Positions 1-64,000 of a DNA stretch of 64,000 bases are shown here, in pieces. Origin of the DNA: a gamma proteobacterium symbiont of Stewartia floridana (GTDB lineage Bacteria; Pseudomonadota; Gammaproteobacteria; Chromatiales; Chromatiaceae); assembly GCA_003676145.1 (NCBI GenBank), contig NAUB01000025.1:62001-126000 (forward strand), written 5' to 3'. How positions within the stretch are numbered: position 1 is the first letter of the stretch; every line of letters starts with the position of its first letter. The position numbers and the translations under genes were made by a program. The notes beneath the pieces were generated by a model. That model worked only from the letters and a program-made list of their open reading frames with translations, searched no databases and had not been told where the DNA came from.

Positions 1-2112
1 AATTTGGAGCGCAGTGACCTGCTTCTCGAAGGTGTGGTGGATTCGCTGCCGGTCACACAGGGTCGGCTATCCCGTTTCCAGATGCGGGTCACTTCGTTGC
101 AGGACGAAAATGGTGATTCTGTTGAACTCTCCCGGGTTCAGCTCAGCTGGTTCGGTATGGAAAAAGCGCCGAGTATCGGTGATGCCTGGCGCTTAAAGGT
201 CAGATTGATCCGTCCCAGAGGGGCCCAGAATCCGGCGGGTTTCGATCATGAGAAATGGCTCTTCATGCAGCAGATCCAGGCCAAAGGCTATGTCAGGGAT
301 TGGGCCGGAAATCGTCAGCTTGAATCTGAACAATTTCCCGCTCCGCTTGGTTTGCTGCGACAAAAGATCGCCAAAGCCATCGATGAGGTGAGCGACAGGC
401 CTCAGGCGGCAGCCCTGCTGAAGGCGCTTGCAGTGGGCGATAAGCGAGGTATGGACAGGCAAGCCTGGGAGACTTTCAGCCGCACCGGGACCAACCACCT
501 GATCGCCATATCCGGGCTGCACATTGGCCTGGTTGCCGGTTGGTGCCTGTTCACCGGTAGCTGGCTGTGGCGGCGCAGCAGCAGACTCTGCCAGCGAATG
601 CCTGCACTCAAAGCCGGCGCCCTGTTTGCCCTGCTGGGTGCGGCGGTTTATGCCGCATTGGCCGGTTTTACCCTGCCGACCCAGCGGGCACTGATCATGC
701 TGGTTGCTACCCTTGGGGCTCTGATCCTGGGTTATCGTATTCAGTTCGGCCGAAGTCTGTTGCTGGCGCTCTTTTTGGTGCTTCTGCTGGATCCTCTGGC
801 CATTCTGAGCCGGGGCTTCTGGCTCTCATTCACTGCCGTAGCTGTTATTTTATGGAGTATCGGCGGCCGTCTTGCTGCCTGGCAAGGCTGGCGTCAGGGC
901 ATACAGGTTCAACTCTCAGTCAGTCTCGGTCTGTTACCTCTGTTGATTCTCTTTTTCAGTCAGATCTCCCTGATCTCGCCGTTGGTCAATCTCCTTATGG
1001 TGCCCTGGTTCAGTCTGGTACTTGTGCCGATGACCCTGATTGGTCTGCCGTTATTGCTGGTTCCCACCGTTGCTGATGCCTGGTTCACACTGCTGCAGAG
1101 ACTCGCCGATGCAAGCTTACAGCTGCTGGAGTGGTGTTCAGTGCAACCCTTTGCCATGACGGATCTTGCGCAACAGGATCCGTTGCTGTTGTGGTTTGTT
1201 CTGGCAGGTTGCCTGTTACTGCTGTTGCCAGCCGGGATGCCGGGACGTGGTTTGGGATTGCTGCTCTGTGTGCCGATTCTGTTTGCATCGGCGCAACGTC
1301 CAGCCAAGGGGGAGATATGGTTCACCCTGCTGGATGTGGGGCAGGGGCTGGCTTGTGTGGTTGAGACCAGCAATCACCTGCTGCTCTTCGATACGGGGCC
1401 AGGGAAGGGGGATCGGACCGCAGCCGATTCCGTGATCATGCCATTTCTCAGATCCAGAGGGCATCGAAGAATCGATACGCTGATTGTCAGCAATGGCGAC
1501 CGTGACCACGCCGGTGGCGTTGAATCGCTGATTCGTTCGATCCCCATCGGGCAGCTTCTGGCAGGTGATCCGGAGATGATTGACGGGGCTGCCCAAGCTT
1601 GCCTGGCAGGCAGTGAATGGTCCTGGGATGGGGTGCATTTCCAGATTCTCCATCCGGCCGCCAGGGTTGAGTTTCAAGAACCGAACAACCGCTCCTGTGT
1701 GTTGAAGATCGAAAATGACGATTGGACGATTCTTCTGCCGGGGGATATTGAACAGGCAGCGGAAGATGCCCTGCTGAGTGTCAACCCCCGACAACTCCGA
1801 TCGGATCTGGTTGTCGCTCCGCACCATGGCTCGAACAGCTCTTCCACGGCTGAGTTTGTGACCGCGGTCGATCCACAGTGGGTGCTATTTTCAACTGGTT
1901 ACAAAAACAGCTATGGTTTCCCTAAGTCGGAGGTGGTTCAGCGTTGGCAGGCACAAGGCGCAAGGCTGTTGAATACCGCGCAGAGCGGCGCCATCGAATT
2001 CCGTCTGAGGTCAGGTGAGGTGAAGCCGCAACCACGTCTCTATCGTGAGCTGAACCAACGGTTTTGGCAACTGGATGATGGGGCCTCGGCAAATCAACTG
2101 GGACCTGAGTAG
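1..2112 (+). CDS. comEC: ComEC/Rec2 DNA-uptake channel, 5' end outside the window
   Basis: Inner-membrane channel that carries single-stranded DNA into the cytoplasm during natural transformation. The frame is open to the left edge, and ComEC proteins usually run 750-800 aa, so the gene is cut; a TTG at position 4 is not a convincing start. Visible parts in order are an N-terminal OB-like region, the Competence domain with the signature ISGLHIGL near residue 168, many hydrophobic helices (about 190-430), and a C-terminal metallo-beta-lactamase-like domain with SNGDRDHAGG, LLPGDIE and VAPHHGS. The stop lies about 150 bp before exbB. Adjacency to exbB/exbD/lpxK is common in gammaproteobacteria. 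Family assignment is firm; transformability is not shown. Confidence 0.93.
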   Translation, partial: NLERSDLLLEGVVDSLPVTQGRLSRFQMRVTSLQDENGDSVELSRVQLSWFGMEKAPSIGDAWRLKVRLIRPRGAQNPAGFDHEKWLFMQQIQAKGYVRDWAGNRQLESEQFPAPLGLLRQKIAKAIDEVSDRPQAAALLKALAVGDKRGMDRQAWETFSRTGTNHLIAISGLHIGLVAGWCLFTGSWLWRRSSRLCQRMPALKAGALFALLGAAVYAALAGFTLPTQRALIMLVATLGALILGYRIQFGRSLLLALFLVLLLDPLAILSRGFWLSFTAVAVILWSIGGRLAAWQGWRQGIQVQLSVSLGLLPLLILFFSQISLISPLVNLLMVPWFSLVLVPMTLIGLPLLLVPTVADAWFTLLQRLADASLQLLEWCSVQPFAMTDLAQQDPLLLWFVLAGCLLLLLPAGMPGRGLGLLLCVPILFASAQRPAKGEIWFTLLDVGQGLACVVETSNHLLLFDTGPGKGDRTAADSVIMPFLRSRGHRRIDTLIVSNGDRDHAGGVESLIRSIPIGQLLAGDPEMIDGAAQACLAGSEWSWDGVHFQILHPAARVEFQEPNNRSCVLKIENDDWTILLPGDIEQAAEDALLSVNPRQLRSDLVVAPHHGSNSSSTAEFVTAVDPQWVLFSTGYKNSYGFPKSEVVQRWQAQGARLLNTAQSGAIEFRLRSGEVKPQPRLYRELNQRFWQLDDGASANQLGPE

Positions 2113-2264
2113 ATCAACGCGGAGCTGCCGGGCAATGGTAGGCAGGTGGGGAATCTGACTCGCCTAGATCGCCATGCAATCTGAGCTGCAACAAGATACC
2201 CTGGTCGAGTATCATGGTCGTATCGAGAAAAGTATTCGTGAAATTCACAGAAGGAAAAGGATAA

Positions 2265-2876
2265 GTGTTTGAACTTGTAAAGTCGGGTGGATGGTTGATG
2301 CTGCCCATTATTGCCTGTTCCATTGCTGCGTTGGGGATTGTCATCGAGCGATTCTGGTCCCTGCAGCGCAAACGGGTCATGCCGGATTATCTGATGCGAC
2401 AGATCCTGCAGCTCCACCAGGAGGAGAAACTGAATCTGGCCGACCTGGACAAACTGAAGACCAGCTCCCCCCTGGGTCGGATACTGGCAGCCGGTCTGGT
2501 CAACCGCAACCACAGTAAGGTTGTGATGAAAGAGGCGATTGAAGAAGTCGGTCGCCAGGTGGTTCACGAACTGGAGCGCTATCTCAACACGCTCGGCACA
2601 ATCGCCTCCATCTCGCCACTGCTTGGTCTGCTGGGAACCGTAATCGGCATGATCAAAGTGTTCAGTGTCATTGTAACCGCAGGTGTTGGTGATCCCGGGG
2701 TCCTGGCCGGTGGCATCTCCGAAGCCTTGATCACCACCGCGGCCGGGCTCTCGGTTGCCATACCCAGTCTGATGTTCCATCGATACTTCTCCGGTCTGAT
2801 CGACCAGCTGGTGATCGGCATGGAAGAGCAGGCATTGAAGATGGTGGAGGTGATCCACGGGGAGAGAGAGCGCTGA
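2265..2876 (+). CDS. exbB: ExbB/TolQ-type proton channel subunit
   Basis: MotA/TolQ/ExbB family inner-membrane protein, 203 aa, which forms with ExbD a proton-driven motor that energises TonB or a related envelope process. Three hydrophobic helices are visible (about 8-28, 110-135, 155-175), with the family core around LGLLGTVIGMIKVF and ITTAAGLSVAIPSL. The start is GTG at 2265 with a purine-rich ribosome site (aggaaaagg) just upstream. It is followed after one base by exbD. No tonB is next to it; in this comEC-lpxK setting the pair is often an orphan whose client is unknown, so ExbB rather than TolQ is a context-based choice. Confidence 0.9.
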   Translation: MFELVKSGGWLMLPIIACSIAALGIVIERFWSLQRKRVMPDYLMRQILQLHQEEKLNLADLDKLKTSSPLGRILAAGLVNRNHSKVVMKEAIEEVGRQVVHELERYLNTLGTIASISPLLGLLGTVIGMIKVFSVIVTAGVGDPGVLAGGISEALITTAAGLSVAIPSLMFHRYFSGLIDQLVIGMEEQALKMVEVIHGERER

Positions 2877-2877
2877 A

Positions 2878-3297
2878 ATGAATTTCAGAACCAAAGCGCG
2901 AAAATCACCTGAGGTGGATATTACACCGCTCATCGATGTGGTCTTCCTGCTGTTGATCTTCTTTATGGTATCGACCACTTTCGAACATGAGAGCCAGATT
3001 CTGATCGAACTGCCTGAAGCGACCGGTGAGGAGATACAACGGGAAGAACAGCAGCTCGATATCACCATCAACATAGCCGGTACCTTTTTTGTCAATCAAC
3101 GAGAGGTGGTGAATACCGAGATGGAGACCCTGAAGCTGGCAATCAGTAAAGCCATTGGCGATCGAGGCAACATTCCAGTGATCATCAACGCGGATGCGCG
3201 AACCCCTCATCAGTCGGTGATGACCGCCATGGATGCGGCCAGCCAGTTGGGTCTGACCAAGATGACCTTTTCCGCCCACAAACCTGCCTTGGAATGA
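2878..3297 (+). CDS. exbD: ExbD/TolR-type motor subunit
   Basis: 139-aa biopolymer-transport protein with one transmembrane helix near residues 15-35. The helix carries the proton-relay aspartate in TPLIDVVFLLLIFF, preceded by the usual PEVDI stretch; the rest is a periplasmic domain. It starts one base after the exbB stop and ends one base before the lpxK GTG, so the three genes are translationally coupled. Function with ExbB is known for the family; the partner that uses the energy is not identifiable here. Confidence 0.9.
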   Translation: MNFRTKARKSPEVDITPLIDVVFLLLIFFMVSTTFEHESQILIELPEATGEEIQREEQQLDITINIAGTFFVNQREVVNTEMETLKLAISKAIGDRGNIPVIINADARTPHQSVMTAMDAASQLGLTKMTFSAHKPALE

Positions 3298-3298
3298 G

Positions 3299-4291
3299 GT
3301 GGCCCTGGCTTTGAATCCGATTGAAGCTTCCTGGCAGCGACGTCACCCACTCAACTATCTGCTTCTGCCCCTGAGTGGTCTGTTTTGCGCAGTTGTCGCA
3401 TTCAGACGGCGCCTCTATCGCTGGGGTTGGCTTAAAAGCCAGCGGATCGATTGTCCGGTGATCATCGTCGGCAATATTACGGTAGGCGGAACTGGCAAGA
3501 CACCATTGATCATCTGGTTGGCGCAGAAGCTCACCGAGTGGGGCTACAAGCCAGGCATCATTACCCGTGGTTACGGCGGGAAGTCGCAGGTCTGGCCATG
3601 TGAAGTGACAACCGACGCCACACCTCAACAGGTGGGTGATGAAGCCATTCTGTTGAAGCGTCATGGGGAGTGTCCGGTGTTTGCCGGTCCGCAGCGTCCT
3701 CTCGTTGCGCAGCAACTACTCTCAAACTATCCCTGCGATGTGATTCTCTCCGATGATGGGATGCAGCACTATGCCCTGCAGCGGGACCTTGAAATTGCGG
3801 TGGTGGATGGAGAGCGCCGTTTTGGCAACGGTTACTGTCTGCCAGCCGGGCCACTGCGGGAGACTCGTAAACGCCTGCAACAGGTTGATCTGGTGATCAT
3901 CAATGGCAATCCGGGCGAAGGCGAGCATGGCATGTCGGTGGTTGGCGACATGGCTTGCCCGGTTGCCGGGGGCGCCTGCAAACCCCTGGCAGATTTTGTC
4001 CCAACCTCTGTCGATGCGGTTGCGGGTATCGGCCATCCTGAGCGCTTTTTCAGCATGCTTGAATCTGCAGGATTGACTGTGGATCGACACCCATTCGCCG
4101 ATCATCATCGATTTACGGCCGATGATCTGGCTCCATTTGAGCAAAAGACAGTTCTCATGACCGAGAAAGATGCGGTAAAGTGCGAACAGTTCGCCCAATC
4201 CAATCACTGGTATGTACCCGCCACTGCCAGTGTGGCCACGGTATTTGAACATCAACTCAAGACGAAGGTGAAAAGGCTCTTAGATGGATAG
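3299..4291 (+). CDS. lpxK: Tetraacyldisaccharide 4'-kinase
   Basis: LpxK phosphorylates the 4' position of the lipid A disaccharide precursor at the inner-membrane face, the sixth step of the Raetz pathway. The 330-aa protein has the family layout: a hydrophobic N-terminal anchor (about 18-35), then the P-loop [11 protein letters not shown] at residues 58-68, the conserved TRGYGGKS, and a VGDEAILL block. The start is GTG at 3299, immediately after exbD. Its last bases overlap the start of ycaR by 8 bp. In many gammaproteobacteria msbA lies just upstream of lpxK; here it is absent from that place. Confidence 0.95.
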
Positions 4292-4472
4292 AAAACTGCT
4301 TGATATTTTGGTTTGTCCAGTGTGTAAGGGGAAGCTTCTCTATATGAAGAAACAGCAGGAGCTGATCTGTCGAGCCGATCGGCTGGCCTATCCAATACGG
4401 GATGATATCCCGGTGATGCTCGAAGAGGAGGCGCGGAAAATACCCGCTGACGAAGAGATTCCGGAAGGCTGA
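4284..4472 (+). CDS. ycaR: Trm112-like zinc-ribbon protein YcaR
   Basis: 62-aa Trm112/UPF0434 family protein that usually sits between lpxK and kdsB. It begins with [14 protein letters not shown], a single CPVC pair of the zinc-ribbon type, followed by a conserved [12 protein letters not shown]. The eukaryotic relatives activate methyltransferases; the role of the bacterial protein is not established. It overlaps the end of lpxK by 8 bp and its stop overlaps the first base of kdsB. Confidence 0.9.
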
Positions 4473-5236
4473 TGGATATGAATTTCAAAGTAGTCATACC
4501 GGCCCGTTACGCCTCGGTGCGCTTGCCGGGAAAACCGCTGTTGGAGATTGCCGGCAAACCGATGATCCAGCATGTCCACCAACGTGCCGTTGAAAGCGGT
4601 GCCAGTCAGGTGGTGATCGCTACCGACAGCGAGCAAATTGCCGATGCCTGTCGGAGCTTTTCGGCGGATGTCTGCATGACCTCTGCAGAACATCGCAGCG
4701 GCTCCGATCGAATCGCTGAAGTGGTGACCCAGCGTGGCTGGGCGGATGAAGAGATTATCGTCAATCTGCAGGGAGACGAACCCTGTATGCCGGCCGAGTT
4801 GCTGTCACAGGTTGCCAAGGATATGAGTCAGCACGATGCAGCTGGGGTTACCACGCTCTCGGCACCAATTACCGAGCGCAAGACCCTGTTTGATCCCCAT
4901 GTGGTGAAGGTGGTGACAGACATCCAGGGCTACGCGCTCTATTTCAGCCGGGCGCCGATACCCTGGCATCGTGATGAGTTTATCGATGCGGAAAGCCCGC
5001 TCCCGGCTGATACCGGTTTTGCCCGGCATATCGGTCTGTATGCCTATCGTGCCGGTTATCTGGCCCGATTCGTTGCCTGGGAGAGGGCACCGATAGAGCG
5101 GGCTGAATCCCTCGAGCAGTTACGCGTGCTTTGGCATGGTGGTCGGATCCATGTCAGTAATGCCATTACTGATCCTGGACATGGTGTCGATACCCGGGAT
5201 GATCTGCGGCTGGTGGAGGCCCAGCTCAGTCAGTGA
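4472..5236 (+). CDS. kdsB: CMP-KDO synthetase
   Basis: 3-deoxy-manno-octulosonate cytidylyltransferase, 254 aa, which activates KDO with CTP for attachment to lipid A. The N-terminal signature VVIPARYASVRLPGKPL, the metal-binding LQGDEPCM, and SRAPIPWHRD are all present. An internal ATG two codons downstream (MNFKVV) could be the true start; both fit. It is the last gene of the tightly packed lipid A/KDO block; no strong terminator is visible behind it. Confidence 0.95.
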   Translation: MDMNFKVVIPARYASVRLPGKPLLEIAGKPMIQHVHQRAVESGASQVVIATDSEQIADACRSFSADVCMTSAEHRSGSDRIAEVVTQRGWADEEIIVNLQGDEPCMPAELLSQVAKDMSQHDAAGVTTLSAPITERKTLFDPHVVKVVTDIQGYALYFSRAPIPWHRDEFIDAESPLPADTGFARHIGLYAYRAGYLARFVAWERAPIERAESLEQLRVLWHGGRIHVSNAITDPGHGVDTRDDLRLVEAQLSQ

Positions 5237-5575
5237 CAAGTTAAACATTGTAAAATTTTTCGACTACTACCCCGAAAATGGGTTATTTAACCTATTGCAG
5301 TATAGGAATAAGAGGACTTTTTGTCGGAATTTTTTACACTATTTTTTTTATATTACGCTGTAATTTATTAGAATTGTTCTGTAACACCATGTAATCCATA
5401 CAATTATATAATTATGGCATAAACCCTGCAATGATAAATGTCAATTACGGCTAAGCATGGCAATTGTGACAGATTCGTCATATTTTAAAGTATTTAAATT
5501 CTCTAATATTTAAACATTATTCTAATAGAGCCGAGAAGTGTTATTGGATAAGGCACAAAAATAAAGGGTTGCTAC
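5237..5575. other. AT-rich intergenic region before the histidine kinase
   Basis: About 340 bp, much richer in A/T than both neighbours, with long T and A runs around 5310-5360. It holds no convincing ORF. It must contain the promoter of the histidine kinase, but no clean -35/-10 pair stands out, and there is no classical terminator for kdsB. The kinase ribosome site (aaaggg) lies at its right end. Confidence 0.5.
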
Positions 5576-6409
5576 ATGGCATTGGTAAACGATCATCTGG
5601 GCAGTGACGCGTTCATAAGGGTTTCCGGTTTAAAACTCGCTTCCTCTCCATTTCCATCGGTAGAAGAGGATACTCAGACCGGTGTCTCAATCAACGATAA
5701 CCTCAGATTGACCGACCAGCATATTAAGGACGGCCTCTCCTGTCTCAAGCAGTTAAAGCAAGGTGCGCATCATCAGCATGTCAGCTCTGAGGAGCTTGAG
5801 AGAAAACGTATCTCCCGCGAACTTCATGATGGTCTGGGGCAACTGCTCACCAGCATGAGCTTGCATGTTCAGCGTTGTCTTGACGGCTGCGATGGGCAGG
5901 AAAAGGCATCACAGAGTCAACAGCGTGAATCCCTGGAAGCTGTCTCATCCATGGTCAAGCAGGCGATGTCCGAAGTGAGATCGATCTGCAGTGCGATCCG
6001 ACCCGCAATTCTGGACGATTTGGGTGTCATCCCCGCCATCTCCTGGCAGTGCCGTCAGATTACCAAAGTCTGCAGCGAGACTCAGGTAGTCACCGATTTT
6101 GACGTGGATGAAGAGTCGATACCCGAGGATTTTAAGAGTGTCATCTATCGCATCGTACAGGAGTCCCTGAACAATGCGGTCAAGTACGCAAAAGCAAAGA
6201 CCATCACGGTCTCCCTGTTACAGGCGCACGATGCCATTCATCTGCTGGTTATCGATAACGGTGTCGGATTCGATCCTTCCGAAATTCAGGGCAACCTGGG
6301 AATGGGATTGGTCGGTATGCGTGAGCGGGCTGAATCGGTAGATGGCAGAATCCGCATCGATACCGGCATCGATCAAGGCGTGCAGATCCGCGCTTCCTTT
6401 CCTCTGTAG
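5576..6409 (+). CDS. Soluble NarX/DegS-type sensor histidine kinase
   Basis: 277-aa histidine kinase made almost only of the catalytic core. HisKA_3 dimerisation domain begins near residue 75 with ERKRISRELHDGLGQ, where His84 is the phospho-acceptor. The ATPase domain follows with the N-box ESLNNAVKYAKA, the G1 box DNGVGFD and GMGLVGMRERAE. There is no transmembrane helix and no recognisable PAS or GAF domain in the first 70 residues, so it is cytoplasmic and may take its signal from another protein. The natural partner is the NarL-type regulator that faces it at 6525-7187. Confidence 0.9.
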   Translation: MALVNDHLGSDAFIRVSGLKLASSPFPSVEEDTQTGVSINDNLRLTDQHIKDGLSCLKQLKQGAHHQHVSSEELERKRISRELHDGLGQLLTSMSLHVQRCLDGCDGQEKASQSQQRESLEAVSSMVKQAMSEVRSICSAIRPAILDDLGVIPAISWQCRQITKVCSETQVVTDFDVDEESIPEDFKSVIYRIVQESLNNAVKYAKAKTITVSLLQAHDAIHLLVIDNGVGFDPSEIQGNLGMGLVGMRERAESVDGRIRIDTGIDQGVQIRASFPL

Positions 6410-6442
6410 AGAGTTCCTGCGGAACAGATCAGTCGATATCAA

Positions 6443-6465
6443 CGGTTACGCGATCAGCGTAACCG
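6443..6465. terminator. Hairpin between convergent kinase and regulator genes
   Basis: A perfect 9-bp stem (cggttacgc / gcgtaaccg) with the 5-nt loop gatca lies in the 115 bp between the two convergent genes. Neither side has a real T-run, so it would be a weak intrinsic terminator or a stabilising 3' hairpin for either mRNA. Confidence 0.45.
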
Positions 6466-6524
6466 AAATCAATCTCTCCCGAATGAGATCCAAAAGATCA
6501 ATGGATTGATCAGAGCTTTTCCGA

Positions 6525-7187
6525 TTAGCGGTTTATCAAACCTTTCTCAAGCGCATAGGTGGTCAGCGCTGATACATTGTGCAGGTCGAGTTTTTTCATC
6601 AGATTGGCGCGATGTTTTTCAACCGTTTTCACGCTGATGCAGAGATAGTCGGCCATGCTCTTGTTGGTGTGACCTTCGGCAATCAATTTCAATATCTGAC
6701 GTTCCCGTTGAGTCACTGTATCCCAGCGGGTGAGGGGTTCGTTATTAACGTTATTGGTTTGCAGATAACTGTTGACGACTTTTTCCGTGATCTCTGCGCT
6801 TAAGTATGTTTTGCCACTCAATACACGTTCAGCGGCAGTCATCAACTCATTCTGAGTCGCATCCTTAAGAACATATCCATTGGCGCCTGCTTTTAAACTT
6901 GCCAGAACGTACTCTTCCTCATTGTGTACTGTCAGCACCAGGGTTTTGATTTCCGCATCCCGTTCCCTGATTTCACGGATCGCATCCATGCCGTTCATGC
7001 CGGGCATATTCAGATCCATGATCACCAGGTCCGGTTTGAGATCGATCACCCGGCGTATTGCATCGCGGCCATTGTCGGCTTCACCGATTACATCGAACTG
7101 GGGATTGGAGGTCAGCAGTGCTTTCAGCCCTGCACGCAGAATGTTGTGGTCTTCGGCGATGATGATTTTTTTCTTGTCGCTGTTCAT
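6525..7187 (-). CDS. NarL/FixJ-family response regulator
   Basis: 220-aa two-domain regulator. The receiver domain has the acidic pair ED near residue 12, phospho-acceptor Asp58 in IMDLNMPG, and Lys in YVLKDA. The C-terminal LuxR-type helix-turn-helix spans about 155-215 (TQRERQILKLIAEGHTNKSM, then SVKTVEKHRANLMKKL). I chose the ATG at 7187; a GTG two codons upstream (7193) is also possible. It is transcribed towards the histidine kinase, and its upstream region is shared with the leader of the large exoprotein gene at 7751, so control of that cluster is a reasonable inference. Confidence 0.93.
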   Translation of the reverse strand: MNSDKKKIIIAEDHNILRAGLKALLTSNPQFDVIGEADNGRDAIRRVIDLKPDLVIMDLNMPGMNGMDAIREIRERDAEIKTLVLTVHNEEEYVLASLKAGANGYVLKDATQNELMTAAERVLSGKTYLSAEITEKVVNSYLQTNNVNNEPLTRWDTVTQRERQILKLIAEGHTNKSMADYLCISVKTVEKHRANLMKKLDLHNVSALTTYALEKGLINR

Positions 7188-7341
7188 TGTCACCCGAACC
7201 TATCTCATCTCTCTCGTTTTGAGTCCCTTGCGCATCGTTATCCGGCGTTTACTCAGACAAGTTTAGGTGTGATTGCAGTTGATGCAAATCCCAAGCCTGT
7301 CTGCCTGGACATGACGGTAACATTTTGTGCCATTCACCATG

Positions 7342-7354
7342 ACACAAATTGTGT
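7342..7354. promoter_or_regulatory. Palindrome ACACAAATTGTGT in the divergent control region
   Basis: A perfect 13-bp palindrome about 155 bp upstream of the response regulator start and about 400 bp upstream of the large exoprotein gene. It is nested in a wider inverted pair (TTTGTG near 7325, CACAAA at 7343). It could be an operator for the adjacent regulator, but it does not match the classic NarL heptamer, and no experiment links them. A second short inverted pair, agtcat/atgact, lies at 7491-7505. Confidence 0.35.
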
Positions 7355-7381
7355 ATTGAATAAACCATAAAAATGGATACG

Positions 7382-7420
7382 CCGCCAGCGTGCAAAATCA
7401 CACAGAGGCGCGGTTTTTTT
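7382..7420 (+). terminator. Imperfect hairpin with T7 run in the leader
   Basis: GCC/GGC and GTG/CAC helices around the loop caaaatca form an imperfect stem that ends in a run of seven T (7414-7420). It looks like an intrinsic terminator in forward orientation, although no forward gene precedes it here. It may end a short leader transcript or an unannotated small RNA. Confidence 0.4.
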
Positions 7421-7521
7421 CGAGTCGTCAGATGAGTCAGGTAAAAGTCAACTTTTTGTCTGTTTTTATATGTATTTTAAGATTTTAAGTAGTCATAGGA
7501 TGACTCTTTCTCCTATTTGTC

Positions 7522-7549
7522 AACCCTACCCTTCAGGGTAGGGTTTTTG
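7522..7549 (+). terminator. Strong rho-independent terminator
   Basis: Perfect 10-bp stem aaccctaccc / gggtagggtt with a four-base loop ttca, running into a T-run. The T-run is only on the right, so it works on forward transcripts. The nearest forward gene upstream is the histidine kinase, more than 1.1 kb away across an oppositely oriented gene. It therefore probably ends an unannotated forward transcript from the 7200-7520 region. Confidence 0.75.
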
Positions 7550-7580
7550 CTGCCGTTGAAATACCGGGTTATCTCCTTTT

Positions 7581-7690
7581 CCAGTAGGGGCTGGAGCAGA
7601 GAAATAGCGTAGTTTCACGCAAAGCCACCTTTTATATAGGGATGTAGACTTTGGCCTAAGTACTGGTAATGGGGCTGGTAGTTTTTTTGA
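7581..7690 (+). ncRNA. Candidate structured leader RNA with c-di-GMP-I (GEMM)-like sequence blocks
   Basis: The leader of the 2004-aa gene can be closed by the 6-bp helix CCAGTA (7581-7586) / TACTGG (7661-7666). Inside are a small hairpin GAAAT/GTTTC (7601-7616), the block ACGCAAAGCC (7617-7626) and the block GGCCTAAG (7653-7660). ACGCAAAGCC and GGCCTAA are also found in this order in GEMM-I c-di-GMP riboswitches. The usual 5' block GGCAAACC is missing and the spacing between the two blocks is longer than normal, so this is a divergent relative at best. A run of seven T follows at 7682-7688, and a CCCC/GGGG pair (7707-7710, 7732-7735) could mask the ribosome site. Confidence 0.35.
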
Positions 7691-7750
7691 CTTGAGTCAG
7701 ATAGAGCCCCGGGAAAGTTGAATGACCAATAGGGGTCTGGAGAAAAATCC

Positions 7751-10700
7751 ATGATAAATGAAAGTCAGGGTTACATGAACAGAGGGCTACAGTTATTTGT
7801 ATTTCTGTGTCTCTCATTTCTGGTTACTGCGCTGAACGCAGCCTCATTGACCATCAATGTGGTTGATCAGTCAGGCAACCCAATCACTGATCCGAATTTC
7901 GGTTTTCGCTGGTTGCTGGAGAGGGATAACACCTTCCCGGTCGATCCGGCGAATCCTGGAACAACCGCTGATGAACTACTGTCGTTGAGCTTTCACGCCA
8001 GTAATCACGAAGTCGGCGTTGCTACTGACGGATCGGGTTCACTATCGGGCAATGTAGATGCATCTACAGCGACGATCGGTGATGTAATCCCTGCTGGACG
8101 TTACTACGTATCAGTACACCCCTACAGTGGTTACAGCCTGAGTGGCGATTCTGTTGATCTGAGAACGGTAGCGGCCGGTGAGGTTACTGTCACAGTACAG
8201 CAGCATCCGATCCCCACTGCTCAGATCTCGATCTATCTGTTTGAAGATAAGCATCCGGTGAATGGTGTTCCGGATCTGCCGGAAGAGCAGAATGACGGCA
8301 CGGTTGACTGGACTCAGTTCAGCCTGTTCCTGGAAGAGCCAGGTGGTCGTTACGGTGCAGCCGGTGGTCAGGTCATCCAGGATGCCTTCGGTAACTACCT
8401 CGGTACCACCTATGACCAGACCTGTGCCACCAGTAACCCCGTCGGCACCGGTGGTGATACTCCTGGCGGTATGATCAATGCGACCTGTATCGATGCAGAC
8501 GGCAACCCAGTTATCGATGTACTGGGTGACGGCACCATGCAGCCCGATGAGAACGGCTACCTGAATGTTAAGAACCTGGCACCCGGCAAGTATGGTGTGG
8601 TTATCATTCCGCCACCCAATGCCGGTTGGCAGCAGACCAGCACCATTGAGGGTAGTAAGGTTATCGATGCCTGGGTCAAGGCCAACGAACCTGCGGTTTT
8701 CGTCGAATTCGGTATTCCCGGCCCCCATGTCTTCATGGGTTTTGTGCGTCCTTTCGCCGATCTGCCCCCAGCCCAGCCGGGTGAGCAGGTTGCAACGGTC
8801 AGCGGTACCGTTACCGACATGCACATGTCCCGTAACCCTGCGACCACTTTCTTCACCGGTCGTCCTTTCCCGCAATGCTGGACAGCCATTAACCAGGTTG
8901 GTGTGGATGGTGCCCTTGGTCAGGCCGTCTACGCGGGTGCCTGCGGAGCGGACAGTGACTTCTCAGTGGATCTGGTTCCTCCGGGCCAGTATCAACTGGC
9001 CATTTGGGATGCCAACCTTGATGTGGTTTTTGCCTCCCTGTTGTTCACCGTGGATCCAACCGGTGGTACCTGTAACGGCGGGCTCTCCTGTAACTTCGGT
9101 GATGTGCCGGTATTCAACTGGTTCACTCGTCTCAACACCGGCATCTTCAGAGATGATGATCAGGACGGTTTCTGGGACGAAGGTGAGATCGGTATCGGTC
9201 CTGAAAGTCAGGAGACCGTACTGCGCTGGCGTGACGGTACCATCTATCAGGCTTTCCCGACTGATGGTGAAGGTTTCGCGCCTTTTGATGAAGTCTTTCC
9301 ATTTTTCCATTGGCTGGTGGCTGAAGTCAGCTTCGGTAACAAGAAAGCCACAGGTGCCACCTTTGTCGTGGACGCAGGTGGTGAAGTTCGTCCCGATGGC
9401 GGCTGGGCCGATCCTACCTTTGGCGAACTCAATCCTCAGGGACAGTGTGAGGCTCGTGGCGTAGGTCATAGCGATATCGTTATCTCGGCTACCGACCCTC
9501 GCGGTGCGATCGGCGACTGTCTCGGTTCTGATGACGGTGGCGTAACCTGGGTTGTTGAAAACGGCCGACAGATGATCAATCCGAATACCGGTAACAATCT
9601 GTCACGCACTGAGACCGGTCTGGTGCTCACTCAGGGCTTCCAGGGCTTCCTGGGTCAGACCAGTGTGATGCAGTTCGGTAAAGTCGACTACGTGATCGAT
9701 ACTCCATTCGACTTCACTGCATTCCCTCCAAGAATCTCCGAATATGTTGGTGAGAACGGCGGTATCTCCGGTATCGTCTACTACGCCACCACACGTGCGG
9801 AAGATGAGCCACAGTTCGCTGCGGCCGAGGAGTGGGAGCCTGGTGTACCTCGGGTGCAACTGGCCCTCTATGCGGATGGCGACGTCAACTGTCCTCCACT
9901 CAACAACTTCCCTGGTGATCCTTGCGATATCGACTGGAACGGCAACAACAGCCAAGATCCAGACGATGGCGTGATCGAGGATATCAATGGTATTCCCGGT
10001 ATTCAGCGTGCTGATGTAAACAACCATCCGCTGGATGTCTTCCCTGGACCTGAAGATGTGGATTACAACGGCAACGGTGTTTTTGACATGGGCGATGCCC
10101 TGCAGGTCACTCACACCGACAGCTGGGATGACAATCTGCCCACAGGTTGTCAGGGAACCAATAATCCTCCTGGCGCCGAGGTTGATCCTGCGGTGGATGA
10201 CCAGCGCTGTTTCGACGGCCTGCGTAACTTCAACCAGGTTCGTGATGCACTGTTCGACGGTGGTTATGCCTTCGAAGATTACGATCTGGACCATCTGGCC
10301 TCGATTCCTGCCTCTACCGGTTATAACGCCGCTGTCGTGGCCGCCAAGCTCACCGCTTTCTATGCTGATCTGAATACCGGTTGGCCCGAATTGAATCTTC
10401 CGGAAGCCTGGCTGATCCCAGGTGACTATCTGGTTGAATCAGCAACGCCTGCCGGTTACAAGCTGGTCAGGGAGCACCATAAGAATGTGGACTACGGTGA
10501 TGAGTACATCCCATCACTGCAGGCTTTCCCCGCCACCTGTGTGGGTGAGGAAGTGATGGTGCCTGAATATCTGGCGATGGCTACCAAAGATGGCAGTGGT
10601 GATGCAGCCCAGCTGATCCCCGGTGTTGAAGCCATTGGAGCGCCTTTCGCCGGTGAAATGAGACCGCTTTGTGATCTCAAGCATGTACCGCTCTCTGCCG

Positions 10701-13700
10701 GTCAGAATGCAGCGGCCGAGTTCTTCCTGATGACCGACGTGCCTAAAGCAGGCAACATCTCAGGCATGATCCTCAACGACCTGGCCAACGAGTTCAACCC
10801 GAACTCACCCCAGTTCGGTGAGAAGTTCGCACCGCCTCATGTACCGGTTGCGTTCTACGACTGGAACGGTAACGAGATCAATCGTGTCTATGCAGACAAG
10901 TATGGTCGCTACAACCTGATGGTTGCTTCGACCACTACCGCAAATCTGCCGATGCCTTCCGGTATGTCACCAAACATGCTGGTCTCCTGTATGAATGATG
11001 CGGGTCCGATTCCGAATCCGGATTTCACTGGTGCTGCCGGTGACGGTGTTGATGCCGGTGGTAATCCTGAGTTCATTATCGATCCCCATTTCGATACTCA
11101 GTACAGCCAGTTCTGTTACACCTTCCAATATATGCCGGGTACCATCACCTATCTGGATACCCCGGTTGAACCAGTGGCCGCGTTTGCCGGTCCGGATCAG
11201 TTCCCACTGGATTGTGAAGCGCCAACACAGACCCCGGCGATCTCCACCGTACTGCGTGAGGTGGTTCCAGCCAGCGGCATCGAAGGTCCTTTCGTGGTCG
11301 CCGGTACCGGTGAGAACATCGTCATCAACTCCAAAGGTCTGACCGCTGTTCGTAACCCGGAATGGGCCAACGGTGATCCTTTAGCTGAACAGAACATCGA
11401 TCGGGATTACGGTTTTGGTAGCGTTGCCGGTTCGGTTCTTGTTCAGGATCGCAACGGTAATCCTGTGGCTACTCTGGGTGTCGTATCCTGGGGTGACAAT
11501 GCCATTACCGCCTCTACTGGTGGTCTGGCAGCCGGTGAATACCAACTGCTGGTAGAGCACAGCAACGGTAGTGTCTCTCCCTCGGGTATCACACTGACCG
11601 TCGGTATCGCTGAAGGTGTGGGTCTTGGTCACAACAACTCCACTTATAACGTTGTCAATGTACCAAGTGCCGCTTATCCGACGATCCAGGATGCGATCGG
11701 CAGTCTGGATAACGGTCTTGGTGGCGTCAACGCTGGTGACCTGATCATCGTCAGACCTGGTCTCTACAATGAGATGCTGATCATGTGGAAGCCGGTCAAG
11801 CTGCAGGGCTTTGGTGCCGAGGCTACCATCCTGAATGCTCGTCAGACTCCGACAGAGAAGATCATCGCCTGGCGTGAGCTGGCCGCTGAGCTGGTTGGTA
11901 CCGGTACCATTGATCAACTGCCTGGTCAGCTTGTCCCCGTACCCTTCTTTGGTGGGGTTCAGGGTGCACTGGGCGCCCCGATCTTCCCAACGGAAGAGGG
12001 CGCAGGCATCATGGTTGCGGGTAAGTGGACCGGTCCTAACCGATTCCATCGTAACAACCGTAACCGCTATGCCCGTATCGATGGTCTGAGCATCATCGGC
12101 GCGAGTACCGGTGGTGGCATTGTTGCCAACGGTTACACCCGCTTCCTGGTCATTTCCAATAACCGTCTGACCACCAACTCCGGTTTCTACGGTGGCGGTA
12201 TCCGCATTGGCCACTCCACCCTGACCCATGAAGTTAATGGTGAGGATGATGAGTTCTTCAGACGCGGCTACAACAGCTGGCTTGAAGATCAGGCTGAAGA
12301 CGGTTTCATGGCCTATGATGACGCCTTTGCCGACAGCATGAATATCCATCATAACGAGATCATCAAGAATGGTGGATTGAATGGCGCCGGCGGTGGTATC
12401 TCTATCCATACGGGTGCCAACAACTACCGGGTTCGCAGCAACTGGATCTGCGGTAACTTCTCCAAAGGCGATGGTGCCGGTATCGGCCACTTGGGGCTCT
12501 CCCTCGGTGGCCAGATCCTGGATAACACCATTATCTTCAACGAGAGCTTCAGTCAGACTCCAGGCACCAAGCCTGCCGGTGCCGGCATCTTCGTCGGCGG
12601 TCTGGCCGGACTGCGAGTCGATGAAGAGACTGGCCTGACCCTGTCTCCCGGTTCCGGTAGCGTCAACATTCTCGGTAACGAGATTCGTGGCAACCTGGCC
12701 GGTGCCGGTGATGGTGGCGGTATCGCGCTGCTGAATGTCAACGGTGAGGACATCACAAAAGATCCTGATGTCTTCGGTCGCTGGTATCGGGTGATCGTTG
12801 CCAACAACATGCTGAGCAACAATGTCTCAGGTGTTGCTGGTGCGATCTCCCTGTCAGACAGTGTCAAGACCTACATCCGTTACAACACGATTGCGAACAA
12901 CGACTCAACCGCAACCGGTTCACAGGCTTTCGGTATCACTGATCCCAATCAGTCTATCGCCAAGCCGGCTGGTATCGTTGCCCGCTACCACAGTGCAACC
13001 ATGATGTCTCTGATCGATGATGACGTCGCGGAACAGTTCCCCGGTTCGCAGTTCGATGAAACTGATGTACGTAATCGTAGTGATGAACGCAGGACCTTCT
13101 CTGATCCGATCCAGCTGCTGGATAACATCGTCTACCACAACCGCTCCTTCTACTGGCGGAATACAGACGATCCAGCCACTGTGGTTCTGGAGAACGGTCT
13201 GGTACCGGCAAGCTGTGATAACACCACCAATACCAACTGCGATATCACAGTTGTCAACGTGGAGGATTACACCCAGGATCTGGCGGTGTTGAGTGGACAC
13301 ACCATCAACCCGGTACATCCACAGTACGGTGCGATGGCGCTGCGCCCACTGCGTAATCTCTTGCAGACCGGTGCATCGGCAGTTGCCAACAACACTTATA
13401 TTGATGGCTACTCAACCGCAAACAACGACCCGCACAACACGCTTGGTCCAGTGTTTATCAACGGTCGCTTCAATGAAGACCGGAATGCACTGCTCTTCCC
13501 AGAGTTCAAAGTGCTGCAGGCTGCCGGTGCATTCGATGAAGGCGGCAACTTCCTGCAGGTCAACTTCGGTCCGCTCACGCTGCTCGATATTGACGGTAAC
13601 ACTGCAACAGCGGATGCCCTTATCGATTATCACTTAGAGGCTGGAAGCCCGGCTATCGATGCGGCTGCCGCCTCGGCTGGTACTGGCATCTACTCAACCG

Positions 13701-13765
13701 ATATCGATGGTGATGCAAGACCGCAAGGTGCCAGAACGGACACCGGTGCCGATGAGAGGTTGTAA
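7751..13765 (+). CDS. Giant secreted protein: Ig/Cna-B-like modules plus right-handed beta-helix
   Basis: 2004-aa exported protein of unknown function. A signal peptide is clear (hydrophobic stretch LQLFVFLCLSFLVTAL, cleavage after LNA near residue 31). Residues about 33-1290 are Asp/Gly-rich beta-sandwich modules of the Cna-B/carboxypeptidase-regulatory kind (repeated forms such as LAPGKYGVVI, VPPGQYQLAI, IPGDYLVES). From about 1300 (PTIQDAIGSLD) to about 1760 there is a pectate-lyase-like parallel beta-helix with repeated N-I/N-R-I strands. The C-terminus (about 1966-2004) has SPAIDAAAA...DIDGDARP...DTGADE, the pattern of the choice-of-anchor Q domain. The ribosome site ctggag precedes the ATG at 7751; residue 9 is an alternative start. 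The MCO genes follow after a few bases, so it is probably co-transcribed with them and may be their surface scaffold or a polymer-binding partner. Confidence 0.85.
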   Translation: MINESQGYMNRGLQLFVFLCLSFLVTALNAASLTINVVDQSGNPITDPNFGFRWLLERDNTFPVDPANPGTTADELLSLSFHASNHEVGVATDGSGSLSGNVDASTATIGDVIPAGRYYVSVHPYSGYSLSGDSVDLRTVAAGEVTVTVQQHPIPTAQISIYLFEDKHPVNGVPDLPEEQNDGTVDWTQFSLFLEEPGGRYGAAGGQVIQDAFGNYLGTTYDQTCATSNPVGTGGDTPGGMINATCIDADGNPVIDVLGDGTMQPDENGYLNVKNLAPGKYGVVIIPPPNAGWQQTSTIEGSKVIDAWVKANEPAVFVEFGIPGPHVFMGFVRPFADLPPAQPGEQVATVSGTVTDMHMSRNPATTFFTGRPFPQCWTAINQVGVDGALGQAVYAGACGADSDFSVDLVPPGQYQLAIWDANLDVVFASLLFTVDPTGGTCNGGLSCNFGDVPVFNWFTRLNTGIFRDDDQDGFWDEGEIGIGPESQETVLRWRDGTIYQAFPTDGEGFAPFDEVFPFFHWLVAEVSFGNKKATGATFVVDAGGEVRPDGGWADPTFGELNPQGQCEARGVGHSDIVISATDPRGAIGDCLGSDDGGVTWVVENGRQMINPNTGNNLSRTETGLVLTQGFQGFLGQTSVMQFGKVDYVIDTPFDFTAFPPRISEYVGENGGISGIVYYATTRAEDEPQFAAAEEWEPGVPRVQLALYADGDVNCPPLNNFPGDPCDIDWNGNNSQDPDDGVIEDINGIPGIQRADVNNHPLDVFPGPEDVDYNGNGVFDMGDALQVTHTDSWDDNLPTGCQGTNNPPGAEVDPAVDDQRCFDGLRNFNQVRDALFDGGYAFEDYDLDHLASIPASTGYNAAVVAAKLTAFYADLNTGWPELNLPEAWLIPGDYLVESATPAGYKLVREHHKNVDYGDEYIPSLQAFPATCVGEEVMVPEYLAMATKDGSGDAAQLIPGVEAIGAPFAGEMRPLCDLKHVPLSAGQNAAAEFFLMTDVPKAGNISGMILNDLANEFNPNSPQFGEKFAPPHVPVAFYDWNGNEINRVYADKYGRYNLMVASTTTANLPMPSGMSPNMLVSCMNDAGPIPNPDFTGAAGDGVDAGGNPEFIIDPHFDTQYSQFCYTFQYMPGTITYLDTPVEPVAAFAGPDQFPLDCEAPTQTPAISTVLREVVPASGIEGPFVVAGTGENIVINSKGLTAVRNPEWANGDPLAEQNIDRDYGFGSVAGSVLVQDRNGNPVATLGVVSWGDNAITASTGGLAAGEYQLLVEHSNGSVSPSGITLTVGIAEGVGLGHNNSTYNVVNVPSAAYPTIQDAIGSLDNGLGGVNAGDLIIVRPGLYNEMLIMWKPVKLQGFGAEATILNARQTPTEKIIAWRELAAELVGTGTIDQLPGQLVPVPFFGGVQGALGAPIFPTEEGAGIMVAGKWTGPNRFHRNNRNRYARIDGLSIIGASTGGGIVANGYTRFLVISNNRLTTNSGFYGGGIRIGHSTLTHEVNGEDDEFFRRGYNSWLEDQAEDGFMAYDDAFADSMNIHHNEIIKNGGLNGAGGGISIHTGANNYRVRSNWICGNFSKGDGAGIGHLGLSLGGQILDNTIIFNESFSQTPGTKPAGAGIFVGGLAGLRVDEETGLTLSPGSGSVNILGNEIRGNLAGAGDGGGIALLNVNGEDITKDPDVFGRWYRVIVANNMLSNNVSGVAGAISLSDSVKTYIRYNTIANNDSTATGSQAFGITDPNQSIAKPAGIVARYHSATMMSLIDDDVAEQFPGSQFDETDVRNRSDERRTFSDPIQLLDNIVYHNRSFYWRNTDDPATVVLENGLVPASCDNTTNTNCDITVVNVEDYTQDLAVLSGHTINPVHPQYGAMALRPLRNLLQTGASAVANNTYIDGYSTANNDPHNTLGPVFINGRFNEDRNALLFPEFKVLQAAGAFDEGGNFLQVNFGPLTLLDIDGNTATADALIDYHLEAGSPAIDAAAASAGTGIYSTDIDGDARPQGARTDTGADERL

Positions 13766-13902
13766 TCATGAAGATGATCGATACACACGCAACTGAAACG
13801 CGCCAACCTGTCACCAGTACCCTGGTGGCAGGGTGGAACAAACTTCGCAATCACACATCAGGTGAGTCAGGCGCTTACAAAATGATGAGGAGTAAACGCC
13901 CT

Positions 13903-15246
13903 ATGAAACTATTTAGTAAGCAAGCCCTTGCCGGAGCGATTGCCCTGGCGCTGCTGGGCATCTCAGGCCAGGCCAGTGCCATTGTCAATGTACAGTGTCC
14001 TGGGGATAACAACGGTGATGCAGACTGGAATGATGCTGGCGAATCCCAACCAGCGAATACCAAATGTATGCATCTGATCGCAGGTGACAGCTACGCCATG
14101 ATGTCTGACGGCAATCCGCTCTACACCTTCGGCTTCGGTGATCAGACCGGTACCGCACCTGACCAAGTAATCGGCGAGGGTATCCTCAGTGCCGAGTGGC
14201 CCGGACCGACCATCGAACTGAATGAGGGGGATCACTTCTACCTCAACCTGACCAATGTGGGTACCGTGGTTCGTCCCGATCTGTTCGATCCTCATACCGT
14301 CCACTTTCACGGCTTTCCGAACGCATCCGCAGCCTTTGACGGTGTACCTGAGGTTTCGATCAGTATCAACATGGGTTCGACCCTGACCTACTACTACAAC
14401 ATCGTTGAGCCTGGCACCTATCTCTACCATTGTCACGTGGAGGCCACCGAGCATATGGAGATGGGCATGTTGGCCAACCTCTACGTCCATCCAATTCAGG
14501 ATGAACTGGGTTGCTTTGATTTCGGGGCAGACAATCCAGGTACCACGGAATACGATCCTGTAAGAATACCGAATGGTAATTGTGCTGCAGCCGTTGGTAG
14601 TGGTGGTTATGTCTACAACGACGGTGACGGTACCACAGCCTTTGACGTGGAATCAGCGATCCAGCTTTCAAGCTTTGATCAGGTATTCCACGACGCCAGT
14701 CTGTTCGTACAGCCTCTGCCATTCGCTTTGCTGGAAGGCAACTATCCACAGTTCAACGGTCGGGGTTATCCTGACACCATCAATCCTGATCCACTGCCGG
14801 CTCCTGCTGATGCTACGGACCCAATCGCAGATCCTGCTGGCGTGAATGGCGGCAAGGTGACCGGGACTGTCGGTGAGCCTTTGACTGATGGCGCAGTCAC
14901 CCAGTTACTGGGTTCCCGTATTCAACTTGATCGCAACACTGGTGAACAGCGTCTGCTGCTGCGCCTCTCCAACGTGGGCCTGGATCGCTTCTGGACGATT
15001 ACTGCCATGGGACTGACCATGAAAGTGGTAGGCACCGGCGCCCGCCATATGCGCGGTATAGATGGCAAGAACATCTATAAAGAGGCTGCATCCCACAACT
15101 TCGGTGGTGGTGAGACCCTCGACATCATTATCGACACCACAGATGTTGCCCCGGGTACCTACTTCCTGCACGCCACTGAAGTGCACCAGATGAGTAATGC
15201 AACCCAGTTGGATGGCGGCATGATCACTGAGATTGTCATCAACTGA
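13903..15246 (+). CDS. Multicopper oxidase subunit carrying the type 1 copper site (MCO-1)
   Basis: 447-aa exported two-cupredoxin protein. The N-terminal domain carries HTVHFHG (His131, 134, 136) and HCHVEATEHMEMGM (His176, Cys177, His178, His184, Met189). By family rules these give a full type 1 copper site plus half of the type 2/3 trinuclear cluster. The second domain (about 250-447) has the typical NGRGYPD and a C-terminal FLHATEVHQMSN but no complete copper set. Ordinary MCOs keep both trinuclear half-sites in one chain; here the second half is absent. I chose the start at 13903 because gaggag lies upstream and a signal peptide (KLFSKQALAGAIALALLG) follows at once. The frame extends back to an ATG at 13768, also with a possible ribosome site, which would add 45 residues before the signal peptide. 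Confidence 0.88.
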   Translation: MKLFSKQALAGAIALALLGISGQASAIVNVQCPGDNNGDADWNDAGESQPANTKCMHLIAGDSYAMMSDGNPLYTFGFGDQTGTAPDQVIGEGILSAEWPGPTIELNEGDHFYLNLTNVGTVVRPDLFDPHTVHFHGFPNASAAFDGVPEVSISINMGSTLTYYYNIVEPGTYLYHCHVEATEHMEMGMLANLYVHPIQDELGCFDFGADNPGTTEYDPVRIPNGNCAAAVGSGGYVYNDGDGTTAFDVESAIQLSSFDQVFHDASLFVQPLPFALLEGNYPQFNGRGYPDTINPDPLPAPADATDPIADPAGVNGGKVTGTVGEPLTDGAVTQLLGSRIQLDRNTGEQRLLLRLSNVGLDRFWTITAMGLTMKVVGTGARHMRGIDGKNIYKEAASHNFGGGETLDIIIDTTDVAPGTYFLHATEVHQMSNATQLDGGMITEIVIN

Positions 15247-15273
15247 GCCTGGCCGAACTAGGAGATGAGATTA

Positions 15274-16704
15274 ATGAAACAACTACTCAAACAACCTGGA
15301 CGGCTCTTGGGCCTCCTGTTTTTGGGCATGAGCAGTGCGCTGACTGTGCAGCAGGCACAGGCGGAGCACGATATCCGCGGCATCTCACAGGGTGCCAACG
15401 GTGTCTTCAACCTCTATGCCTATCCATTCAACATGAACCTGCCGGAGGGCACCAGTCTCTACATGTGGGGCTTCGGTGATCTGGACCTGGGTGAAGGTGC
15501 TTCTCACCAAGCGGGCGCCAACTACCAGTTGCCCCAGTACCCGGCGCCGACACTGATCGTCACCGAGGGTGAGGCAGTCACCATCAATCTGGTGAACTAC
15601 GGTGTGCCGGACAATATCTCCATTGAAATGACCGGTCACGAGATCGACTCTCAATGTATCGATATTCCTGCACCTGGTGGCCCGACTCCGACAACCGGTG
15701 CGACCAACTGTACAGCAGGCCTGTTTACCAACGAAGCTGCTGTCGGCCAAGCCGTTAGCTACACCTTCACAGCGGGTTCTCCCGGCACCTATATCTATCA
15801 CAGTCTGGCCGGTCAGAATCCTGGACTGCATACCGAAATGGGACTGGTGGGTGTGATGGTCGTCAGACCGGCTGATTACGATCCGATCAACAACCGCACC
15901 GCTTATGGTGCCGGTACCGGAACCGATTACGATCACGAGAACCTCTACCTGATGACCGAGGTGGATCCGGATATCCATATTCAAATGGAGAAGGGACACA
16001 AGAACCACTTCACCAACACCGATCGCTATGCCAAGGTCTGGTTCATCAACGGCCGGGTTTTCCCGGATCTGTTCCAGGGTGACTACAACACCCTGTTTCC
16101 AAACCAGCCCTATGAGGCTCTGGTCATGTCGCGTCCCGGTGATGTGGTCCTGGTACGCAATGTCAATGCAGGACAGGATGCTCATCCGATGCACTACCAT
16201 GGTGAGAACCTGCGTTTTATAGGCCGTGACGGCAAGATGCTGAGTTCTGACGGTGCTGTGGCCGACCTGGGTCGTTCAGATAACACCATCAATTCACAAC
16301 CGAAACAGACGGTTGATGCCCTCTGGACCTGGACCGGTAAAGACCTGGGCTGGGACATCTATGGTCACGATGCCGGACACAACTGTATCGATGTCAGTCC
16401 ACGTGACGGATATGCGGATGCCAACTCGGACTATCCCGGTGAGTGGTGTAACGACCACGGCAAGCCGATTCCTGTCTCACTGCCCGGTGTGGGTGATCTG
16501 ACCCTGGGCGGCTGGTGGAGTGGCAGCCCCTTCCTGGGCGACACCGGTGACCTGCCTCCTGGCGAGGGTGGTCTGAATCCCTTTGGCGGCTACTTCCTGG
16601 TATGGCACTCCCATGCTGAAAAAGAGCTGACTACCTTTGACATCTTCCCTGGCGGAAGCCTGGGATCGGTAGTTGTGCTGCCTCCTGGTACACCAATCGA
16701 ATAA
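15274..16704 (+). CDS. Multicopper oxidase-type protein with half of a trinuclear site (MCO-2)
   Basis: 476-aa exported protein with two cupredoxin domains. The first has lost the copper motifs (IEMTGHEID, then YIYHSLAGQNPGLHTEMGL). The second has HPMHYHG (His304, 307, 309) next to LRFIGRDGK, and WHSHAEKEL (His445, Ser446, His447). The latter matches the HCH motif of MCOs but with Ser in place of the type 1 Cys, so this protein can give type 2/3 ligands but no type 1 copper. The ATG at 15274 is preferred because aggag lies 9 bases upstream; an ATG at 15265 overlaps that site. The protein starts 27 bp behind MCO-1, and the two probably complete one active site together. Confidence 0.87.
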   Translation: MKQLLKQPGRLLGLLFLGMSSALTVQQAQAEHDIRGISQGANGVFNLYAYPFNMNLPEGTSLYMWGFGDLDLGEGASHQAGANYQLPQYPAPTLIVTEGEAVTINLVNYGVPDNISIEMTGHEIDSQCIDIPAPGGPTPTTGATNCTAGLFTNEAAVGQAVSYTFTAGSPGTYIYHSLAGQNPGLHTEMGLVGVMVVRPADYDPINNRTAYGAGTGTDYDHENLYLMTEVDPDIHIQMEKGHKNHFTNTDRYAKVWFINGRVFPDLFQGDYNTLFPNQPYEALVMSRPGDVVLVRNVNAGQDAHPMHYHGENLRFIGRDGKMLSSDGAVADLGRSDNTINSQPKQTVDALWTWTGKDLGWDIYGHDAGHNCIDVSPRDGYADANSDYPGEWCNDHGKPIPVSLPGVGDLTLGGWWSGSPFLGDTGDLPPGEGGLNPFGGYFLVWHSHAEKELTTFDIFPGGSLGSVVVLPPGTPIE

Positions 16705-16720
16705 TCGGGAGGGCACAATC

Positions 16721-19700
16721 ATGAAAAGGTCTACTACCATGAAGCAAACACTGAAACCCATCGTAGTCGCCTGTGCCTTGGCTTTAGGTGCCGGACAAGC
16801 GAATGCATTGGATGTCTATCTCATTGCTAAACCATTCATAAAGGATCTGCCACTTTCGGGTGGCGGGACGCAAACCACCACCATGTGGGGTTATGCTCTG
16901 GATGATATCGGTTCTCCTGGTGCCTGCTACAATGCGGGCAACCCGGCGGATGCTGCCTGTACTGGTGCCGTAGCGAGTGCACCAGGGCCGCGGATCACCA
17001 TCGATCCAGCCGATCCTGTATTGAACATCTATCTCACCAATCTGCTGGATGAGCCGACCTCGATCGTGATTCCGGGTCAGCAGCTACCGCAGATGGGGCC
17101 AACCTGGGACGACGGCACAACAGGTGCTCGTACCAATCTGACCCAGAAGGTGCGTTCTTATGGTGTTGAAGCAGCGGCCAATGGGGGCACGCAGGTCTAC
17201 TCCTGGGCGGGCGCCAATGCCATCGACAATAGCGGTACACTGATGTATCACACGGGTACCTGGCCACAGAAGCAGCTCTATATGGGGCTTGCCGGTGTAG
17301 TCACTAAAGACGCTGATGTTGGCAATGTGCTCTATGATCATGACGGGGTTCCCGCCAGTGGTGATGAAGTAACCTATGCGAACGAGTTGATCCTCTTCTA
17401 CCACGATGTGGATACGGATTTTAACGCCGATGTGGTTGCCGGTACGCTGGAAAGTGCCATTCATCGTCATCCTACTTGGTATATGATCAATGGCGAACCT
17501 TACCAGGCCGGTTTTGCGGATATCGTCAACGGTTCAGATGGTGTCACTCCACTGACAACCGCTGGTCCGACCCTGCTGCGTTATGTCAGTGCCGCGAGTG
17601 AGAAGCATATCTCTGTATTGCAGGGCCTCTACGGTACAATCCATGCTGAGGACGGCATCCCCTATACTTATGAGGATGCTACTGGTGTGCATACCGCACC
17701 AAAAACTCAGTACTCCATTGGTATACCACCCCTGAAGACCAAAGATGTGGTCATTCATCCCACTTTCGGTGGTCGCTATGCGGTCTATGATGGCAACGGC
17801 AACATGACCAACCCGAGTGATCCTGAAGTGTTCACACAGGGCGACGATATCGGCGGCATGCTGCGTTTTCTCGCATTCAATGCCAACGGTAACAATCAAC
17901 CACCGATTGCCAATGCGGATCCGATCACCATCCAGATTCCGGAAATCGTCAGTGCTGACACAGCCTATCAGGTCACTGAGACCATCAATGTACTGGCCAA
18001 TGACCTGGATCCGGATAATGATGCCCTGATCCTTGGTGCAACTTCGATCGTCGGTGATGTCTTCTCGATTCCCGGTCTGACAATGTCATTGGATTGTCTG
18101 GCTGGCGGAACAACTTGTGATCTGACCGTCGATTCGCAACTGCCACCCACGGTAGTTGGGGGTGAAACCGCTCTGTATAACTATGAAATCACCACTGCGG
18201 TCAATACAACGCCGGTTCTTGGCAATATTGATCTGACCGTCGAGGTTAACGCTGCACCTGTACTGGCGGCTGCTCCTCAAGTCGTGGTGACCACAGACCA
18301 GCTGGTTGCCGATGTGGCTACCATCAATCTGGCGGATCTGGTAGCGGATGCAACCGATGCGACGGCCGGTGATACGGTAACCGTATCGGATACACCTCCG
18401 GTTGCCATCGCGGCTGTTCCTTCAACCACCGCAACCTTGCTGGGTTGTGACTACGTGGCAGGTACCTGCAGCATCAGCTTTGCGGGTACACCGGCTCCAG
18501 AACAGTTGAGCCTGGACTTCACCATGACCGACGGTCTGAATGTGGTTGAGGGTCAGTCTGCAACAGTCTCCCTGGCCTTCCCTGGACCAACGTTGTTTGA
18601 TGATACGACCACGCTGGATCAGGTCGGTGCGCTGGATCTTGCCGCGAACGATGTCAACCTGCCGGCCACTTACGGTCTGGCGCTGGCAACCGCTCCGTCG
18701 GCCGGTACTGCGACTGTGGAAGATGACGGTACGATTACCTACACCACAACCGCAGCACCGTTTACCGGTGACAGCTTCACCTACTGTCTGACCGCAGCGC
18801 CTCTGGATGACGTCTGTCTGACCGATCCGCCAGCTGCAACGGTGACCATCGATCCTGCTCCGGCATCCGGATTGATCGCTGTCGGTGGCAAGACCTATAC
18901 CGCTGATGAGGATTCGATCCTTGATGTACTTGCAGCCAACGGTCTGTTGATCGGTGAATCACCCATCAATGGCGGTACCCTGGCGGTAGTCGTGGATAGT
19001 GCACCGACCTGTGCCAACACCACAGCCGGCAGCTTCACCTACGATGGTACGACGGGTGAGTTCCACTATGAGCCTCTGTTGGATTGGAATAGTGTCAATC
19101 CGCCAGTGGACGACGCAGATGCCTGTACCCTGAATGACACCGCAGGTGCCAGAGGTGCCGACACCATCGTCTACCATCTGGAAGAGACCTATGACGATGG
19201 CGGCAATCTGGTAACCATAAGCAGTAATACGGTAACTGCTGAGATCACTGTCAATCCGGTCAACGATGCTCCAGTGGCTGTGAACGATACGTTCTATGTC
19301 CAGGATGCCTCTACCGCTGTATTGGATGGACAGGGTGAGCCAGTATCCATGACCTTCAGTGTTGCACCCGCAGGTGTTCTCGCGAACGATACCGATCTCG
19401 AGAATGACGGACTGCTGGCGACCGAAGTGAATGATCCTGACAACCTGGATCCTGCACTGGGTATCGATGGTTCCATACCAAGCTTTGCGATCGATCCTGT
19501 CGCAGTCGGTGTTCTGACCAGCATCGAGTATGAAGCGAGTGATCTGGTTGCTCAGAGCAACACCGCTACGGCAGACATCGTGCGTCAGGTCTCGGTTACC
19601 CGGGCCTCCTATCTGCAACGCGGCACAGCTGGTACCGGCAATGACAGATGGCGCATCAGAGGTTTGGTCGATACTGCCATACCCACGACAGGTAATACCC

Positions 19701-19972
19701 CTGGTGTTAATGTCTATCTGGTACGTGTTGTCAACGGAACACCTACCCCACGTATACCAATCGTGGTGACCGTAGGTGCTGGCAACAACAACAGTGGACG
19801 TATTAGGGCGAGTGGCGGACAGCATGTCTGGGGTCTCAATGTCAACAACGTTGGCAATACCCGACCAGAAATTGAGTCACCCGGTGTTGATGACTATCTG
19901 GAAGTTGAGGTGATTGATGCTAATTTCCCCAACGCGGTCTACTACAACGTCCCAATCGATATCCAGCCATAA
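16721..19972 (+). CDS. Multicopper oxidase-like domains fused to cadherin-like repeats (MCO-3)
   Basis: 1083-aa exported protein. The ATG at 16721 follows gggaggg and opens a signal peptide (cleavage near QANA). Residues about 25-390 are two cupredoxin domains of the same MCO family: YHTGTWPQKQLYMGL, MINGEPYQAGFADI, LLRYVSAASEKHISVLQG, AEDGIPY and KTKDVVIHPT all match family landmarks, but the copper histidines are missing. From about 393 (NQPPIANADP) to about 950 run cadherin/Big-like beta-sandwich repeats of the kind seen in surface adhesins (NAPVAVNDTF, LANDTDLENDG). A last Arg/Asn-rich beta domain ends the protein. It likely gives structural domains and an extracellular arm to the MCO complex; this is inference. 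Confidence 0.82.
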   Translation: MKRSTTMKQTLKPIVVACALALGAGQANALDVYLIAKPFIKDLPLSGGGTQTTTMWGYALDDIGSPGACYNAGNPADAACTGAVASAPGPRITIDPADPVLNIYLTNLLDEPTSIVIPGQQLPQMGPTWDDGTTGARTNLTQKVRSYGVEAAANGGTQVYSWAGANAIDNSGTLMYHTGTWPQKQLYMGLAGVVTKDADVGNVLYDHDGVPASGDEVTYANELILFYHDVDTDFNADVVAGTLESAIHRHPTWYMINGEPYQAGFADIVNGSDGVTPLTTAGPTLLRYVSAASEKHISVLQGLYGTIHAEDGIPYTYEDATGVHTAPKTQYSIGIPPLKTKDVVIHPTFGGRYAVYDGNGNMTNPSDPEVFTQGDDIGGMLRFLAFNANGNNQPPIANADPITIQIPEIVSADTAYQVTETINVLANDLDPDNDALILGATSIVGDVFSIPGLTMSLDCLAGGTTCDLTVDSQLPPTVVGGETALYNYEITTAVNTTPVLGNIDLTVEVNAAPVLAAAPQVVVTTDQLVADVATINLADLVADATDATAGDTVTVSDTPPVAIAAVPSTTATLLGCDYVAGTCSISFAGTPAPEQLSLDFTMTDGLNVVEGQSATVSLAFPGPTLFDDTTTLDQVGALDLAANDVNLPATYGLALATAPSAGTATVEDDGTITYTTTAAPFTGDSFTYCLTAAPLDDVCLTDPPAATVTIDPAPASGLIAVGGKTYTADEDSILDVLAANGLLIGESPINGGTLAVVVDSAPTCANTTAGSFTYDGTTGEFHYEPLLDWNSVNPPVDDADACTLNDTAGARGADTIVYHLEETYDDGGNLVTISSNTVTAEITVNPVNDAPVAVNDTFYVQDASTAVLDGQGEPVSMTFSVAPAGVLANDTDLENDGLLATEVNDPDNLDPALGIDGSIPSFAIDPVAVGVLTSIEYEASDLVAQSNTATADIVRQVSVTRASYLQRGTAGTGNDRWRIRGLVDTAIPTTGNTPGVNVYLVRVVNGTPTPRIPIVVTVGAGNNNSGRIRASGGQHVWGLNVNNVGNTRPEIESPGVDDYLEVEVIDANFPNAVYYNVPIDIQP

Positions 19973-19993
19973 GTAGTATCATGGCGTAAGGCA

Positions 19994-20018
19994 CCGCCCC
20001 CTGTACGTCAGGGGGCGG
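19994..20018 (+). terminator. GC-rich hairpin after the third oxidase gene
   Basis: Perfect 10-bp stem ccgccccctg / cagggggcgg with the loop tacgt, followed by attcttgtt. The U-rich tail is modest, so it may stop only part of the transcripts. It lies between the multicopper oxidase genes and the downstream accessory genes. Confidence 0.6.
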
Positions 20019-20066
20019 ATTCTTGTTAAGATCAACCGTCAAACGACACAATTCCTGGGTAGTATC

Positions 20067-20660
20067 ATGAAAAGTTCGCACTTTTCCGACAAAACGCCTG
20101 AGGATGAAAAGGAGAGACATCCTGGAGGCAATCCTCTGCTTGTAATACTGGTCCTGGTGATCTGCACCACGGCCTTTCTTGCATTCACCGCATCGGTCGC
20201 CAAGGCGGAGAGTAAAACCGCTCCACAGGCCGCAGAGCAGGCGGCACCCAAGCCCTGGAAACCGCCTGTTGCCATGCTGGCAGTTCCCAAACCTCCTGTG
20301 GATAAGGAGACCGCCAAGAAGATTGCGGAAAAATGGGGTATCGAACTGCTCAGTCTGCGTCTGGCTGCAGCCGGTTACATGATCGATTTCAGATTTAAGG
20401 TACTGGATATCGAAAAAGCCAAGATTTTTTTCGACAGTCGCATCAAACCGCACCTCAAAGTCGAGAAATCTAATGCTAAACTACCTATACCCATGGCCGC
20501 CAAGGTTGGTGCCTTCAGACCAACCAACCGGGGTATGAACATCAAGTCCAATAAAACCTACTATATGGTATTTGGCAATCCTGATGCCCATGTGAAATCA
20601 GGAGAAAAAGTAACAATGGTGATCGGCGACTTCAAAGCTGAAAATTTAACAGTCAACTGA
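20067..20660 (+). CDS. One-TM membrane protein of unknown function
   Basis: 197 aa, not recognised. A charged N-terminus (about 1-22) is followed by one transmembrane helix (about 24-46, LLVILVLVICTTAFLAF), then an Ala/Pro/Lys-rich linker (about 48-85) and a folded part of about 110 residues rich in Lys. Topology suggests a type II membrane protein with its C-terminal domain in the periplasm. It sits between MCO-3 and the Calx-beta protein in the same direction, so a role as an assembly or anchoring factor for the cluster is possible but not shown. Confidence 0.7.
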   Translation: MKSSHFSDKTPEDEKERHPGGNPLLVILVLVICTTAFLAFTASVAKAESKTAPQAAEQAAPKPWKPPVAMLAVPKPPVDKETAKKIAEKWGIELLSLRLAAAGYMIDFRFKVLDIEKAKIFFDSRIKPHLKVEKSNAKLPIPMAAKVGAFRPTNRGMNIKSNKTYYMVFGNPDAHVKSGEKVTMVIGDFKAENLTVN

Positions 20661-20682
20661 TCCGTTGACTCGAGAAGGAAAT

Positions 20683-23600
20683 ATGCAATATAGAAATCAT
20701 CTGCTTGGTTTTCTAACACTACTCGGACTGGTCTCATCTTTCGAATCCCACGCTGTCGTGACCGTCTATTGCTGCGATGCAACAGCCGAGGCCCAATTCA
20801 TCCAGGATCTTTCCAATCTCCCATCCATCTCGCCAGACATCACCAAAGAGAGCTTCGAAGGCAGTGCCTGGGACGGCACCCGCAGTACCGGTGTTCAGAG
20901 TGTGACCTCCCAAGGCATCACCTGGGCGGGCAGTTCCACGGAAGCCTCCTTTGTGCGTACCTCCACCAGTGGTGGCGATGTGCATGAGGGCAGCTATCTG
21001 ATGTTCCCAGTGGACAACCGAAATGATCACCTGGTACCGGATAAGTACACCTTGACCGCCAGCGGCACGACCCTCTACGGCGTAGGCGGCTGGTTTCGCA
21101 GTAGTACGGGCGCAAAGATCGGTTTTACCACCAACGGCTCGGCTCCGGTCGACTTCACCGGTTCACAGGCCACGGTTACAGGCTGGACCTTTCTCGGTTT
21201 CATCGATGATGCCGGTTTCACCAACGTACTGGTAGAGGCTGTGGATGAGGGGGGAGATGAGGTCAATATCTTCTTCTCAGATGATTTTACGCTGGGTGCC
21301 CAGTCCGGTGCATTCCCCGGCCAGAAACTGCAGTTCAGCAGCGCCACCTACAGCGTGGCTGAGAATGCCGCGACCCTTCAGCTCACCGTGGAACGTACCG
21401 GTGGTACCAGTGGTGCACTCTCCGTTGACTATGCAACTGACAGTGACAGTGAGACCGACACGGCAAGTGCCAATCTGGACTACACACCGGTTTCCGGAAC
21501 CCTCAATTTCGCCGATGGTGAGAGTAGCCAGCAGATCAGCATCGATATTCTGGACGACACCATCTTCGAGGACAGTGAGACGTTTACGATCAATCTGAGT
21601 GGTCTCAACATCGGTGCGCAGAACAGTGCCACGGTGACCATCACCGACAACGATGCGCCGGCCGTAGGCGAGGTCCAGTTCAGCAGCAGTACCTATACCT
21701 TCAGTGAAGGTGACGGCAGCGTTACCATCACCGTGCAGCGCGACGGCGGCAGCTCCGGCAGTGGTTCGGTGGATTATGCCATGAGTGACGCAACGGCCAC
21801 CGTAGGCAGTGACTACACCGCCGCCTCCGGAACGCTTTCGTTTGTCGACGGACAGATCAGCAGCAGCATAACCCTGGCCATCACAGACGATGCCACTACG
21901 GAAGGTACCGAGTCGCTCTTGATCACCCTCTCGAATCCTGTCTCGGTCGCACTGGCAGCCCGGGATGTTACCGAAGTCTCGATCACCGACAATGAGCCGG
22001 TCTCGAGTTCCGGTAGCCTGCAGTTCAGTGGTTCCAGTTATACCGCCTCAGAGGGCGATACATCGATTCTGGTGCCGGTGACCCGCACCAACGGCAGCAG
22101 TGGTGCTGTCTCGATCAGCTGTTCAACCAGCGATCTTACCGCCACCGCCGGAGCTGACTATACAGCAACCCAGGCCACGGTCAGTTTTGCCGATGGTGAA
22201 CTCACCAGCAATTGTACGATTCCGATTCTGGATGACAGCAGTTACGAAGCGGATGAGACCCTGATGGTCACCCTGGCTACGCCAACAGGTGGCGCTGTAC
22301 TTGGCACACCGGCCTCTGCGGTCGTGACTTTGAGCAGTGATGATCCGATACCTGCCGCGGGTAGCATTCAGTTCAGTCTCTCTGAGTATCAACTGAATGA
22401 GGATGGTGGCACCGCCACGATCTCTGTCTCCCGCTCAGGCGGCAGCAGTGGCGCCGTTGGGGTCAGCTATGCCACCAGTGATTCAACAGCCACCGCTGGT
22501 GAGGATTACACAGCCGCTTCCGGCAGCGTCAACTTTGCCAATGGTGGGACCAGTGGATCATTCCAGGTAACACTGCTCGACGACAGTGAATACGAAGGGG
22601 ATGAGCGTGTCACGCTGACTCTGAGCAACCCAACCGGTGGCGCCGTGCTGGGGCAGACATCCCAGGTCGATTTGGTGATCACTGAAGATGATGCGGCACC
22701 GGCAACCGGCTTGCTGGTCTTCAGTGCCAGCGCGCTTGGTGCGGACGAGACTGACGGACTGATCGAGGTAACCGTCGAACGTCAGGGTGGCAGTAGCGGT
22801 GCTGCACAGGTCAACTATGCAACCGCAGACGGCACCGCAATTGCCGGTATCGACTATCAGGTTGCCAGTGGTACCCTGATGTTTGCGGATGGCGAAATAT
22901 CCAAGACATTCGAAATCACCATCGTCGACGACGGACTCTTTGAAGGTACCGAAACCATTAATCTGATTCTGTCCGATGCGGTTGGCGCGTCACTGGGTGA
23001 TACCGCTACCGCAACCATCAGCGTGACCGATGATGACGAGCCGCCTGCTGCCGGTTCTCTGATCTTCTCCAATTCAGCCATCACGGCGGCTGAGGATGGC
23101 GGCGATGTCACCGTTACCGTTTCCCGCAGTGGTGGTTCAACCGGTGCCGTATCGGTCGATTACAACACAGCGGATGGCACTGCGATTGCCTCTTCGGACT
23201 ATACCTACACCTCCGGCAGCATCAGTTTTGCCGATGGGGATGCAGCGGATAAGACCTTTACCGTTCCACTGCTGAACGATTCTGAGGTGGAGTCCGATGA
23301 GACAATTCTACTGCAGATGAGTAACTTTCAGGGTGGGGCGGTAGCGGGTGATCAGAGCAGTGGCCAGATTACCATCACCGATGATGACGTACTCAACGCA
23401 TCCACCGTGATTGGTTTCACCATCACCAGCCTTACTGTGAATGAATCTTCCGTCAATGCGAGCTTCACCATCGATCGCAGTGTTGTTCTGACTAGCACGG
23501 TCAGTGTCGATCTGAGCGTTGGCACATCGACCGCTGTTGCCGGCACCGATTTCAATGTCACCACAGGAACCCTGCAGTTTGCCAGTGGCGAGACACAAAA

Positions 23601-23898
23601 GACGATCAATGTGGAGATCATTGACAATACGGTTGTTGATGGAGACCGGACAATCACCTTTGTGCTGGGTAATGCCTCCGGTACCGCAACCATCGACAGC
23701 AACAGTGGCAGCTTCACCCTGACCATCTCCGATGATGAGCAGGATGGTGGCAGTGATGGAGATGACAACGGCGGTGGCGGCGGTGGTGGCGGATCCGCCG
23801 ACCTGATGCTTCTGCTGGGCTTGATGATCATCTTCTTCGGATATCTGCAGCTGCAGAATGCCCGTCAGGCACGAGCCCACGCAAAACGTCGTGCTTAA
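20683..23898 (+). CDS. Calx-beta repeat surface protein with GlyGly-CTERM-like tail
   Basis: 1071-aa exported protein. The ATG at 20683 follows agaagga and starts a signal peptide (LLGFLTLLGLVSSFESHA). Residues about 30-205 form an N-terminal jelly-roll-like domain. Then seven Calx-beta repeats run from about 210 to about 1020, each with strands like LQFSSATYSVAEN, a GG-SSGA turn, DYTAASGTLSFADG and TITDND. The C-terminus has an eight-Gly run, a hydrophobic helix (DLMLLLGLMIIFFGYL) and a basic tail ending KRRA. That order (Gly-rich, helix, Arg-rich) is the GlyGly-CTERM signal, known to be cut by rhombosortase in bacteria with T2SS. The DDD/DND Calx-beta loops suggest calcium-dependent folding. 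Confidence 0.88.
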   Translation: MQYRNHLLGFLTLLGLVSSFESHAVVTVYCCDATAEAQFIQDLSNLPSISPDITKESFEGSAWDGTRSTGVQSVTSQGITWAGSSTEASFVRTSTSGGDVHEGSYLMFPVDNRNDHLVPDKYTLTASGTTLYGVGGWFRSSTGAKIGFTTNGSAPVDFTGSQATVTGWTFLGFIDDAGFTNVLVEAVDEGGDEVNIFFSDDFTLGAQSGAFPGQKLQFSSATYSVAENAATLQLTVERTGGTSGALSVDYATDSDSETDTASANLDYTPVSGTLNFADGESSQQISIDILDDTIFEDSETFTINLSGLNIGAQNSATVTITDNDAPAVGEVQFSSSTYTFSEGDGSVTITVQRDGGSSGSGSVDYAMSDATATVGSDYTAASGTLSFVDGQISSSITLAITDDATTEGTESLLITLSNPVSVALAARDVTEVSITDNEPVSSSGSLQFSGSSYTASEGDTSILVPVTRTNGSSGAVSISCSTSDLTATAGADYTATQATVSFADGELTSNCTIPILDDSSYEADETLMVTLATPTGGAVLGTPASAVVTLSSDDPIPAAGSIQFSLSEYQLNEDGGTATISVSRSGGSSGAVGVSYATSDSTATAGEDYTAASGSVNFANGGTSGSFQVTLLDDSEYEGDERVTLTLSNPTGGAVLGQTSQVDLVITEDDAAPATGLLVFSASALGADETDGLIEVTVERQGGSSGAAQVNYATADGTAIAGIDYQVASGTLMFADGEISKTFEITIVDDGLFEGTETINLILSDAVGASLGDTATATISVTDDDEPPAAGSLIFSNSAITAAEDGGDVTVTVSRSGGSTGAVSVDYNTADGTAIASSDYTYTSGSISFADGDAADKTFTVPLLNDSEVESDETILLQMSNFQGGAVAGDQSSGQITITDDDVLNASTVIGFTITSLTVNESSVNASFTIDRSVVLTSTVSVDLSVGTSTAVAGTDFNVTTGTLQFASGETQKTINVEIIDNTVVDGDRTITFVLGNASGTATIDSNSGSFTLTISDDEQDGGSDGDDNGGGGGGGGSADLMLLLGLMIIFFGYLQLQNARQARAHAKRRA

Positions 23899-23925
23899 GA
23901 GCAGTAACATATAAGGGTGTATACG

Positions 23926-24726
23926 ATGGATAAGAGCGCATGGATTAACGATTCGATCGAAAAGTGTTTCAGTGGCTTGCTAAAGGCTTCTGTGCTTTCT
24001 GTTGCCCTGTTGGCAACCTCCGGAGTCAATGCCACTGATCTGCCAAGCATTGTGAAATCCGAAGGTGATGAGACCCTTGGGCCCCAGTTCAAGCTCGACT
24101 GTGTCACCCGACCAGGTAAACCTCAGAACCATGCCGATCGGTTCAAGGTTGCCATGAACACGCACGACCATTCCCAGCATGCCGGTCACGATGAACATGC
24201 CCATCACCGGGCCATGATGGAGGACAAGTCCTACAAGGTAAATCATGCCAGCTATCATTTGCCGGATGTGAATCTGACCTCTCACAAAGGCGAGCAGAAG
24301 AAGCTGGCGGACATCCTCAACAATGACAAACCGGTGATGCTCAACTTCATCTTCACCACCTGTACCACCATCTGTCCGGTTCTGTCGGCCAGTTTTCATC
24401 AGGTACAGGAGATCCTGGGTGATGAGGTGGGTGATGTTTCCATGGTATCAATCACCATCGATCCGGACTATGATACGCCTGAACAGTTGATGAAATACTC
24501 GAAACGGTTCAAAGCTGGTGAGCAGTGGAATTTTTATACCGGTAGCTACAATGATGTGGTTACCGTCGAAAAGGCCTTTGATATCTTCCGTGGTTCAAAA
24601 ATGAACCATGAACCGATTACCCTGATCAGGAATCAAGGTGGACAGCACTGGACGCGCATCAATGGTCTGGCCAGTGCAGAAGATATTGTCAAGGAGTACA
24701 AAAAGATCGTATCGGCTGCAAATTGA
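23926..24726 (+). CDS. SCO1/SenC-family copper chaperone with His-rich insert
   Basis: 266-aa exported thioredoxin-fold protein. The ligands known for copper binding in this family are present: Cys146 and Cys150 in TTCTTICPV and His228 in SKMNHEP. Ahead of the domain lies a His-rich segment at residues 80-94 (HDHSQHAGHDEHAHH) that most SCO proteins lack and that could hold extra copper. The N-terminus has a hydrophobic signal (about 20-37). ATG 23926 is preferred over GTG 23917 because of the aaggg at 23913. Known SCO proteins load copper into cytochrome oxidase; no oxidase genes are here, so delivery to the neighbouring multicopper oxidases is the likely role. Confidence 0.88.
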   Translation: MDKSAWINDSIEKCFSGLLKASVLSVALLATSGVNATDLPSIVKSEGDETLGPQFKLDCVTRPGKPQNHADRFKVAMNTHDHSQHAGHDEHAHHRAMMEDKSYKVNHASYHLPDVNLTSHKGEQKKLADILNNDKPVMLNFIFTTCTTICPVLSASFHQVQEILGDEVGDVSMVSITIDPDYDTPEQLMKYSKRFKAGEQWNFYTGSYNDVVTVEKAFDIFRGSKMNHEPITLIRNQGGQHWTRINGLASAEDIVKEYKKIVSAAN

Positions 24727-26357
24727 TGCAAAAACTCAACAAAATGATTGCGGCGTTTACTCTATTCGCCGGATTGATCCTATTCTCTACCGCCTCACAG
24801 AATGAAGTGGAGGTTGACTCCAAAGCCTATGCAACCGGCAAAGCCCTCTACAAACAGGGCATTCTGCCGAACGGGAAACTGGTAAAGGCTACCATCCAGG
24901 GCGATATCTCGGTGCAAGGGGATCAATTGATCTGTGAGACATGCCACCGCAAGAGTGGTTTGGGCTCAACCGAGGGGCAGCAGGTTGTCCCGGCAGTTGC
25001 CGGCAGTGTGCTCTTCAAACCCCTGAAACTGCCCACCAGTAAACCACCCGAGCCACCGGTCTATCGTGAAGCCTACACCCGTGAGACCTTGATGGCGGCG
25101 ATCAGGGATGGGGTGGATGCCAATGGTTATCCACTGGATCCCTTCATGCCAAGGTATCAGATCGATGAGCAGGCACTCGATGGTTTGATGGCCTATGTCA
25201 GTACGCTCTCCAATACCCCATCACCTGGTGTAGATGAAGAGACCATCCATTTCGCCACCATTGTCTTATCCTCCAACAAGGCGGAGGAGAACAAGGCGCT
25301 GATCGATGTCATGGAGACCTATGTCGAGCAGAAGAACATTGAAACCAGATATGAGACAAAACGGGCCAAGAATGCGCCATGGCACAAGGAGTGGATGTTC
25401 AAGCCCTATCGTAAGTGGCAGATCCATGTTTGGGAACTTACCGGTGATGAAGCGAGCTGGCCGGAACAACTGAGCACATACTATACAAAGCAACCGGTAT
25501 TCGCGCTGGTCAACGGTCTGGTTCCGACAGGCTGGAGCCGGGTCAGCGAGTTCTGCGAAGGGCATGGCATTCCCTGTCTTTTTCCTACCACACAGCAGCC
25601 GGTGATCAGTGATGAGAACTACTACACCATCTATCTGAACAAGGGGGCGTCGCATGAGTCTGAAGCGGTTGCCTCCTATATCCGCAAGAACCGTCCTGCC
25701 GCACGTGTCGTGCAGATCCATGATGAATCTGACATGCTGAGTTCCATCTCATCCAACGCACTGATTGATGAGCTGAATAAGGCTGGAATCAGCGTAGACT
25801 CGGTTGCTCTGGGGCAACTTGGCGATAAAACAGCGAGCGATTTTCGGATAAGCAAGGACGATACAGTCGTTTTGTGGCTGGATAGAGGTAAATCAGAGCA
25901 ACTCTTCAACAGTGGGCAGCTTAACAGCGCCGAGTTGATCATGCTCTCCAGTCAGTATTATGGAACAGACACCAAGCTTATCCCGCAGGACTTGACGGAC
26001 TCTGTTCTCTTCATTCACAGTGCTGAAATGCCAGATAAGTTGAACAGGCTGCTGATCCGCTCAACCGGTTGGTTCAGGGCAAAAAGGATCTATAATAAAG
26101 AGACAAAAGAGATTCAAGCCAACGCCTACTTTTCGCTGAAGGTGCTGGGCGATGCGGTTAAGCACATTCGTGGCTATTTCTATCGCGACTATATGATTGA
26201 AAAGATTGAACACATGATTGATGACTTACCTTATACCTCGATCTTCCCTCGCCTCAGCATGGCGCCGGATCAAAGGTTTGCATCACGGGGGTTCTATGTA
26301 GCTAAAACTGACGGCAAAGGAGGAATCACTAATCTCACTGGTTGGATAGCTCCCTGA
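24726..26357 (+). CDS. Cytochrome c fused to a periplasmic substrate-binding-like domain
   Basis: 543-aa exported protein. A hydrophobic N-terminus (about 5-22) precedes a class I cytochrome c domain with one haem site, Cys70-Glu-Thr-Cys73-His74; a Met in PFMPRY is a candidate sixth ligand. From about residue 165 to the end a periplasmic-binding-protein-like domain follows, of the two-lobed receptor type (VNGLVPTGWS, FCEGHGIPCLFPTT, ASYIRKNRPAARVVQIHD). There is no permease or ATPase next to it, so it is a receptor rather than a transporter part. Its start overlaps the SCO stop (TGATG), and the sensor kinase follows 43 bp later; it may present a redox or ligand signal to that kinase. Confidence 0.82.
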   Translation: MQKLNKMIAAFTLFAGLILFSTASQNEVEVDSKAYATGKALYKQGILPNGKLVKATIQGDISVQGDQLICETCHRKSGLGSTEGQQVVPAVAGSVLFKPLKLPTSKPPEPPVYREAYTRETLMAAIRDGVDANGYPLDPFMPRYQIDEQALDGLMAYVSTLSNTPSPGVDEETIHFATIVLSSNKAEENKALIDVMETYVEQKNIETRYETKRAKNAPWHKEWMFKPYRKWQIHVWELTGDEASWPEQLSTYYTKQPVFALVNGLVPTGWSRVSEFCEGHGIPCLFPTTQQPVISDENYYTIYLNKGASHESEAVASYIRKNRPAARVVQIHDESDMLSSISSNALIDELNKAGISVDSVALGQLGDKTASDFRISKDDTVVLWLDRGKSEQLFNSGQLNSAELIMLSSQYYGTDTKLIPQDLTDSVLFIHSAEMPDKLNRLLIRSTGWFRAKRIYNKETKEIQANAYFSLKVLGDAVKHIRGYFYRDYMIEKIEHMIDDLPYTSIFPRLSMAPDQRFASRGFYVAKTDGKGGITNLTGWIAP

Positions 26358-26400
26358 TGTAATCACGCGTTGTGAAACTTTGTAAATTAATGAGATTTGT

Positions 26401-27792
26401 TTGATGGATAACAATATCAACTACAACGCAAATCAATACAGGGAAGGTTATCAACTTGCCAAACGATTCGGCATAATCAGTTTTATTGCCATTATCCTGA
26501 TCGCCATCGTTATCCTTTTTCTGTTTCGATATGAAACTGCCCGCATCATCCAGGACTCCACAAAGCAGAGCAATGAGTCACTGACCATCGCCACAGAGTA
26601 CACGCTCAACGACCATTTTGTGATGTACCTGAATCTGATGAAGCTGAATGATAAAAAGCCTGGCGAGATGCCGCTGGAGCCGATGCTAGAACGTGCATTG
26701 CAGAGAATGATAAGGGATACCAATGTAGACCGAGTCAAGCTTTATGATCGTTCGGGAAAAGTGGCTTACTCTTCCAGGGCCGATGCATATGACGACGATG
26801 ATGAGAATAATGACGGCTTTATCTCTGCGCTGTCAGGTACTCCACGAACGGTTTTAAACTATCGGGACAGTTTCAGTATCTTTGATACCAATGATCACGA
26901 TGTGAATCTGGTACAGACCTATGTGCCGATTCGCACTAATGAAAACACCCCGGTGATGGGTGTGATGGAGGTCTATTACGACATCAGTGACTATGTCAGT
27001 CATGCCATGCGGGCAATCATCATTGTGATGTCTGTGACGATGTTGCTGATGCTGTTTCTCTATACATTCCTACTGATGCATATCAAACGCTCCGAACGGA
27101 TTATTGAGTCGCAAAACCGCATTACGCGGGAGAAAAAAGCAATGCTTGAATTTCTCACGGCGAAAATGATCAATGCTCAGGAGGATGAGAAGAAACGCAT
27201 CGCCTTTGAGTTGCATGAGGATGTGGTGCAGACCCTTTCCGGAGTCAAAATGCAGCTGGAGAAATATATCCTGCAGTTTGACAAGAAGGATGATGGGTCT
27301 GATTCGGATCAGCTCACTACAGTCATCATACCCACCTTGCAGAATGCTGCACACAAGATCCGCGCCGTCGCACTCGATTTGCGTCCACCGAGCCTGGATG
27401 ATTTCGGCCTTAAGGCGGCACTTAATTCACTGGTTTCCGAATGTCATACCATCACCACCGGAGTGCAGATCACGGTCGATATATCGGTCAATGAAGAGTT
27501 GATATCTCAAGATCAAAAGTCGATTCTCTATAGGATGTTCAAGGATACCCTCAAGGCAATCTGCTTCGATGAAAAGATCGATGGAGAAGTGATCATTACT
27601 TTGAACAATGTTGATGATCTGCTGCAACTGCAAGCCAAGATCATCAATAAGCAGAAGAACCTGAACTACAATGGACAACTGCCTGGTTTCTTCGTTGCCA
27701 TGCAGGAGAAAACCATACTTTCAGGTGGTGAATTCTTTGTCATAGAGCTTTCTGAAGGTTTACTGGAAGTCAAAGCTGTATGGTCCTATTGA
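26401..27792 (+). CDS. Membrane sensor kinase of the NarX type with decayed ATPase domain
   Basis: 463 aa. Two transmembrane helices (about 22-43 and 203-228) enclose a periplasmic sensor of about 160 residues with a Cache-like pattern (VDRVKLYDRSGKVAYSS, PVMGVMEVYYDIS). The HisKA_3 domain is intact: EKKRIAFELHEDVVQ with phospho-acceptor His272, and LDLRPPSLDDFGL. The following ATPase domain is not: the N-box position reads RMFKDTLKAICFDE without the Asn pair, there is no DNGxG box and no GxGL loop. It probably cannot bind ATP in the normal way. It may pair with another kinase, for example the soluble one at 5576. It ends the forward cluster. Confidence 0.85.
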   Translation: MMDNNINYNANQYREGYQLAKRFGIISFIAIILIAIVILFLFRYETARIIQDSTKQSNESLTIATEYTLNDHFVMYLNLMKLNDKKPGEMPLEPMLERALQRMIRDTNVDRVKLYDRSGKVAYSSRADAYDDDDENNDGFISALSGTPRTVLNYRDSFSIFDTNDHDVNLVQTYVPIRTNENTPVMGVMEVYYDISDYVSHAMRAIIIVMSVTMLLMLFLYTFLLMHIKRSERIIESQNRITREKKAMLEFLTAKMINAQEDEKKRIAFELHEDVVQTLSGVKMQLEKYILQFDKKDDGSDSDQLTTVIIPTLQNAAHKIRAVALDLRPPSLDDFGLKAALNSLVSECHTITTGVQITVDISVNEELISQDQKSILYRMFKDTLKAICFDEKIDGEVIITLNNVDDLLQLQAKIINKQKNLNYNGQLPGFFVAMQEKTILSGGEFFVIELSEGLLEVKAVWSY

Positions 27793-27822
27793 CCAGGGAA
27801 TTATCAGCGATTCCGCCAAGCG

Positions 27823-27848
27823 CTTGATTGTCACCTATCAAGGTTTTT
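27823..27848 (+). terminator. Weak intrinsic terminator after the sensor kinase
   Basis: A 6-bp stem cttgat / atcaag with an 8-nt loop is followed by gttttt. It is forward-oriented and overlaps the stop codon of the convergent protease gene. The stem is short, so efficiency is uncertain. Confidence 0.4.
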
Positions 27849-28848
27849 CCAGACTTAAAACTGCTAGCATACCGTTCCGGTAGATTTGAAAATTGATCGG
27901 CTCACCCGCGTCCATACGATCTATTTTTTCTCTTATTTTCTGGAAACTGAGTTGACCATCCAGGGGTATTTCAGCAACGGATACGATGATATCGCCACCC
28001 AGTAACAGTTCCTGGTTGTTTATTTTAACCGGAATGGTGCCTTCGCGCAGTTGAAGTCGATCGGTTGCAGAGCCTTCAGCGATCTTTTGGATCAATATGC
28101 CATAGTCGAGGGGATAGTTGATGGCCTTTGCTATATCCGCCGTGATTGGCAAGCCATTCAAGCCACTCCAATAGTTGTTTCTCTCCAGCATCAACTCTCT
28201 GGCAGTGTTTGACGTCACGGCAAAGCCTATACCCTGGTGCCCTCCGGATGTGGTCTCGATGTAGCTGACGATGCCGATCACTTCACCATCGAGATTACAG
28301 ACCGGTCCTCCGGAGTTGCCTTTGTTGATCGCCGCATCGGTTTGTAAAAAGTCACCGAGCAGAAACAACTTGCCCAGCTCCGGGCCTGAGTGTCTGGCAC
28401 TGATATGCCCTGTGGTGAGGGTGTGGTGAAGACCGTAGGGCGACCCGATCACGAACACTTCATTGCCAATCTGGACTTCATCGGAATCTCCCAGCTTGGC
28501 AGCGACCAGGTTGTCCGGGATTTTTTGTAACTTGAGTAGAGCAAGATCGGCAGCAGGTTCTGTGCCTACGACCTTGGCAAGTACCCGTTGGCCGTCTTTG
28601 AACTCAACATGAACCGCATCGCTGGTATGGACCACATGTGCCGCTGTCAGAATATCACCCTCTTGGCTGATGACCACACCACTGCCCAGGCCTTGCTCCA
28701 CTTTTTCAGTGACTGGAGAGGTGGAGTAGGTATGCAGTACAACCACTGAAGGATCGACCTGGGCGAACTGTCGACTGAAGTCTGTGGCATGGCACAAAAC
28801 CGGCAAAAACAGGGCAAAGTAGAGTAACTGAGATATCTTACGATTCAA
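27838..28848 (-). CDS. HtrA/Deg-like periplasmic serine protease
   Basis: 336-aa S1C-family protease for envelope protein quality control. Signal peptide at 1-21 (LLYFALFLPVLCHA). The catalytic triad is His71 (TAAHVV), Asp101 (AADLALL) and Ser179 (NKGNSGGPV). A single PDZ-like domain fills about 235-336, shorter than the two-PDZ DegP/DegQ and closer to DegS in size, but with a cleavable signal instead of a clear membrane anchor. The start is a TTG at 28848 with gagg eight bases upstream. It is convergent with the MCO cluster and may be unrelated to it. Confidence 0.9.
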   Translation of the reverse strand: MNRKISQLLYFALFLPVLCHATDFSRQFAQVDPSVVVLHTYSTSPVTEKVEQGLGSGVVISQEGDILTAAHVVHTSDAVHVEFKDGQRVLAKVVGTEPAADLALLKLQKIPDNLVAAKLGDSDEVQIGNEVFVIGSPYGLHHTLTTGHISARHSGPELGKLFLLGDFLQTDAAINKGNSGGPVCNLDGEVIGIVSYIETTSGGHQGIGFAVTSNTARELMLERNNYWSGLNGLPITADIAKAINYPLDYGILIQKIAEGSATDRLQLREGTIPVKINNQELLLGGDIIVSVAEIPLDGQLSFQKIREKIDRMDAGEPINFQIYRNGMLAVLSLEKP

Positions 28849-29171
28849 TAGGGTAACCTCGAACGGTTGGCGATTTTGCGATCTCGGATAGATCTCTCAT
28901 TCCGGTATTCGCAGGCGCGACAAAAAGTGAATTACCGAAAAGTTCTTGATTCAGTCACTATAGCATCAAATATAAGGCTCCCTGCTATGGGTCAGCTTTA
29001 GGTGGCATTCAGTCAAGGATCGATATCATTACATATCAATCTGCCGGTAGATATCCATCGGCTTGGCAATGGTGTTGAATCGATTTCAGGATGCTACTAA
29101 GCTTAACCGGTAAATAACGACGCCCAGGGCCTGTTAACACTAATCAATCACTCACAAGTTGGAGGGTGAAG
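28849..29171. other. Intergenic region between protease and small gene
   Basis: About 320 bp between divergent genes, so it should hold both promoters. I see no ORF, hairpin or clear operator. The right end has the strong ribosome site ttggaggg of the next gene. Confidence 0.4.
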
Positions 29172-29426
29172 ATGGCTGCCAGTAGATTTCTAGTCATTCA
29201 CTATCTGGATGGTACGAGCGAGACTTTCACTTTTCCAAAACAGGCGAAAGACCATTACGACCTGATGGGCAAATTGAATGATGCGATGAAGACAGATCGA
29301 TTGGTAATTGAAGCAGACGGCCATCTGAATATCATTCCGTTGAGTGCGATTAAACGAATGCAGTTTTCACCGGCGCCTGAAACCTTGCCAGCTGAAGTCA
29401 TCAAACAGGCTTCATTGAATCCCTGA
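29172..29426 (+). CDS. Small conserved-looking hypothetical protein
   Basis: 84 aa. The ATG at 29172 has a near-perfect ribosome site (ggagg at 29160-29164); the frame also has a GTG at 29166. The N-terminal half looks like a small beta-strand domain (FLVIHYLDGTSETFTFPKQ) and is followed by a helix and a second strand pair. No known motif or signal peptide. It stands alone between divergent and convergent neighbours. Confidence 0.6.
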   Translation: MAASRFLVIHYLDGTSETFTFPKQAKDHYDLMGKLNDAMKTDRLVIEADGHLNIIPLSAIKRMQFSPAPETLPAEVIKQASLNP

Positions 29427-29492
29427 GGCATCCTTGTTTCGGAAATCTCCATCTGAAAGAAGTTATCTTCTGTTTGATAGACTCATCGGCGA

Positions 29493-32400
29493 TCACTTCG
29501 CTGGTGCTTCGATCTTGAACATGATGGCATAGAGTGTCGGTACGAACAGCAGAGTCAGCAGGGTGGCGAAACCCAGTCCGGCCATGATGGTCAGGGACAT
29601 GTTGACGAAGAAGACATCCTGCAACAATGGAATCAACCCAAGGATCGTGGTCGCTGCGGCCAATACCACCGGTCGCAGACGACTCACGGTTGAATCAAGA
29701 ATCGCTTCATAGCCCGGTTTCTCATTGGCGATCTGCTGATCGATTTCATCGATCAGAACGATGGCGTTCTTGATCAACAGGCCGATCAGAGAGAGCGCGC
29801 CCAGCAGCGACATGAAATCAAAGGCACCGTTGAAACCGAGCAGTCCCGCGGTGATACCGACGATTGCCAAGGGTACGGTAAGCCAGATGATCAGCGGTTG
29901 GCGCAGTTTGCCGAAAAGCAGAATACTCACCAGAATCATCAGCAGAAAGCCGAATGGCAGTGAACTGGCGAGGCCGGCCTGGGCATTCTGTGAATCCTCA
30001 TACTCACCCCCCCAACTGAAACTGTAGCCAGGCGGTAGTTCAATCGCCTCGATCTGGGGTTTCAGTCGACTGAATAGTGGCGTCGCGAGTTCGCCGGTTG
30101 GATTGCATTGTGCGATGATGGTTTGGATCCGGTCCCGGGAGCGGATCAGCGGATTTTCGAAAACCGTCTCAAAACCGTTAACCACCTGGGCTGCCGGAAC
30201 GGATTGGTTGAGTACCGGGCTCCAGAGCACGATATCCCGCAGGTTACCCACATCGCTGCGCTCATCTTCGGAGGCACGCATATAGATCGGCAATACCCGG
30301 ATTCCGTCCCGGAACTGACCCACTGGGGTGCCATCCATCGCATATTGCAGGGCATAGGCGAGACTCTCCCGAGTAATACCCAGTTGCCGGCCAACCTGTT
30401 CGTTGAAAATCGGCCGTATCACTTTTACCGGCTGACGCCAGTCATCGCGGATATCCTTCGCTTCAGGGTCAGCCCGCATGATCTGCTGGGCCTGCAGGGA
30501 GAGCTTACGCAATACGACCGGGTCCGGCCCTTGAAAGCGTGCTTCAATTTTACTGTCACGACCGGGGCCAATGCGCAGGGATTTGATGATCGGGTCGGTC
30601 CAGGGGTAGTGCTCCTTCATATGCCGGTCGACTTTCTCCCAGACCTCGGCAATTCGCTCACGGGTATCGGTCTTGACGATGATCTGGCTGTAGACAGATG
30701 AAGTCTCTTTGGGGTTATAGACTAGTGTGAAGCGCTGGTGACCACCACCAATGGTGATACTGGTCTGTTCCACGCCTTCCTGCTCAAGCAGAAACTGGTT
30801 GATCTGCAGCGTATCTTCACGGGTGGCCCGTATATCCGTTCCCTCGATCTGCCAGATATCGACAAAGAACATGGGTGTGTTGGATTCCGGGAAGAAGGCC
30901 TGCTTGACGCTGCCGAAGCCGATCACTGCGAGTACGAACAGACCGATCACAAAGCTCACGGTAATCCAACGCAGACGGATCGCTCGATCGACGAGAGTAC
31001 GAAACAGTTTGAAGACACCACCGCCATAGGGGTCCTCACCCTGATCTGTAGTCCCTGTGCCGGGTTTCAGTAGCAGTGCGCAGAGCAGGGGGGTTGTACT
31101 GATGGCCGTGATCCAGGAGAGCAGCAGAGAGTAGAGAATTACCCAGAACAGGGAGTTGGCGAATTCACCGGTACTGTCCTGGGATAGGCCAATGGCTGAG
31201 AAGGCGAGAATACCGATGATGGTACCGCCCAACAGTGCCCAGATGGTCTTTCCCACGGTCTCCCGGGCGGCCTGGGCTGCCTGCATGCCGCTCTGCATGC
31301 GTACCAGCATCCCCTCGGCCACCACGATGGCATTATCCACCAGCATGCCCAGGGCGATGACCAGGGCACCGAGGGAGATACGTTGCAGCTCGATTCCATC
31401 GAGGTGCATCAATAACAGGGTTCCGGATACGGTAATCAGCAGTACCGCACCGATGATCAGACCGACCCGCAGACCCATGAAGGCCAGCAGCACGACAATA
31501 ACAATGGCGACCGCCTGTCCTACGCTGACGATGAAGCCACTCACCGATTTGTCGACTTCCGCCGGCTGATTGTAGATCTCTTTGATTTCCATGCCGATCG
31601 GTATATTGGGGATCAGCTGTTCAACCCGACTGCGTAGACGCTCTCCAACCGCGACCACGTTTTCACCGGTCAGCATGGAGATACCGATAGTCAGTGCCGG
31701 TTTGCCGTTCAGATAGTAGTGTTGACTGGGTACTTCATCGTAAGCACGGGTAATGGTTGCGATGTCTTTCAAGTAGATCAGCCGTTTATCATCGGAGGCG
31801 ACCAGGATATCGCCGATCGACGTGACCGATTCAAGCTCCCCGCTGGGGACAATTCGCAGGCGCTGTTTTTGTACATTGCCATGTCCTGCGGTAACCACTG
31901 CATTCTGCGATTGAAGCAGTTGAGCGATGCTGGACGGAGAGATGCCGAGCTCTCCGAGTCGCTCCCGTGACATGTCCACATAGACCACTTCCTTTTGCTC
32001 ACCGCCGATCGAGACTTTGCGAATCCCGGGCACCAGCACCAGTTCCTGCTTGAGGTAGTCTGCGAAATCCCATAGATCGCGCCAGCTGTATCCCGGGCCT
32101 GTGAGCGCCAGGTAGACACCGAAGACATCGCCGAAATCATCGATCACCATCGGATCCTGGGCACCGGGAGGCAGCTTGTTTTTCATGTCGACGATTTTGC
32201 GTCGCAGCTCATCGAAGATGTCGGGAAAGTCATCGGCCCGGTACTTGTCCTTGAATTCGATGGAGATGTCGGACATACCCGGTCGAGAGATCGACATATT
32301 GATCCGCTTGACCTGTTCCAGGCGTTGGATGGCGTCTTCGATGTGATAGGTCACCTCATCCTGCACCTCCTGGGCGGATGCGCCTGGATAGAGGGTGATG

Positions 32401-32540
32401 ACCTTGGCGTTTTTGATGGTGAACGCCGGATCCTCCAGCTTACCCATCTTATCGAAACTGAGCAGGCCGCCACCGACCAGAATGATCACCAGCAACCAGG
32501 AGATGACCGGTGTGCGGACAGAGTATTCCCCGATATTCAT
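29493..32540 (-). CDS. RND-family efflux pump, inner-membrane transporter
   Basis: 1015-aa AcrB/MexB-superfamily proton antiporter. It starts with the TM1 segment SVRTPVISWLLVIILVGGG. Two large periplasmic loops and twelve helices can be followed. TM4 has GALVIALGMLVDNAIVVAEG with the proton-relay Asp. It lies 27 bp behind its adaptor gene, with which it forms an operon. No TolC-type outer-membrane gene is nearby, so it must use one encoded elsewhere. The sequence is closer to the small-molecule/multidrug branch than to the CusA heavy-metal branch, but the substrate cannot be read. Confidence 0.92.
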   Translation of the reverse strand: MNIGEYSVRTPVISWLLVIILVGGGLLSFDKMGKLEDPAFTIKNAKVITLYPGASAQEVQDEVTYHIEDAIQRLEQVKRINMSISRPGMSDISIEFKDKYRADDFPDIFDELRRKIVDMKNKLPPGAQDPMVIDDFGDVFGVYLALTGPGYSWRDLWDFADYLKQELVLVPGIRKVSIGGEQKEVVYVDMSRERLGELGISPSSIAQLLQSQNAVVTAGHGNVQKQRLRIVPSGELESVTSIGDILVASDDKRLIYLKDIATITRAYDEVPSQHYYLNGKPALTIGISMLTGENVVAVGERLRSRVEQLIPNIPIGMEIKEIYNQPAEVDKSVSGFIVSVGQAVAIVIVVLLAFMGLRVGLIIGAVLLITVSGTLLLMHLDGIELQRISLGALVIALGMLVDNAIVVAEGMLVRMQSGMQAAQAARETVGKTIWALLGGTIIGILAFSAIGLSQDSTGEFANSLFWVILYSLLLSWITAISTTPLLCALLLKPGTGTTDQGEDPYGGGVFKLFRTLVDRAIRLRWITVSFVIGLFVLAVIGFGSVKQAFFPESNTPMFFVDIWQIEGTDIRATREDTLQINQFLLEQEGVEQTSITIGGGHQRFTLVYNPKETSSVYSQIIVKTDTRERIAEVWEKVDRHMKEHYPWTDPIIKSLRIGPGRDSKIEARFQGPDPVVLRKLSLQAQQIMRADPEAKDIRDDWRQPVKVIRPIFNEQVGRQLGITRESLAYALQYAMDGTPVGQFRDGIRVLPIYMRASEDERSDVGNLRDIVLWSPVLNQSVPAAQVVNGFETVFENPLIRSRDRIQTIIAQCNPTGELATPLFSRLKPQIEAIELPPGYSFSWGGEYEDSQNAQAGLASSLPFGFLLMILVSILLFGKLRQPLIIWLTVPLAIVGITAGLLGFNGAFDFMSLLGALSLIGLLIKNAIVLIDEIDQQIANEKPGYEAILDSTVSRLRPVVLAAATTILGLIPLLQDVFFVNMSLTIMAGLGFATLLTLLFVPTLYAIMFKIEAPAK

Positions 32541-32567
32541 GTGTGCCCCTATACTTGCTGTTGCCGG

Positions 32568-33689
32568 CTATTGGTACTTCAGATCTTCAGGTCTCTGCAT
32601 GGCCTGTTCTTTCTCCGGCATCAGCCGTACCTTCATTCCATCCACCAGAAACGGGGCTCCTGCGGTAACGACCCTGTCGCCTGGCATCAACCCTTCGAAA
32701 ACCTCGATGTTCTCTCCGGAGAGGCGACCGACCTTCACACTACGGGGCTGAACCGTCATGCTCTCGGTCTCTATGACCCAGGCCTGGGGATCGAGTTTAT
32801 AGTCACCGACGATGGCGCTGGCGGGTACGGTAAAGACGTCGCTGCCACTGTCAAACTTACTGAAATCGACGGTCACCTTGGCGGTCATGCCAGGCAGGAT
32901 ATTGGCACTCTTCAGCCTTTGCATGGTGTAGGTGACTTGGAAGGTCTGGGTCTTGGCGTCCGCCTGGGTGGTGATTTCCCGGAAGGTGAGAGGGTAGTTG
33001 CTGCCGGGAATGTCGGCAAACGAGACACTCACCGATACATACTCTTTCGCATTCTCCCGATCCTCGGCGGACAATCCCCGTAGAAGGTTCTCCGGTACAT
33101 CGAACTTCACTTCGAGTTCCGAGATATCCTGCAGCACCAGGATCGACTGCTTCGCCTGCACCTCTTCAAAGTTATCGATATTGAGGCGTGCAATGGTACC
33201 GCTGAAGGGGGCTGTCAGCTTGGTGTAGTTAAGGTCCTGCTGGGCAGCTTTCAGTGCGGCACTGGAACTCTTGAATTCCGCTTCAAGTTTATCGAAATCC
33301 ATCTTCGAGATGTTTCCCTTTTTTACCAACTCCTTGGCTCGGGTAAAGTTACGCTTGGCCTGGTCAAAGTTGGCTTCACGGTCGTTATAGACGATCTGCA
33401 GGTCGGTTGGATCGAGTGCGGCGACCTGTTGCCCCGCCTTGACCTGATCCCCCTCTTTGACGCTCAACTCCTTGAGTACCCCTGAGACACGAAAAGCGAG
33501 CTCCGCTTTGCGACCTGCATCGATGCGCGCAGGAAAGGTGCGGATTGCGCCGCTGGCGGTGGATTCAATCAAAAAACTCTTTACCGGGCGAATCACCTCG
33601 GCCTGTGTGGTGGTCGGGGGTTCACTGCACCCAGCGAGAGAGAAAAGGACCAGAGCTAAGCCGATGACGGCACTATTTGACTGATTCAT
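32568..33689 (-). CDS. RND efflux adaptor (membrane fusion) lipoprotein
   Basis: 373-aa periplasmic adaptor. The N-terminus is a lipoprotein signal with lipobox LAGC (Cys21). Then follow the lipoyl/barrel-sandwich halves around a coiled-coil hairpin (about 65-175; ALDPTDLQIVYNDREANFDQ, LNYTKLTAPFSGTIARL), a beta-barrel domain and a membrane-proximal domain with PASAIVGDY and VEGLMPGDRVV-type motifs. First gene of the two-gene operon with the transporter at 29493. Confidence 0.92.
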   Translation of the reverse strand: MNQSNSAVIGLALVLFSLAGCSEPPTTTQAEVIRPVKSFLIESTASGAIRTFPARIDAGRKAELAFRVSGVLKELSVKEGDQVKAGQQVAALDPTDLQIVYNDREANFDQAKRNFTRAKELVKKGNISKMDFDKLEAEFKSSSAALKAAQQDLNYTKLTAPFSGTIARLNIDNFEEVQAKQSILVLQDISELEVKFDVPENLLRGLSAEDRENAKEYVSVSVSFADIPGSNYPLTFREITTQADAKTQTFQVTYTMQRLKSANILPGMTAKVTVDFSKFDSGSDVFTVPASAIVGDYKLDPQAWVIETESMTVQPRSVKVGRLSGENIEVFEGLMPGDRVVTAGAPFLVDGMKVRLMPEKEQAMQRPEDLKYQ

Positions 33690-33952
33690 TGTTGCTTTGT
33701 ACTCCAGCTGAACAGGCCCAGTAGGCTGGACTTTTTGTATTCTTGGTTTAACCTGAATCTGAGGGTGGAAGAGGCACGTTAATGCTTCCCTGGCGTTTTA
33801 AAGTATCCGCTTTAGTAATGGGTGTAGCGGGTGATTTTGATGCCCTAGGGAATCCTGTCATTCATAAATGGTGCTTTTTGATGAACCCATGAATTCAGCT
33901 TTAACTTTACTTTAGCGCCAATCAACAAAAATAGACAGCTGGTGGCTGCACA

Positions 33953-35242
33953 ATGAAGCTCATAAAAACCCTGAATAACCTCGGTTTATTGGATCAAACG
34001 ATCCTTCCGCAAAACCTGACGCGCACACTTTTGACAACAGTGGTTGTCATCCTGTTGAGCAGCGGCTGTTCACTGTTGGAGATCTCGCAACAGAGCGAGG
34101 GTGTGAACCAGGCAGGAACCATCTCCGGCCATGTGGATATCGAGAGTGGCAGTGATGCACCGGTGACGATACTGCTTTTTACCAAACAGGAGTTTGCACC
34201 CCAGCTGGAGCGAAAATATGTTTTACAGGGGGCTGGTGAGTTTCGTTTCTATGCACAGGAAGGCACCTACTATGTTGCCGCATTTCAGGACACCAATCGG
34301 GACACGCTCTATCAGCAAACCGAACCGGCAGTCCTGCATGGTGGTACTGATCTGTTCAACGCAGCCCCTGTGGTCCTGCAGTCCAGTGGACATGTTGAAC
34401 TGGATAGACTGGTAATCAAAGGGCCGATTGCCAACCAAACAAACCGGGACAATATCTCTTTTGAGATTGAGCAGGACCATACGGGTGAGATTGCCTCTCT
34501 GGATGATCCTAGATTCTCCCGTGAGATCGGATCACTCGGACTATGGAAACCGATCTCGTTCATCGATCAGGTGGGTATTGGGCTCTATATGCTCAGTTCA
34601 TCGGAGGCGAAGCGGATTCCGGTGATCTTCATCCATGGTGCAGGTGGAACACCGCTGGAGTTTGTCGAATTGGTGAACAGCCTCGACAGTAAACGTTTTG
34701 AGCCCTGGGTGCTGCACTATCCAAGCGGTCTGAGGCTGGATATTGTCAGTGACTATCTGGTGAAGAGCATCAATCAGTTGGAGACCCAGTATCCCTTCGA
34801 CAACTTCTATCTGATTGCCCACAGTATGGGTGGGCTGGTGATGCGTTCAACGGTGAAGAAATATACCGAAAGTGAGCATCATCCTGTGATCGGGCTGACC
34901 ATGACCATCAACAGTCCCATGGACGGTATGGCCAGCGCCGAGTTCGGCGCCCGCTCATCCCCGATCGTGATTCCCTCCTGGAGGGACATTGCACAGAACA
35001 GCGAGTTCCTGCGCATCATCCGGGATTGGCCCTGGCCTGAGGAGATACCCTATCACCTTGTGTTCTCCTACCAGGGTGGTGACAGTGACGATGGGGTAGT
35101 TGATCTGGAGAGTCAGATCCCCCTGTCGTTGCAGGCTGAAGCGACACGCCTGTATGGTTTTAACGCCGGGCATGCAACGATTTTAACCAATCCGGTCTTT
35201 ATTCAGCGTTTTCAGAACATCCTTAACAACAGCTTATTGTGA
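33953..35242 (+). CDS. Lipoprotein alpha/beta hydrolase with N-terminal beta-sandwich
   Basis: 429 aa. A hydrophobic stretch ends in LLSSGC, a likely lipobox at about Cys39, preceded by an unusually long 23-residue N-region. Residues about 50-160 form a beta-sandwich of the Cna-B-like kind (GTYYVAAFQDTNRDTLYQQ). The hydrolase domain begins near 220 with IPVIFIHGAGGTP (oxyanion motif HG), has the nucleophile Ser291 in IAHSMGG, and a late His in GFNAGHATI. It resembles PGAP1-like lipases/esterases. The envelope location is inferred from the signal; the substrate is unknown. Confidence 0.82.
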   Translation: MKLIKTLNNLGLLDQTILPQNLTRTLLTTVVVILLSSGCSLLEISQQSEGVNQAGTISGHVDIESGSDAPVTILLFTKQEFAPQLERKYVLQGAGEFRFYAQEGTYYVAAFQDTNRDTLYQQTEPAVLHGGTDLFNAAPVVLQSSGHVELDRLVIKGPIANQTNRDNISFEIEQDHTGEIASLDDPRFSREIGSLGLWKPISFIDQVGIGLYMLSSSEAKRIPVIFIHGAGGTPLEFVELVNSLDSKRFEPWVLHYPSGLRLDIVSDYLVKSINQLETQYPFDNFYLIAHSMGGLVMRSTVKKYTESEHHPVIGLTMTINSPMDGMASAEFGARSSPIVIPSWRDIAQNSEFLRIIRDWPWPEEIPYHLVFSYQGGDSDDGVVDLESQIPLSLQAEATRLYGFNAGHATILTNPVFIQRFQNILNNSLL

Positions 35243-35245
35243 GTG

Positions 35246-36298
35246 TCAGGCGATGGTAACCTGGTTGTCCAGGTAGACGTCCTGAATGCTGTTAAGCAGC
35301 TCCACACCTTCACGCATGGGGCGTTGGAAGGCCTTGCGTCCCGAGATCATGCCCATACCCCCAGCCCGCTTGTTGATCACCGCGGTTCGTACCGCCTGGG
35401 CCAGATCACCCTGGCCCGATGAGGCACCACCGGAGTTGATCAATCCGGCGCGTCCCATGTAGCAGTTGGCAACCTGATAACGGACCAGATCAATCGGGTG
35501 TTCCGAGGTGAGCTCGCTATAGACCTTGTCGTGGGTCTTACCGAACTTGACGGCCTGATAACCCCTGTTGCCCTCTGCCTGCTTCTGCTTGACGATATCC
35601 GCGCCAATGGTGGCTGCCAGATGGTTGGCCTGACCGGTAAGGTCTGCCGAAGCGTGGTAGTCCACTCCATCCACCTTGAAGGCGCTGTTTCTCAAATAGG
35701 CCCAGAGCACGGTCACCATGCCCAGTTCATGGGCCTGCTGAAATGCCTCCGAGATCTCCATGATCTGGCGACGCGACTCCGGGGAGCCGTAGTAGATGGT
35801 GGCGCCAACCGCCACCGCACCCATATCGAAAGCCTGTTCCACCGATGCGAACAGGGTCTGGTCGTAGAGGGTCGGGTAGGTGAGCATCTCATTGTGATTC
35901 AGCTTGACCAGGAAGGGGATCTTGTGGGCATAGCGGCGTGATACCGAACTTAGTACGCCCAAAGTTGAGGCGACCGCGTTGCAGCCCCCCTCAATCGCCA
36001 GTTCGACGATTTTTGCAGGATCGAAGTAGATTGGATTCGGTGCAAAGGATGCGCCACCCGAGTGCTCGATGCCCTGGTCTACCGGCAGTATGGAGAGGTA
36101 ACCGCTACCCGCCAGACGGCCCGTATTGAAGAGGCCCTGAAGATTGCGCAAGACCCCGGGTTTGAGGTCCTTATCGGCAACAACCCGCTCCACATAGTCC
36201 GCTCCCGGCAACTGCAGCATGGATTGATCGATGGTCTTGCATTGGTGGCTCAACAGCTGATCCGCCTCAGAGCCGAGTAGGGTGGTGATATCGGTCAT
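35246..36298 (-). CDS. fbaB: Class I fructose-bisphosphate aldolase
   Basis: 350-aa DhnA/FbaB-type aldolase that cleaves fructose 1,6-bisphosphate through a Schiff-base lysine. It matches the enterobacterial FbaB closely from the first residues (MTDITTLLG) through [31 protein letters not shown] and [11 protein letters not shown]. The frame extends ten codons further upstream to 36328, but the internal ATG at 36298 gives the family length and N-terminus. Standalone gene, convergent with the hydrolase at 33953 (only 3 bp between the stops). Confidence 0.95.
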
Positions 36299-36510
36299 GG
36301 CTTGTTCCAGATGGTTAATCCGCACCATGAGTATAGATAGTCTGAGGCGTTATGTAAGTGCTCGAACAGATCGTTTTATCCCGGTCTTTTGATACGGGCT
36401 GGAACTATCTGATAAGGAGAGTATTTTTAGTATATCTGTCATCACCTGCCTGTGTGTCTTGCGGATATCCAGACTATTGACCTTGAAGTGAACAATAGAG
36501 GAGACAGGCG

Positions 36511-36726
36511 ATGGAACAAGCGACCACAGCGTTGATTACAGGGGTATACAGCGGCATTGACAAAGCAGTAGCCTGGTCACGTAACAAACTTGAAACAATA
36601 CAGGTTGAACTGGGGTCTGAAGAGGGTGCCTGGGGTCAGTTTGATAGATCTGATTCGTCTCTCATTAGGCAAATTCTTTTTTATATTGGGATTTTAGGAG
36701 AACAGCTCCTTGATTCGAACCTATAG
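36511..36726 (+). CDS. Small hypothetical protein
   Basis: 71 aa with a good ribosome site (gaggag at 36499-36504). Mostly helical and acidic; no transmembrane helix, signal peptide or known motif. It precedes the lipase gene by about 60 bp and could be co-transcribed with it. Coding is supported only by the start context and the forward orientation. Confidence 0.45.
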   Translation: MEQATTALITGVYSGIDKAVAWSRNKLETIQVELGSEEGAWGQFDRSDSSLIRQILFYIGILGEQLLDSNL

Positions 36727-36788
36727 CCGTTGGATGGGTGTCAGCCCGGGGCTGTTTCGAGCGTTATCAGTAAACGAATTAAGTACAG

Positions 36789-37538
36789 ATGGGAAAAATG
36801 AAACAGAAACTGCTTCTTCTTACATTGGCTTCGCTGCTGATCGTTTTGTTGGTGCCGATCTGGCAAACCCCGGCTGAGTCCAGCGAACCCGGTAAAAAGG
36901 AAGTCGTTGTCGTATTGCATGGTCTGGCCCGCAGCAATACAGCGATGTGGCGCTTGAAACAGCGACTTGAAGAGGCAGACTTTCACGTGGAGACCATTGG
37001 CTATGCCTCTCTCAATCGAACATCTCAGCAGATAATCCAGGAGATCAGTCAGCAGATAAACGACTGCTGCCGCTCGATCAGCAACCGGGTCCATTTTGTC
37101 GGTCACTCTCTGGGTGGCTTACTGATACGCGCCTATCTGGTGGACAGCAGACCCGATAACCTGGGTCGAGTGGTCTTGATCGGCACACCCAACCGGGGAT
37201 CCGAGATTGCTGATTATGCAAACGGTAAATGGTGGGGCCATCTTGCCGGCCCGGCAGCGCTATCATTGGGAACCACCGAAGAGAGTTTTCCAAACACTCT
37301 GCCGGAACCGGATTATCCGGTGGGTGTTATTGCCGGGGTAAGGTCATCGGATAACGATGAACTGATTCCAGGTCTCGATGATGGGTTGGTTTCTGTGGAA
37401 TCCACCAAGCTGGATAAGATGCAGGATTTCATGGTTGTACCATCCGGACACTCGATGATGCGTTACAACAATCAAGTTGCAGACCAGACCATCCATTTTC
37501 TTCGCATGGGACGTTTCAATAAATCTGAAAATCTGTAA
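36789..37538 (+). CDS. Exported lipase/esterase of the alpha/beta-hydrolase fold
   Basis: 249 aa. N-terminal signal or anchor (KLLLLTLASLLIVLLVP, about 7-23). The fold core has VVVVLHGLARS (oxyanion motif), nucleophile Ser107 in VGHSLGG, and a late His in VPSGHSMM. Similar to triacylglycerol lipase/PGAP1-like proteins. An ATG three codons downstream (36798) is equally possible. It is the second serine hydrolase within 3 kb, but the two are not close paralogues by eye. Confidence 0.85.
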   Translation: MGKMKQKLLLLTLASLLIVLLVPIWQTPAESSEPGKKEVVVVLHGLARSNTAMWRLKQRLEEADFHVETIGYASLNRTSQQIIQEISQQINDCCRSISNRVHFVGHSLGGLLIRAYLVDSRPDNLGRVVLIGTPNRGSEIADYANGKWWGHLAGPAALSLGTTEESFPNTLPEPDYPVGVIAGVRSSDNDELIPGLDDGLVSVESTKLDKMQDFMVVPSGHSMMRYNNQVADQTIHFLRMGRFNKSENL

Positions 37539-37793
37539 CCGGCAGGTGATTGAAACTAAGCGCGATCAAATATCGCACTTTTCATGAGTTATTGGTGAAT
37601 GAACCCGGAGTTGTCTTAATATTTGAATGTCAGGGGATATGGGTTGTTTTACTGATCTCACTTTATCTATTGCATGCCTGGGGGGTGTTGCAGAAAGGGC
37701 TCTATTCACAATCACAAAGCCAGCAGAGCTGTTATCCACGCCAGTTAAAGATCAGAAGGGCACTATTCCCGAGGTTTGGATTCAGGAAACAAT

Positions 37794-40694
37794 TCAGGAC
37801 TGGTCACTTTCCGCAGTGGCTGGTTCAGTTTCGGTTGGTGGGCTGACAGAACTCTCTGCTTCTGCACCGGCTTCTGACTCACTGCTGGGAGCGGATTGGA
37901 CTTCTTCTCCAGCTGTCTCCTCCGGCATGTCGATTTCAAGCTCAACCGGTTTTTCACCGGTCTCGCTGTCTGCGCCACAGTTGGTTTGCTCCTCAGCAGA
38001 ACCGCAGGAAGGTGTTTCACCAGGCTTTTGCTTGGACTCGGCATCCCTATTGGCCATCTTCTCGAGCTCCTCGGCTTTCGAGCGCGCAGACTTGCGCAGC
38101 TTGATTTCGAATACCTGAAGGCCGGATGAACCTTTGTCCCGTGAATTCCTGTTGGACTGGCGATCAGAGCTCTTCTGCTGATCAAACAGGGAACTGCTGG
38201 ATGAGCCCAGGGTTGAAGATGGTGTGGGTGATTGTATGGAAACAAAGGGCAGGGCATCATCATCGATGATGCGGATCAAGGCTGTGCTTGGATCGGAAAT
38301 CACCGCACCGCCACCTGCGTTTGATAGTATCAGAGTAAAACTGCTCTCTTGTTCGTAGAGCGTATCATTGATGATATCGATGGTCAGAGTTCGACGGCTG
38401 AATCCTTCCGCAAAGGTCAATGTCCCACTGATCGATTGATAGTCCTCATCCGCAGTGGCTGAGCCGCCCAGCGTGCTGTATTCAACGGTGGCGGCGATAT
38501 CAAGGTTACCCTCACGAAAAACTGTCACTCTGAGTTGACCGGCGTTCTCTCTGACTTCGTAGCTGACGGACTCCAGTGAGATGGTCGCAAAATTGGTGTC
38601 TGGGTCATCATTCAGAATAGAGATGGTGGTTGAAGCCGGCGATCCGATCTCCGCATCACCATCCAACTCTGTGATCATGAGCTGGAATCGTTCGCTCTCT
38701 TCGAACAACTCATCGTCGATCAATTCAATCGAGATCTGCTTTTCGGTCTCTCCCGGTAGAAACCGGACTGTTGATTCAGTCTCGACAAAATCAACTTCTG
38801 CCAAAGCCGTATCAGCCACTGTCCGGTAGCCGACTTCGATGGTTCCTGCCGTACCACCTGTACGAACCAGACTGACAAGGGCCTCACCACGGGATTCGTT
38901 GACCGCCACTGAGATGGCGCTGAATGCAACTGTACCGGCACCGTCATCATCCAGGATGACCACCTCAACTTCACTCTGCTGCCCGAGGGCTGCATTGCCC
39001 CTGACATCACTCAGCAATATCTGAAAGTCTTCATTCTCTTCGTCATCACGGTCATTGATGATCGGTATCTCAATAGTGCGCAGAGTCTCCCCATCCGCGA
39101 AGGTCAAACGGCCGCTCTGGCTGACATAATCGGCACCGGCCTCGGCATCGTCATCACTGGTGGTATATTCAACGGAGACTTCGCCGTCACTGCTGCCTAC
39201 CCGCCTGACAGTGACGATCAGACGGTTGGTGTTTTCATCGACCGAGTATTGGCTTTCATTGAAGATCAGCAGACTTTGATCACCGGAGCCTGAATTGCCC
39301 AACAGCAGATCATAGGCCGCAGCCACATCGGCCAGGCCATAGCCGTATTGATCATCGGCACCGGCTTCACCCAGGTCGACTGCACTATCGTAAAGGGCGG
39401 TCTCGATCTGTGAGATTGGCGTATCGGGAAAGGCGCTCTTCAGCAGCGCCAGGGCGCCGGTTATATGCGGTGCGGCAAAAGAGGTGCCGGAAACCACGTT
39501 ATAGGCAACCGGAAGTCTGTCGGTGGTATAGACCTGTGAGCCCGGGGCTACCAGTTTCGGGTAGATTCCGCCATCACAGGCATTCGGACCACGACTGCTT
39601 TGAAACTCGATCTCATCCAGTATATCGATTGCGCCAACCGATAGTGATCCTGCGTTGTTCGCCGGACTGATACTGGTCTCTGCAAACGGGCCGTAGTTAC
39701 CCGCTGAAAAAACCACACCGATACCCGCTTCCCGTAACAGGCGAATATCCTCATCAAACTCCTGATAGCACTGGTTGATGGTGTTGGCGAATCCCCAGGA
39801 GTTGTTGACCAGGTGCGGGGCGTCATCTGTGAGTGGATCCCCATCAGGATCGAGCAGCCACTGAAACGCCAGATGGATCGCGCTGAGCGTGGTCTGGTTG
39901 GCGTTATCGAAGATGCGTGCCGCAATCCATTTGGCTTCAGGGGCCATACCCACCTGATAGCCGCTCTCATCACCGGCGAGGATCAAACCGAGTGCCTGAG
40001 TGCCATGTCCGACCAGGTCGATGGGCAACTCCTGATCGCCGTAGGGATCGAACCAGCTGTTGTCACCGCCACGCCAGCGGTCGGCCAGGTCCGGGTGATT
40101 CACATCGACGCCGGAATCCATGATCCCGACAACAACCCCTTCGCCCCGAATCTCCCTTTCCCAGAGCCTTGCGGCATTCAGCTTCTCGATATTCCACTGG
40201 GGTTCGCTGTCGAAATCCTCCACTTCCGGGGTATTCATGGTCAGACGCATGTCTGCAGTGACCCGCTCGACTCCGGGGAGTGCTGCGATCTCATCGATCA
40301 TCTCAGGGGGGATATCAAGCGCGATGCCGTTGATCGTCCAGAGCGACTTCAGTTTGCTTTTCACCCCATGCTTTCTCAGCAGTTCCGCCAACCTGGCTGA
40401 GGCATCACGAGTCTGCTGCTGGAGTCCGCTGAAGACACTTTGGCGAAACTGCTTGCGTTTCAGTGTCCGGCTCTCCTTGCGGCTCCGGTATTGCTCGGAT
40501 TTCAGGTGCTGTTCCTTCAACTCGCTGATCTTGTGCTGTTTTTCAAACCGCACGATCACCGCTACCCGATCATGCTCCGAGGCATCCGCAACCACTCTTT
40601 CCGCATTGGCAGTCAGTGCCGCCGCCGCAAAGAGCATCGGTTGGTAAAAGATGATGGCCGCCAGAACAACAGCGGTTGTAAATCGGTTAAGCAT
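37794..40694 (-). CDS. Subtilisin-like (S8) secreted protease with three Calx-beta domains
   Basis: 966-aa exported protease. Signal peptide at about 1-24, then an inhibitor/propeptide region (about 40-160, VAVIVRFEKQH, IPPEMIDEIAALPGVERV). The S8 domain has Asp193 (IMDSGVDV), His230 (GHGTQ) and Ser405 (GTSFAAP). Three Calx-beta repeats follow (about 477-813), similar in style to those of the protein at 20683. The last 150 residues are a Ser/Lys/Glu-rich low-complexity tail without a transmembrane helix. Transcribed away from the T2SS operon, with which it shares a 485-bp control region; it is a good candidate T2SS substrate, which is inference. Confidence 0.92.
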   Translation of the reverse strand: MLNRFTTAVVLAAIIFYQPMLFAAAALTANAERVVADASEHDRVAVIVRFEKQHKISELKEQHLKSEQYRSRKESRTLKRKQFRQSVFSGLQQQTRDASARLAELLRKHGVKSKLKSLWTINGIALDIPPEMIDEIAALPGVERVTADMRLTMNTPEVEDFDSEPQWNIEKLNAARLWEREIRGEGVVVGIMDSGVDVNHPDLADRWRGGDNSWFDPYGDQELPIDLVGHGTQALGLILAGDESGYQVGMAPEAKWIAARIFDNANQTTLSAIHLAFQWLLDPDGDPLTDDAPHLVNNSWGFANTINQCYQEFDEDIRLLREAGIGVVFSAGNYGPFAETSISPANNAGSLSVGAIDILDEIEFQSSRGPNACDGGIYPKLVAPGSQVYTTDRLPVAYNVVSGTSFAAPHITGALALLKSAFPDTPISQIETALYDSAVDLGEAGADDQYGYGLADVAAAYDLLLGNSGSGDQSLLIFNESQYSVDENTNRLIVTVRRVGSSDGEVSVEYTTSDDDAEAGADYVSQSGRLTFADGETLRTIEIPIINDRDDEENEDFQILLSDVRGNAALGQQSEVEVVILDDDGAGTVAFSAISVAVNESRGEALVSLVRTGGTAGTIEVGYRTVADTALAEVDFVETESTVRFLPGETEKQISIELIDDELFEESERFQLMITELDGDAEIGSPASTTISILNDDPDTNFATISLESVSYEVRENAGQLRVTVFREGNLDIAATVEYSTLGGSATADEDYQSISGTLTFAEGFSRRTLTIDIINDTLYEQESSFTLILSNAGGGAVISDPSTALIRIIDDDALPFVSIQSPTPSSTLGSSSSSLFDQQKSSDRQSNRNSRDKGSSGLQVFEIKLRKSARSKAEELEKMANRDAESKQKPGETPSCGSAEEQTNCGADSETGEKPVELEIDMPEETAGEEVQSAPSSESEAGAEAESSVSPPTETEPATAESDQS

Positions 40695-41179
40695 GCCTGA
40701 TTCGCCACAAAAGACGATTAATTCCTCGAATGCGCAGATACCCTTTATATAAGGTTCACTCTGACAGTGAATTAACTATATTCTCTGTACATATCGGGCG
40801 ATATGCTGACTACTACTACCAGTGGATGAGGTCTATTACTACCTTGGGTGCAGTGAACGGGCTTCCTAAGTGATCAGTGTGAATTAATAACTGTTTGTTA
40901 TTATTGATAATTAAGTATATCAGTGATTACACTGGACTGTAGCTGCCATGGTAGGGTAATTATGCATCAAAGGTAAGGAGTTACCCCATATGCAAATACA
41001 CCCTCCCATCAATCATACTATTCACTGATATCTGCTGAGATAGTGATAGGAGATTTCTGATCAGATCTGAGGCAATGGATTGAGTGGGTTCTGCTGCTGT
41101 GCATTAGCTTGAATGGCCGTCAGGACTCTGATTTTCTGAACAGTTGCGAGTTGTATAGGAATAGATCACAGGAAAGCCA
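40695..41179. other. Divergent control region between S8 protease and T2SS operon
   Basis: 485 bp, AT-rich in the middle. It should hold the promoters for both the protease and gspD. A 12-codon mini-ORF at about 40990 (starting MQIHPPINH) has a strong ribosome site (aaggag) but no attenuator-like structure. No terminator or clean operator was recognised. Confidence 0.4.
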
Positions 41180-43402
41180 ATGGGTAAAAGATTTAACAGT
41201 TTTTCGGTAGTTATGCTGTCAGCACTCATGACAATGCTACTGGCTTCCTGCGCCCAGCAGCCCAAGGTGGATGAGTCTGCCGAAGGTGATGGGGTGACTT
41301 ACTTCAATCAGCAGCGTCCCGAGCTGCCGACCTCAACTGCGGGTGATCAGAATGAACTGGTGCTTTCACAGGAGGTGAAACGTGAACCTGAGTTTTTTGT
41401 CCGTGAGGGCAGCGGTGAATTCATCAACCGTAAGGCTCAGGCAAGATCACACAGTCAACCGGCGAAAGGGGACATCACCCTGAACTTCGAGGCGGTTGAT
41501 CTGCGGGAAGTGGTAAAGGTGATCTTCGAGGAGATTCTGCGGGAAAACTATCTGATCGACGATAAGGTTCAGGGAAAGGTTACCATCCACACTACCTATC
41601 CGGTCAGTACAGAGTCCGTATTACCGATTCTCGAGAACATCCTGCAGATGAATGGTGCGGTGATGGTGCGTAATGGTGCACTCTACAAGATTCTTCCAGC
41701 GGCGGACCTGCAAGGCATGGCGCTGAAACCCTCGGTAGGTCAGGGGCAGGCAAAAATGCGCGCCGGCCAGGGGGTACAGATCGTACCGCTGAAATACATC
41801 TCTGCCGTTGAGATGAAAAAGATTCTCGAATCCTTCACCACCAAGTCTGAACAGATCCGTATCGATCCAGGCAGAAATCTGATGATCCTCAGTGGATCCT
41901 ATCAGAAGATCAACAATCTGCTGCAAACCATCAAGATGTTCGATGTGGATTGGCTGAGTGGGATGTCCTTCGGCCTGATTCCCCTGAAATTCACCGATGC
42001 AAAGACTCTGACCGATGAGTTGAAAAATATTCTCGGGGATGGTGATGCCTCACCCTTGGGCAATATGATCAAGTTGATCCCGGTAGAAAGGCTGGGTGCG
42101 GTGATGGTGATCAGTCAGCAACCCAAATATATCGACGAAGCCCGCCGACTGATCGCTCAATTCGATCAGGGCAGTGACAAGTCGCCTGACCGCAGGCTCT
42201 ATGTCCACCACCTGAAAAACGGCAAAGCGGAAAATATCGCCTCGATTCTGCAGAGCATATTCGGCAATGAAGTGGCGGCTACAGAGTCCGCCGGTCCGCT
42301 CAGCAACAGCGATCCGTTGCTGCGTTCCAACGTACGTTCGCCGACAACCACCGGTATCGATCTGAAAAACAGCAATGCGGATCGGGAAGCTGCCTTGACC
42401 AAGGATCAGCCGACACTGGCTGCTGATGACCCAGCGGCGGCTCAATCCGAAGGCACGAAACCAGGTGGTGGTGCCGCATCGACTGCGACCATCATCGCCG
42501 ATCCTGACAACAATGCGATTCTGGTTATGGCCAGCCCCAAGGATTACCAGAAGATCAAAGCAACCATCACCCGGCTCGATGTGGCGCCCAAACAGGTGAT
42601 GATCGAGGCGACCATCGCCGAAGTGCAACTGTCTGACAACCTCAGTTACGGTGTGCGTTGGTTCTTCAATGGTTCCACTGGTGGCGGGCGTCCCTATCAG
42701 GGTGGTCTGGGCTCACCACTGCCCGACAGCGTTGGTGGTGATGGCTTTGCCCTGGGTCTGTTCAACAGCCTGAATGACCTGAAGGTATTTTTCGACATCC
42801 TCGAGAATGAGTCTTCAGTGAAGTTTCTCTCTGCCCCGCAGATCATGGTAATCGACAACCAGACCGCCAGTTTTCGGGTCGGTGATCAGATTCCGATCGT
42901 TACCCGCTCTTCACAGAGCACCACCGACCCTAACGCACCGATCGTCTCAGAGGTGCAGTTCCGCGATACCGGTACCCTGTTACAGATCACACCCCGTATC
43001 AACGAAGGTGGCATGGTAACCCTTGAGGTGAGTCAGGAGGTGAGTACTCCAGGCTCAGCGCCTGCGATCGGCGGTGGCGGCAATGTGGCAATCTCTCAAC
43101 GTACCATTGAGAGTACGGTTGTGGTGCATGACGGCCAGACTGTGGTGCTGGGCGGTTTGATCCGGGAGAACACCAGCAGTGGCCAGGCCGGTATCCCCGG
43201 TTTGATGCATATCCCACTGCTCGGCAGTCTGTTCAGCAGCACAACCAAGGATGTCAGTCGTACCGAGCTGATTATCACCCTGACGCCAAAAGTGGTACGG
43301 AATCCGCAGGAAGCCTTTGATATCTCCCAGGAGCTGAGAGACAAAATCAAAGAAGCCACCCTGTTTCAGGATGACTTCTACCGGCGTCGCGCCGTGCAGT
43401 GA
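41180..43402 (+). CDS. gspD: Type II secretion secretin GspD
   Basis: 740-aa outer-membrane secretin that forms the exit pore of the T2SS. Lipoprotein signal with Cys24 (MLLASC). N0-N3 ring domains run to about 450, with a low-complexity Ser/Asp/Ala insert (about 370-440) inside the last N domain. The C-terminal secretin domain has VKFLSAPQIMVIDNQTA, GDQIPIVTRS and GIPGLMHIPLLGSLFSS. First gene of the T2SS operon; 202 bp separate it from gspE. Confidence 0.94.
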   Translation: MGKRFNSFSVVMLSALMTMLLASCAQQPKVDESAEGDGVTYFNQQRPELPTSTAGDQNELVLSQEVKREPEFFVREGSGEFINRKAQARSHSQPAKGDITLNFEAVDLREVVKVIFEEILRENYLIDDKVQGKVTIHTTYPVSTESVLPILENILQMNGAVMVRNGALYKILPAADLQGMALKPSVGQGQAKMRAGQGVQIVPLKYISAVEMKKILESFTTKSEQIRIDPGRNLMILSGSYQKINNLLQTIKMFDVDWLSGMSFGLIPLKFTDAKTLTDELKNILGDGDASPLGNMIKLIPVERLGAVMVISQQPKYIDEARRLIAQFDQGSDKSPDRRLYVHHLKNGKAENIASILQSIFGNEVAATESAGPLSNSDPLLRSNVRSPTTTGIDLKNSNADREAALTKDQPTLAADDPAAAQSEGTKPGGGAASTATIIADPDNNAILVMASPKDYQKIKATITRLDVAPKQVMIEATIAEVQLSDNLSYGVRWFFNGSTGGGRPYQGGLGSPLPDSVGGDGFALGLFNSLNDLKVFFDILENESSVKFLSAPQIMVIDNQTASFRVGDQIPIVTRSSQSTTDPNAPIVSEVQFRDTGTLLQITPRINEGGMVTLEVSQEVSTPGSAPAIGGGGNVAISQRTIESTVVVHDGQTVVLGGLIRENTSSGQAGIPGLMHIPLLGSLFSSTTKDVSRTELIITLTPKVVRNPQEAFDISQELRDKIKEATLFQDDFYRRRAVQ

Positions 43403-43604
43403 GCGTTGCATAGCTGGGCGCTCGGCCTTGGAGTTACCAGTCGACCGGTCGCGACGGTGTAGGTACAGCCTATAACCACGGCCCTATCCCTACTGTCTGG
43501 CGTTTGCAATATGGCGCTAAAGGATCTATCCCATTGGTACGCTACAATAGTGTGTAGCTATACAATGAGCATGAACTATTCGGCAGTTCGAAAACAGGCA
43601 TGGG

Positions 43605-45353
43605 ATGAATACAACGAGTCGCAGCATCAATAACGAAACCCTTTCGGCAGAAGATCCTGAGCAACTGGAACCGGTCTACACCAGTCACCCCATCTGCGTG
43701 GCATTGGTGGCTTCCGGTCGTTTGGGCATGGCCGATGCGGATCGGGCGGTCCGGCTGAAGGAGAGTCAGCAAAGCGACGAGTCGATCGGCAATATTCTGC
43801 TGCAACTGGGGCTGATATCCGATCGCGATCTGGCCCAGGCTCTGGTGGAGATCTGCGGTGTGCCGCTGGTCGAACGGAAAGACTACCCGGATCTGGCCCA
43901 CCTCAGTGAGAATATCTCCGCCAACTTCCTCAAACAGCATCGACTGGTGGTGTTCGACGATCAGGAGGATCACATACTGGCGATCATGGTCGATCCCAGC
44001 GATCGCTTCGTCGTCGAAGCACTGGAGCTGATCAGTGGTAAGTCGGTAAAACTGCTGACCGGTGTCGCCAGTGAGATCGATGAGACCATCCAGGAGCATT
44101 TCAATGAGCTGCAGAAGAGCAGTTCTGCGGAGGAAGGGGATGGACTGGAGCACCAACTGCTGCTGGATGATGTGGAGCAGCTCAAAGAGCTGGCCAGCGA
44201 GGCGCCGGTCATCAAGATGGTCAACCAGATCATCCAGAGAGCGGTTTCCAGCAAAGCCTCCGATATCCACATCGAACCCTTCGAGCAGGTGCTGAAGATC
44301 CGCTATCGGGTCGATGGCCTGTTGCGTGAGACAGAACACCCGTCGATCAATATGGCACCGGCCCTGATCTCCCGTATCAAGATCATGGCTCACCTGAATA
44401 TCGCCGAGCGCCGGTTGCCCCAGGATGGGCGATTCAAGATCCGTGTGCATGGCGCCACCCTGGATCTGCGTGTCTCCACCGTACCCACACTGCATGGCGA
44501 AAGTATGGTGCTGAGGCTGTTGCAACGGGATGAACTGAACCTGGATTTTGCCAGTCTTGGCTTTGAGAGCGCCACCGAACAGCGCCTGCTGGAGATTCTC
44601 GATCGGCCCCACGGCATCGTCGTCGTAACCGGCCCCACCGGCAGCGGTAAAACCACCTCATTGTATGCCGCGTTGAACTATCTCAACCGGCCCGAAAGAA
44701 AGATCCTAACGGTCGAGGACCCGGTTGAATACAACATCGAGGGGGTCAATCAGATCCAGGTGAAATCGAGTATCGGACTCGGCTTCAGTGAGGCTTTACG
44801 CTCCATCGTAAGACAGGATCCGGATGTGATCATGATCGGTGAGATTCGTGATCAGGAGACCGCCAAGATCGCCGTCCAATCGGCCCTCACCGGCCATCTG
44901 GTGCTCTCATCCCTGCACACCAATGATGCCGCCGGCAGTATCACCCGGTTTCTCGATATGGGGATCGAAGCGTTTCTGCTTACCTCGACAGTGAATGCGG
45001 TTGTCGCGCAACGACTGGTGCGCAATCTTTGTCCCCATTGCAAGCAGTCGTATACGCCGCCGGCGGAGATTCTGGCCCGATTCTCCGCTATTCAGGAGTC
45101 ACCCACCTTATACAAGGCGGTCGGTTGTGATCAATGCGGTGGCAGTGGCTACCGTGGACGCAGTGCGATCATCGAGATGATCGAGTTGAGTGAAGCGATG
45201 CAGTCTCTGATACTGCAGGGCAAGGACAAACATGCGCTGGCCGCCTGCGCCAAACGGGAAGGGGCAAAATCGATGTATGAGGATGGGCTGCATAAAGTGG
45301 CGCGAGGTGTTACCACACTGGAAGAAGTGCTCAGAGTCACCCAGGAGAGTTGA
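43605..45353 (+). CDS. gspE: Type II secretion ATPase GspE
   Basis: 582-aa cytoplasmic ATPase that drives pseudopilus assembly. N-terminal N1E/MshEN-like domain (about 25-140), then the AAA core with Walker A GPTGSGKTT (343-351), Asp box, Walker B IMIGEIRD and His box. A four-Cys zinc site is present (Cys476, Cys479, Cys508, Cys511). The start context (catggg) is weak; a possible promoter (-10 TACAAT at 43543) lies in the 202-bp gap behind gspD. Confidence 0.95.
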   Translation: MNTTSRSINNETLSAEDPEQLEPVYTSHPICVALVASGRLGMADADRAVRLKESQQSDESIGNILLQLGLISDRDLAQALVEICGVPLVERKDYPDLAHLSENISANFLKQHRLVVFDDQEDHILAIMVDPSDRFVVEALELISGKSVKLLTGVASEIDETIQEHFNELQKSSSAEEGDGLEHQLLLDDVEQLKELASEAPVIKMVNQIIQRAVSSKASDIHIEPFEQVLKIRYRVDGLLRETEHPSINMAPALISRIKIMAHLNIAERRLPQDGRFKIRVHGATLDLRVSTVPTLHGESMVLRLLQRDELNLDFASLGFESATEQRLLEILDRPHGIVVVTGPTGSGKTTSLYAALNYLNRPERKILTVEDPVEYNIEGVNQIQVKSSIGLGFSEALRSIVRQDPDVIMIGEIRDQETAKIAVQSALTGHLVLSSLHTNDAAGSITRFLDMGIEAFLLTSTVNAVVAQRLVRNLCPHCKQSYTPPAEILARFSAIQESPTLYKAVGCDQCGGSGYRGRSAIIEMIELSEAMQSLILQGKDKHALAACAKREGAKSMYEDGLHKVARGVTTLEEVLRVTQES

Positions 45354-46576
45354 TGGCCTCTTTTCTCTATAAAGCAGTTTCATCGGATGGTGAGATCATC
45401 GAAGGGGTGCTCGAAGCGGTAAGCCGGGAACATGCGGTGAACCAGATACACCTCAATGGTCAGGTGCCAATCCGCGTCGAAGAGAGCCAGCAGAAGAGTC
45501 GTCAAACCTCGTCGCGCAAGCTTTTCAAACGAAAAAAGATTCCCCAGGGGCAGGTGGTCGCTTTTACCCGTGAACTGGCGACCCTGCTGCACTCCGGTCA
45601 ACCCCTCGACTCGGCACTTGGCATCCTCGTCTCGATCTCCGGAGACGACTCCCTGTTCAGCCAGCACCTGATGAGCATTCGTGACAGCCTGAAGAGCGGC
45701 CATTCGTTCGCCGACTCTCTGGCCAAGGAGGAGGGGGTATTCAGCAACTTTTACATTCAGATGGTGCGAGCCGGTGAAGCGGGTGGTGCTCTGGAGAGCG
45801 TGCTCTCAAGGCTCTCGGTGCATCTGGAACAGGCCCAGGAGGTGAGAAGCTCACTGATTTCTGCACTGATCTATCCGGCGATCCTGTTGTTTGTCGCGGT
45901 CACATCGATCCTGGTTCTGCTGACCTATGTGATTCCCCAGTTCAGTGAACTGTTCATGGACATGGGGGAGGCGCTGCCTCTCTCCACCCAGATTACCATG
46001 GGTATGGCGACCTTTCTGCAGGATTATGGCTGGGCACTGGCGCTCGGGGTGATCCTGGTGATTCTCTTTTTCAAGTGGCAGATGAGCCACAAACAGTCGG
46101 CGAAACGCTGGCACGGTCGTTTGCTCAAACTGGGAGTGATCGGACCGATCGTCAAGCAGGTGGAAGCGGCCCGTTTCTGCAGAACCCTGGGGACTCTGTT
46201 GGAGAATGGCGTCCCGTTGTTGAAATCTGTGGCGATCGTTAAGGATACCATTGGCAATTTTGTCATCGCCGATGGCATGGATCAGGTAATCAAGCATCTG
46301 CGTTCCGGTCAAAGACTGGCCGATCCACTGGCGGAATATGCCCAGTTTCCTCAATTTGCCCTGCAGATGATCCGGGTCGGTGAGGAGTCGGGCCAGTTGG
46401 AGCCGATGTTGATGCAGACCGCAGAGATTCTCGATATGGAGACCCAGACCCTGATCAAAAGGGCGCTCAGTCTGGTTGAACCGGTAATGATTCTGGTGCT
46501 CGGCTTGATCATTGCCGGTGTGGTGATGTCGATCCTGGTGGCCATCCTGGGCGTTAACTCACTGGTTTCCCTATGA
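45353..46576 (+). CDS. gspF: Type II secretion inner-membrane platform GspF
   Basis: 407-aa platform protein with two repeated GspF domains (about 70-195 and 272-395) and three hydrophobic segments. Typical motifs include FTRELATLLHSGQPLD and FCRTLGTLLENGVPLL. Start and gspE stop overlap in TGATG, and its end overlaps gspH by 4 bp. Confidence 0.95.
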   Translation: MASFLYKAVSSDGEIIEGVLEAVSREHAVNQIHLNGQVPIRVEESQQKSRQTSSRKLFKRKKIPQGQVVAFTRELATLLHSGQPLDSALGILVSISGDDSLFSQHLMSIRDSLKSGHSFADSLAKEEGVFSNFYIQMVRAGEAGGALESVLSRLSVHLEQAQEVRSSLISALIYPAILLFVAVTSILVLLTYVIPQFSELFMDMGEALPLSTQITMGMATFLQDYGWALALGVILVILFFKWQMSHKQSAKRWHGRLLKLGVIGPIVKQVEAARFCRTLGTLLENGVPLLKSVAIVKDTIGNFVIADGMDQVIKHLRSGQRLADPLAEYAQFPQFALQMIRVGEESGQLEPMLMQTAEILDMETQTLIKRALSLVEPVMILVLGLIIAGVVMSILVAILGVNSLVSL

Positions 46577-47058
46577 GCAGATTGAACTTTCAAAGCCGGG
46601 GATTCACACTGATTGAGCTGATGCTGGTGCTGGTATTGATGGCCATGATGTTCACCCTGACGCCACCGTTGATGCACAAAGCTTTCCCGGCACTGAAGTT
46701 GAAAGCCGCCACCAGGGATCTGGTTCAGGAGATTCGCTTTGTACAACAATCCGCAATCATTTCCGGTAGCGAATCGAAAATCAGTTTTCAGTTGCAGACC
46801 GATCAGTATCAGAGCGATCTGGTCAATCAGGGTGAAGTAAGGCAGCTGCCGGATGGCATCAGTTTTATTGCAGAGACGAGTGCAAATCGGCAACAGATTC
46901 TGGTCTTGCACTTCTATCCGGACGGCAGTTCCAGTGGTGGTCTAATCCGACTTGGTAACAAGAGTCGCGGTTTTGTCATTACGGTGGACTGGTTGACCAG
47001 CCGGGTAGAGATACTCGACAGCAGTGAATTTAACGAAGATGCGTCGTTCAAAGTCTGA
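46573..47058 (+). CDS. gspH: Minor pseudopilin GspH
   Basis: 161-aa class III signal protein: the prepilin peptidase site is G-FTLIEL at about residue 10, followed by one helix (MLVLVLMAMMFTLTPPL). The rest fits GspH (ATRDLVQEIRFVQQSAIISG), not the major pseudopilin GspG, which would have a calcium-binding C-terminal loop and a different segment after the helix. Confidence 0.85.
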   Translation: MSRLNFQSRGFTLIELMLVLVLMAMMFTLTPPLMHKAFPALKLKAATRDLVQEIRFVQQSAIISGSESKISFQLQTDQYQSDLVNQGEVRQLPDGISFIAETSANRQQILVLHFYPDGSSSGGLIRLGNKSRGFVITVDWLTSRVEILDSSEFNEDASFKV

Positions 47059-47434
47059 GGGAATGTCTCTGATCGAAGTGCTGGTGGCCTTCGTCATTCT
47101 CGCCATGACGATGAGCGTCATTCTGCGCATCAACTCCGGCGCTATTCGAAATCATCAGGTCGCCTCACACTATTTTGAAGCGGTCTCAATCGCCCAATCC
47201 CGGCTTGAACAGATGAGTGCAGAGATCGATACGGATAGCTACAGTGAGCAGGGGGTCGAGCTGGATACCTATACCTGGACCTATCTGCGTCAACCCTACA
47301 GCTGGAACGATGCGAAACTTGTGGAACTGCCTCTGGTCGGGGTCGAAGAGACATTGAAGATCAGTTGGGATGCCCCTGGTGGGGCACGGGAGTTGACCTT
47401 CAGCCGAATTGGGGTGATTCGTGAAAAACCCTGA
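47039..47434 (+). CDS. gspI: Minor pseudopilin GspI
   Basis: 131 aa. Prepilin cleavage site G-MSLIEVLVAFVIL near residue 8. The region after the helix (IRNHQVASHYFEAVSIAQSRLEQM) fits GspI. I chose the ATG at 47039, which overlaps the end of gspH by 20 bp; a GTG at 47024 is also in frame. Forms the pseudopilus tip with GspJ and GspK. Confidence 0.85.
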   Translation: MRRSKSEGMSLIEVLVAFVILAMTMSVILRINSGAIRNHQVASHYFEAVSIAQSRLEQMSAEIDTDSYSEQGVELDTYTWTYLRQPYSWNDAKLVELPLVGVEETLKISWDAPGGARELTFSRIGVIREKP

Positions 47435-48089
47435 GGTTGGCAGATCCGATTTTCGCATCAACTCAGGTCAAAGCCGTCACTGTGGTGGTTTTACCTTGCT
47501 GGAGATCATGATCGCGCTGTTGCTGTTGGCGGTCATTACCACCACCTCAGTCTCCATGCTGTTCCTGAATATCAAAGGATGGGAGCGGGTGGCGGATAGC
47601 AGCGACAAACAACTGGCGGAGCTGCTTACCACCGCCAGGGTGGAGCAGATCATCCGCAATATCATTCCTCTGACCTGGCAAAAACAGAACCGTATCCGCG
47701 AGTTGGCTTTCGCCGGTGATGCCCAGCAGATTCAATTTATTGCGCCGGCACCGCAACAGTATCAGCCAGGCGGGTTATTTGAATACCGCCTCTCTCTGCA
47801 GGATGATTTCGAACAGGGCAGGATACTGCTGCTCCACTATACCCCACACAATCCGAAGAACAGTCAATTCGTACTGCCTCAAGAGGGGCGCAAACGCATA
47901 CTCCTGTCCGGTCTGGAGCAGGTCGAATTCAGTTTTTTCGGACTGCTGCTCAATCGTACCGAACCGGAATGGAGCGACCGCTGGGAGCCACTCAACAACA
48001 ACTACCCCGAGCTGGTAAAAATCAGCTTTACCGAGATGGGCATGACCACTCCCCATGAAAAGATTGTGAGAATTAGGCGCAACGACTGA
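47421..48089 (+). CDS. gspJ: Minor pseudopilin GspJ
   Basis: 222 aa with an unusually long leader of about 22 residues before the prepilin site G-FTLLEIMIALLLLAV. C-terminal beta domain of GspJ size. The start is GTG at 47421, overlapping gspI by 14 bp; its stop overlaps gspK by one base. Confidence 0.85.
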   Translation: MKNPEVGRSDFRINSGQSRHCGGFTLLEIMIALLLLAVITTTSVSMLFLNIKGWERVADSSDKQLAELLTTARVEQIIRNIIPLTWQKQNRIRELAFAGDAQQIQFIAPAPQQYQPGGLFEYRLSLQDDFEQGRILLLHYTPHNPKNSQFVLPQEGRKRILLSGLEQVEFSFFGLLLNRTEPEWSDRWEPLNNNYPELVKISFTEMGMTTPHEKIVRIRRND

Positions 48090-49000
48090 TGACTCCGCAA
48101 ACCACTCAGAACAGCAGAAGATACCGGGGAGATTTTGCCGCTTGCGGGCGCAATCGCGGTGTCGCGCTGATTCTGGTGCTTTGGATGGTTGCCTTGTTGA
48201 CCATTATTGCGGCGAGTTTTTCCACCCAATCGAAAGTCGAAAGCCGACTGGCGGGTAACTCAAAGGCTGCCTTGCAGGCAAAACTGTTAGCCGAGAGTGG
48301 CTTCAGTCGCGCGGTGATGGAGCTGATGGTGATCAGTCCTCAGCAACGATGGAATTTCAATGGTCAGCTCTATCCGCTGCAGACGGCACAGGGGGAGCTG
48401 GAGGTCTCGATTCGGAATGCTTCCGGGCTGTTGGATCTGAACAAGGCGTCCAGTGACCAGTTGAACAGATTGTTTGTACTGATTTCAGATGATCCCGAAG
48501 AGCGGAACGCCCTGGTTGACCGACTCAATGACTGGCGGGATGCGGATGATCTCAGAAGACTGAACGGTGCGGAGGACAAGGATTACCGTGCGGCAGGTTA
48601 TGATTACACCACCGCTGGCAAAGATCTGACCAGCCTTGAAGAGCTGGCCTATGTGATGGGTTTCGATGCCGCCCGGGTGAATCGTTTACGCCCCTATGTC
48701 ACGCTCAATTCCGACACCGCTACAGTGGATTTCCGCTTTGCCTCCGACCAACTGACGGCCCTGTTGACCTCGACCGGTCAATCCAGCTCGGATCTGACCG
48801 AAGCCCTGGATCAGTTGGATAGTGAATTGGCGGACCTCGATCCATCCCAGGGCGGAGGAACCTCACAAAGTAAGGTGTTTCGAATCGAAGTCAATGCCAG
48901 GACAAAACAGGGAGGGCATGCCAGAATAGTGGCAGATGTTGGTTTGAAAAACCGGGGCAGAATACCTTATTCGATTCATTCCTGGTATGAGTCGTTATAA
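48089..49000 (+). CDS. gspK: Minor pseudopilin GspK
   Basis: 303 aa, the large pseudopilin that caps the tip. After a 24-residue basic leader comes RGVALILVLWMVALLTIIAA, where Glu5 is not seen, as usual for GspK. The SAM-like insert follows with ASGLLDLNKAS and ALVDRLNDWRDADD, a possible calcium site. A C-terminal Gly/Ser stretch (about 260) precedes the last strands. Confidence 0.9.
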   Translation: MTPQTTQNSRRYRGDFAACGRNRGVALILVLWMVALLTIIAASFSTQSKVESRLAGNSKAALQAKLLAESGFSRAVMELMVISPQQRWNFNGQLYPLQTAQGELEVSIRNASGLLDLNKASSDQLNRLFVLISDDPEERNALVDRLNDWRDADDLRRLNGAEDKDYRAAGYDYTTAGKDLTSLEELAYVMGFDAARVNRLRPYVTLNSDTATVDFRFASDQLTALLTSTGQSSSDLTEALDQLDSELADLDPSQGGGTSQSKVFRIEVNARTKQGGHARIVADVGLKNRGRIPYSIHSWYESL

Positions 49001-49026
49001 GTGCAAAAACCGGATAGAATCTCTAA

Positions 49027-50106
49027 ATGGCCGTAAAAACATTAAAATATCAATGGCTGGGTTTCTGGAGTTGGTGGAGTGGCGAAATCAGTTCGCTCAT
49101 GCCGGAGGGCCTGCGCGCGTTATTCAGCGGCGGCAGACCAGCTCAGTTACTGTACGAAGATGAGGCGCTTCGGCTCGTCAACCACGGACTGAGTGGTGAA
49201 GAGGTTGAGCAGAACTATCTGAAGGTCGTCGATTTCGATGATCCCGATCAGAAACGCTTGCTCGCCTCCGCGAGTGAGATACGCCTCTGTCTGGAAAGAA
49301 AGAAATATCTCTTCAAAAAGGTCACGCTGCCGATCGAGGCAGAAGAGAATCTGCGTGAGGTGCTGGCATTTGAGATGGATCGCCAGACCCCCTTCAATGC
49401 CAGTCAGGTCTACTATGACCATGTGATCAACGGGCGTGACAAACAGAATCGAACCCTTGATATCACCCTGATACTGGCTCCGGTGGACAAAATCTCTCAT
49501 GCCCTGGAGCAGTTGGATGAGAACAACGTCCGGATCAATGCAATCTCACCCTGTGAAGAGACCGATCCTAAACTCAATGCAGTCAATCTACTGCCGCCGG
49601 AGAAACGGGAAAAACCCCGCAAGCGATACCGCTTGATCAATCTGTTGCTGTTTTTCATACTGCTGGTTGTGCTGATTGGCAATCTGGTATTGCCGGTCTG
49701 GCAGAAATCCAAACTGGCGGCTCAGCTGGAGGATCAGCGCAAACAGAGTCAACAACAGGCCAATCAGGTCTCCAAACTGAGGGATTCGGTTGCCAATGCG
49801 GAGCTGGAAAACCGGTTTCTCGAGGATAAGAAGAGAGCCTCGATGCAGATACTCGAGGTCCTCAATGAGCTGACCCTGCTGTTGCCGGATGATACCTGGG
49901 TGAACCATTTCGAGATCCGTGATGATAAGGTACACATACATGGGCAATCGGTCGCATCCGCCGTACTGATACCGCTGATCGAATCATCCAAACTGTTTCA
50001 AAATGTCTCTTTCCGCTCCCCTGTGACACAGAATAAAAAGAACAAAACAGAGCGCTTTCATATCTCAGCAGAGTTGATCTCCAGCCGGGCGGGGGACGAG
50101 ACATGA
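49027..50106 (+). CDS. gspL: GspL/PilN-like inner-membrane assembly protein
   Basis: 359 aa. The N-terminal cytoplasmic part (about 1-195) resembles the actin-like GspL domain (FEMDRQTPFNASQVYYDH). One transmembrane helix lies at about 206-226 (LLLFFILLVVLIGNLVLPVW), then a coiled coil (about 230-270) and a periplasmic ferredoxin-like PilN domain (DDTWVNHFEIRDDKVHIHG). Family members link the ATPase GspE to the inner-membrane platform. Position between gspK and gspM supports the assignment. Confidence 0.85.
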   Translation: MAVKTLKYQWLGFWSWWSGEISSLMPEGLRALFSGGRPAQLLYEDEALRLVNHGLSGEEVEQNYLKVVDFDDPDQKRLLASASEIRLCLERKKYLFKKVTLPIEAEENLREVLAFEMDRQTPFNASQVYYDHVINGRDKQNRTLDITLILAPVDKISHALEQLDENNVRINAISPCEETDPKLNAVNLLPPEKREKPRKRYRLINLLLFFILLVVLIGNLVLPVWQKSKLAAQLEDQRKQSQQQANQVSKLRDSVANAELENRFLEDKKRASMQILEVLNELTLLLPDDTWVNHFEIRDDKVHIHGQSVASAVLIPLIESSKLFQNVSFRSPVTQNKKNKTERFHISAELISSRAGDET

Positions 50107-50143
50107 TCAACACAAGCTGCAACCGCGATTGGGGGAGGGGTGA

Positions 50144-50740
50144 ATGATTGATTCCCTGACGCCCACACAGAGTCGTCTGCTGGCATTGGGCTTGCTGCTG
50201 TTACTGGTTGGTGTGAGCCTGTTTGCGGTGATCTATCCGGTCTGGACTCTGAACAGTCACTATGATGAGACGATCAGCAATCATCAGCATCAGATTCAGC
50301 TCTATCAACGGATCTACTCGCAAGCGGACCACTACCAGTCTGAAGAGGCCCGTCTGAAACGTCTGCGTCAGTCGGATCGCCGCTATCTGCAGAGCAAAAC
50401 CGATTCGCTGGCGAAGGCTGAACTGCAGCGCCGGGTTAAAGGCGTTGTCTCATCCAACAAGGGTGAAATTCTCAGTACCCAGATCATCAGTAACGATCAG
50501 GAGGACGGTTTCAGTCGGGTGGCGATACGCGTGCGCATGAAAAGCACTCTGGAAAACAGTGTCTCGATATTCCACAAGCTGGAGAGTGAAAAACCCTTCC
50601 TGTTTGTCGATGAGATCGTGATACGAAGTCGTCCGATTGCCAGACGTCGCTTACCGGCCAACAAAAAGATCAAGCAAACCCTCGAGCTGTTGGATATCGA
50701 CTTTAAGCTGGTGGGTTATATGAAGGGGCAGGATTCATGA
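50144..50740 (+). CDS. gspM: GspM-like inner-membrane protein
   Basis: 198 aa with one N-terminal transmembrane helix (about 12-34), a coiled coil (about 40-90) and a ferredoxin-like C-terminal domain of the PilO/GspM type. Ribosome site gggagggg precedes the ATG. Sequence conservation in this family is low, so the name rests partly on position and topology. Confidence 0.75.
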   Translation: MIDSLTPTQSRLLALGLLLLLVGVSLFAVIYPVWTLNSHYDETISNHQHQIQLYQRIYSQADHYQSEEARLKRLRQSDRRYLQSKTDSLAKAELQRRVKGVVSSNKGEILSTQIISNDQEDGFSRVAIRVRMKSTLENSVSIFHKLESEKPFLFVDEIVIRSRPIARRRLPANKKIKQTLELLDIDFKLVGYMKGQDS

Positions 50741-51291
50741 GTCCCTGGAAAACCTTTTTTAACCTGTTAACCCTGTTGCTGCTGGTTGCCATCGGACTGG
50801 CATCCGCGATGATTATCTATCAATGGCAAAATCCGCTGGAGGTGGATGCCTTGGAGAATCATCAGGCTAACCCCGCTTCGAAGCAGACGGCAAAAAAGGC
50901 CTCACTCACCCGATTCAATCCTCCATCGATGACGGTCTATCAGGAGATCACGGATCGGCCTCTGTTCAGGGAGGGCCGGGTACCTCCCGCAGAGCCAGAG
51001 AAGGAGGTCAGCAAACCCGTCGTTCGACAGACACCGTTGAAGCTTAGACTGGAAGGGGTTGTGATCACCCCTAAGAATCGGGTTGCTGTGATCCGGGATC
51101 TCAATAACAATCGGTTACTGCGGGTTGCCCAGGGTATGAGCCAGAATGACTGGAAGCTGGAATCCGTGGACCATTCATCCGCGACCGTAGTACGTCGGGG
51201 TAAAAAACATAATCTTGAATTGAAAGTCGAGAAGGATCAGAAGATCAGGCCGCCTAAGAAGGGGCTGCCATTCAGGCCTTCCAATAAATAG
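50737..51291 (+). CDS. GspC/PulC-like inner-membrane protein
   Basis: 184 aa. One transmembrane helix (about 8-29), a linker, then a homology-region-like domain with EITDRPLFREGRVPP and LRLEGVVITPKNRVAVI, the pattern of the GspC HR domain that docks on the secretin; there is no PDZ domain. It starts inside the gspM stop (ATGA). It sits at the 3' end of the operon where classical systems have gspN, and no other gspC is present, so it probably fills the GspC role. Confidence 0.75.
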   Translation: MSPWKTFFNLLTLLLLVAIGLASAMIIYQWQNPLEVDALENHQANPASKQTAKKASLTRFNPPSMTVYQEITDRPLFREGRVPPAEPEKEVSKPVVRQTPLKLRLEGVVITPKNRVAVIRDLNNNRLLRVAQGMSQNDWKLESVDHSSATVVRRGKKHNLELKVEKDQKIRPPKKGLPFRPSNK

Positions 51292-51484
51292 CAGCCTAAA
51301 GTGGATTGAGAAATCGAGTAATTCCAGTTCCTCTATCAACCACATTCAATCAGATCTGACTGCGAGATCGATTAGGGTGTCGAAAGCAGTATTAAGAGTG
51401 TCTCAGCCGGCAATCGGATAGTTTACGGTCAATACTCAGATCATACAGACGCATGATTATCACTGCAGTACCAAGCAGAATCAT

Positions 51485-51517
51485 AAAAAAACCTCCCGGA
51501 GTTGTTTCCGGGAGGTT
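51485..51517 (-). terminator. Rho-independent terminator of the porin gene
   Basis: Perfect 11-bp stem (aacctcccgga / tccgggaggtt) with a 6-nt loop. On the reverse strand it is followed by a run of six T (the a-run at 51485-51490). It lies 19 bp after the porin stop and is a strong intrinsic terminator for it. Confidence 0.85.
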
Positions 51518-51535
51518 GATCAAGCAGAGTTATTA

Positions 51536-52876
51536 CTAGAATTTGTATGATGCGATCAGTCGGGTATGAGATTGTGTTCTGTCCACTGTTCCATCATATT
51601 CACTGGTACGATCTGCATGGAACAGCTTTAACATGAGATCTTTGATAGGCTTGTAAACAATTACCAGGTCGATCTCCTCCGCATCTGTTTGTGCCGCAGT
51701 TCCAGCGCCACCATAGCCAAGCGTATCGGACTCACCGTAGTTGGCATAGGCAAGCATTGCGAACAGATTCTTCATGAAGTTGTATTTCACGCCGATTTTG
51801 TATGCACTGACATTTTCACGATACGCATTGCGTGAAAATATTGTGCTGGTATAGGCAGGATCGCCTCCCCATGAGTTGAACATACCGGTGTCACCACTCG
51901 ATTTGTTATAGGCTGCAAATGCCATCCAGCCTTTACCCTTGACAACCGCTTTGAGACCGAACAGGTTGTAGTCAATACCATCAGTGAAACCGCGAAATCC
52001 CTTCTCTTCAATCAGGTCACCGGTGTCACTTTGTGTGAGGAATTGCGCCGACAGTCCAAGCTTGAATTGTTGAATCTTGAATCCTGTATTGCCATCAACA
52101 TAAAGCGTGTTCGATATATCATCCGCATAGTAATTCCAAACTGAGATTTTGGTACCCTTGATACCATTGTAGGAAGCGCCTAAAACAGTGATACCATTGG
52201 TGTCCTCATCAGTACCCAGCGCTGCCTTGGAGACACTGAGGAACTCCGCTTGTTCCAATGCTACCGGACTGAAGGAGGCGCCAGCGGTCCGGGTTGCCTC
52301 ACCAATCAAGCCGTAATCGGTTGCTGCACGGGCACCGAAAGACATCTGCGTAACCTGATCCAGACTTATGCTGAATCCGGGTAGTGCATCACTGCTGACT
52401 CCAAAAGCTGTATGAAAGTTGGGCATTGTGCTGTACGCGAGAGTTGTTAAAGGTGTTTTATACAGCTGTCGCCCGCCATTGACAGTGAAATTGTCACGAG
52501 TGTAGTTGAGATAAAACTCTCCCATGTGAGACTTTTCCTGACCATCGTCTGTTACAAACATACCGCGAGCGAGTCGTTTATCACTGTCGGCAGCCGCATC
52601 GAAATCAGTCAGGTTGAATAGATCCCCCGCATTGTAGAAACCCACGCCCAGTTTTGCCTGGTGCCAACTTGGCGTCAGGTATTTGAGTTTTATCAGATAG
52701 GAAGAGCCCTCCGAAGGGTCATACCCATTACCAGCATCACCCAGAATATGCATTGCTTTCAAACTGAAATCCAGTTTTCCGCTGTTGTCGGCAGGTGCTT
52801 CAGATTCAGCAACAGCTTGTCCGGCGAACAAACTACATCCCAGTACGGCCATTATTTTTAAACTGCTTTTTTTCAT
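51536..52876 (-). CDS. OprD-like outer-membrane porin
   Basis: 446 aa. Signal peptide at 1-23 (LKIMAVLGCSLFAGQAVA). The rest is alternating aromatic/polar beta-strands ending in Phe (LIASYKF), as in outer-membrane barrels. The GEFYLNYTRDNFTVNGGRQL region fits the OprD family of substrate-specific channels. Monocistronic, with its own terminator. Substrate unknown. Confidence 0.85.
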   Translation of the reverse strand: MKKSSLKIMAVLGCSLFAGQAVAESEAPADNSGKLDFSLKAMHILGDAGNGYDPSEGSSYLIKLKYLTPSWHQAKLGVGFYNAGDLFNLTDFDAAADSDKRLARGMFVTDDGQEKSHMGEFYLNYTRDNFTVNGGRQLYKTPLTTLAYSTMPNFHTAFGVSSDALPGFSISLDQVTQMSFGARAATDYGLIGEATRTAGASFSPVALEQAEFLSVSKAALGTDEDTNGITVLGASYNGIKGTKISVWNYYADDISNTLYVDGNTGFKIQQFKLGLSAQFLTQSDTGDLIEEKGFRGFTDGIDYNLFGLKAVVKGKGWMAFAAYNKSSGDTGMFNSWGGDPAYTSTIFSRNAYRENVSAYKIGVKYNFMKNLFAMLAYANYGESDTLGYGGAGTAAQTDAEEIDLVIVYKPIKDLMLKLFHADRTSEYDGTVDRTQSHTRLIASYKF

Positions 52877-54268
52877 TTATTGCTCCATTGATTCTATGTT
52901 CGGTAGAACTGTACGGTCGATGATGAACCCATCGATACCGTAGACAATAGATTGGTAACGCAATAAAGAATCGATCAGAAAAATATCAGCGCGCTGGCGA
53001 AATTACATGAGAGCAATTGGGTACGCTTTAATTAATAATTGTTGCGACAAGCCAATTCTTATAGCCCAATCGACTAATGCTTGTTATTCACTTACGACCT
53101 GATGAGTAAAATGCAGAGCCAGACATGCAGAACTTCACAATGTATGCGCCATGCACGTTCAATATTCGTCACCAATCGTTAGATCTTCGAAAAGACATAC
53201 AACAATACAAACGAAGTCAGAACAACATGAAACTTCTAGGAATTTCCGAAGCACTGCTTACGAGAAGGAACTTTATAACTTCTTTTTTTCTCAGAACTTA
53301 TGCTCACACAAATCGGCTTCATTAGATAGCAATAATCCCGATTTAATTGACCCAACTCAGTTAGGTTATTGGCATAAATGCAAGTAGAAACCACCTACTG
53401 GTAGTGAGGCACGAATAGACACTGCCGCTAAGTTTGATCTTTAGCATTTAACCCTTTGCATGGGATGGTCTTCCCTATGAGCTATTTCAACCGCACCGCT
53501 AAACAAGGCAGTGAGATTGTTTCTCAATTGCTTAGCAGTGCTAGCCAAATTATAGGGCGTCGTCCTGTATGAGATCGAATAAGTCTTATCTGGAAATGTA
53601 CTGCACTATGCTGTCTGCGAACTCAGGCTGCGTTGCTAGATTCGTATATCCAATGGTGCAATCAGACTGTTGATAATTCTCCTCAACTACCACCATCAGA
53701 GAATGACCGATCAGTATCGAAATTCAGATGTTGGCAGGGGCGTCACGAAGGGCTTTTGTAGTAACGGTTTTCCTGGCTTAACGAACATAAGTGGCAGGTC
53801 AATTTCCGACTAAATTGATAGTGTTCTTTCCCTTCCCATGTTTCCGTATAATCCATCTCATGACGGATCACCACAGCATTTGGTAGAGTCCATTGCCATC
53901 ATCAATGGTTCTGACTTTATCCTTCCACTTGATCGATTTGGTGGTCGATTCGGGTCACTGGCCCATGTTGTGTGCCTGATAGGAAGATGCAATAGGTGTG
54001 GTGATATACAAAGGTACACGTAACTAATTGATTATATGGCTATAATGTACAACAAAAAAGAGATAAACGTGCTTTTCGTCTGCATGGGCAACATTTGTCA
54101 TAGCCCATAATATATGGGGTTATGGGAAGTTGTATGCCAAGATGTATGCCGATCATGCGCAGCTATTTTAGGTTAGTTTCAATAGATTCATTACTGAAAG
54201 GAGTAGTGGATACAGTACTCCTATAGTAGAATTTGACTTGCAAGTTCTAAATATCAGGGAGGCACTAG
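52877..54268. other. Gene-poor, probably decayed DNA between porin and prophage
   Basis: About 1.4 kb with only short, unsupported ORFs (61-78 codons, no ribosome sites, no recognisable motifs) and frequent stops in all frames. The one recognisable piece is a tyrosine-phosphatase remnant at 54057. No tRNA or clear attachment site is visible. The first 200 bp hold the porin promoter region. The rest looks like the relic edge of a mobile element. Confidence 0.55.
54057..54110 (+). pseudogene. Remnant of a low-molecular-weight protein-tyrosine phosphatase gene
   Basis: The frame reads KEINVLFVCMGNIC followed by HSP and then a stop. This is nearly the active-site N-terminus of LMW-PTP, where C-x5-R-S holds the phosphate; here the catalytic Arg is His and the frame stops three residues later. 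No further phosphatase sequence follows. It is a broken gene start. Confidence 0.6.
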
Positions 54269-54715
54269 ATGAAAAAACAGCTTGCATTTCAGTTCTTTAT
54301 TCTAAGTCTAAGCTTCTGTGCCTATGCAGAAGATGATCATTCTCTCAGTGACTTCGAGCACGGCTTACCTAAGAATATTGACACTATGGTATGGCCAAGG
54401 CACTCAAGCACCCTGGCAAGAGACCCTTTTAAAGTGCCTGTAGGTGTCAGTAAATCTGGTCAAGTGCCAAATGCGTCGAGAACGCAAACTTTCGGGCCTA
54501 CTAGTCCGTACTCATTTAATCCATACACTGGATACAGTGGCCTCCCTATGTACTATGCAAATGTACCAAGTGCTAGGGATTTCCAAATTGTATCCCAAGA
54601 AAGAGAGATACTATCTGAACTGATAAGCACTCAAACGGAAGCAATTAATTCTCTATACGAAGTTGTAAAAAGGCTTGAGAAGAGGCTTGATGAGATTGAG
54701 GGTAAATTACCATAA
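54269..54715 (+). CDS. Secreted/periplasmic coiled-coil protein, probable prophage accessory gene
   Basis: 148 aa, not recognised. Signal peptide (QLAFQFFILSLSFCAYA, cut near residue 20), a Pro/Ser/Tyr-rich middle (PTSPYSFNPYTGYSG) and a C-terminal coiled coil of about 45 residues (EREILSELISTQTEAINSL). Ribosome site gggagg. AT-rich codon use unlike the host genes to the left. Its stop overlaps the next start (TAATG), so the pair is an operon. Confidence 0.65.
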   Translation: MKKQLAFQFFILSLSFCAYAEDDHSLSDFEHGLPKNIDTMVWPRHSSTLARDPFKVPVGVSKSGQVPNASRTQTFGPTSPYSFNPYTGYSGLPMYYANVPSARDFQIVSQEREILSELISTQTEAINSLYEVVKRLEKRLDEIEGKLP

Positions 54716-55080
54716 TGGCTTTAGAAATCGATACAATTCATGCAAATATGAACGAGGCACAGGTTGCCTTTGAGAAGACTGCAAGCTTATCGCCAACACA
54801 GCCATGGTCTCAGGAACTAGTATTATACTTGTCTGCTGGTGTATTGCTATTTTCTGTTATTGCACTAATAACGGCTACAGTTCTGCTTTGGCGGATTAGA
54901 ATAACACCTGAACTTGTTCTAAAAACACACGGTATAATATCGATAATTGGGTTTTCAGCTCTGCTACTAATAATTGGTTATGATAGTGACCAATTGACTC
55001 CAATTATCGGATTGTTTGGTGCGATTGCCGGTTATTTGCTAGGCAAAGATGTACCTGCAAGAGAAGATAATCCAGAATAG
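54715..55080 (+). CDS. Small membrane protein, probable prophage accessory gene
   Basis: 121 aa, not recognised. Three hydrophobic segments (about 35-58, 72-92, 94-109) and short charged ends. Coupled to the preceding secreted protein. Inner-membrane plus periplasmic small protein pairs carried by prophages often act in lysogenic conversion or superinfection exclusion; for this pair that is only a guess. Confidence 0.65.
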   Translation: MALEIDTIHANMNEAQVAFEKTASLSPTQPWSQELVLYLSAGVLLFSVIALITATVLLWRIRITPELVLKTHGIISIIGFSALLLIIGYDSDQLTPIIGLFGAIAGYLLGKDVPAREDNPE

Positions 55081-55082
55081 AA

Positions 55083-55108
55083 AAATAGGCCCTATATGGG
55101 GCCTATTT
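55083..55108. terminator. Bidirectional terminator between convergent operons
   Basis: 10-bp stem aaataggccc / gggcctattt with loop tatatg. It has an A-run on the left (T-run for reverse transcripts) and tttctgttt on the right, so it can serve both the forward membrane-protein pair and the reverse regulator gene. Confidence 0.75.
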
Positions 55109-55202
55109 CTGTTTACAAGGCAGTGGTATCTCTTTCAAGTGATCTCGCCTAATTCACCAGTTTCCAGGGCCTTCCCGGCCTGTTCCTGAGCATCCATACA
55201 GC

Positions 55203-55484
55203 TTATGATTGCGCGTTCCTTATCAGGTCGACTAACTCAATTCCATAGAAGCGACATATCCTGTCTAGAACCACAATATCTCTAATGCCGTAGTATTCAT
55301 GATTACGGACTGTTCTTAGAGAAAGATGTAGTAAGTCAGATGCTTGTTCCTGAGTGAGCCCTTTAGCTTTTCTCTTATTTTTGAGAATTTGCCCAATAAG
55401 GTAGGTATCAATTTTAGGCGTTTGTGACTGGTTACGAACGGGACGGGGAAGGCATGAATATTCACTATGATGTTGAGCGGTCAT
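55203..55484 (-). CDS. XRE-family helix-turn-helix regulator of the prophage
   Basis: 93 aa. A single HTH_3 domain at about 30-90: IGQILKNKRKAKGLTQEQAS, then LHLSLRTVRNHEYYG as recognition region. No dimerisation or cleavage domain, so Cro-like rather than CI-like. It overlaps the end of the upstream gene by 4 bp (ATGA) and is followed by the bidirectional terminator. Confidence 0.75.
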   Translation of the reverse strand: MTAQHHSEYSCLPRPVRNQSQTPKIDTYLIGQILKNKRKAKGLTQEQASDLLHLSLRTVRNHEYYGIRDIVVLDRICRFYGIELVDLIRNAQS

Positions 55485-55948
55485 GATTTCCTCCTCCCTT
55501 CATACGCTGCAATTTCTTCAGCCAGAGCTTGCCAGTTTGGCCGGTCAGGTAGGTCTTTACCCATCTTTTTGCACCACTTTTTTCGTAAACTCGGCACCCA
55601 AGGAATCCCGTCTCTTATGACCTTTTCAGCAAACATGCCCAACAGGTCTTTATGAAACCAATAAAACTCCCTGGCTTCCTCTTTTGCCTGATTGATGATA
55701 GACAGGGCTTCCTCGAATCTAACTCTAGGTATCTCCTCGATTCGAGACACGTTGAAGTGATACTTAAGCCGGTTATTGATGTGCTTTGTAATCATGAGGC
55801 CGTTTGATCCAAACCAGCTACCAGCGTCATGAGCTTCGCTAGTTAACTCTTCAAACTGAGCGTTACTGATTGGTTGGTAGAGCTCGTAGAGTTCTATGGC
55901 TTGTTGGCCGCGCTTTTCTGGCTGAAAAGCAATGATGTTTGTGGTCAT
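55481..55948 (-). CDS. Phage protein with antirepressor ORF6C-like region
   Basis: 155 aa. The middle part (HINNRLKYHFNVSRIEEIPRV then RFEEALSII) resembles the ORF6C-type C-terminal region of phage antirepressors; the usual N-terminal DNA-binding half is not there. It may be a short regulator or a truncated antirepressor. Strong ribosome site (ggagg) at the start. In one operon with the XRE gene. Confidence 0.55.
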   Translation of the reverse strand: MTTNIIAFQPEKRGQQAIELYELYQPISNAQFEELTSEAHDAGSWFGSNGLMITKHINNRLKYHFNVSRIEEIPRVRFEEALSIINQAKEEAREFYWFHKDLLGMFAEKVIRDGIPWVPSLRKKWCKKMGKDLPDRPNWQALAEEIAAYEGRRKS

Positions 55949-55958
55949 GATGACCTCC

Positions 55959-56148
55959 TATCGTTTAGTAGTCGTCACAAGATGAGGGTGACGGGACTCA
56001 ACTACCGCGATAAGACGGCTGGACTTATTCCCCGAAGGTCTTGTATTCGGTCCTATCATCCCGTCATAGGAAATCATTAGCACCTGGTTAACAGGCACAA
56101 AAAAACCGCAGGTCTGACGGGTGCGGAAACCGCTTATCGTTTAGTAGT
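55959..56148. repeat. 14-bp direct repeat tatcgtttagtagt
   Basis: Identical copies at 55959-55972 and 56135-56148, 176 bp apart, in the non-coding gap between the prophage regulatory pair and the virion module. On the reverse strand one copy lies just before the ribosome site of the 155-aa gene, the other just before a terminator-like hairpin. It may be an operator pair or a trace of a duplication. Confidence 0.5.
56098..56134 (-). terminator. Terminator of the phage virion gene operon
   Basis: On the reverse strand a ccgca / tgcgg stem with an 11-nt loop is followed by seven T (a-run at about 56099-56105). It lies behind the last virion gene at 56191 and fits an intrinsic terminator of moderate strength. 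Confidence 0.55.
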
Positions 56149-56190
56149 ACCTATAATTATACCTCAAAGCTACTAAAATTGAAGCTGTTT

Positions 56191-57186
56191 TTAATCCATT
56201 TCACTCAGTAATAACGACATTACTGCGCCACCTAATGCCCCCCAGCCACCTGACATACCGAGCATGGGCGCAATCTGTGATCCAGCCATAGCACCACCAG
56301 CCATTGTAGCCGCTCTGTTTGTGCCGCCTGTAGTCGTTGACTGTGTATTAGCGCCTCCTGGTGCGCCCCAAATGAATTGGGCATATCGTCCAAGATTGTT
56401 CCAATCCTGTTGGGTTTCGTAGTTGTAGCGGGTTACGGCATCCTCTATGGCGGTTTGTTGCTCACCCCGATAGAAATCAGCCGCTTCCAAAGGAATACCC
56501 GCAAATCCTAATTGGGATTGACCAAAACCCGGCACCTGTCCATATAATTGCGCGGCTGTATTCATTCTAGAAGCATCTGCAAGCGCTCCCCTTGAGTAAA
56601 GATCTGTAGCTTGATCAATTCCTTGTGCCGCGCGATTCTGTGCCCCCTCATAAGCGCCAAGATACATACTGGAAAGGTTGTCTTGTAATTGACTATTGGC
56701 ATTACTCCTTAAAATACCTTCAGCGACACCATGCCGACTTGAGCCGCTTTGACCCATCAAGGCCGCTACCTGATCGTTCTGGCCAACCTGTGAATCAACC
56801 GCTCGATTCATTTGGTTAATCATGGCGTTTGCAGCCTGATTGTAAGGATCTAAATCAACCTGTCCTGAAAGGTTTTGCCTTAGTCGATTAGATGGATCGA
56901 CAGTCGGTGTCTGATTGTTTGCGGCTACCTGGCCTGCTAATCCCGCTAGATCAAAAACATTCTGTCCTGCAATCCCGGTCATCCCGCCATATCGGTCAGC
57001 CACTTGCAGCCGATTGCCAAACCCCTGGTCATGTAGCGCGTTACTCTCCGCATAGGTCTGACCTGGATAATAAGGGATGTCCTGATTTCCTAAAGCCTGT
57101 GCCTGTTGAAAGATGTCCTGTATATAGGGCATCTGCGCATCATAAGGCTCTGTTGATTGAATTGTGTTTGTGCTTCCGCCGCCCAT
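56191..57186 (-). CDS. Phage virion-associated protein, function unknown
   Basis: 331 aa. Rich in Gln, Asn, Ala and Gly (for example SQVGQNDQVAALMGQSGSS), mostly helical, with a hydrophobic Gly/Ala/Met C-terminus (AATMAGGAMAGSQIAPMLG). This composition is typical of tail or DNA-ejection proteins of short-tailed phages, but no exact family was recognised. Ribosome site aggag. Last gene of the morphogenesis module. Confidence 0.65.
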   Translation of the reverse strand: MGGGSTNTIQSTEPYDAQMPYIQDIFQQAQALGNQDIPYYPGQTYAESNALHDQGFGNRLQVADRYGGMTGIAGQNVFDLAGLAGQVAANNQTPTVDPSNRLRQNLSGQVDLDPYNQAANAMINQMNRAVDSQVGQNDQVAALMGQSGSSRHGVAEGILRSNANSQLQDNLSSMYLGAYEGAQNRAAQGIDQATDLYSRGALADASRMNTAAQLYGQVPGFGQSQLGFAGIPLEAADFYRGEQQTAIEDAVTRYNYETQQDWNNLGRYAQFIWGAPGGANTQSTTTGGTNRAATMAGGAMAGSQIAPMLGMSGGWGALGGAVMSLLLSEMD

Positions 57187-57195
57187 GTCTTTCTC

Positions 57196-57912
57196 CTAGT
57201 ATCCAAAATATGAATCATCAACGCCAGCACCAGGATTAAACCCTGCTCCGCGCCTTGCTTCTTGCCAATCAGATAATGAATACATGCCCCTTAAATATCT
57301 ATCTGTACCAATAGAACGCAAGAATTCATCAACAGACATTTGAGATATATCAGGCATTCCACCTGCTCCCCATGGATTCATGGCTGTACCAGGGTAGGGA
57401 TCTACGGGTAAGCCTCCGCCTGTCTCAGTAGGAGGAGGTATCATGCTTGAAGTCGGAGGTGTAGGTTGTACCAACTGATCCCGCAAAGGTGTAGGGCCGT
57501 TTAGCCCACCTGGAAAACCACTACCACTCAAACCACCATATTGTGCTCCCGGAGCCATGATTGAGTATTGGTTAGGGGATGTGGTCGCATTTATACCTGG
57601 TGGCATCTGTGGCGTTCTCAGGTCATCATCATCATTACCATAGCCTCCACCTGAATAACCTCCAAACATACCGCCAATAGACGACAGTATATTGTTGAAC
57701 GAATTGTTAGGCTGTTGAGGGGCTTGCGGTGACGTCAGTGGCCCTAGTGGCCTACCGAAATCATTATTAGGGGCTGGAACGTAACCAGGCCCAACTGTCG
57801 CATGGTGGATGCCTTGACCTCTTCCACTCGTTGATTGAGCAGGACTAGGACCGAATCCCCCGTATTGGTTCGCCTGTACCACTGATGATAATGCCGCCGT
57901 TGATCCGCCCAT
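57196..57912 (-). CDS. Gly/Pro-rich phage protein, function unknown
   Basis: 238 aa with a very biased composition: Gly, Pro, Ser, Asn and Tyr (for example FGGYSGGGYGNDDDD, PPTSSMIPPPTETGG). Mostly disordered by eye, with a short structured C-terminus (VDEFLRSIGTDRYLRGMYSL). No motif recognised. It lies between two virion-like genes and is likely co-expressed with them. Confidence 0.6.
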   Translation of the reverse strand: MGGSTAALSSVVQANQYGGFGPSPAQSTSGRGQGIHHATVGPGYVPAPNNDFGRPLGPLTSPQAPQQPNNSFNNILSSIGGMFGGYSGGGYGNDDDDLRTPQMPPGINATTSPNQYSIMAPGAQYGGLSGSGFPGGLNGPTPLRDQLVQPTPPTSSMIPPPTETGGGLPVDPYPGTAMNPWGAGGMPDISQMSVDEFLRSIGTDRYLRGMYSLSDWQEARRGAGFNPGAGVDDSYFGY

Positions 57913-57931
57913 TTAATATTCCTCTTTCAAC

Positions 57932-58477
57932 TTAACGTAATGCCGAACACTTTGCCTCAGCTCGTTCCTGCCGAACTTCGAGTAATGCCTTTTCGCGTTC
58001 AGCCTGATTCTCTATATCAGACATATCAGAAATAAACCGTGGACAATTTGCTACTAGATGATCAATTGAGCTCAAGCAGTTTTTAATACTCTCGATATAG
58101 TCACTCTTCAGCTTGGAATTCTCTTCCATCTCTTTAATGTTTTGGTCGTACTCACCTAGCTTACTAACTTCTTTAGTACCAAATTCAATAATTTCATGAC
58201 ATTTCTTGCTAGCGTAATCCCGAGCTATCAAAGCATTTTTGTACTGAACCTCTAGTTCATCCAATTCCCGTTTTTCTTTAGGATCGGTGAAGATCTCTGA
58301 AACAGGCTGCTTGTTAAGTTGCTTTGCTTGTGATGTAACCAGCCTCACTTTGTTATCCACCCAATACTGTCTTGCTTCCGTATATCTCTTGATGATCTCC
58401 CTTGAGTCAGCCTCCATTGCTCGATAGTCAATTAGCTCTACTTCCAACTCATCTCTGATTAGCTGATCTAGCAACAT
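57932..58477 (-). CDS. Coiled-coil phage protein, function unknown
   Basis: 181 aa, almost fully helical with charged heptads (about 1-120), e.g. RDELEVELIDYRAMEADSRE. No signal, transmembrane helix or known motif. It follows the 629-aa gene after 3 bp, so the two are coupled. Confidence 0.6.
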   Translation of the reverse strand: MLLDQLIRDELEVELIDYRAMEADSREIIKRYTEARQYWVDNKVRLVTSQAKQLNKQPVSEIFTDPKEKRELDELEVQYKNALIARDYASKKCHEIIEFGTKEVSKLGEYDQNIKEMEENSKLKSDYIESIKNCLSSIDHLVANCPRFISDMSDIENQAEREKALLEVRQERAEAKCSALR

Positions 58478-58480
58478 AAA

Positions 58481-60370
58481 TCACTCCACATTACCCATTA
58501 ATACACCTACAGCCGCACCTAGCGCGTTGTAGAACTGTTTCTCTCTTGGGCTGATGTCTTTCAACAGTTTTACCTGAGTCCTTAGTTTCGCCATGCCCTG
58601 TGGGTCTGTCATAATCCTGGCAAGATCTTCAGAATACTTGCCTAGCTTCACATCCTGATACCAATCAGTAACCTTAGAGGGAATTCTGTGTGGTGATATG
58701 GCGTTACTTAGCGCAGGAGTTGCCTCACGTTTTAACTCCTTAATCATTTCCGTTCTCTGTGCCGTCATCGATTGCCCCTTCATCGCTCTGCCTGTTGCCT
58801 CCAAAACATCAGATAGATCCATCAATGCTTGATACTGATTCTTAGAAAGAGCATTCTTGAGCATCCTTTGTTTTGATGCCGTACCCATCAGCCGCTTTCT
58901 AAAGGCCCCACCTAGATTTATGGCCTCACCGACAGAGCTATCGGCCATTTCCTCTAAGGTATTCTGTATATGTCCTCTAACTACAGCATCCCATGCTTTT
59001 GGATCATGGGCTATTATGATTTGTCTCGACTGTTTGACGGCTGAAGGGCTAGATCTTCTACCAAAAAGAATCTTCCCTAGATCGGGTGCGGCCTGGTTTC
59101 CTTCCCGTATCATGTCGCCGACTAGGGAGCGATCCAGTTGATTGATAGGTAGACTTCGCTCTTCAAAGATTTGTCTACCAGTCCGATAACTTGGAGAGGC
59201 TTGATCCATCGCTGAAACTAACTCACTTTTGAATGCTGTTAGTTCCCTAAGCCGGGTTTTCCTACCGTCCCGTTTTGCTTTGGCTATCAGGTCGTCTAAA
59301 TCACCTTTTACAGCATCAATCTGACCTATCAACCGTTTCGGACTGTCACCGTCCTTAAGCGCCTTCTCTACCTGTGACAGAGTTTTGCCAACCTTGGTAC
59401 CTGAGAATTTTTTAATGCTCCCCTGTAAGTTCTCAAGTACATGCGATATATCCACTTCATCCATTGCCGCATCTTGATAGTACGGGCTGGAAGCCTTCAT
59501 TCTTGCCTGTTCCAGGGCCTCTCTTGCACCCACTGCGGCCCTTACGCCTTCCTTATAGGCAAAGTGGGGGGTTTGCTCATGAGATAGCTTGTTCAAGTAA
59601 CGGTATACACCTCTCTGTACTTGATCATTCCTCACCTTTAAGAAGTCCTCGATAATATCGGCACTGTCGGGCATATCTCTTAAAAGCGCTTGACGGTTGA
59701 TCAATGATCTTAAATTAGTGATTTCCGCTGGTGTCAGGGTTATACCTGCCTCATTGGCCTTTCTGGCTAATTGTGAAGTGGCCGCATCATCAATACGCTT
59801 AATATCTTTGACAGCGTGTCTACTGAGTGCCTTGCCAACTAACTGACCCGCACCTTCACCCGCTGCTGCTAAACCCCCTTCAATCGCCATAGATTTTACG
59901 TTACCTAATGGTGTCTGAGGCTCGTTATAGGCTAAATTCGCGTGAATCTTCCTTGAGCTTTCTCCAGATGCCCCACCCAAAGCAGCACCCAACAAACCAC
60001 CAACAGGACCTGCCGCCATAGTGCCGAGAAACGCACCACCAGCCCCGCCTAAGAGGCTTTCACCGTGCGCTAGGGTACTTGCGCCAAATTGCTTGGCTCC
60101 CTGCCAGAACCCGTTAGGCTCTGATAGATACCACTTCCCATCATCATCCAGGTAGGCAATTCCTTCATCTGTCTGCTTGTAACGTTGGAGTCTTTCTTCC
60201 TCTGTCAAATAGGGAAAACGGTTTTCTGCAAGAATACGCATCCTAGTATTAGGATCATCAGCTCTATAGGCCTCAGCCAGATCCATGAAATCAGCCCCTT
60301 TTTCAGGAACGGACTGGACTTGTGGTTTTTGTGGTTTAACCCCTAGCAGGCTTTGTGAATACTTACCCAT
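58481..60370 (-). CDS. Large internal virion/DNA-ejection-like phage protein
   Basis: 629 aa. The first 85 residues are polar, with a possible membrane-active Gly/Ala segment at about 105-140 (GGAGGAFLGTMAAGPVGGLL). The rest is long, charged and helical (ALEQARMKASSPYYQDA). A Gly/Ala-rich segment followed by a long helical body is common in ejection proteins that cross the cell envelope with the phage DNA; the assignment is by composition and position only. Its start overlaps the stop of the preceding gene (TAATG). Confidence 0.55.
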   Translation of the reverse strand: MGKYSQSLLGVKPQKPQVQSVPEKGADFMDLAEAYRADDPNTRMRILAENRFPYLTEEERLQRYKQTDEGIAYLDDDGKWYLSEPNGFWQGAKQFGASTLAHGESLLGGAGGAFLGTMAAGPVGGLLGAALGGASGESSRKIHANLAYNEPQTPLGNVKSMAIEGGLAAAGEGAGQLVGKALSRHAVKDIKRIDDAATSQLARKANEAGITLTPAEITNLRSLINRQALLRDMPDSADIIEDFLKVRNDQVQRGVYRYLNKLSHEQTPHFAYKEGVRAAVGAREALEQARMKASSPYYQDAAMDEVDISHVLENLQGSIKKFSGTKVGKTLSQVEKALKDGDSPKRLIGQIDAVKGDLDDLIAKAKRDGRKTRLRELTAFKSELVSAMDQASPSYRTGRQIFEERSLPINQLDRSLVGDMIREGNQAAPDLGKILFGRRSSPSAVKQSRQIIIAHDPKAWDAVVRGHIQNTLEEMADSSVGEAINLGGAFRKRLMGTASKQRMLKNALSKNQYQALMDLSDVLEATGRAMKGQSMTAQRTEMIKELKREATPALSNAISPHRIPSKVTDWYQDVKLGKYSEDLARIMTDPQGMAKLRTQVKLLKDISPREKQFYNALGAAVGVLMGNVE

Positions 60371-61335
60371 TACAGCCCAAACTCCTCTCTAACCTGTTGC
60401 ATAGCCCTGGATTCTGCTTCCTGTTGGCTCATCCCTTGTCTACGATACTGCTGCTCTAATTCATTGCCCCGTTTATCCATCAGGCCTTCAACATTAGTTA
60501 AGGGAATACTCTGCCACTCCAGACCATGTGTCTGAGCGTATTGGGAGCGAGCCGCAGCTTTCTTAAGCTCACTAATTGTTGCTTCTAACTTGGCCTGAAA
60601 TTCTGTGGGGCTGTCTCCATCAAATATCCCTAACCCAGGATTAGGCATACCCGCATTTAAGCGGGTTTCTTCCTGTTCGGTTACGGTTGCACCTGAAGCC
60701 TCTTTAATTGCTGTGTTTAGATTGCTTATTGCATAAGCTTTAAATGTAGAGAGATCTGCTAGTTCCTGTTGTTCCTGTGGTGTTGGCTTAAATCCCGCCT
60801 TCTCTTTAGCAGATGTCCAGGCCGCATTAGCCCTAGTAGTAAATTTTTGAAACGTAGGCTTAAAAGACTCCTCTATAGTTTTAAGTCTCGCTAAATGTTC
60901 CATCGCATTGATCTGTTTATCCTGGACCTTGTTTCTATTCGCATTAGTTAAAGGTAGTGGTCTTCCTTGCGCAAACTGTACACCACCATCCGAATCAACA
61001 TTCAATTGCATACCCGCATTCGGATTCCATCTAGGCCCTTCTGATAGGGTGATCCACTTTCCCTCAAGAGCGTTCCATTGCTTAACTACCTTTTTATCAC
61101 CCTCTATAAACTCTCTTACTATGGGTGCTGATGCGTCCGGTTGATTCATCCGGCTTTGGATCTCACGCATCTTCAATTCAGTCAGTTTGCGGTTTAGATC
61201 GTTGTTTTGGTATTGTGAAGCAATGTTAAGACCTGACATCATGCCTCTACCAGTACCCCCTGAGGTCAGTAATCCCATACCCGCCATCAATAACGGATTA
61301 CCCAGTAAACCTTGGTATTTAATGTTATCTGTCAT
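60370..61335 (-). CDS. Phage virion-associated protein, function unknown
   Basis: 321 aa. I chose the ATG at 61335 (purine-rich aagaga upstream); a TTG at 61356 is also in frame and would overlap terL. N-terminal Gly/Leu/Met-rich segment (GNPLLMAGMGLLTSGGTGRG), then a polar, helical body (LATKEAS-like heptads, ATISELKKAAARSQY). Directly after terL and before the ejection-like protein. No family recognised. Confidence 0.6.
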   Translation of the reverse strand: MTDNIKYQGLLGNPLLMAGMGLLTSGGTGRGMMSGLNIASQYQNNDLNRKLTELKMREIQSRMNQPDASAPIVREFIEGDKKVVKQWNALEGKWITLSEGPRWNPNAGMQLNVDSDGGVQFAQGRPLPLTNANRNKVQDKQINAMEHLARLKTIEESFKPTFQKFTTRANAAWTSAKEKAGFKPTPQEQQELADLSTFKAYAISNLNTAIKEASGATVTEQEETRLNAGMPNPGLGIFDGDSPTEFQAKLEATISELKKAAARSQYAQTHGLEWQSIPLTNVEGLMDKRGNELEQQYRRQGMSQQEAESRAMQQVREEFGL

Positions 61336-61345
61336 TTCAATTCTC

Positions 61346-62728
61346 TTATTGTCCAATACCCAATGATGGATAATCTATTGGTTGACTCCAGCTCAATTGC
61401 CGCTTCTTTCTGATTAGATCGGCTCCTTCACCCGCACCAATCATTAAGTATTGTCCCGCTTCACATATGTGCGAAAACTGTCCTTTATCTGGCATATCCC
61501 TGTAACGCTCATCCCCTGATACCTGTACACGCTTATAACAATACCCACCCGACATACCTTTACGTGCGTTGATGCAACCAGGGGAGATCAACAATCCTGG
61601 TTTACCATCCACCATGGTATTCAGTGCCTTAGCCACTGCCTCGCGCCTCAATATAAAGTCGTTGGTTGGCGCAGGTTCCGCCGGTATCCCGTTTGCCTGT
61701 AGTATCTCGAAAGGGGTTGTTTCATCTGTTTGCGCCCTTTGGTCTCCCGCAGGATCTCCATAGATTCGGAACTCAAAATCTCGGTATCTCTCCCTTAGTA
61801 TCTTCCCTAACACCTCTGAAAACCGCAGTGCGCCCATGTCTTTTGTCACTACTTCCTCGATCCACATCCACCGCCCATCACCTAGACGCTGTGCAATCAT
61901 CGCCGCCGGGGTGAGGCCGAAATCAATCCCTATGTATATAGGTTCCTCATCAATCGGCTTCAGGTCTTCTTTTGCTACATGGACTTGATCATTGAATTCT
62001 GGGTATACAGGCTTACCATCTGATACATAGCCATAATTCCCATGGACGTAAATATCTATCCATTGCTTGTTCTTACCTTGCATGAGCCGATCATAGTAAG
62101 AGGACGGTAAGTTCTCGATATTCTCTGCCTCACCACTCAAACCTGACGGTTGCTTGAATATCCGCCACTCATTAGGCCGCTCTTCCTCGAACAACTGATA
62201 CCACCAGTGATCAACATCTGGTGGGTTCGTATCCAGAATGACGCCATACCAGGTTGGTCCTCCGTCGCGTTTAGCCGGATATCTGCCTACGCGCCCTTGT
62301 AGCATGTCTATGACGGCTCTAGGTATCTCCTTTGCTTCATTGACCCATGCTCCAGTCAGCTCTAGTGATAATAACTTTTTAACGTCTTCAGGGCGGTCTA
62401 ATGCCCTAAACAGGAACTCAGCATCTATGGTGCTGGTCTTGATATGGAATGACATATTCTGAGCATTCCAATCGCCAATTCTGTCACTTACCCAGTCGAA
62501 AAACGTCCTAACTGAGGTATCATTAAGTTCTCTGTAGACATTACGAATGATTGCCCATCGTGTCCTTCGTACACCATCCTTGCCTGGTTCCTGTTCGTTC
62601 GCTCTTCTGAAAAGCTCACTCACCATAGCGGAACTCTTGCCGCTACCAATCGGCCCCATAACACCACGCATAAAGTCATCTGACTTGTGAAACTCCTTCA
62701 GCGTTGGTGATGCTATGTAATCAACCAT
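61346..62728 (-). CDS. Phage terminase large subunit
   Basis: 460-aa packaging motor/nuclease. Walker A GPIGSGKSS at 25-33, Walker B-like TGAWVNEAKEI, and the nuclease domain beginning at IGIDFGLTPAAMI with the first acidic metal ligand; a further acidic site is in RIYGDPAGDQR. The ATG at 62728 is preferred over the 62758 in-frame start: it overlaps the small subunit gene by only 8 bp. It packs DNA into empty heads with the small subunit and portal. Confidence 0.9.
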   Translation of the reverse strand: MVDYIASPTLKEFHKSDDFMRGVMGPIGSGKSSAMVSELFRRANEQEPGKDGVRRTRWAIIRNVYRELNDTSVRTFFDWVSDRIGDWNAQNMSFHIKTSTIDAEFLFRALDRPEDVKKLLSLELTGAWVNEAKEIPRAVIDMLQGRVGRYPAKRDGGPTWYGVILDTNPPDVDHWWYQLFEEERPNEWRIFKQPSGLSGEAENIENLPSSYYDRLMQGKNKQWIDIYVHGNYGYVSDGKPVYPEFNDQVHVAKEDLKPIDEEPIYIGIDFGLTPAAMIAQRLGDGRWMWIEEVVTKDMGALRFSEVLGKILRERYRDFEFRIYGDPAGDQRAQTDETTPFEILQANGIPAEPAPTNDFILRREAVAKALNTMVDGKPGLLISPGCINARKGMSGGYCYKRVQVSGDERYRDMPDKGQFSHICEAGQYLMIGAGEGADLIRKKRQLSWSQPIDYPSLGIGQ

Positions 62729-62990
62729 CAAACACCATATTGAACACGAATGGTTCACCTTTGCCTTGTGATACCTCTAGTGCTTTCCGCTTAGGCTCTA
62801 TGTACTGAGATACTTCCTTATGCGCTTGGAACCTCAATTCTCTTGGTGCCTCTTCATCATTGGCAATTTCAGCCATTGCAAGCACAGGATGGTAATCAGG
62901 GAATCTTTCACGCAAAGCATCCAACAAGGGCTGTTTATCCTTGTTTGGAGTTCCTGCCTGCCGTCCGCCAGTTTTCTTACCCTTTGCCAT
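62721..62990 (-). CDS. Probable phage terminase small subunit
   Basis: 89 aa. It opens with GKKTGGRQAGTPNKDKQ, a basic motif common in small phage DNA-binding proteins next to terL, followed by a helical part (RERFPDYHPVLAMAEIAND). Position directly before terL with an 8-bp overlap supports the small-subunit role. It is shorter than most small subunits. Confidence 0.7.
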   Translation of the reverse strand: MAKGKKTGGRQAGTPNKDKQPLLDALRERFPDYHPVLAMAEIANDEEAPRELRFQAHKEVSQYIEPKRKALEVSQGKGEPFVFNMVFDG

Positions 62991-63022
62991 CTACTTTATC
63001 TACCTTAGAAACTCACAAATCC

Positions 63023-63862
63023 CTACATGTCAGATTTATCGAGAATTTTACGCACTCTGATTGTTGTAGCCTCGATCCCATGTGGACGCTCTCTTAGTAC
63101 CCGTAACTCTTCCGGTGTATAATTAGTTGTATTTCGTTTACGGCTCTTTACCCGCGCCTTTACCTTCGCCTTCTTAGCTCGCTGCTCTGCAAGTACCGCA
63201 TTCCGTATCAGCTTAATCTGTCGGTGGTCAACGATTCCATTGATCTCGGTATCTGTAAAACCGTTCTTTTTCAGGTAGGAATTGATCTTCTGGGCTTCTC
63301 TTGCTCTTACTTTTTCATCCTTCCAGGCAGGAATAACACTCAATAACTTCGCCTGCTCATTCTGGATATACTCATTCATCTGCTGAGCAGACTTCTGTCT
63401 ATGAGTGTCTTTTAGTTTGTTGGCTTCCTGACTGATATAGGCTTCTTGCTTGGCAAGTGTATTAAAGCGAATTTGAAAATCTTGTTGCTGTGCCGCGAAT
63501 TCTGCAGGATCATCCCTTCGAAGCTCTCCCCAGTTGATCCTGTTATATTCAGCCTCTGCCATTGCACGCTCTTTGTAAGCGTTACCGATCATGGTCTCTA
63601 ATTGTTCACGCTGAGGGCTACTATAGGTCTGGACACTAGAAGAGGGCTGATCCCAATCAGGATCATCATCAATTAAATCTTCGCTATCACTTACCTGATC
63701 CTCACCTGGCAAAGAGATTTTCTCTTTGATGCGTTCATGTAATTCATCTTTACTAAGAATCTTCTTATTGCTTACTAGATCAATCTGTTCACGTTGGGGT
63801 TCAGGTTGACTTGCCTCAGCATTTTCGATAGAGTCTTGAATGATATCTGCCATTTCGCCCAT
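63023..63862 (-). CDS. Probable phage scaffolding-like protein
   Basis: 279 aa. The ATG at 63862 has an ideal ribosome site (aaggagg); the frame runs 22 codons further upstream. Acidic N-terminal part (SDSEDLIDDDPDWDQ), a coiled-coil middle (RAMAEAEYNRINWGELRRDD) with AEFAAQQQDFQIRFN, and a basic C-terminus (KAKVKARVKSRKRN). The IPAWKDE...YLKKNGFTDTEINGIVDHR pattern resembles proteins named as phage scaffolds. The missing capsid gene right after it weakens the call. Confidence 0.5.
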   Translation of the reverse strand: MGEMADIIQDSIENAEASQPEPQREQIDLVSNKKILSKDELHERIKEKISLPGEDQVSDSEDLIDDDPDWDQPSSSVQTYSSPQREQLETMIGNAYKERAMAEAEYNRINWGELRRDDPAEFAAQQQDFQIRFNTLAKQEAYISQEANKLKDTHRQKSAQQMNEYIQNEQAKLLSVIPAWKDEKVRAREAQKINSYLKKNGFTDTEINGIVDHRQIKLIRNAVLAEQRAKKAKVKARVKSRKRNTTNYTPEELRVLRERPHGIEATTIRVRKILDKSDM

Positions 63863-63928
63863 GTCGGCCTCCTTAAATTTTACCCCCCGAGTATAACAAC
63901 TCTTTTTTTTCGGCCTGACATAAGACAA

Positions 63929-64000
63929 CTATCCCATGTTGATGATTCTTATATATTGCTCCTTCGATCTCGGCATTCTCCCGCCTACAACAAAAACAGC
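63929..64000 (-). CDS. 3' end of an unidentified phage gene (cut by window edge)
   Basis: The reverse frame is open from the right edge to a stop at 63929-63931 and gives 23 residues (ending QYIRIINMG). Too short to identify; it may be the tail end of an upstream morphogenesis gene. Confidence 0.3.
   Translation of the reverse strand, partial: AVFVVGGRMPRSKEQYIRIINMG

Follow-up and report, generated by a model that had tools for sequence, protein, structure and literature searches.

A multicopper oxidase ligand set apparently shared by two products of a conserved three-gene array

The window, a stretch of DNA of 64,000 nucleotides, contains three consecutive genes, referred to as MCO-1, MCO-2 and MCO-3, each encoding a pair of cupredoxin domains. 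Judged from their sequences, the first two appear to divide one multicopper oxidase (MCO) ligand set between them, and the third has no ligand set. We consider it probable that the three products form a heterotrimer of paralogues derived from a type C two-domain MCO, with a single active site at the MCO-2/MCO-1 interface and the ring order MCO-2, MCO-1, MCO-3. The genes and motifs concerned are the following:

13903..15246, plus strand: MCO-1; cupredoxin domain 1 with the T1 copper set and half of a trinuclear site, domain 2 without a site
14293..14310, plus strand: HTVHFH motif of MCO-1; T1 ligand H131, trinuclear half-site ligands H134 and H136
14428..14469, plus strand: HCHVEATEHMEMGM motif of MCO-1; trinuclear ligands H176 and H178, T1 ligands C177, H184 and M189
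15274..16704 (frame also opens at ATG 15265), plus strand: MCO-2; ligands absent from domain 1, other half of a trinuclear site in domain 2
16183..16200, plus strand: HPMHYH motif of MCO-2; H307, H310 and H312 (counted from 15265)
16357..16590 (edges approximate), plus strand: extra stretch of MCO-2 preceding HSH, about 80 residues longer than its counterpart in MCO-1, with conserved C374, C395 and H398
16606..16614, plus strand: HSH motif of MCO-2, H448-S449-H450; Ser where an HCH motif would have its T1 Cys
16721..19972, plus strand: MCO-3; two cupredoxin domains lacking the ligands, within roughly the first 400 aa, then C-terminal cadherin-like/Big_9 repeats

The original prediction had given MCO-1 a complete T1 set and one trinuclear half-site, and MCO-2 the other half-site with Ser at the T1 Cys position; every one of these residues, as named in the motif lines above, was found. 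The eight MCO-1 ligands were invariant in all 77 rows covering them (alignment of 79 rows, 2 truncated) and the MCO-2 motif residues in 81 of 81 rows, where H307/H310/H312 had been partly preselected by the scan pattern HP[FM]HxHG and H448/S449/H450 had not. Our MCO-2 residue numbers count from ATG 15265; the earlier numbering (His304/307/309, His445/447, Ser446) is three lower and counts from ATG 15274, which by eye is better spaced from AGGAG than ATG 15265. N-terminal signal peptides were predicted, also by eye, for both MCO-1 and MCO-2, and all three products of the trio appear to be exported. Over at least the last ~26 residues of the extra MCO-2 stretch, MCO-1 and MCO-3 are gapped in a table of 16 loci. 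At the place of MCO-2 H448, MCO-1 has a histidine, H423, in 2 of the 16 rows compared, including that of the window.

Profile alignment placed both MCO-1 and MCO-2 on PDB 3g5w, a two-domain MCO with both half-sites on one chain, which we take, with 2zwn, to be a type C two-domain MCO. MCO-1 domain 1 matched at 72.0 bits with its half-site aligned ligand for ligand, and MCO-2 domain 2 aligned ligand for ligand with the other half-site, although its individual stretches were weak (16.8 and 3.1 bits); a single MCO-2 sequence against 3g5w domain 2 gave E = 2.8 × 10−4. The remaining domains align as well but lack the ligands (MCO-2 domain 1 at 43.1 bits, and MCO-1 domain 2). Across the 16-locus table, picked from 81 loci, the complete MCO-1 set occurs only in MCO-1 and H310/H312/H448/H450 only in MCO-2, and the T1 set plus eight trinuclear His of a multicopper oxidase is complete only for MCO-1 and MCO-2 jointly, not on one chain. 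The earlier claim that neither protein is self-sufficient is thereby upheld at the level of ligand content, and if the split site is real, MCO-1 or MCO-2 expressed singly would be expected to look inactive.

MCO-1 resembles the type C enzymes in its chain of two cupredoxin domains and in carrying T1 in the N-terminal domain. According to the part of PMC13151041 on which we draw, two-domain MCOs are trimers whose trinuclear ligands are supplied by two protomers. The trio differs in that its half-sites lie on different gene products, whereas those of 3g5w share one chain, and in that each trio can build no more than one site.

MCO-3 had been described as two domains of the same family without copper ligands. 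Both parts of this description agree with our results: a Pfam Cu-oxidase search with the window's MCO-3 gave no match at E 1, but a profile built from MCO-2 homologues detected it at 55 bits, and no column of its 81-row alignment has His or Cys in ≥80% of rows. MCO-1 and MCO-2 exceed the Pfam cut-offs for Cu-oxidase similarity. Of the 16 MCO-3 rows compared, 13 nevertheless have His at the position of H307.

The trio recurs in widely different bacteria. All three genes were present in order at 78 of 81 loci, and the 3 exceptions are located at contig ends; in a later set of 72 loci with a clear MCO-2, some of them overlapping, 63 had all three genes, and in the remaining 9 MCO-2 was close to the end of the stretch examined. 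Genomes with fused genes had been proposed as a check, but among 504 ORFs with matches none joined two different members, so that six domains on one chain, as in six-domain MCOs, were not encountered; 9 ORFs with two separate matching stretches were each one protein interrupted by an insertion. Long frames at L208, L198, L101 and L110 were rejected as fusions, since they run from stop to stop and overlap a neighbour read in a different frame. Distances between chains correlate among trio members (Mantel r = 0.90, 0.72 and 0.72; 0 of 1000 permutations; L071 and L085 excluded here and from the coupling sets), as expected from shared descent.

The proposed enzyme would have originated when paralogues of a type C two-domain MCO underwent complementary losses. 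MCO-1 would have retained the first-domain half, with T1 copper and H134/H136/H176/H178, MCO-2 the second-domain half, with H310/H312/H448/H450, and MCO-3, a paralogue by profile similarity, neither half, serving to complete the assembly. The heterotrimer would follow the layout of two-domain MCO homotrimers, as the ring MCO-2, MCO-1, MCO-3, with its single trinuclear cluster between MCO-2 domain 2 and MCO-1 domain 1. The T1 copper of MCO-1 would accept electrons from an outside donor, for which Fe(II)/Mn(II) or some solid mineral is plausible, and C177-H176/H178 would relay them to the shared cluster for the reduction of O2 to water. Copper would probably come from SCO1, and a MofC-like cytochrome and a large upstream protein are probable partners.

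Joint structure prediction, which had been suggested as a check, gave a divided answer. AlphaFold2 modeling of a pseudo-fusion, obtained by reading through the three ORFs at locus L105 in their common frame, reached a pTM of 0.79, with low-confidence loops surrounding the ligands (pLDDT <50 at 106-108, 122-124, 127-137, 764-772, 783-791 and 811-818), whereas a two-chain model of the window's own MCO-1 and MCO-2 was poor (pTM 0.46); targets and alignments differ, and the two values are not a clean comparison. Alignment A3 (44 rows) replaced A2 (102 rows, single chains included), which was dropped because MAFFT had placed many MCO-2 and MCO-3 rows in MCO-1 columns, and the row list excludes L055, L066, L071, L100, L110 and the target L105. 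A fold search with the window's MCO-1 and MCO-2 model returned no three-domain match and was uninformative.

Foldseek matched the L105 model to the laccase 2xu9 with a TMt of 0.69 over 769 columns. This stretch could correspond to MCO-1 domain 1 through MCO-2 domain 2, but also to MCO-2 domain 1 through MCO-3 domain 2. Among the matches listed, two of the four T. thermophilus laccase entries (2xu9, 6w2k) gave this match; the other two, 6wcn and 9cpm, gave 0.50 over ~570 columns. The best matches by E-value were six-domain proteins, namely ceruloplasmin, factors V/VIII and MnxG (9bxa), aligned in gene order without superposition (TM ~0.2, rmsd ~33-37). In the model, failure to superpose would be expected of a ring not in gene order, but also of a wrong arrangement.

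In all 12 settings applied to the same data, direct couplings (DCA) spoke for the ring 2-1-3 rather than 1-2-3, with a fraction of the null at or above the observed value of 0 to 0.06. The copper block between MCO-1 domain 1 and MCO-2 domain 2 was not enriched (10 couplings vs 9.3 expected in the top 100), and two blocks belonging to neither ring, MCO-1 domain 2 with MCO-2 domain 2 and MCO-2 domain 2 with MCO-3 domain 2, were somewhat enriched. Of nine mutual-information settings, one reached 0.013 and the others ranged from 0.07 to 0.64, with three giving more 1-2-3 than 2-1-3 pairs. The coupling alignment has an Neff of ~75, and inter-chain scores are about equal to intra-chain scores; we therefore propose no individual residue contacts. 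The original prediction of one six-domain enzyme from three chains is upheld in its split ligand set, and on the ring the evidence is indirect and mixed, the pTM of 0.79 and the couplings standing against the pTM of 0.46.

The likeness that had been drawn to MnxG and ceruloplasmin was not sustained. The total of six cupredoxin domains is common to the trio and to ceruloplasmin, factors V/VIII and MnxG, but theirs lie on a single chain, and the trio model does not superpose on them in gene order. As described in the part of PMC3600357 consulted, bacterial six-domain MCOs carry their mononuclear site in domain 2, and their trinuclear site lies at the junction of domains 2 and 3. The comparison fails because T1 of MCO-1 lies in the first domain of its chain, as in type C two-domain MCOs, rather than in an even-numbered one, and the ring order that would unite the ligands is not the gene order.

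We weighed three other explanations against the heterotrimer. It is unlikely that MCO-1 and MCO-2 alone constitute the enzyme, as a heterodimer or an alternating-chain ring, with MCO-3 and its adhesin-like repeats only an anchor or a separate surface protein. MCO-3 is the least conserved chain in alignment to L105 (35-53% vs 53-76% for MCO-1) and also in two of the three pairs of loci examined, it has no conserved His/Cys column, and in the window it bears a long repeat tail; yet it retains two domains of the shared type and is present wherever contig ends allow, and pTM was 0.79 with it and 0.46 without, for differing targets and alignments. An absence of any shared site seems very unlikely; in that scheme MCO-1 would carry electrons as a blue-copper protein, MCO-2 would be structural or hold mononuclear copper, and all three would act separately in electron transfer or metal binding. 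In the portion of PMC12016527 available the corresponding trio of Sideroxydans is indeed treated as three cupredoxin proteins, but the two sets sum to a T1 set and eight trinuclear His that are invariant on either side, and the retention of H134, H136 and H178 in 77 of 77 rows would be needless in a carrier with T1 copper alone.

We give still less credence to the idea that the trio uses a copper site between chains for chemistry other than that of O2, for instance in the manner of copper nitrite reductases. Such reductases do appear among the matches in profile searches with MCO-1 and MCO-2, and by record titles the relatives include lineages such as Desulfobulbaceae and Geobacter, which live anaerobically; the best matches (3g5w, 2zwn, 1aoz), however, are annotated as oxidases, and HxxHxH combined with HCH/HSH on either side typifies a trinuclear cluster, whereas NirK has a single T2 site.

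An evolutionary path has been proposed from two-domain homotrimers to six-domain chains, and an unfused trio of paralogues with complementary site loss, if true, would preserve such a step. We put at about even the broader reading that the heterotrimer is a natural heteromeric MCO whose single trinuclear cluster is built from the products of two genes, an extant intermediate between homotrimeric two-domain and six-domain MCOs, and a phylogenetically widespread class of extracellular oxidase, perhaps acting on metals or minerals, with the large partner protein as fourth subunit. Schemes of blue copper oxidase evolution in the part of PMC3600357 consulted involve duplication followed by copper-site loss.

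The split arrangement had been called unusual. Tandem gene trios are already in print: in the portions of PMC5566968 and PMC12016527 available, Sideroxydans lithotrophicus ES-1 has three tandem MCO genes, Slit_1816-1818, with SCO1 (Slit_1813) and a cytochrome (Slit_1812). The trios are alike by description, with MCO motifs in two genes and none in the larger one, and a copper chaperone and mofC-like cytochrome nearby. Late magnetite cultures showed a higher abundance of the Slit_1816-1818 trio than Fe(II)-citrate cultures, and such genes have so far been catalogued as three cupredoxin proteins tied to magnetite growth (PMC12016527, same portion); these portions differ from our reading in describing no split active site or complex. 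Titles and abstract starts among the matches listed in a literature search indicated no heteromeric or split MCO, and a search for Thiodiazotropha with multicopper oxidase found nothing.

The genes around the trio include candidate partners:

7751..13765, plus strand: large protein of 2004 aa with weak SdrD_B/SpaA similarity and a choice-of-anchor Q domain; candidate fourth partner
20067..20660, plus strand: small conserved protein of 197 aa, family unassigned, adjoining MCO-3 downstream in 64 of 68 loci with room
23917..24726, plus strand: SCO1/SenC copper chaperone; candidate for copper loading
24723..26357, plus strand: MofC-like protein with cytochrome c and periplasmic-binding domains; candidate electron partner

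The same domain make-up is stated for MofC-like proteins in section 13 of PMC5566968, within the part consulted. The pairing in the window (23917-26357) of SCO1 and a mofC-like cytochrome with a periplasmic-binding domain recalls the OmpB/MofA clusters of Geobacter and Leptothrix, which in the parts of the sources available have an extracellular MCO beside a mofC-like cytochrome and, in some, an SCO1/SenC chaperone; OmpB and MofA differ in being single MCO genes, and the likeness is one of gene setting and description. Among 53 loci with >6.5 kb downstream, an SCO1/SenC relative followed the trio in 26 and a MofC-like relative was near it in 21. The 197-aa protein had no Pfam match above cut-off, none in NCBIfam and none in PDB at E 1, and the 2004-aa protein had no match in a PDB search. 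The large protein adjoins MCO-1 upstream in 67 of 69 loci with room, and it shares one ORF with MCO-1 in L078, L081 and L082 and with MCO-3 in L107, L033 and L035.

The three chains MCO-1, MCO-2 and MCO-3, each with two cupredoxin domains (D1 and D2), are encoded by open reading frames that lie head to tail:

13903-15246, MCO-1
15265 or 15274 to 16704, MCO-2
16721-19972, MCO-3

By eye, the start of each chain reads as a Sec signal peptide, and all three are presumably exported. Every copper ligand that the original prediction named in MCO-1 and MCO-2 is present in the sequences, with the MCO-2 numbering dependent on the start codon: ATG 15265 gives 307/310/312 and 448/450, and ATG 15274 gives numbers three lower. 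The first numbering is used here.

We compared profiles built from 41 MCO-1 rows and 28 MCO-2 rows with PDB sequences. The top match for MCO-1 and the second for MCO-2 was 3g5w ('Multicopper oxidase type 1', 318 residues), which we take to be a type C homotrimer from Nitrosomonas europaea. HTIHWHG and HCHVNVNEHVTMRGM of 3g5w pair with HTVHFHG and HCHVEATEHMxMGM in MCO-1 D1 (72.0 bits), while its HAIHTHG and IHDH pair with HPFHTHG (16.8 bits) and WHSH (3.1 bits, weak taken singly) in MCO-2 D2, a domain that the single MCO-2 sequence also aligns to 3g5w at E 2.8e-4. The other two domains match without ligands, MCO-2 D1 at 43.1 bits and MCO-1 D2 at 13.0 bits over the last part of the domain only. 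In a three-way alignment of 16 loci, hand-picked out of 81, every MCO-1 row keeps the full set of eight MCO-1 ligands. His stands at the H176 place in 13 of 16 MCO-2 and 6 of 16 MCO-3 rows, and H184 is kept in three MCO-2 rows; none of the remaining MCO-1 ligands occurs in the MCO-2 or MCO-3 rows of this alignment. Likewise, H310, H312, H448 and H450 are invariant in MCO-2, and the same 16 loci hold no equivalent of H310, H312 or H450 in MCO-1 or MCO-3, and none of H448 in MCO-3; His occupies the H448 place in 2 of 16 MCO-1 rows (window included) and the H307 place in 13 of 16 MCO-3 rows. Across the window and the best 80 of 357 relatives, the ligands are present in 77 of 77 covering rows for MCO-1 and 81 of 81 for MCO-2, and no MCO-3 column reaches 80% His or Cys. 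The half-sites of MCO-1 and MCO-2 are thus complementary. MCO-2 also carries an extra stretch (approximately 16357-16590), which may be a lid or substrate site and in which C374, C395 and H398 are conserved.

These 357 MCO-2 relatives came from a genome_contigs scan; labels among the best 80 include Gamma-, Beta- and Alphaproteobacteria, Desulfobulbaceae, Geobacter, Acidobacteria, Nitrospirae, Planctomycetes and Verrucomicrobia, and the nearest named among them are Candidatus Thiodiazotropha (L040, 99% identity; L041, 97%), presumably lucinid-clam symbionts. With the window included, 78 of 81 loci hold the complete trio, in order and on one strand; in the three exceptions (L066, L071, L100) the contig ends at most 240 bases from MCO-2. 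One apparent out-of-order locus, L110, proved an artefact of the frame start, its MCO-3 domain lying downstream as elsewhere. Later searches yielded 72 loci with an unambiguous MCO-2 (>250 bits), some overlapping one another or earlier loci; 63 of them hold the complete trio, and in the other nine MCO-2 lies close to an end of the retrieved stretch. Few genomes have the trio: in the window's class, 5 of 185 give strong MCO-2 matches, and in its phylum 2 of 398 give matches at E <1e-100. Elsewhere, we found matches at E 1e-60 in 7 of 399 genomes that share an order with a Gallionellaceae genome, 23 of 277 that share a class with one of Desulfuromonadales and 13 of 297 that share a phylum with one of Holophagae; at E 1e-30, 13 of 297 sharing a phylum with a Geobacter-labelled genome had a match. 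The window's own 4.55 Mb genome has one MCO-2 match, and MCO-1 is also matched there by profile search. One Geobacter-labelled MAG has the cluster twice (L096 and L106; identity 98% for MCO-1, 84% for MCO-2 and 65% for MCO-3 over contig-covered parts).

The best explanation of these data is one active site divided over chains, as originally proposed, with type C-like two-domain chains forming a heterotrimer. The accompanying comparison with MnxG and ceruloplasmin gives way to the type C two-domain enzymes, whose type 1 copper site lies in the N-terminal domain, as in MCO-1. According to excerpts of PMC13151041, two-domain MCOs are trimers whose trinuclear ligands come from two chains, with this N-terminal position in type C. 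We infer the copper content, O2 reduction and substrate of the trio. According to excerpts of PMC12016527, Slit_1816-1818 (two proteins that have MCO motifs and a larger one that lacks them) are more abundant in late magnetite than in Fe(II)-citrate cultures, and other bacteria have similar clusters; among the open-access papers searched, this one alone mentions the locus tags. The portions of PMC12016527 and PMC5566968 covering tandem MCO genes make no mention of a shared active site, and the titles and abstract openings listed by open-access literature searches show no split or heteromeric MCO.

If the packing of two-domain MCO trimers is kept, MCO-2 would precede MCO-1, and the ring order would therefore be MCO-2, MCO-1, MCO-3 (2-1-3) rather than gene order (1-2-3). 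For a same-frame read-through of the three L105 ORFs (1175 aa, 44 rows), AlphaFold2 produced a model with pTM 0.79 and mean pLDDT 76.8 in which ligand-adjacent loops are poorly resolved. Ceruloplasmin, factor V/VIII and MnxG (9bxa) led its Foldseek matches by E-value, but when aligned in gene order they have a TM of only about 0.2 (rmsd about 33-37), so the model does not resemble a ring in that order. Four Thermus thermophilus laccase entries were among the 50 matches listed: 2xu9 and 6w2k (TMt 0.69, about 770 columns), and 6wcn and 9cpm (0.50, about 570 columns). By our reasoning, a laccase arrangement should span >1100 residues in the 1-2-3 ring and about 735-800 in the 2-1-3 ring, and judged by column counts the 2xu9 and 6w2k matches are indirectly compatible with the latter; they could equally cover the copper pair or the span from MCO-2 D1 to MCO-3 D2.

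Inter-chain couplings (139 paired sets, 110 non-redundant at 90%) back ring 2-1-3 modestly. The top 100 DCA pairs include 34 in its domain pairs (23.6 expected) and 11 in those of ring 1-2-3 (24.0 expected). Ring 2-1-3 was favoured in 12 of 12 DCA settings, with a fraction of 0 to 0.06 of 300 circular shifts of the domain labels at or above the observed value, one dataset being used throughout. With mutual information, one of nine settings gave a null fraction of 0.013 and the others 0.07 to 0.64, and three had more 1-2-3 than 2-1-3 pairs. The DCA excess sits in MCO-1 D2/MCO-3 D1 and MCO-2 D1/MCO-3 D2; the copper block MCO-1 D1/MCO-2 D2 shows no DCA enrichment (10 versus 9.3 expected), and two blocks of neither ring are somewhat enriched (18 versus 13.0 and 19 versus 14.2 expected). 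The top inter-chain pair joins T413, in the MCO-2 extra stretch, to MCO-1 P130, neighbour of ligand H131. The predicted six-domain ring of three chains is likely, with only indirect support from the L105 model and DCA; a read-through of the window's MCO-1 and MCO-2 (907 aa, 27 rows; pTM 0.46) decides nothing.

The conserved unit is larger than three genes. Neighbouring features in the window are:

5576-6409, HisKA_3 sensor kinase
7751-13765, 2004-aa protein upstream of the trio
20665-23898, Calx-beta protein resembling GlyGly-CTERM proteins
26401-27792, HisKA_3 sensor kinase
37794-40694, minus strand, subtilase with Calx-beta repeats, near the type II secretion operon
41180-51291, type II secretion operon (GspD, E, F, three N_methyl pseudopilin-like, K, PilN-like, M, C)

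Among loci with room, an adjacent relative of the 2004-aa protein is present in 67 of 69 (not L079, L107), and one of the 197-aa protein downstream of the trio in 64 of 68 (not L095, L102, L104, L108). In three loci (L078, L081, L082) the upstream ~2000-aa protein lies in one ORF with MCO-1, and in three more (L107, plus L033 and L035, which come from the same genome) it lies in one with MCO-3; this suggests that it is a physical partner next to both chains, a fourth subunit. SCO1 relatives lie downstream in 26, and MofC-like relatives in 21, of 53 loci with >6.5 kb downstream. The type II secretion operon could export folded assemblies, and the two kinases flanking the cluster are possible regulators.

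Five loci from the window genome's class (L006, L007, L008, L011, L013; L008 is the same place as L028/L039) carry a tandem two-gene version with proteins of roughly 320-390 aa. HTIHxHG and YHCH lie in the first half of one protein; the second protein has an HxHG motif in its second half, plus LHTH in L006 and L008. This version may represent a similar split that arose independently or earlier.
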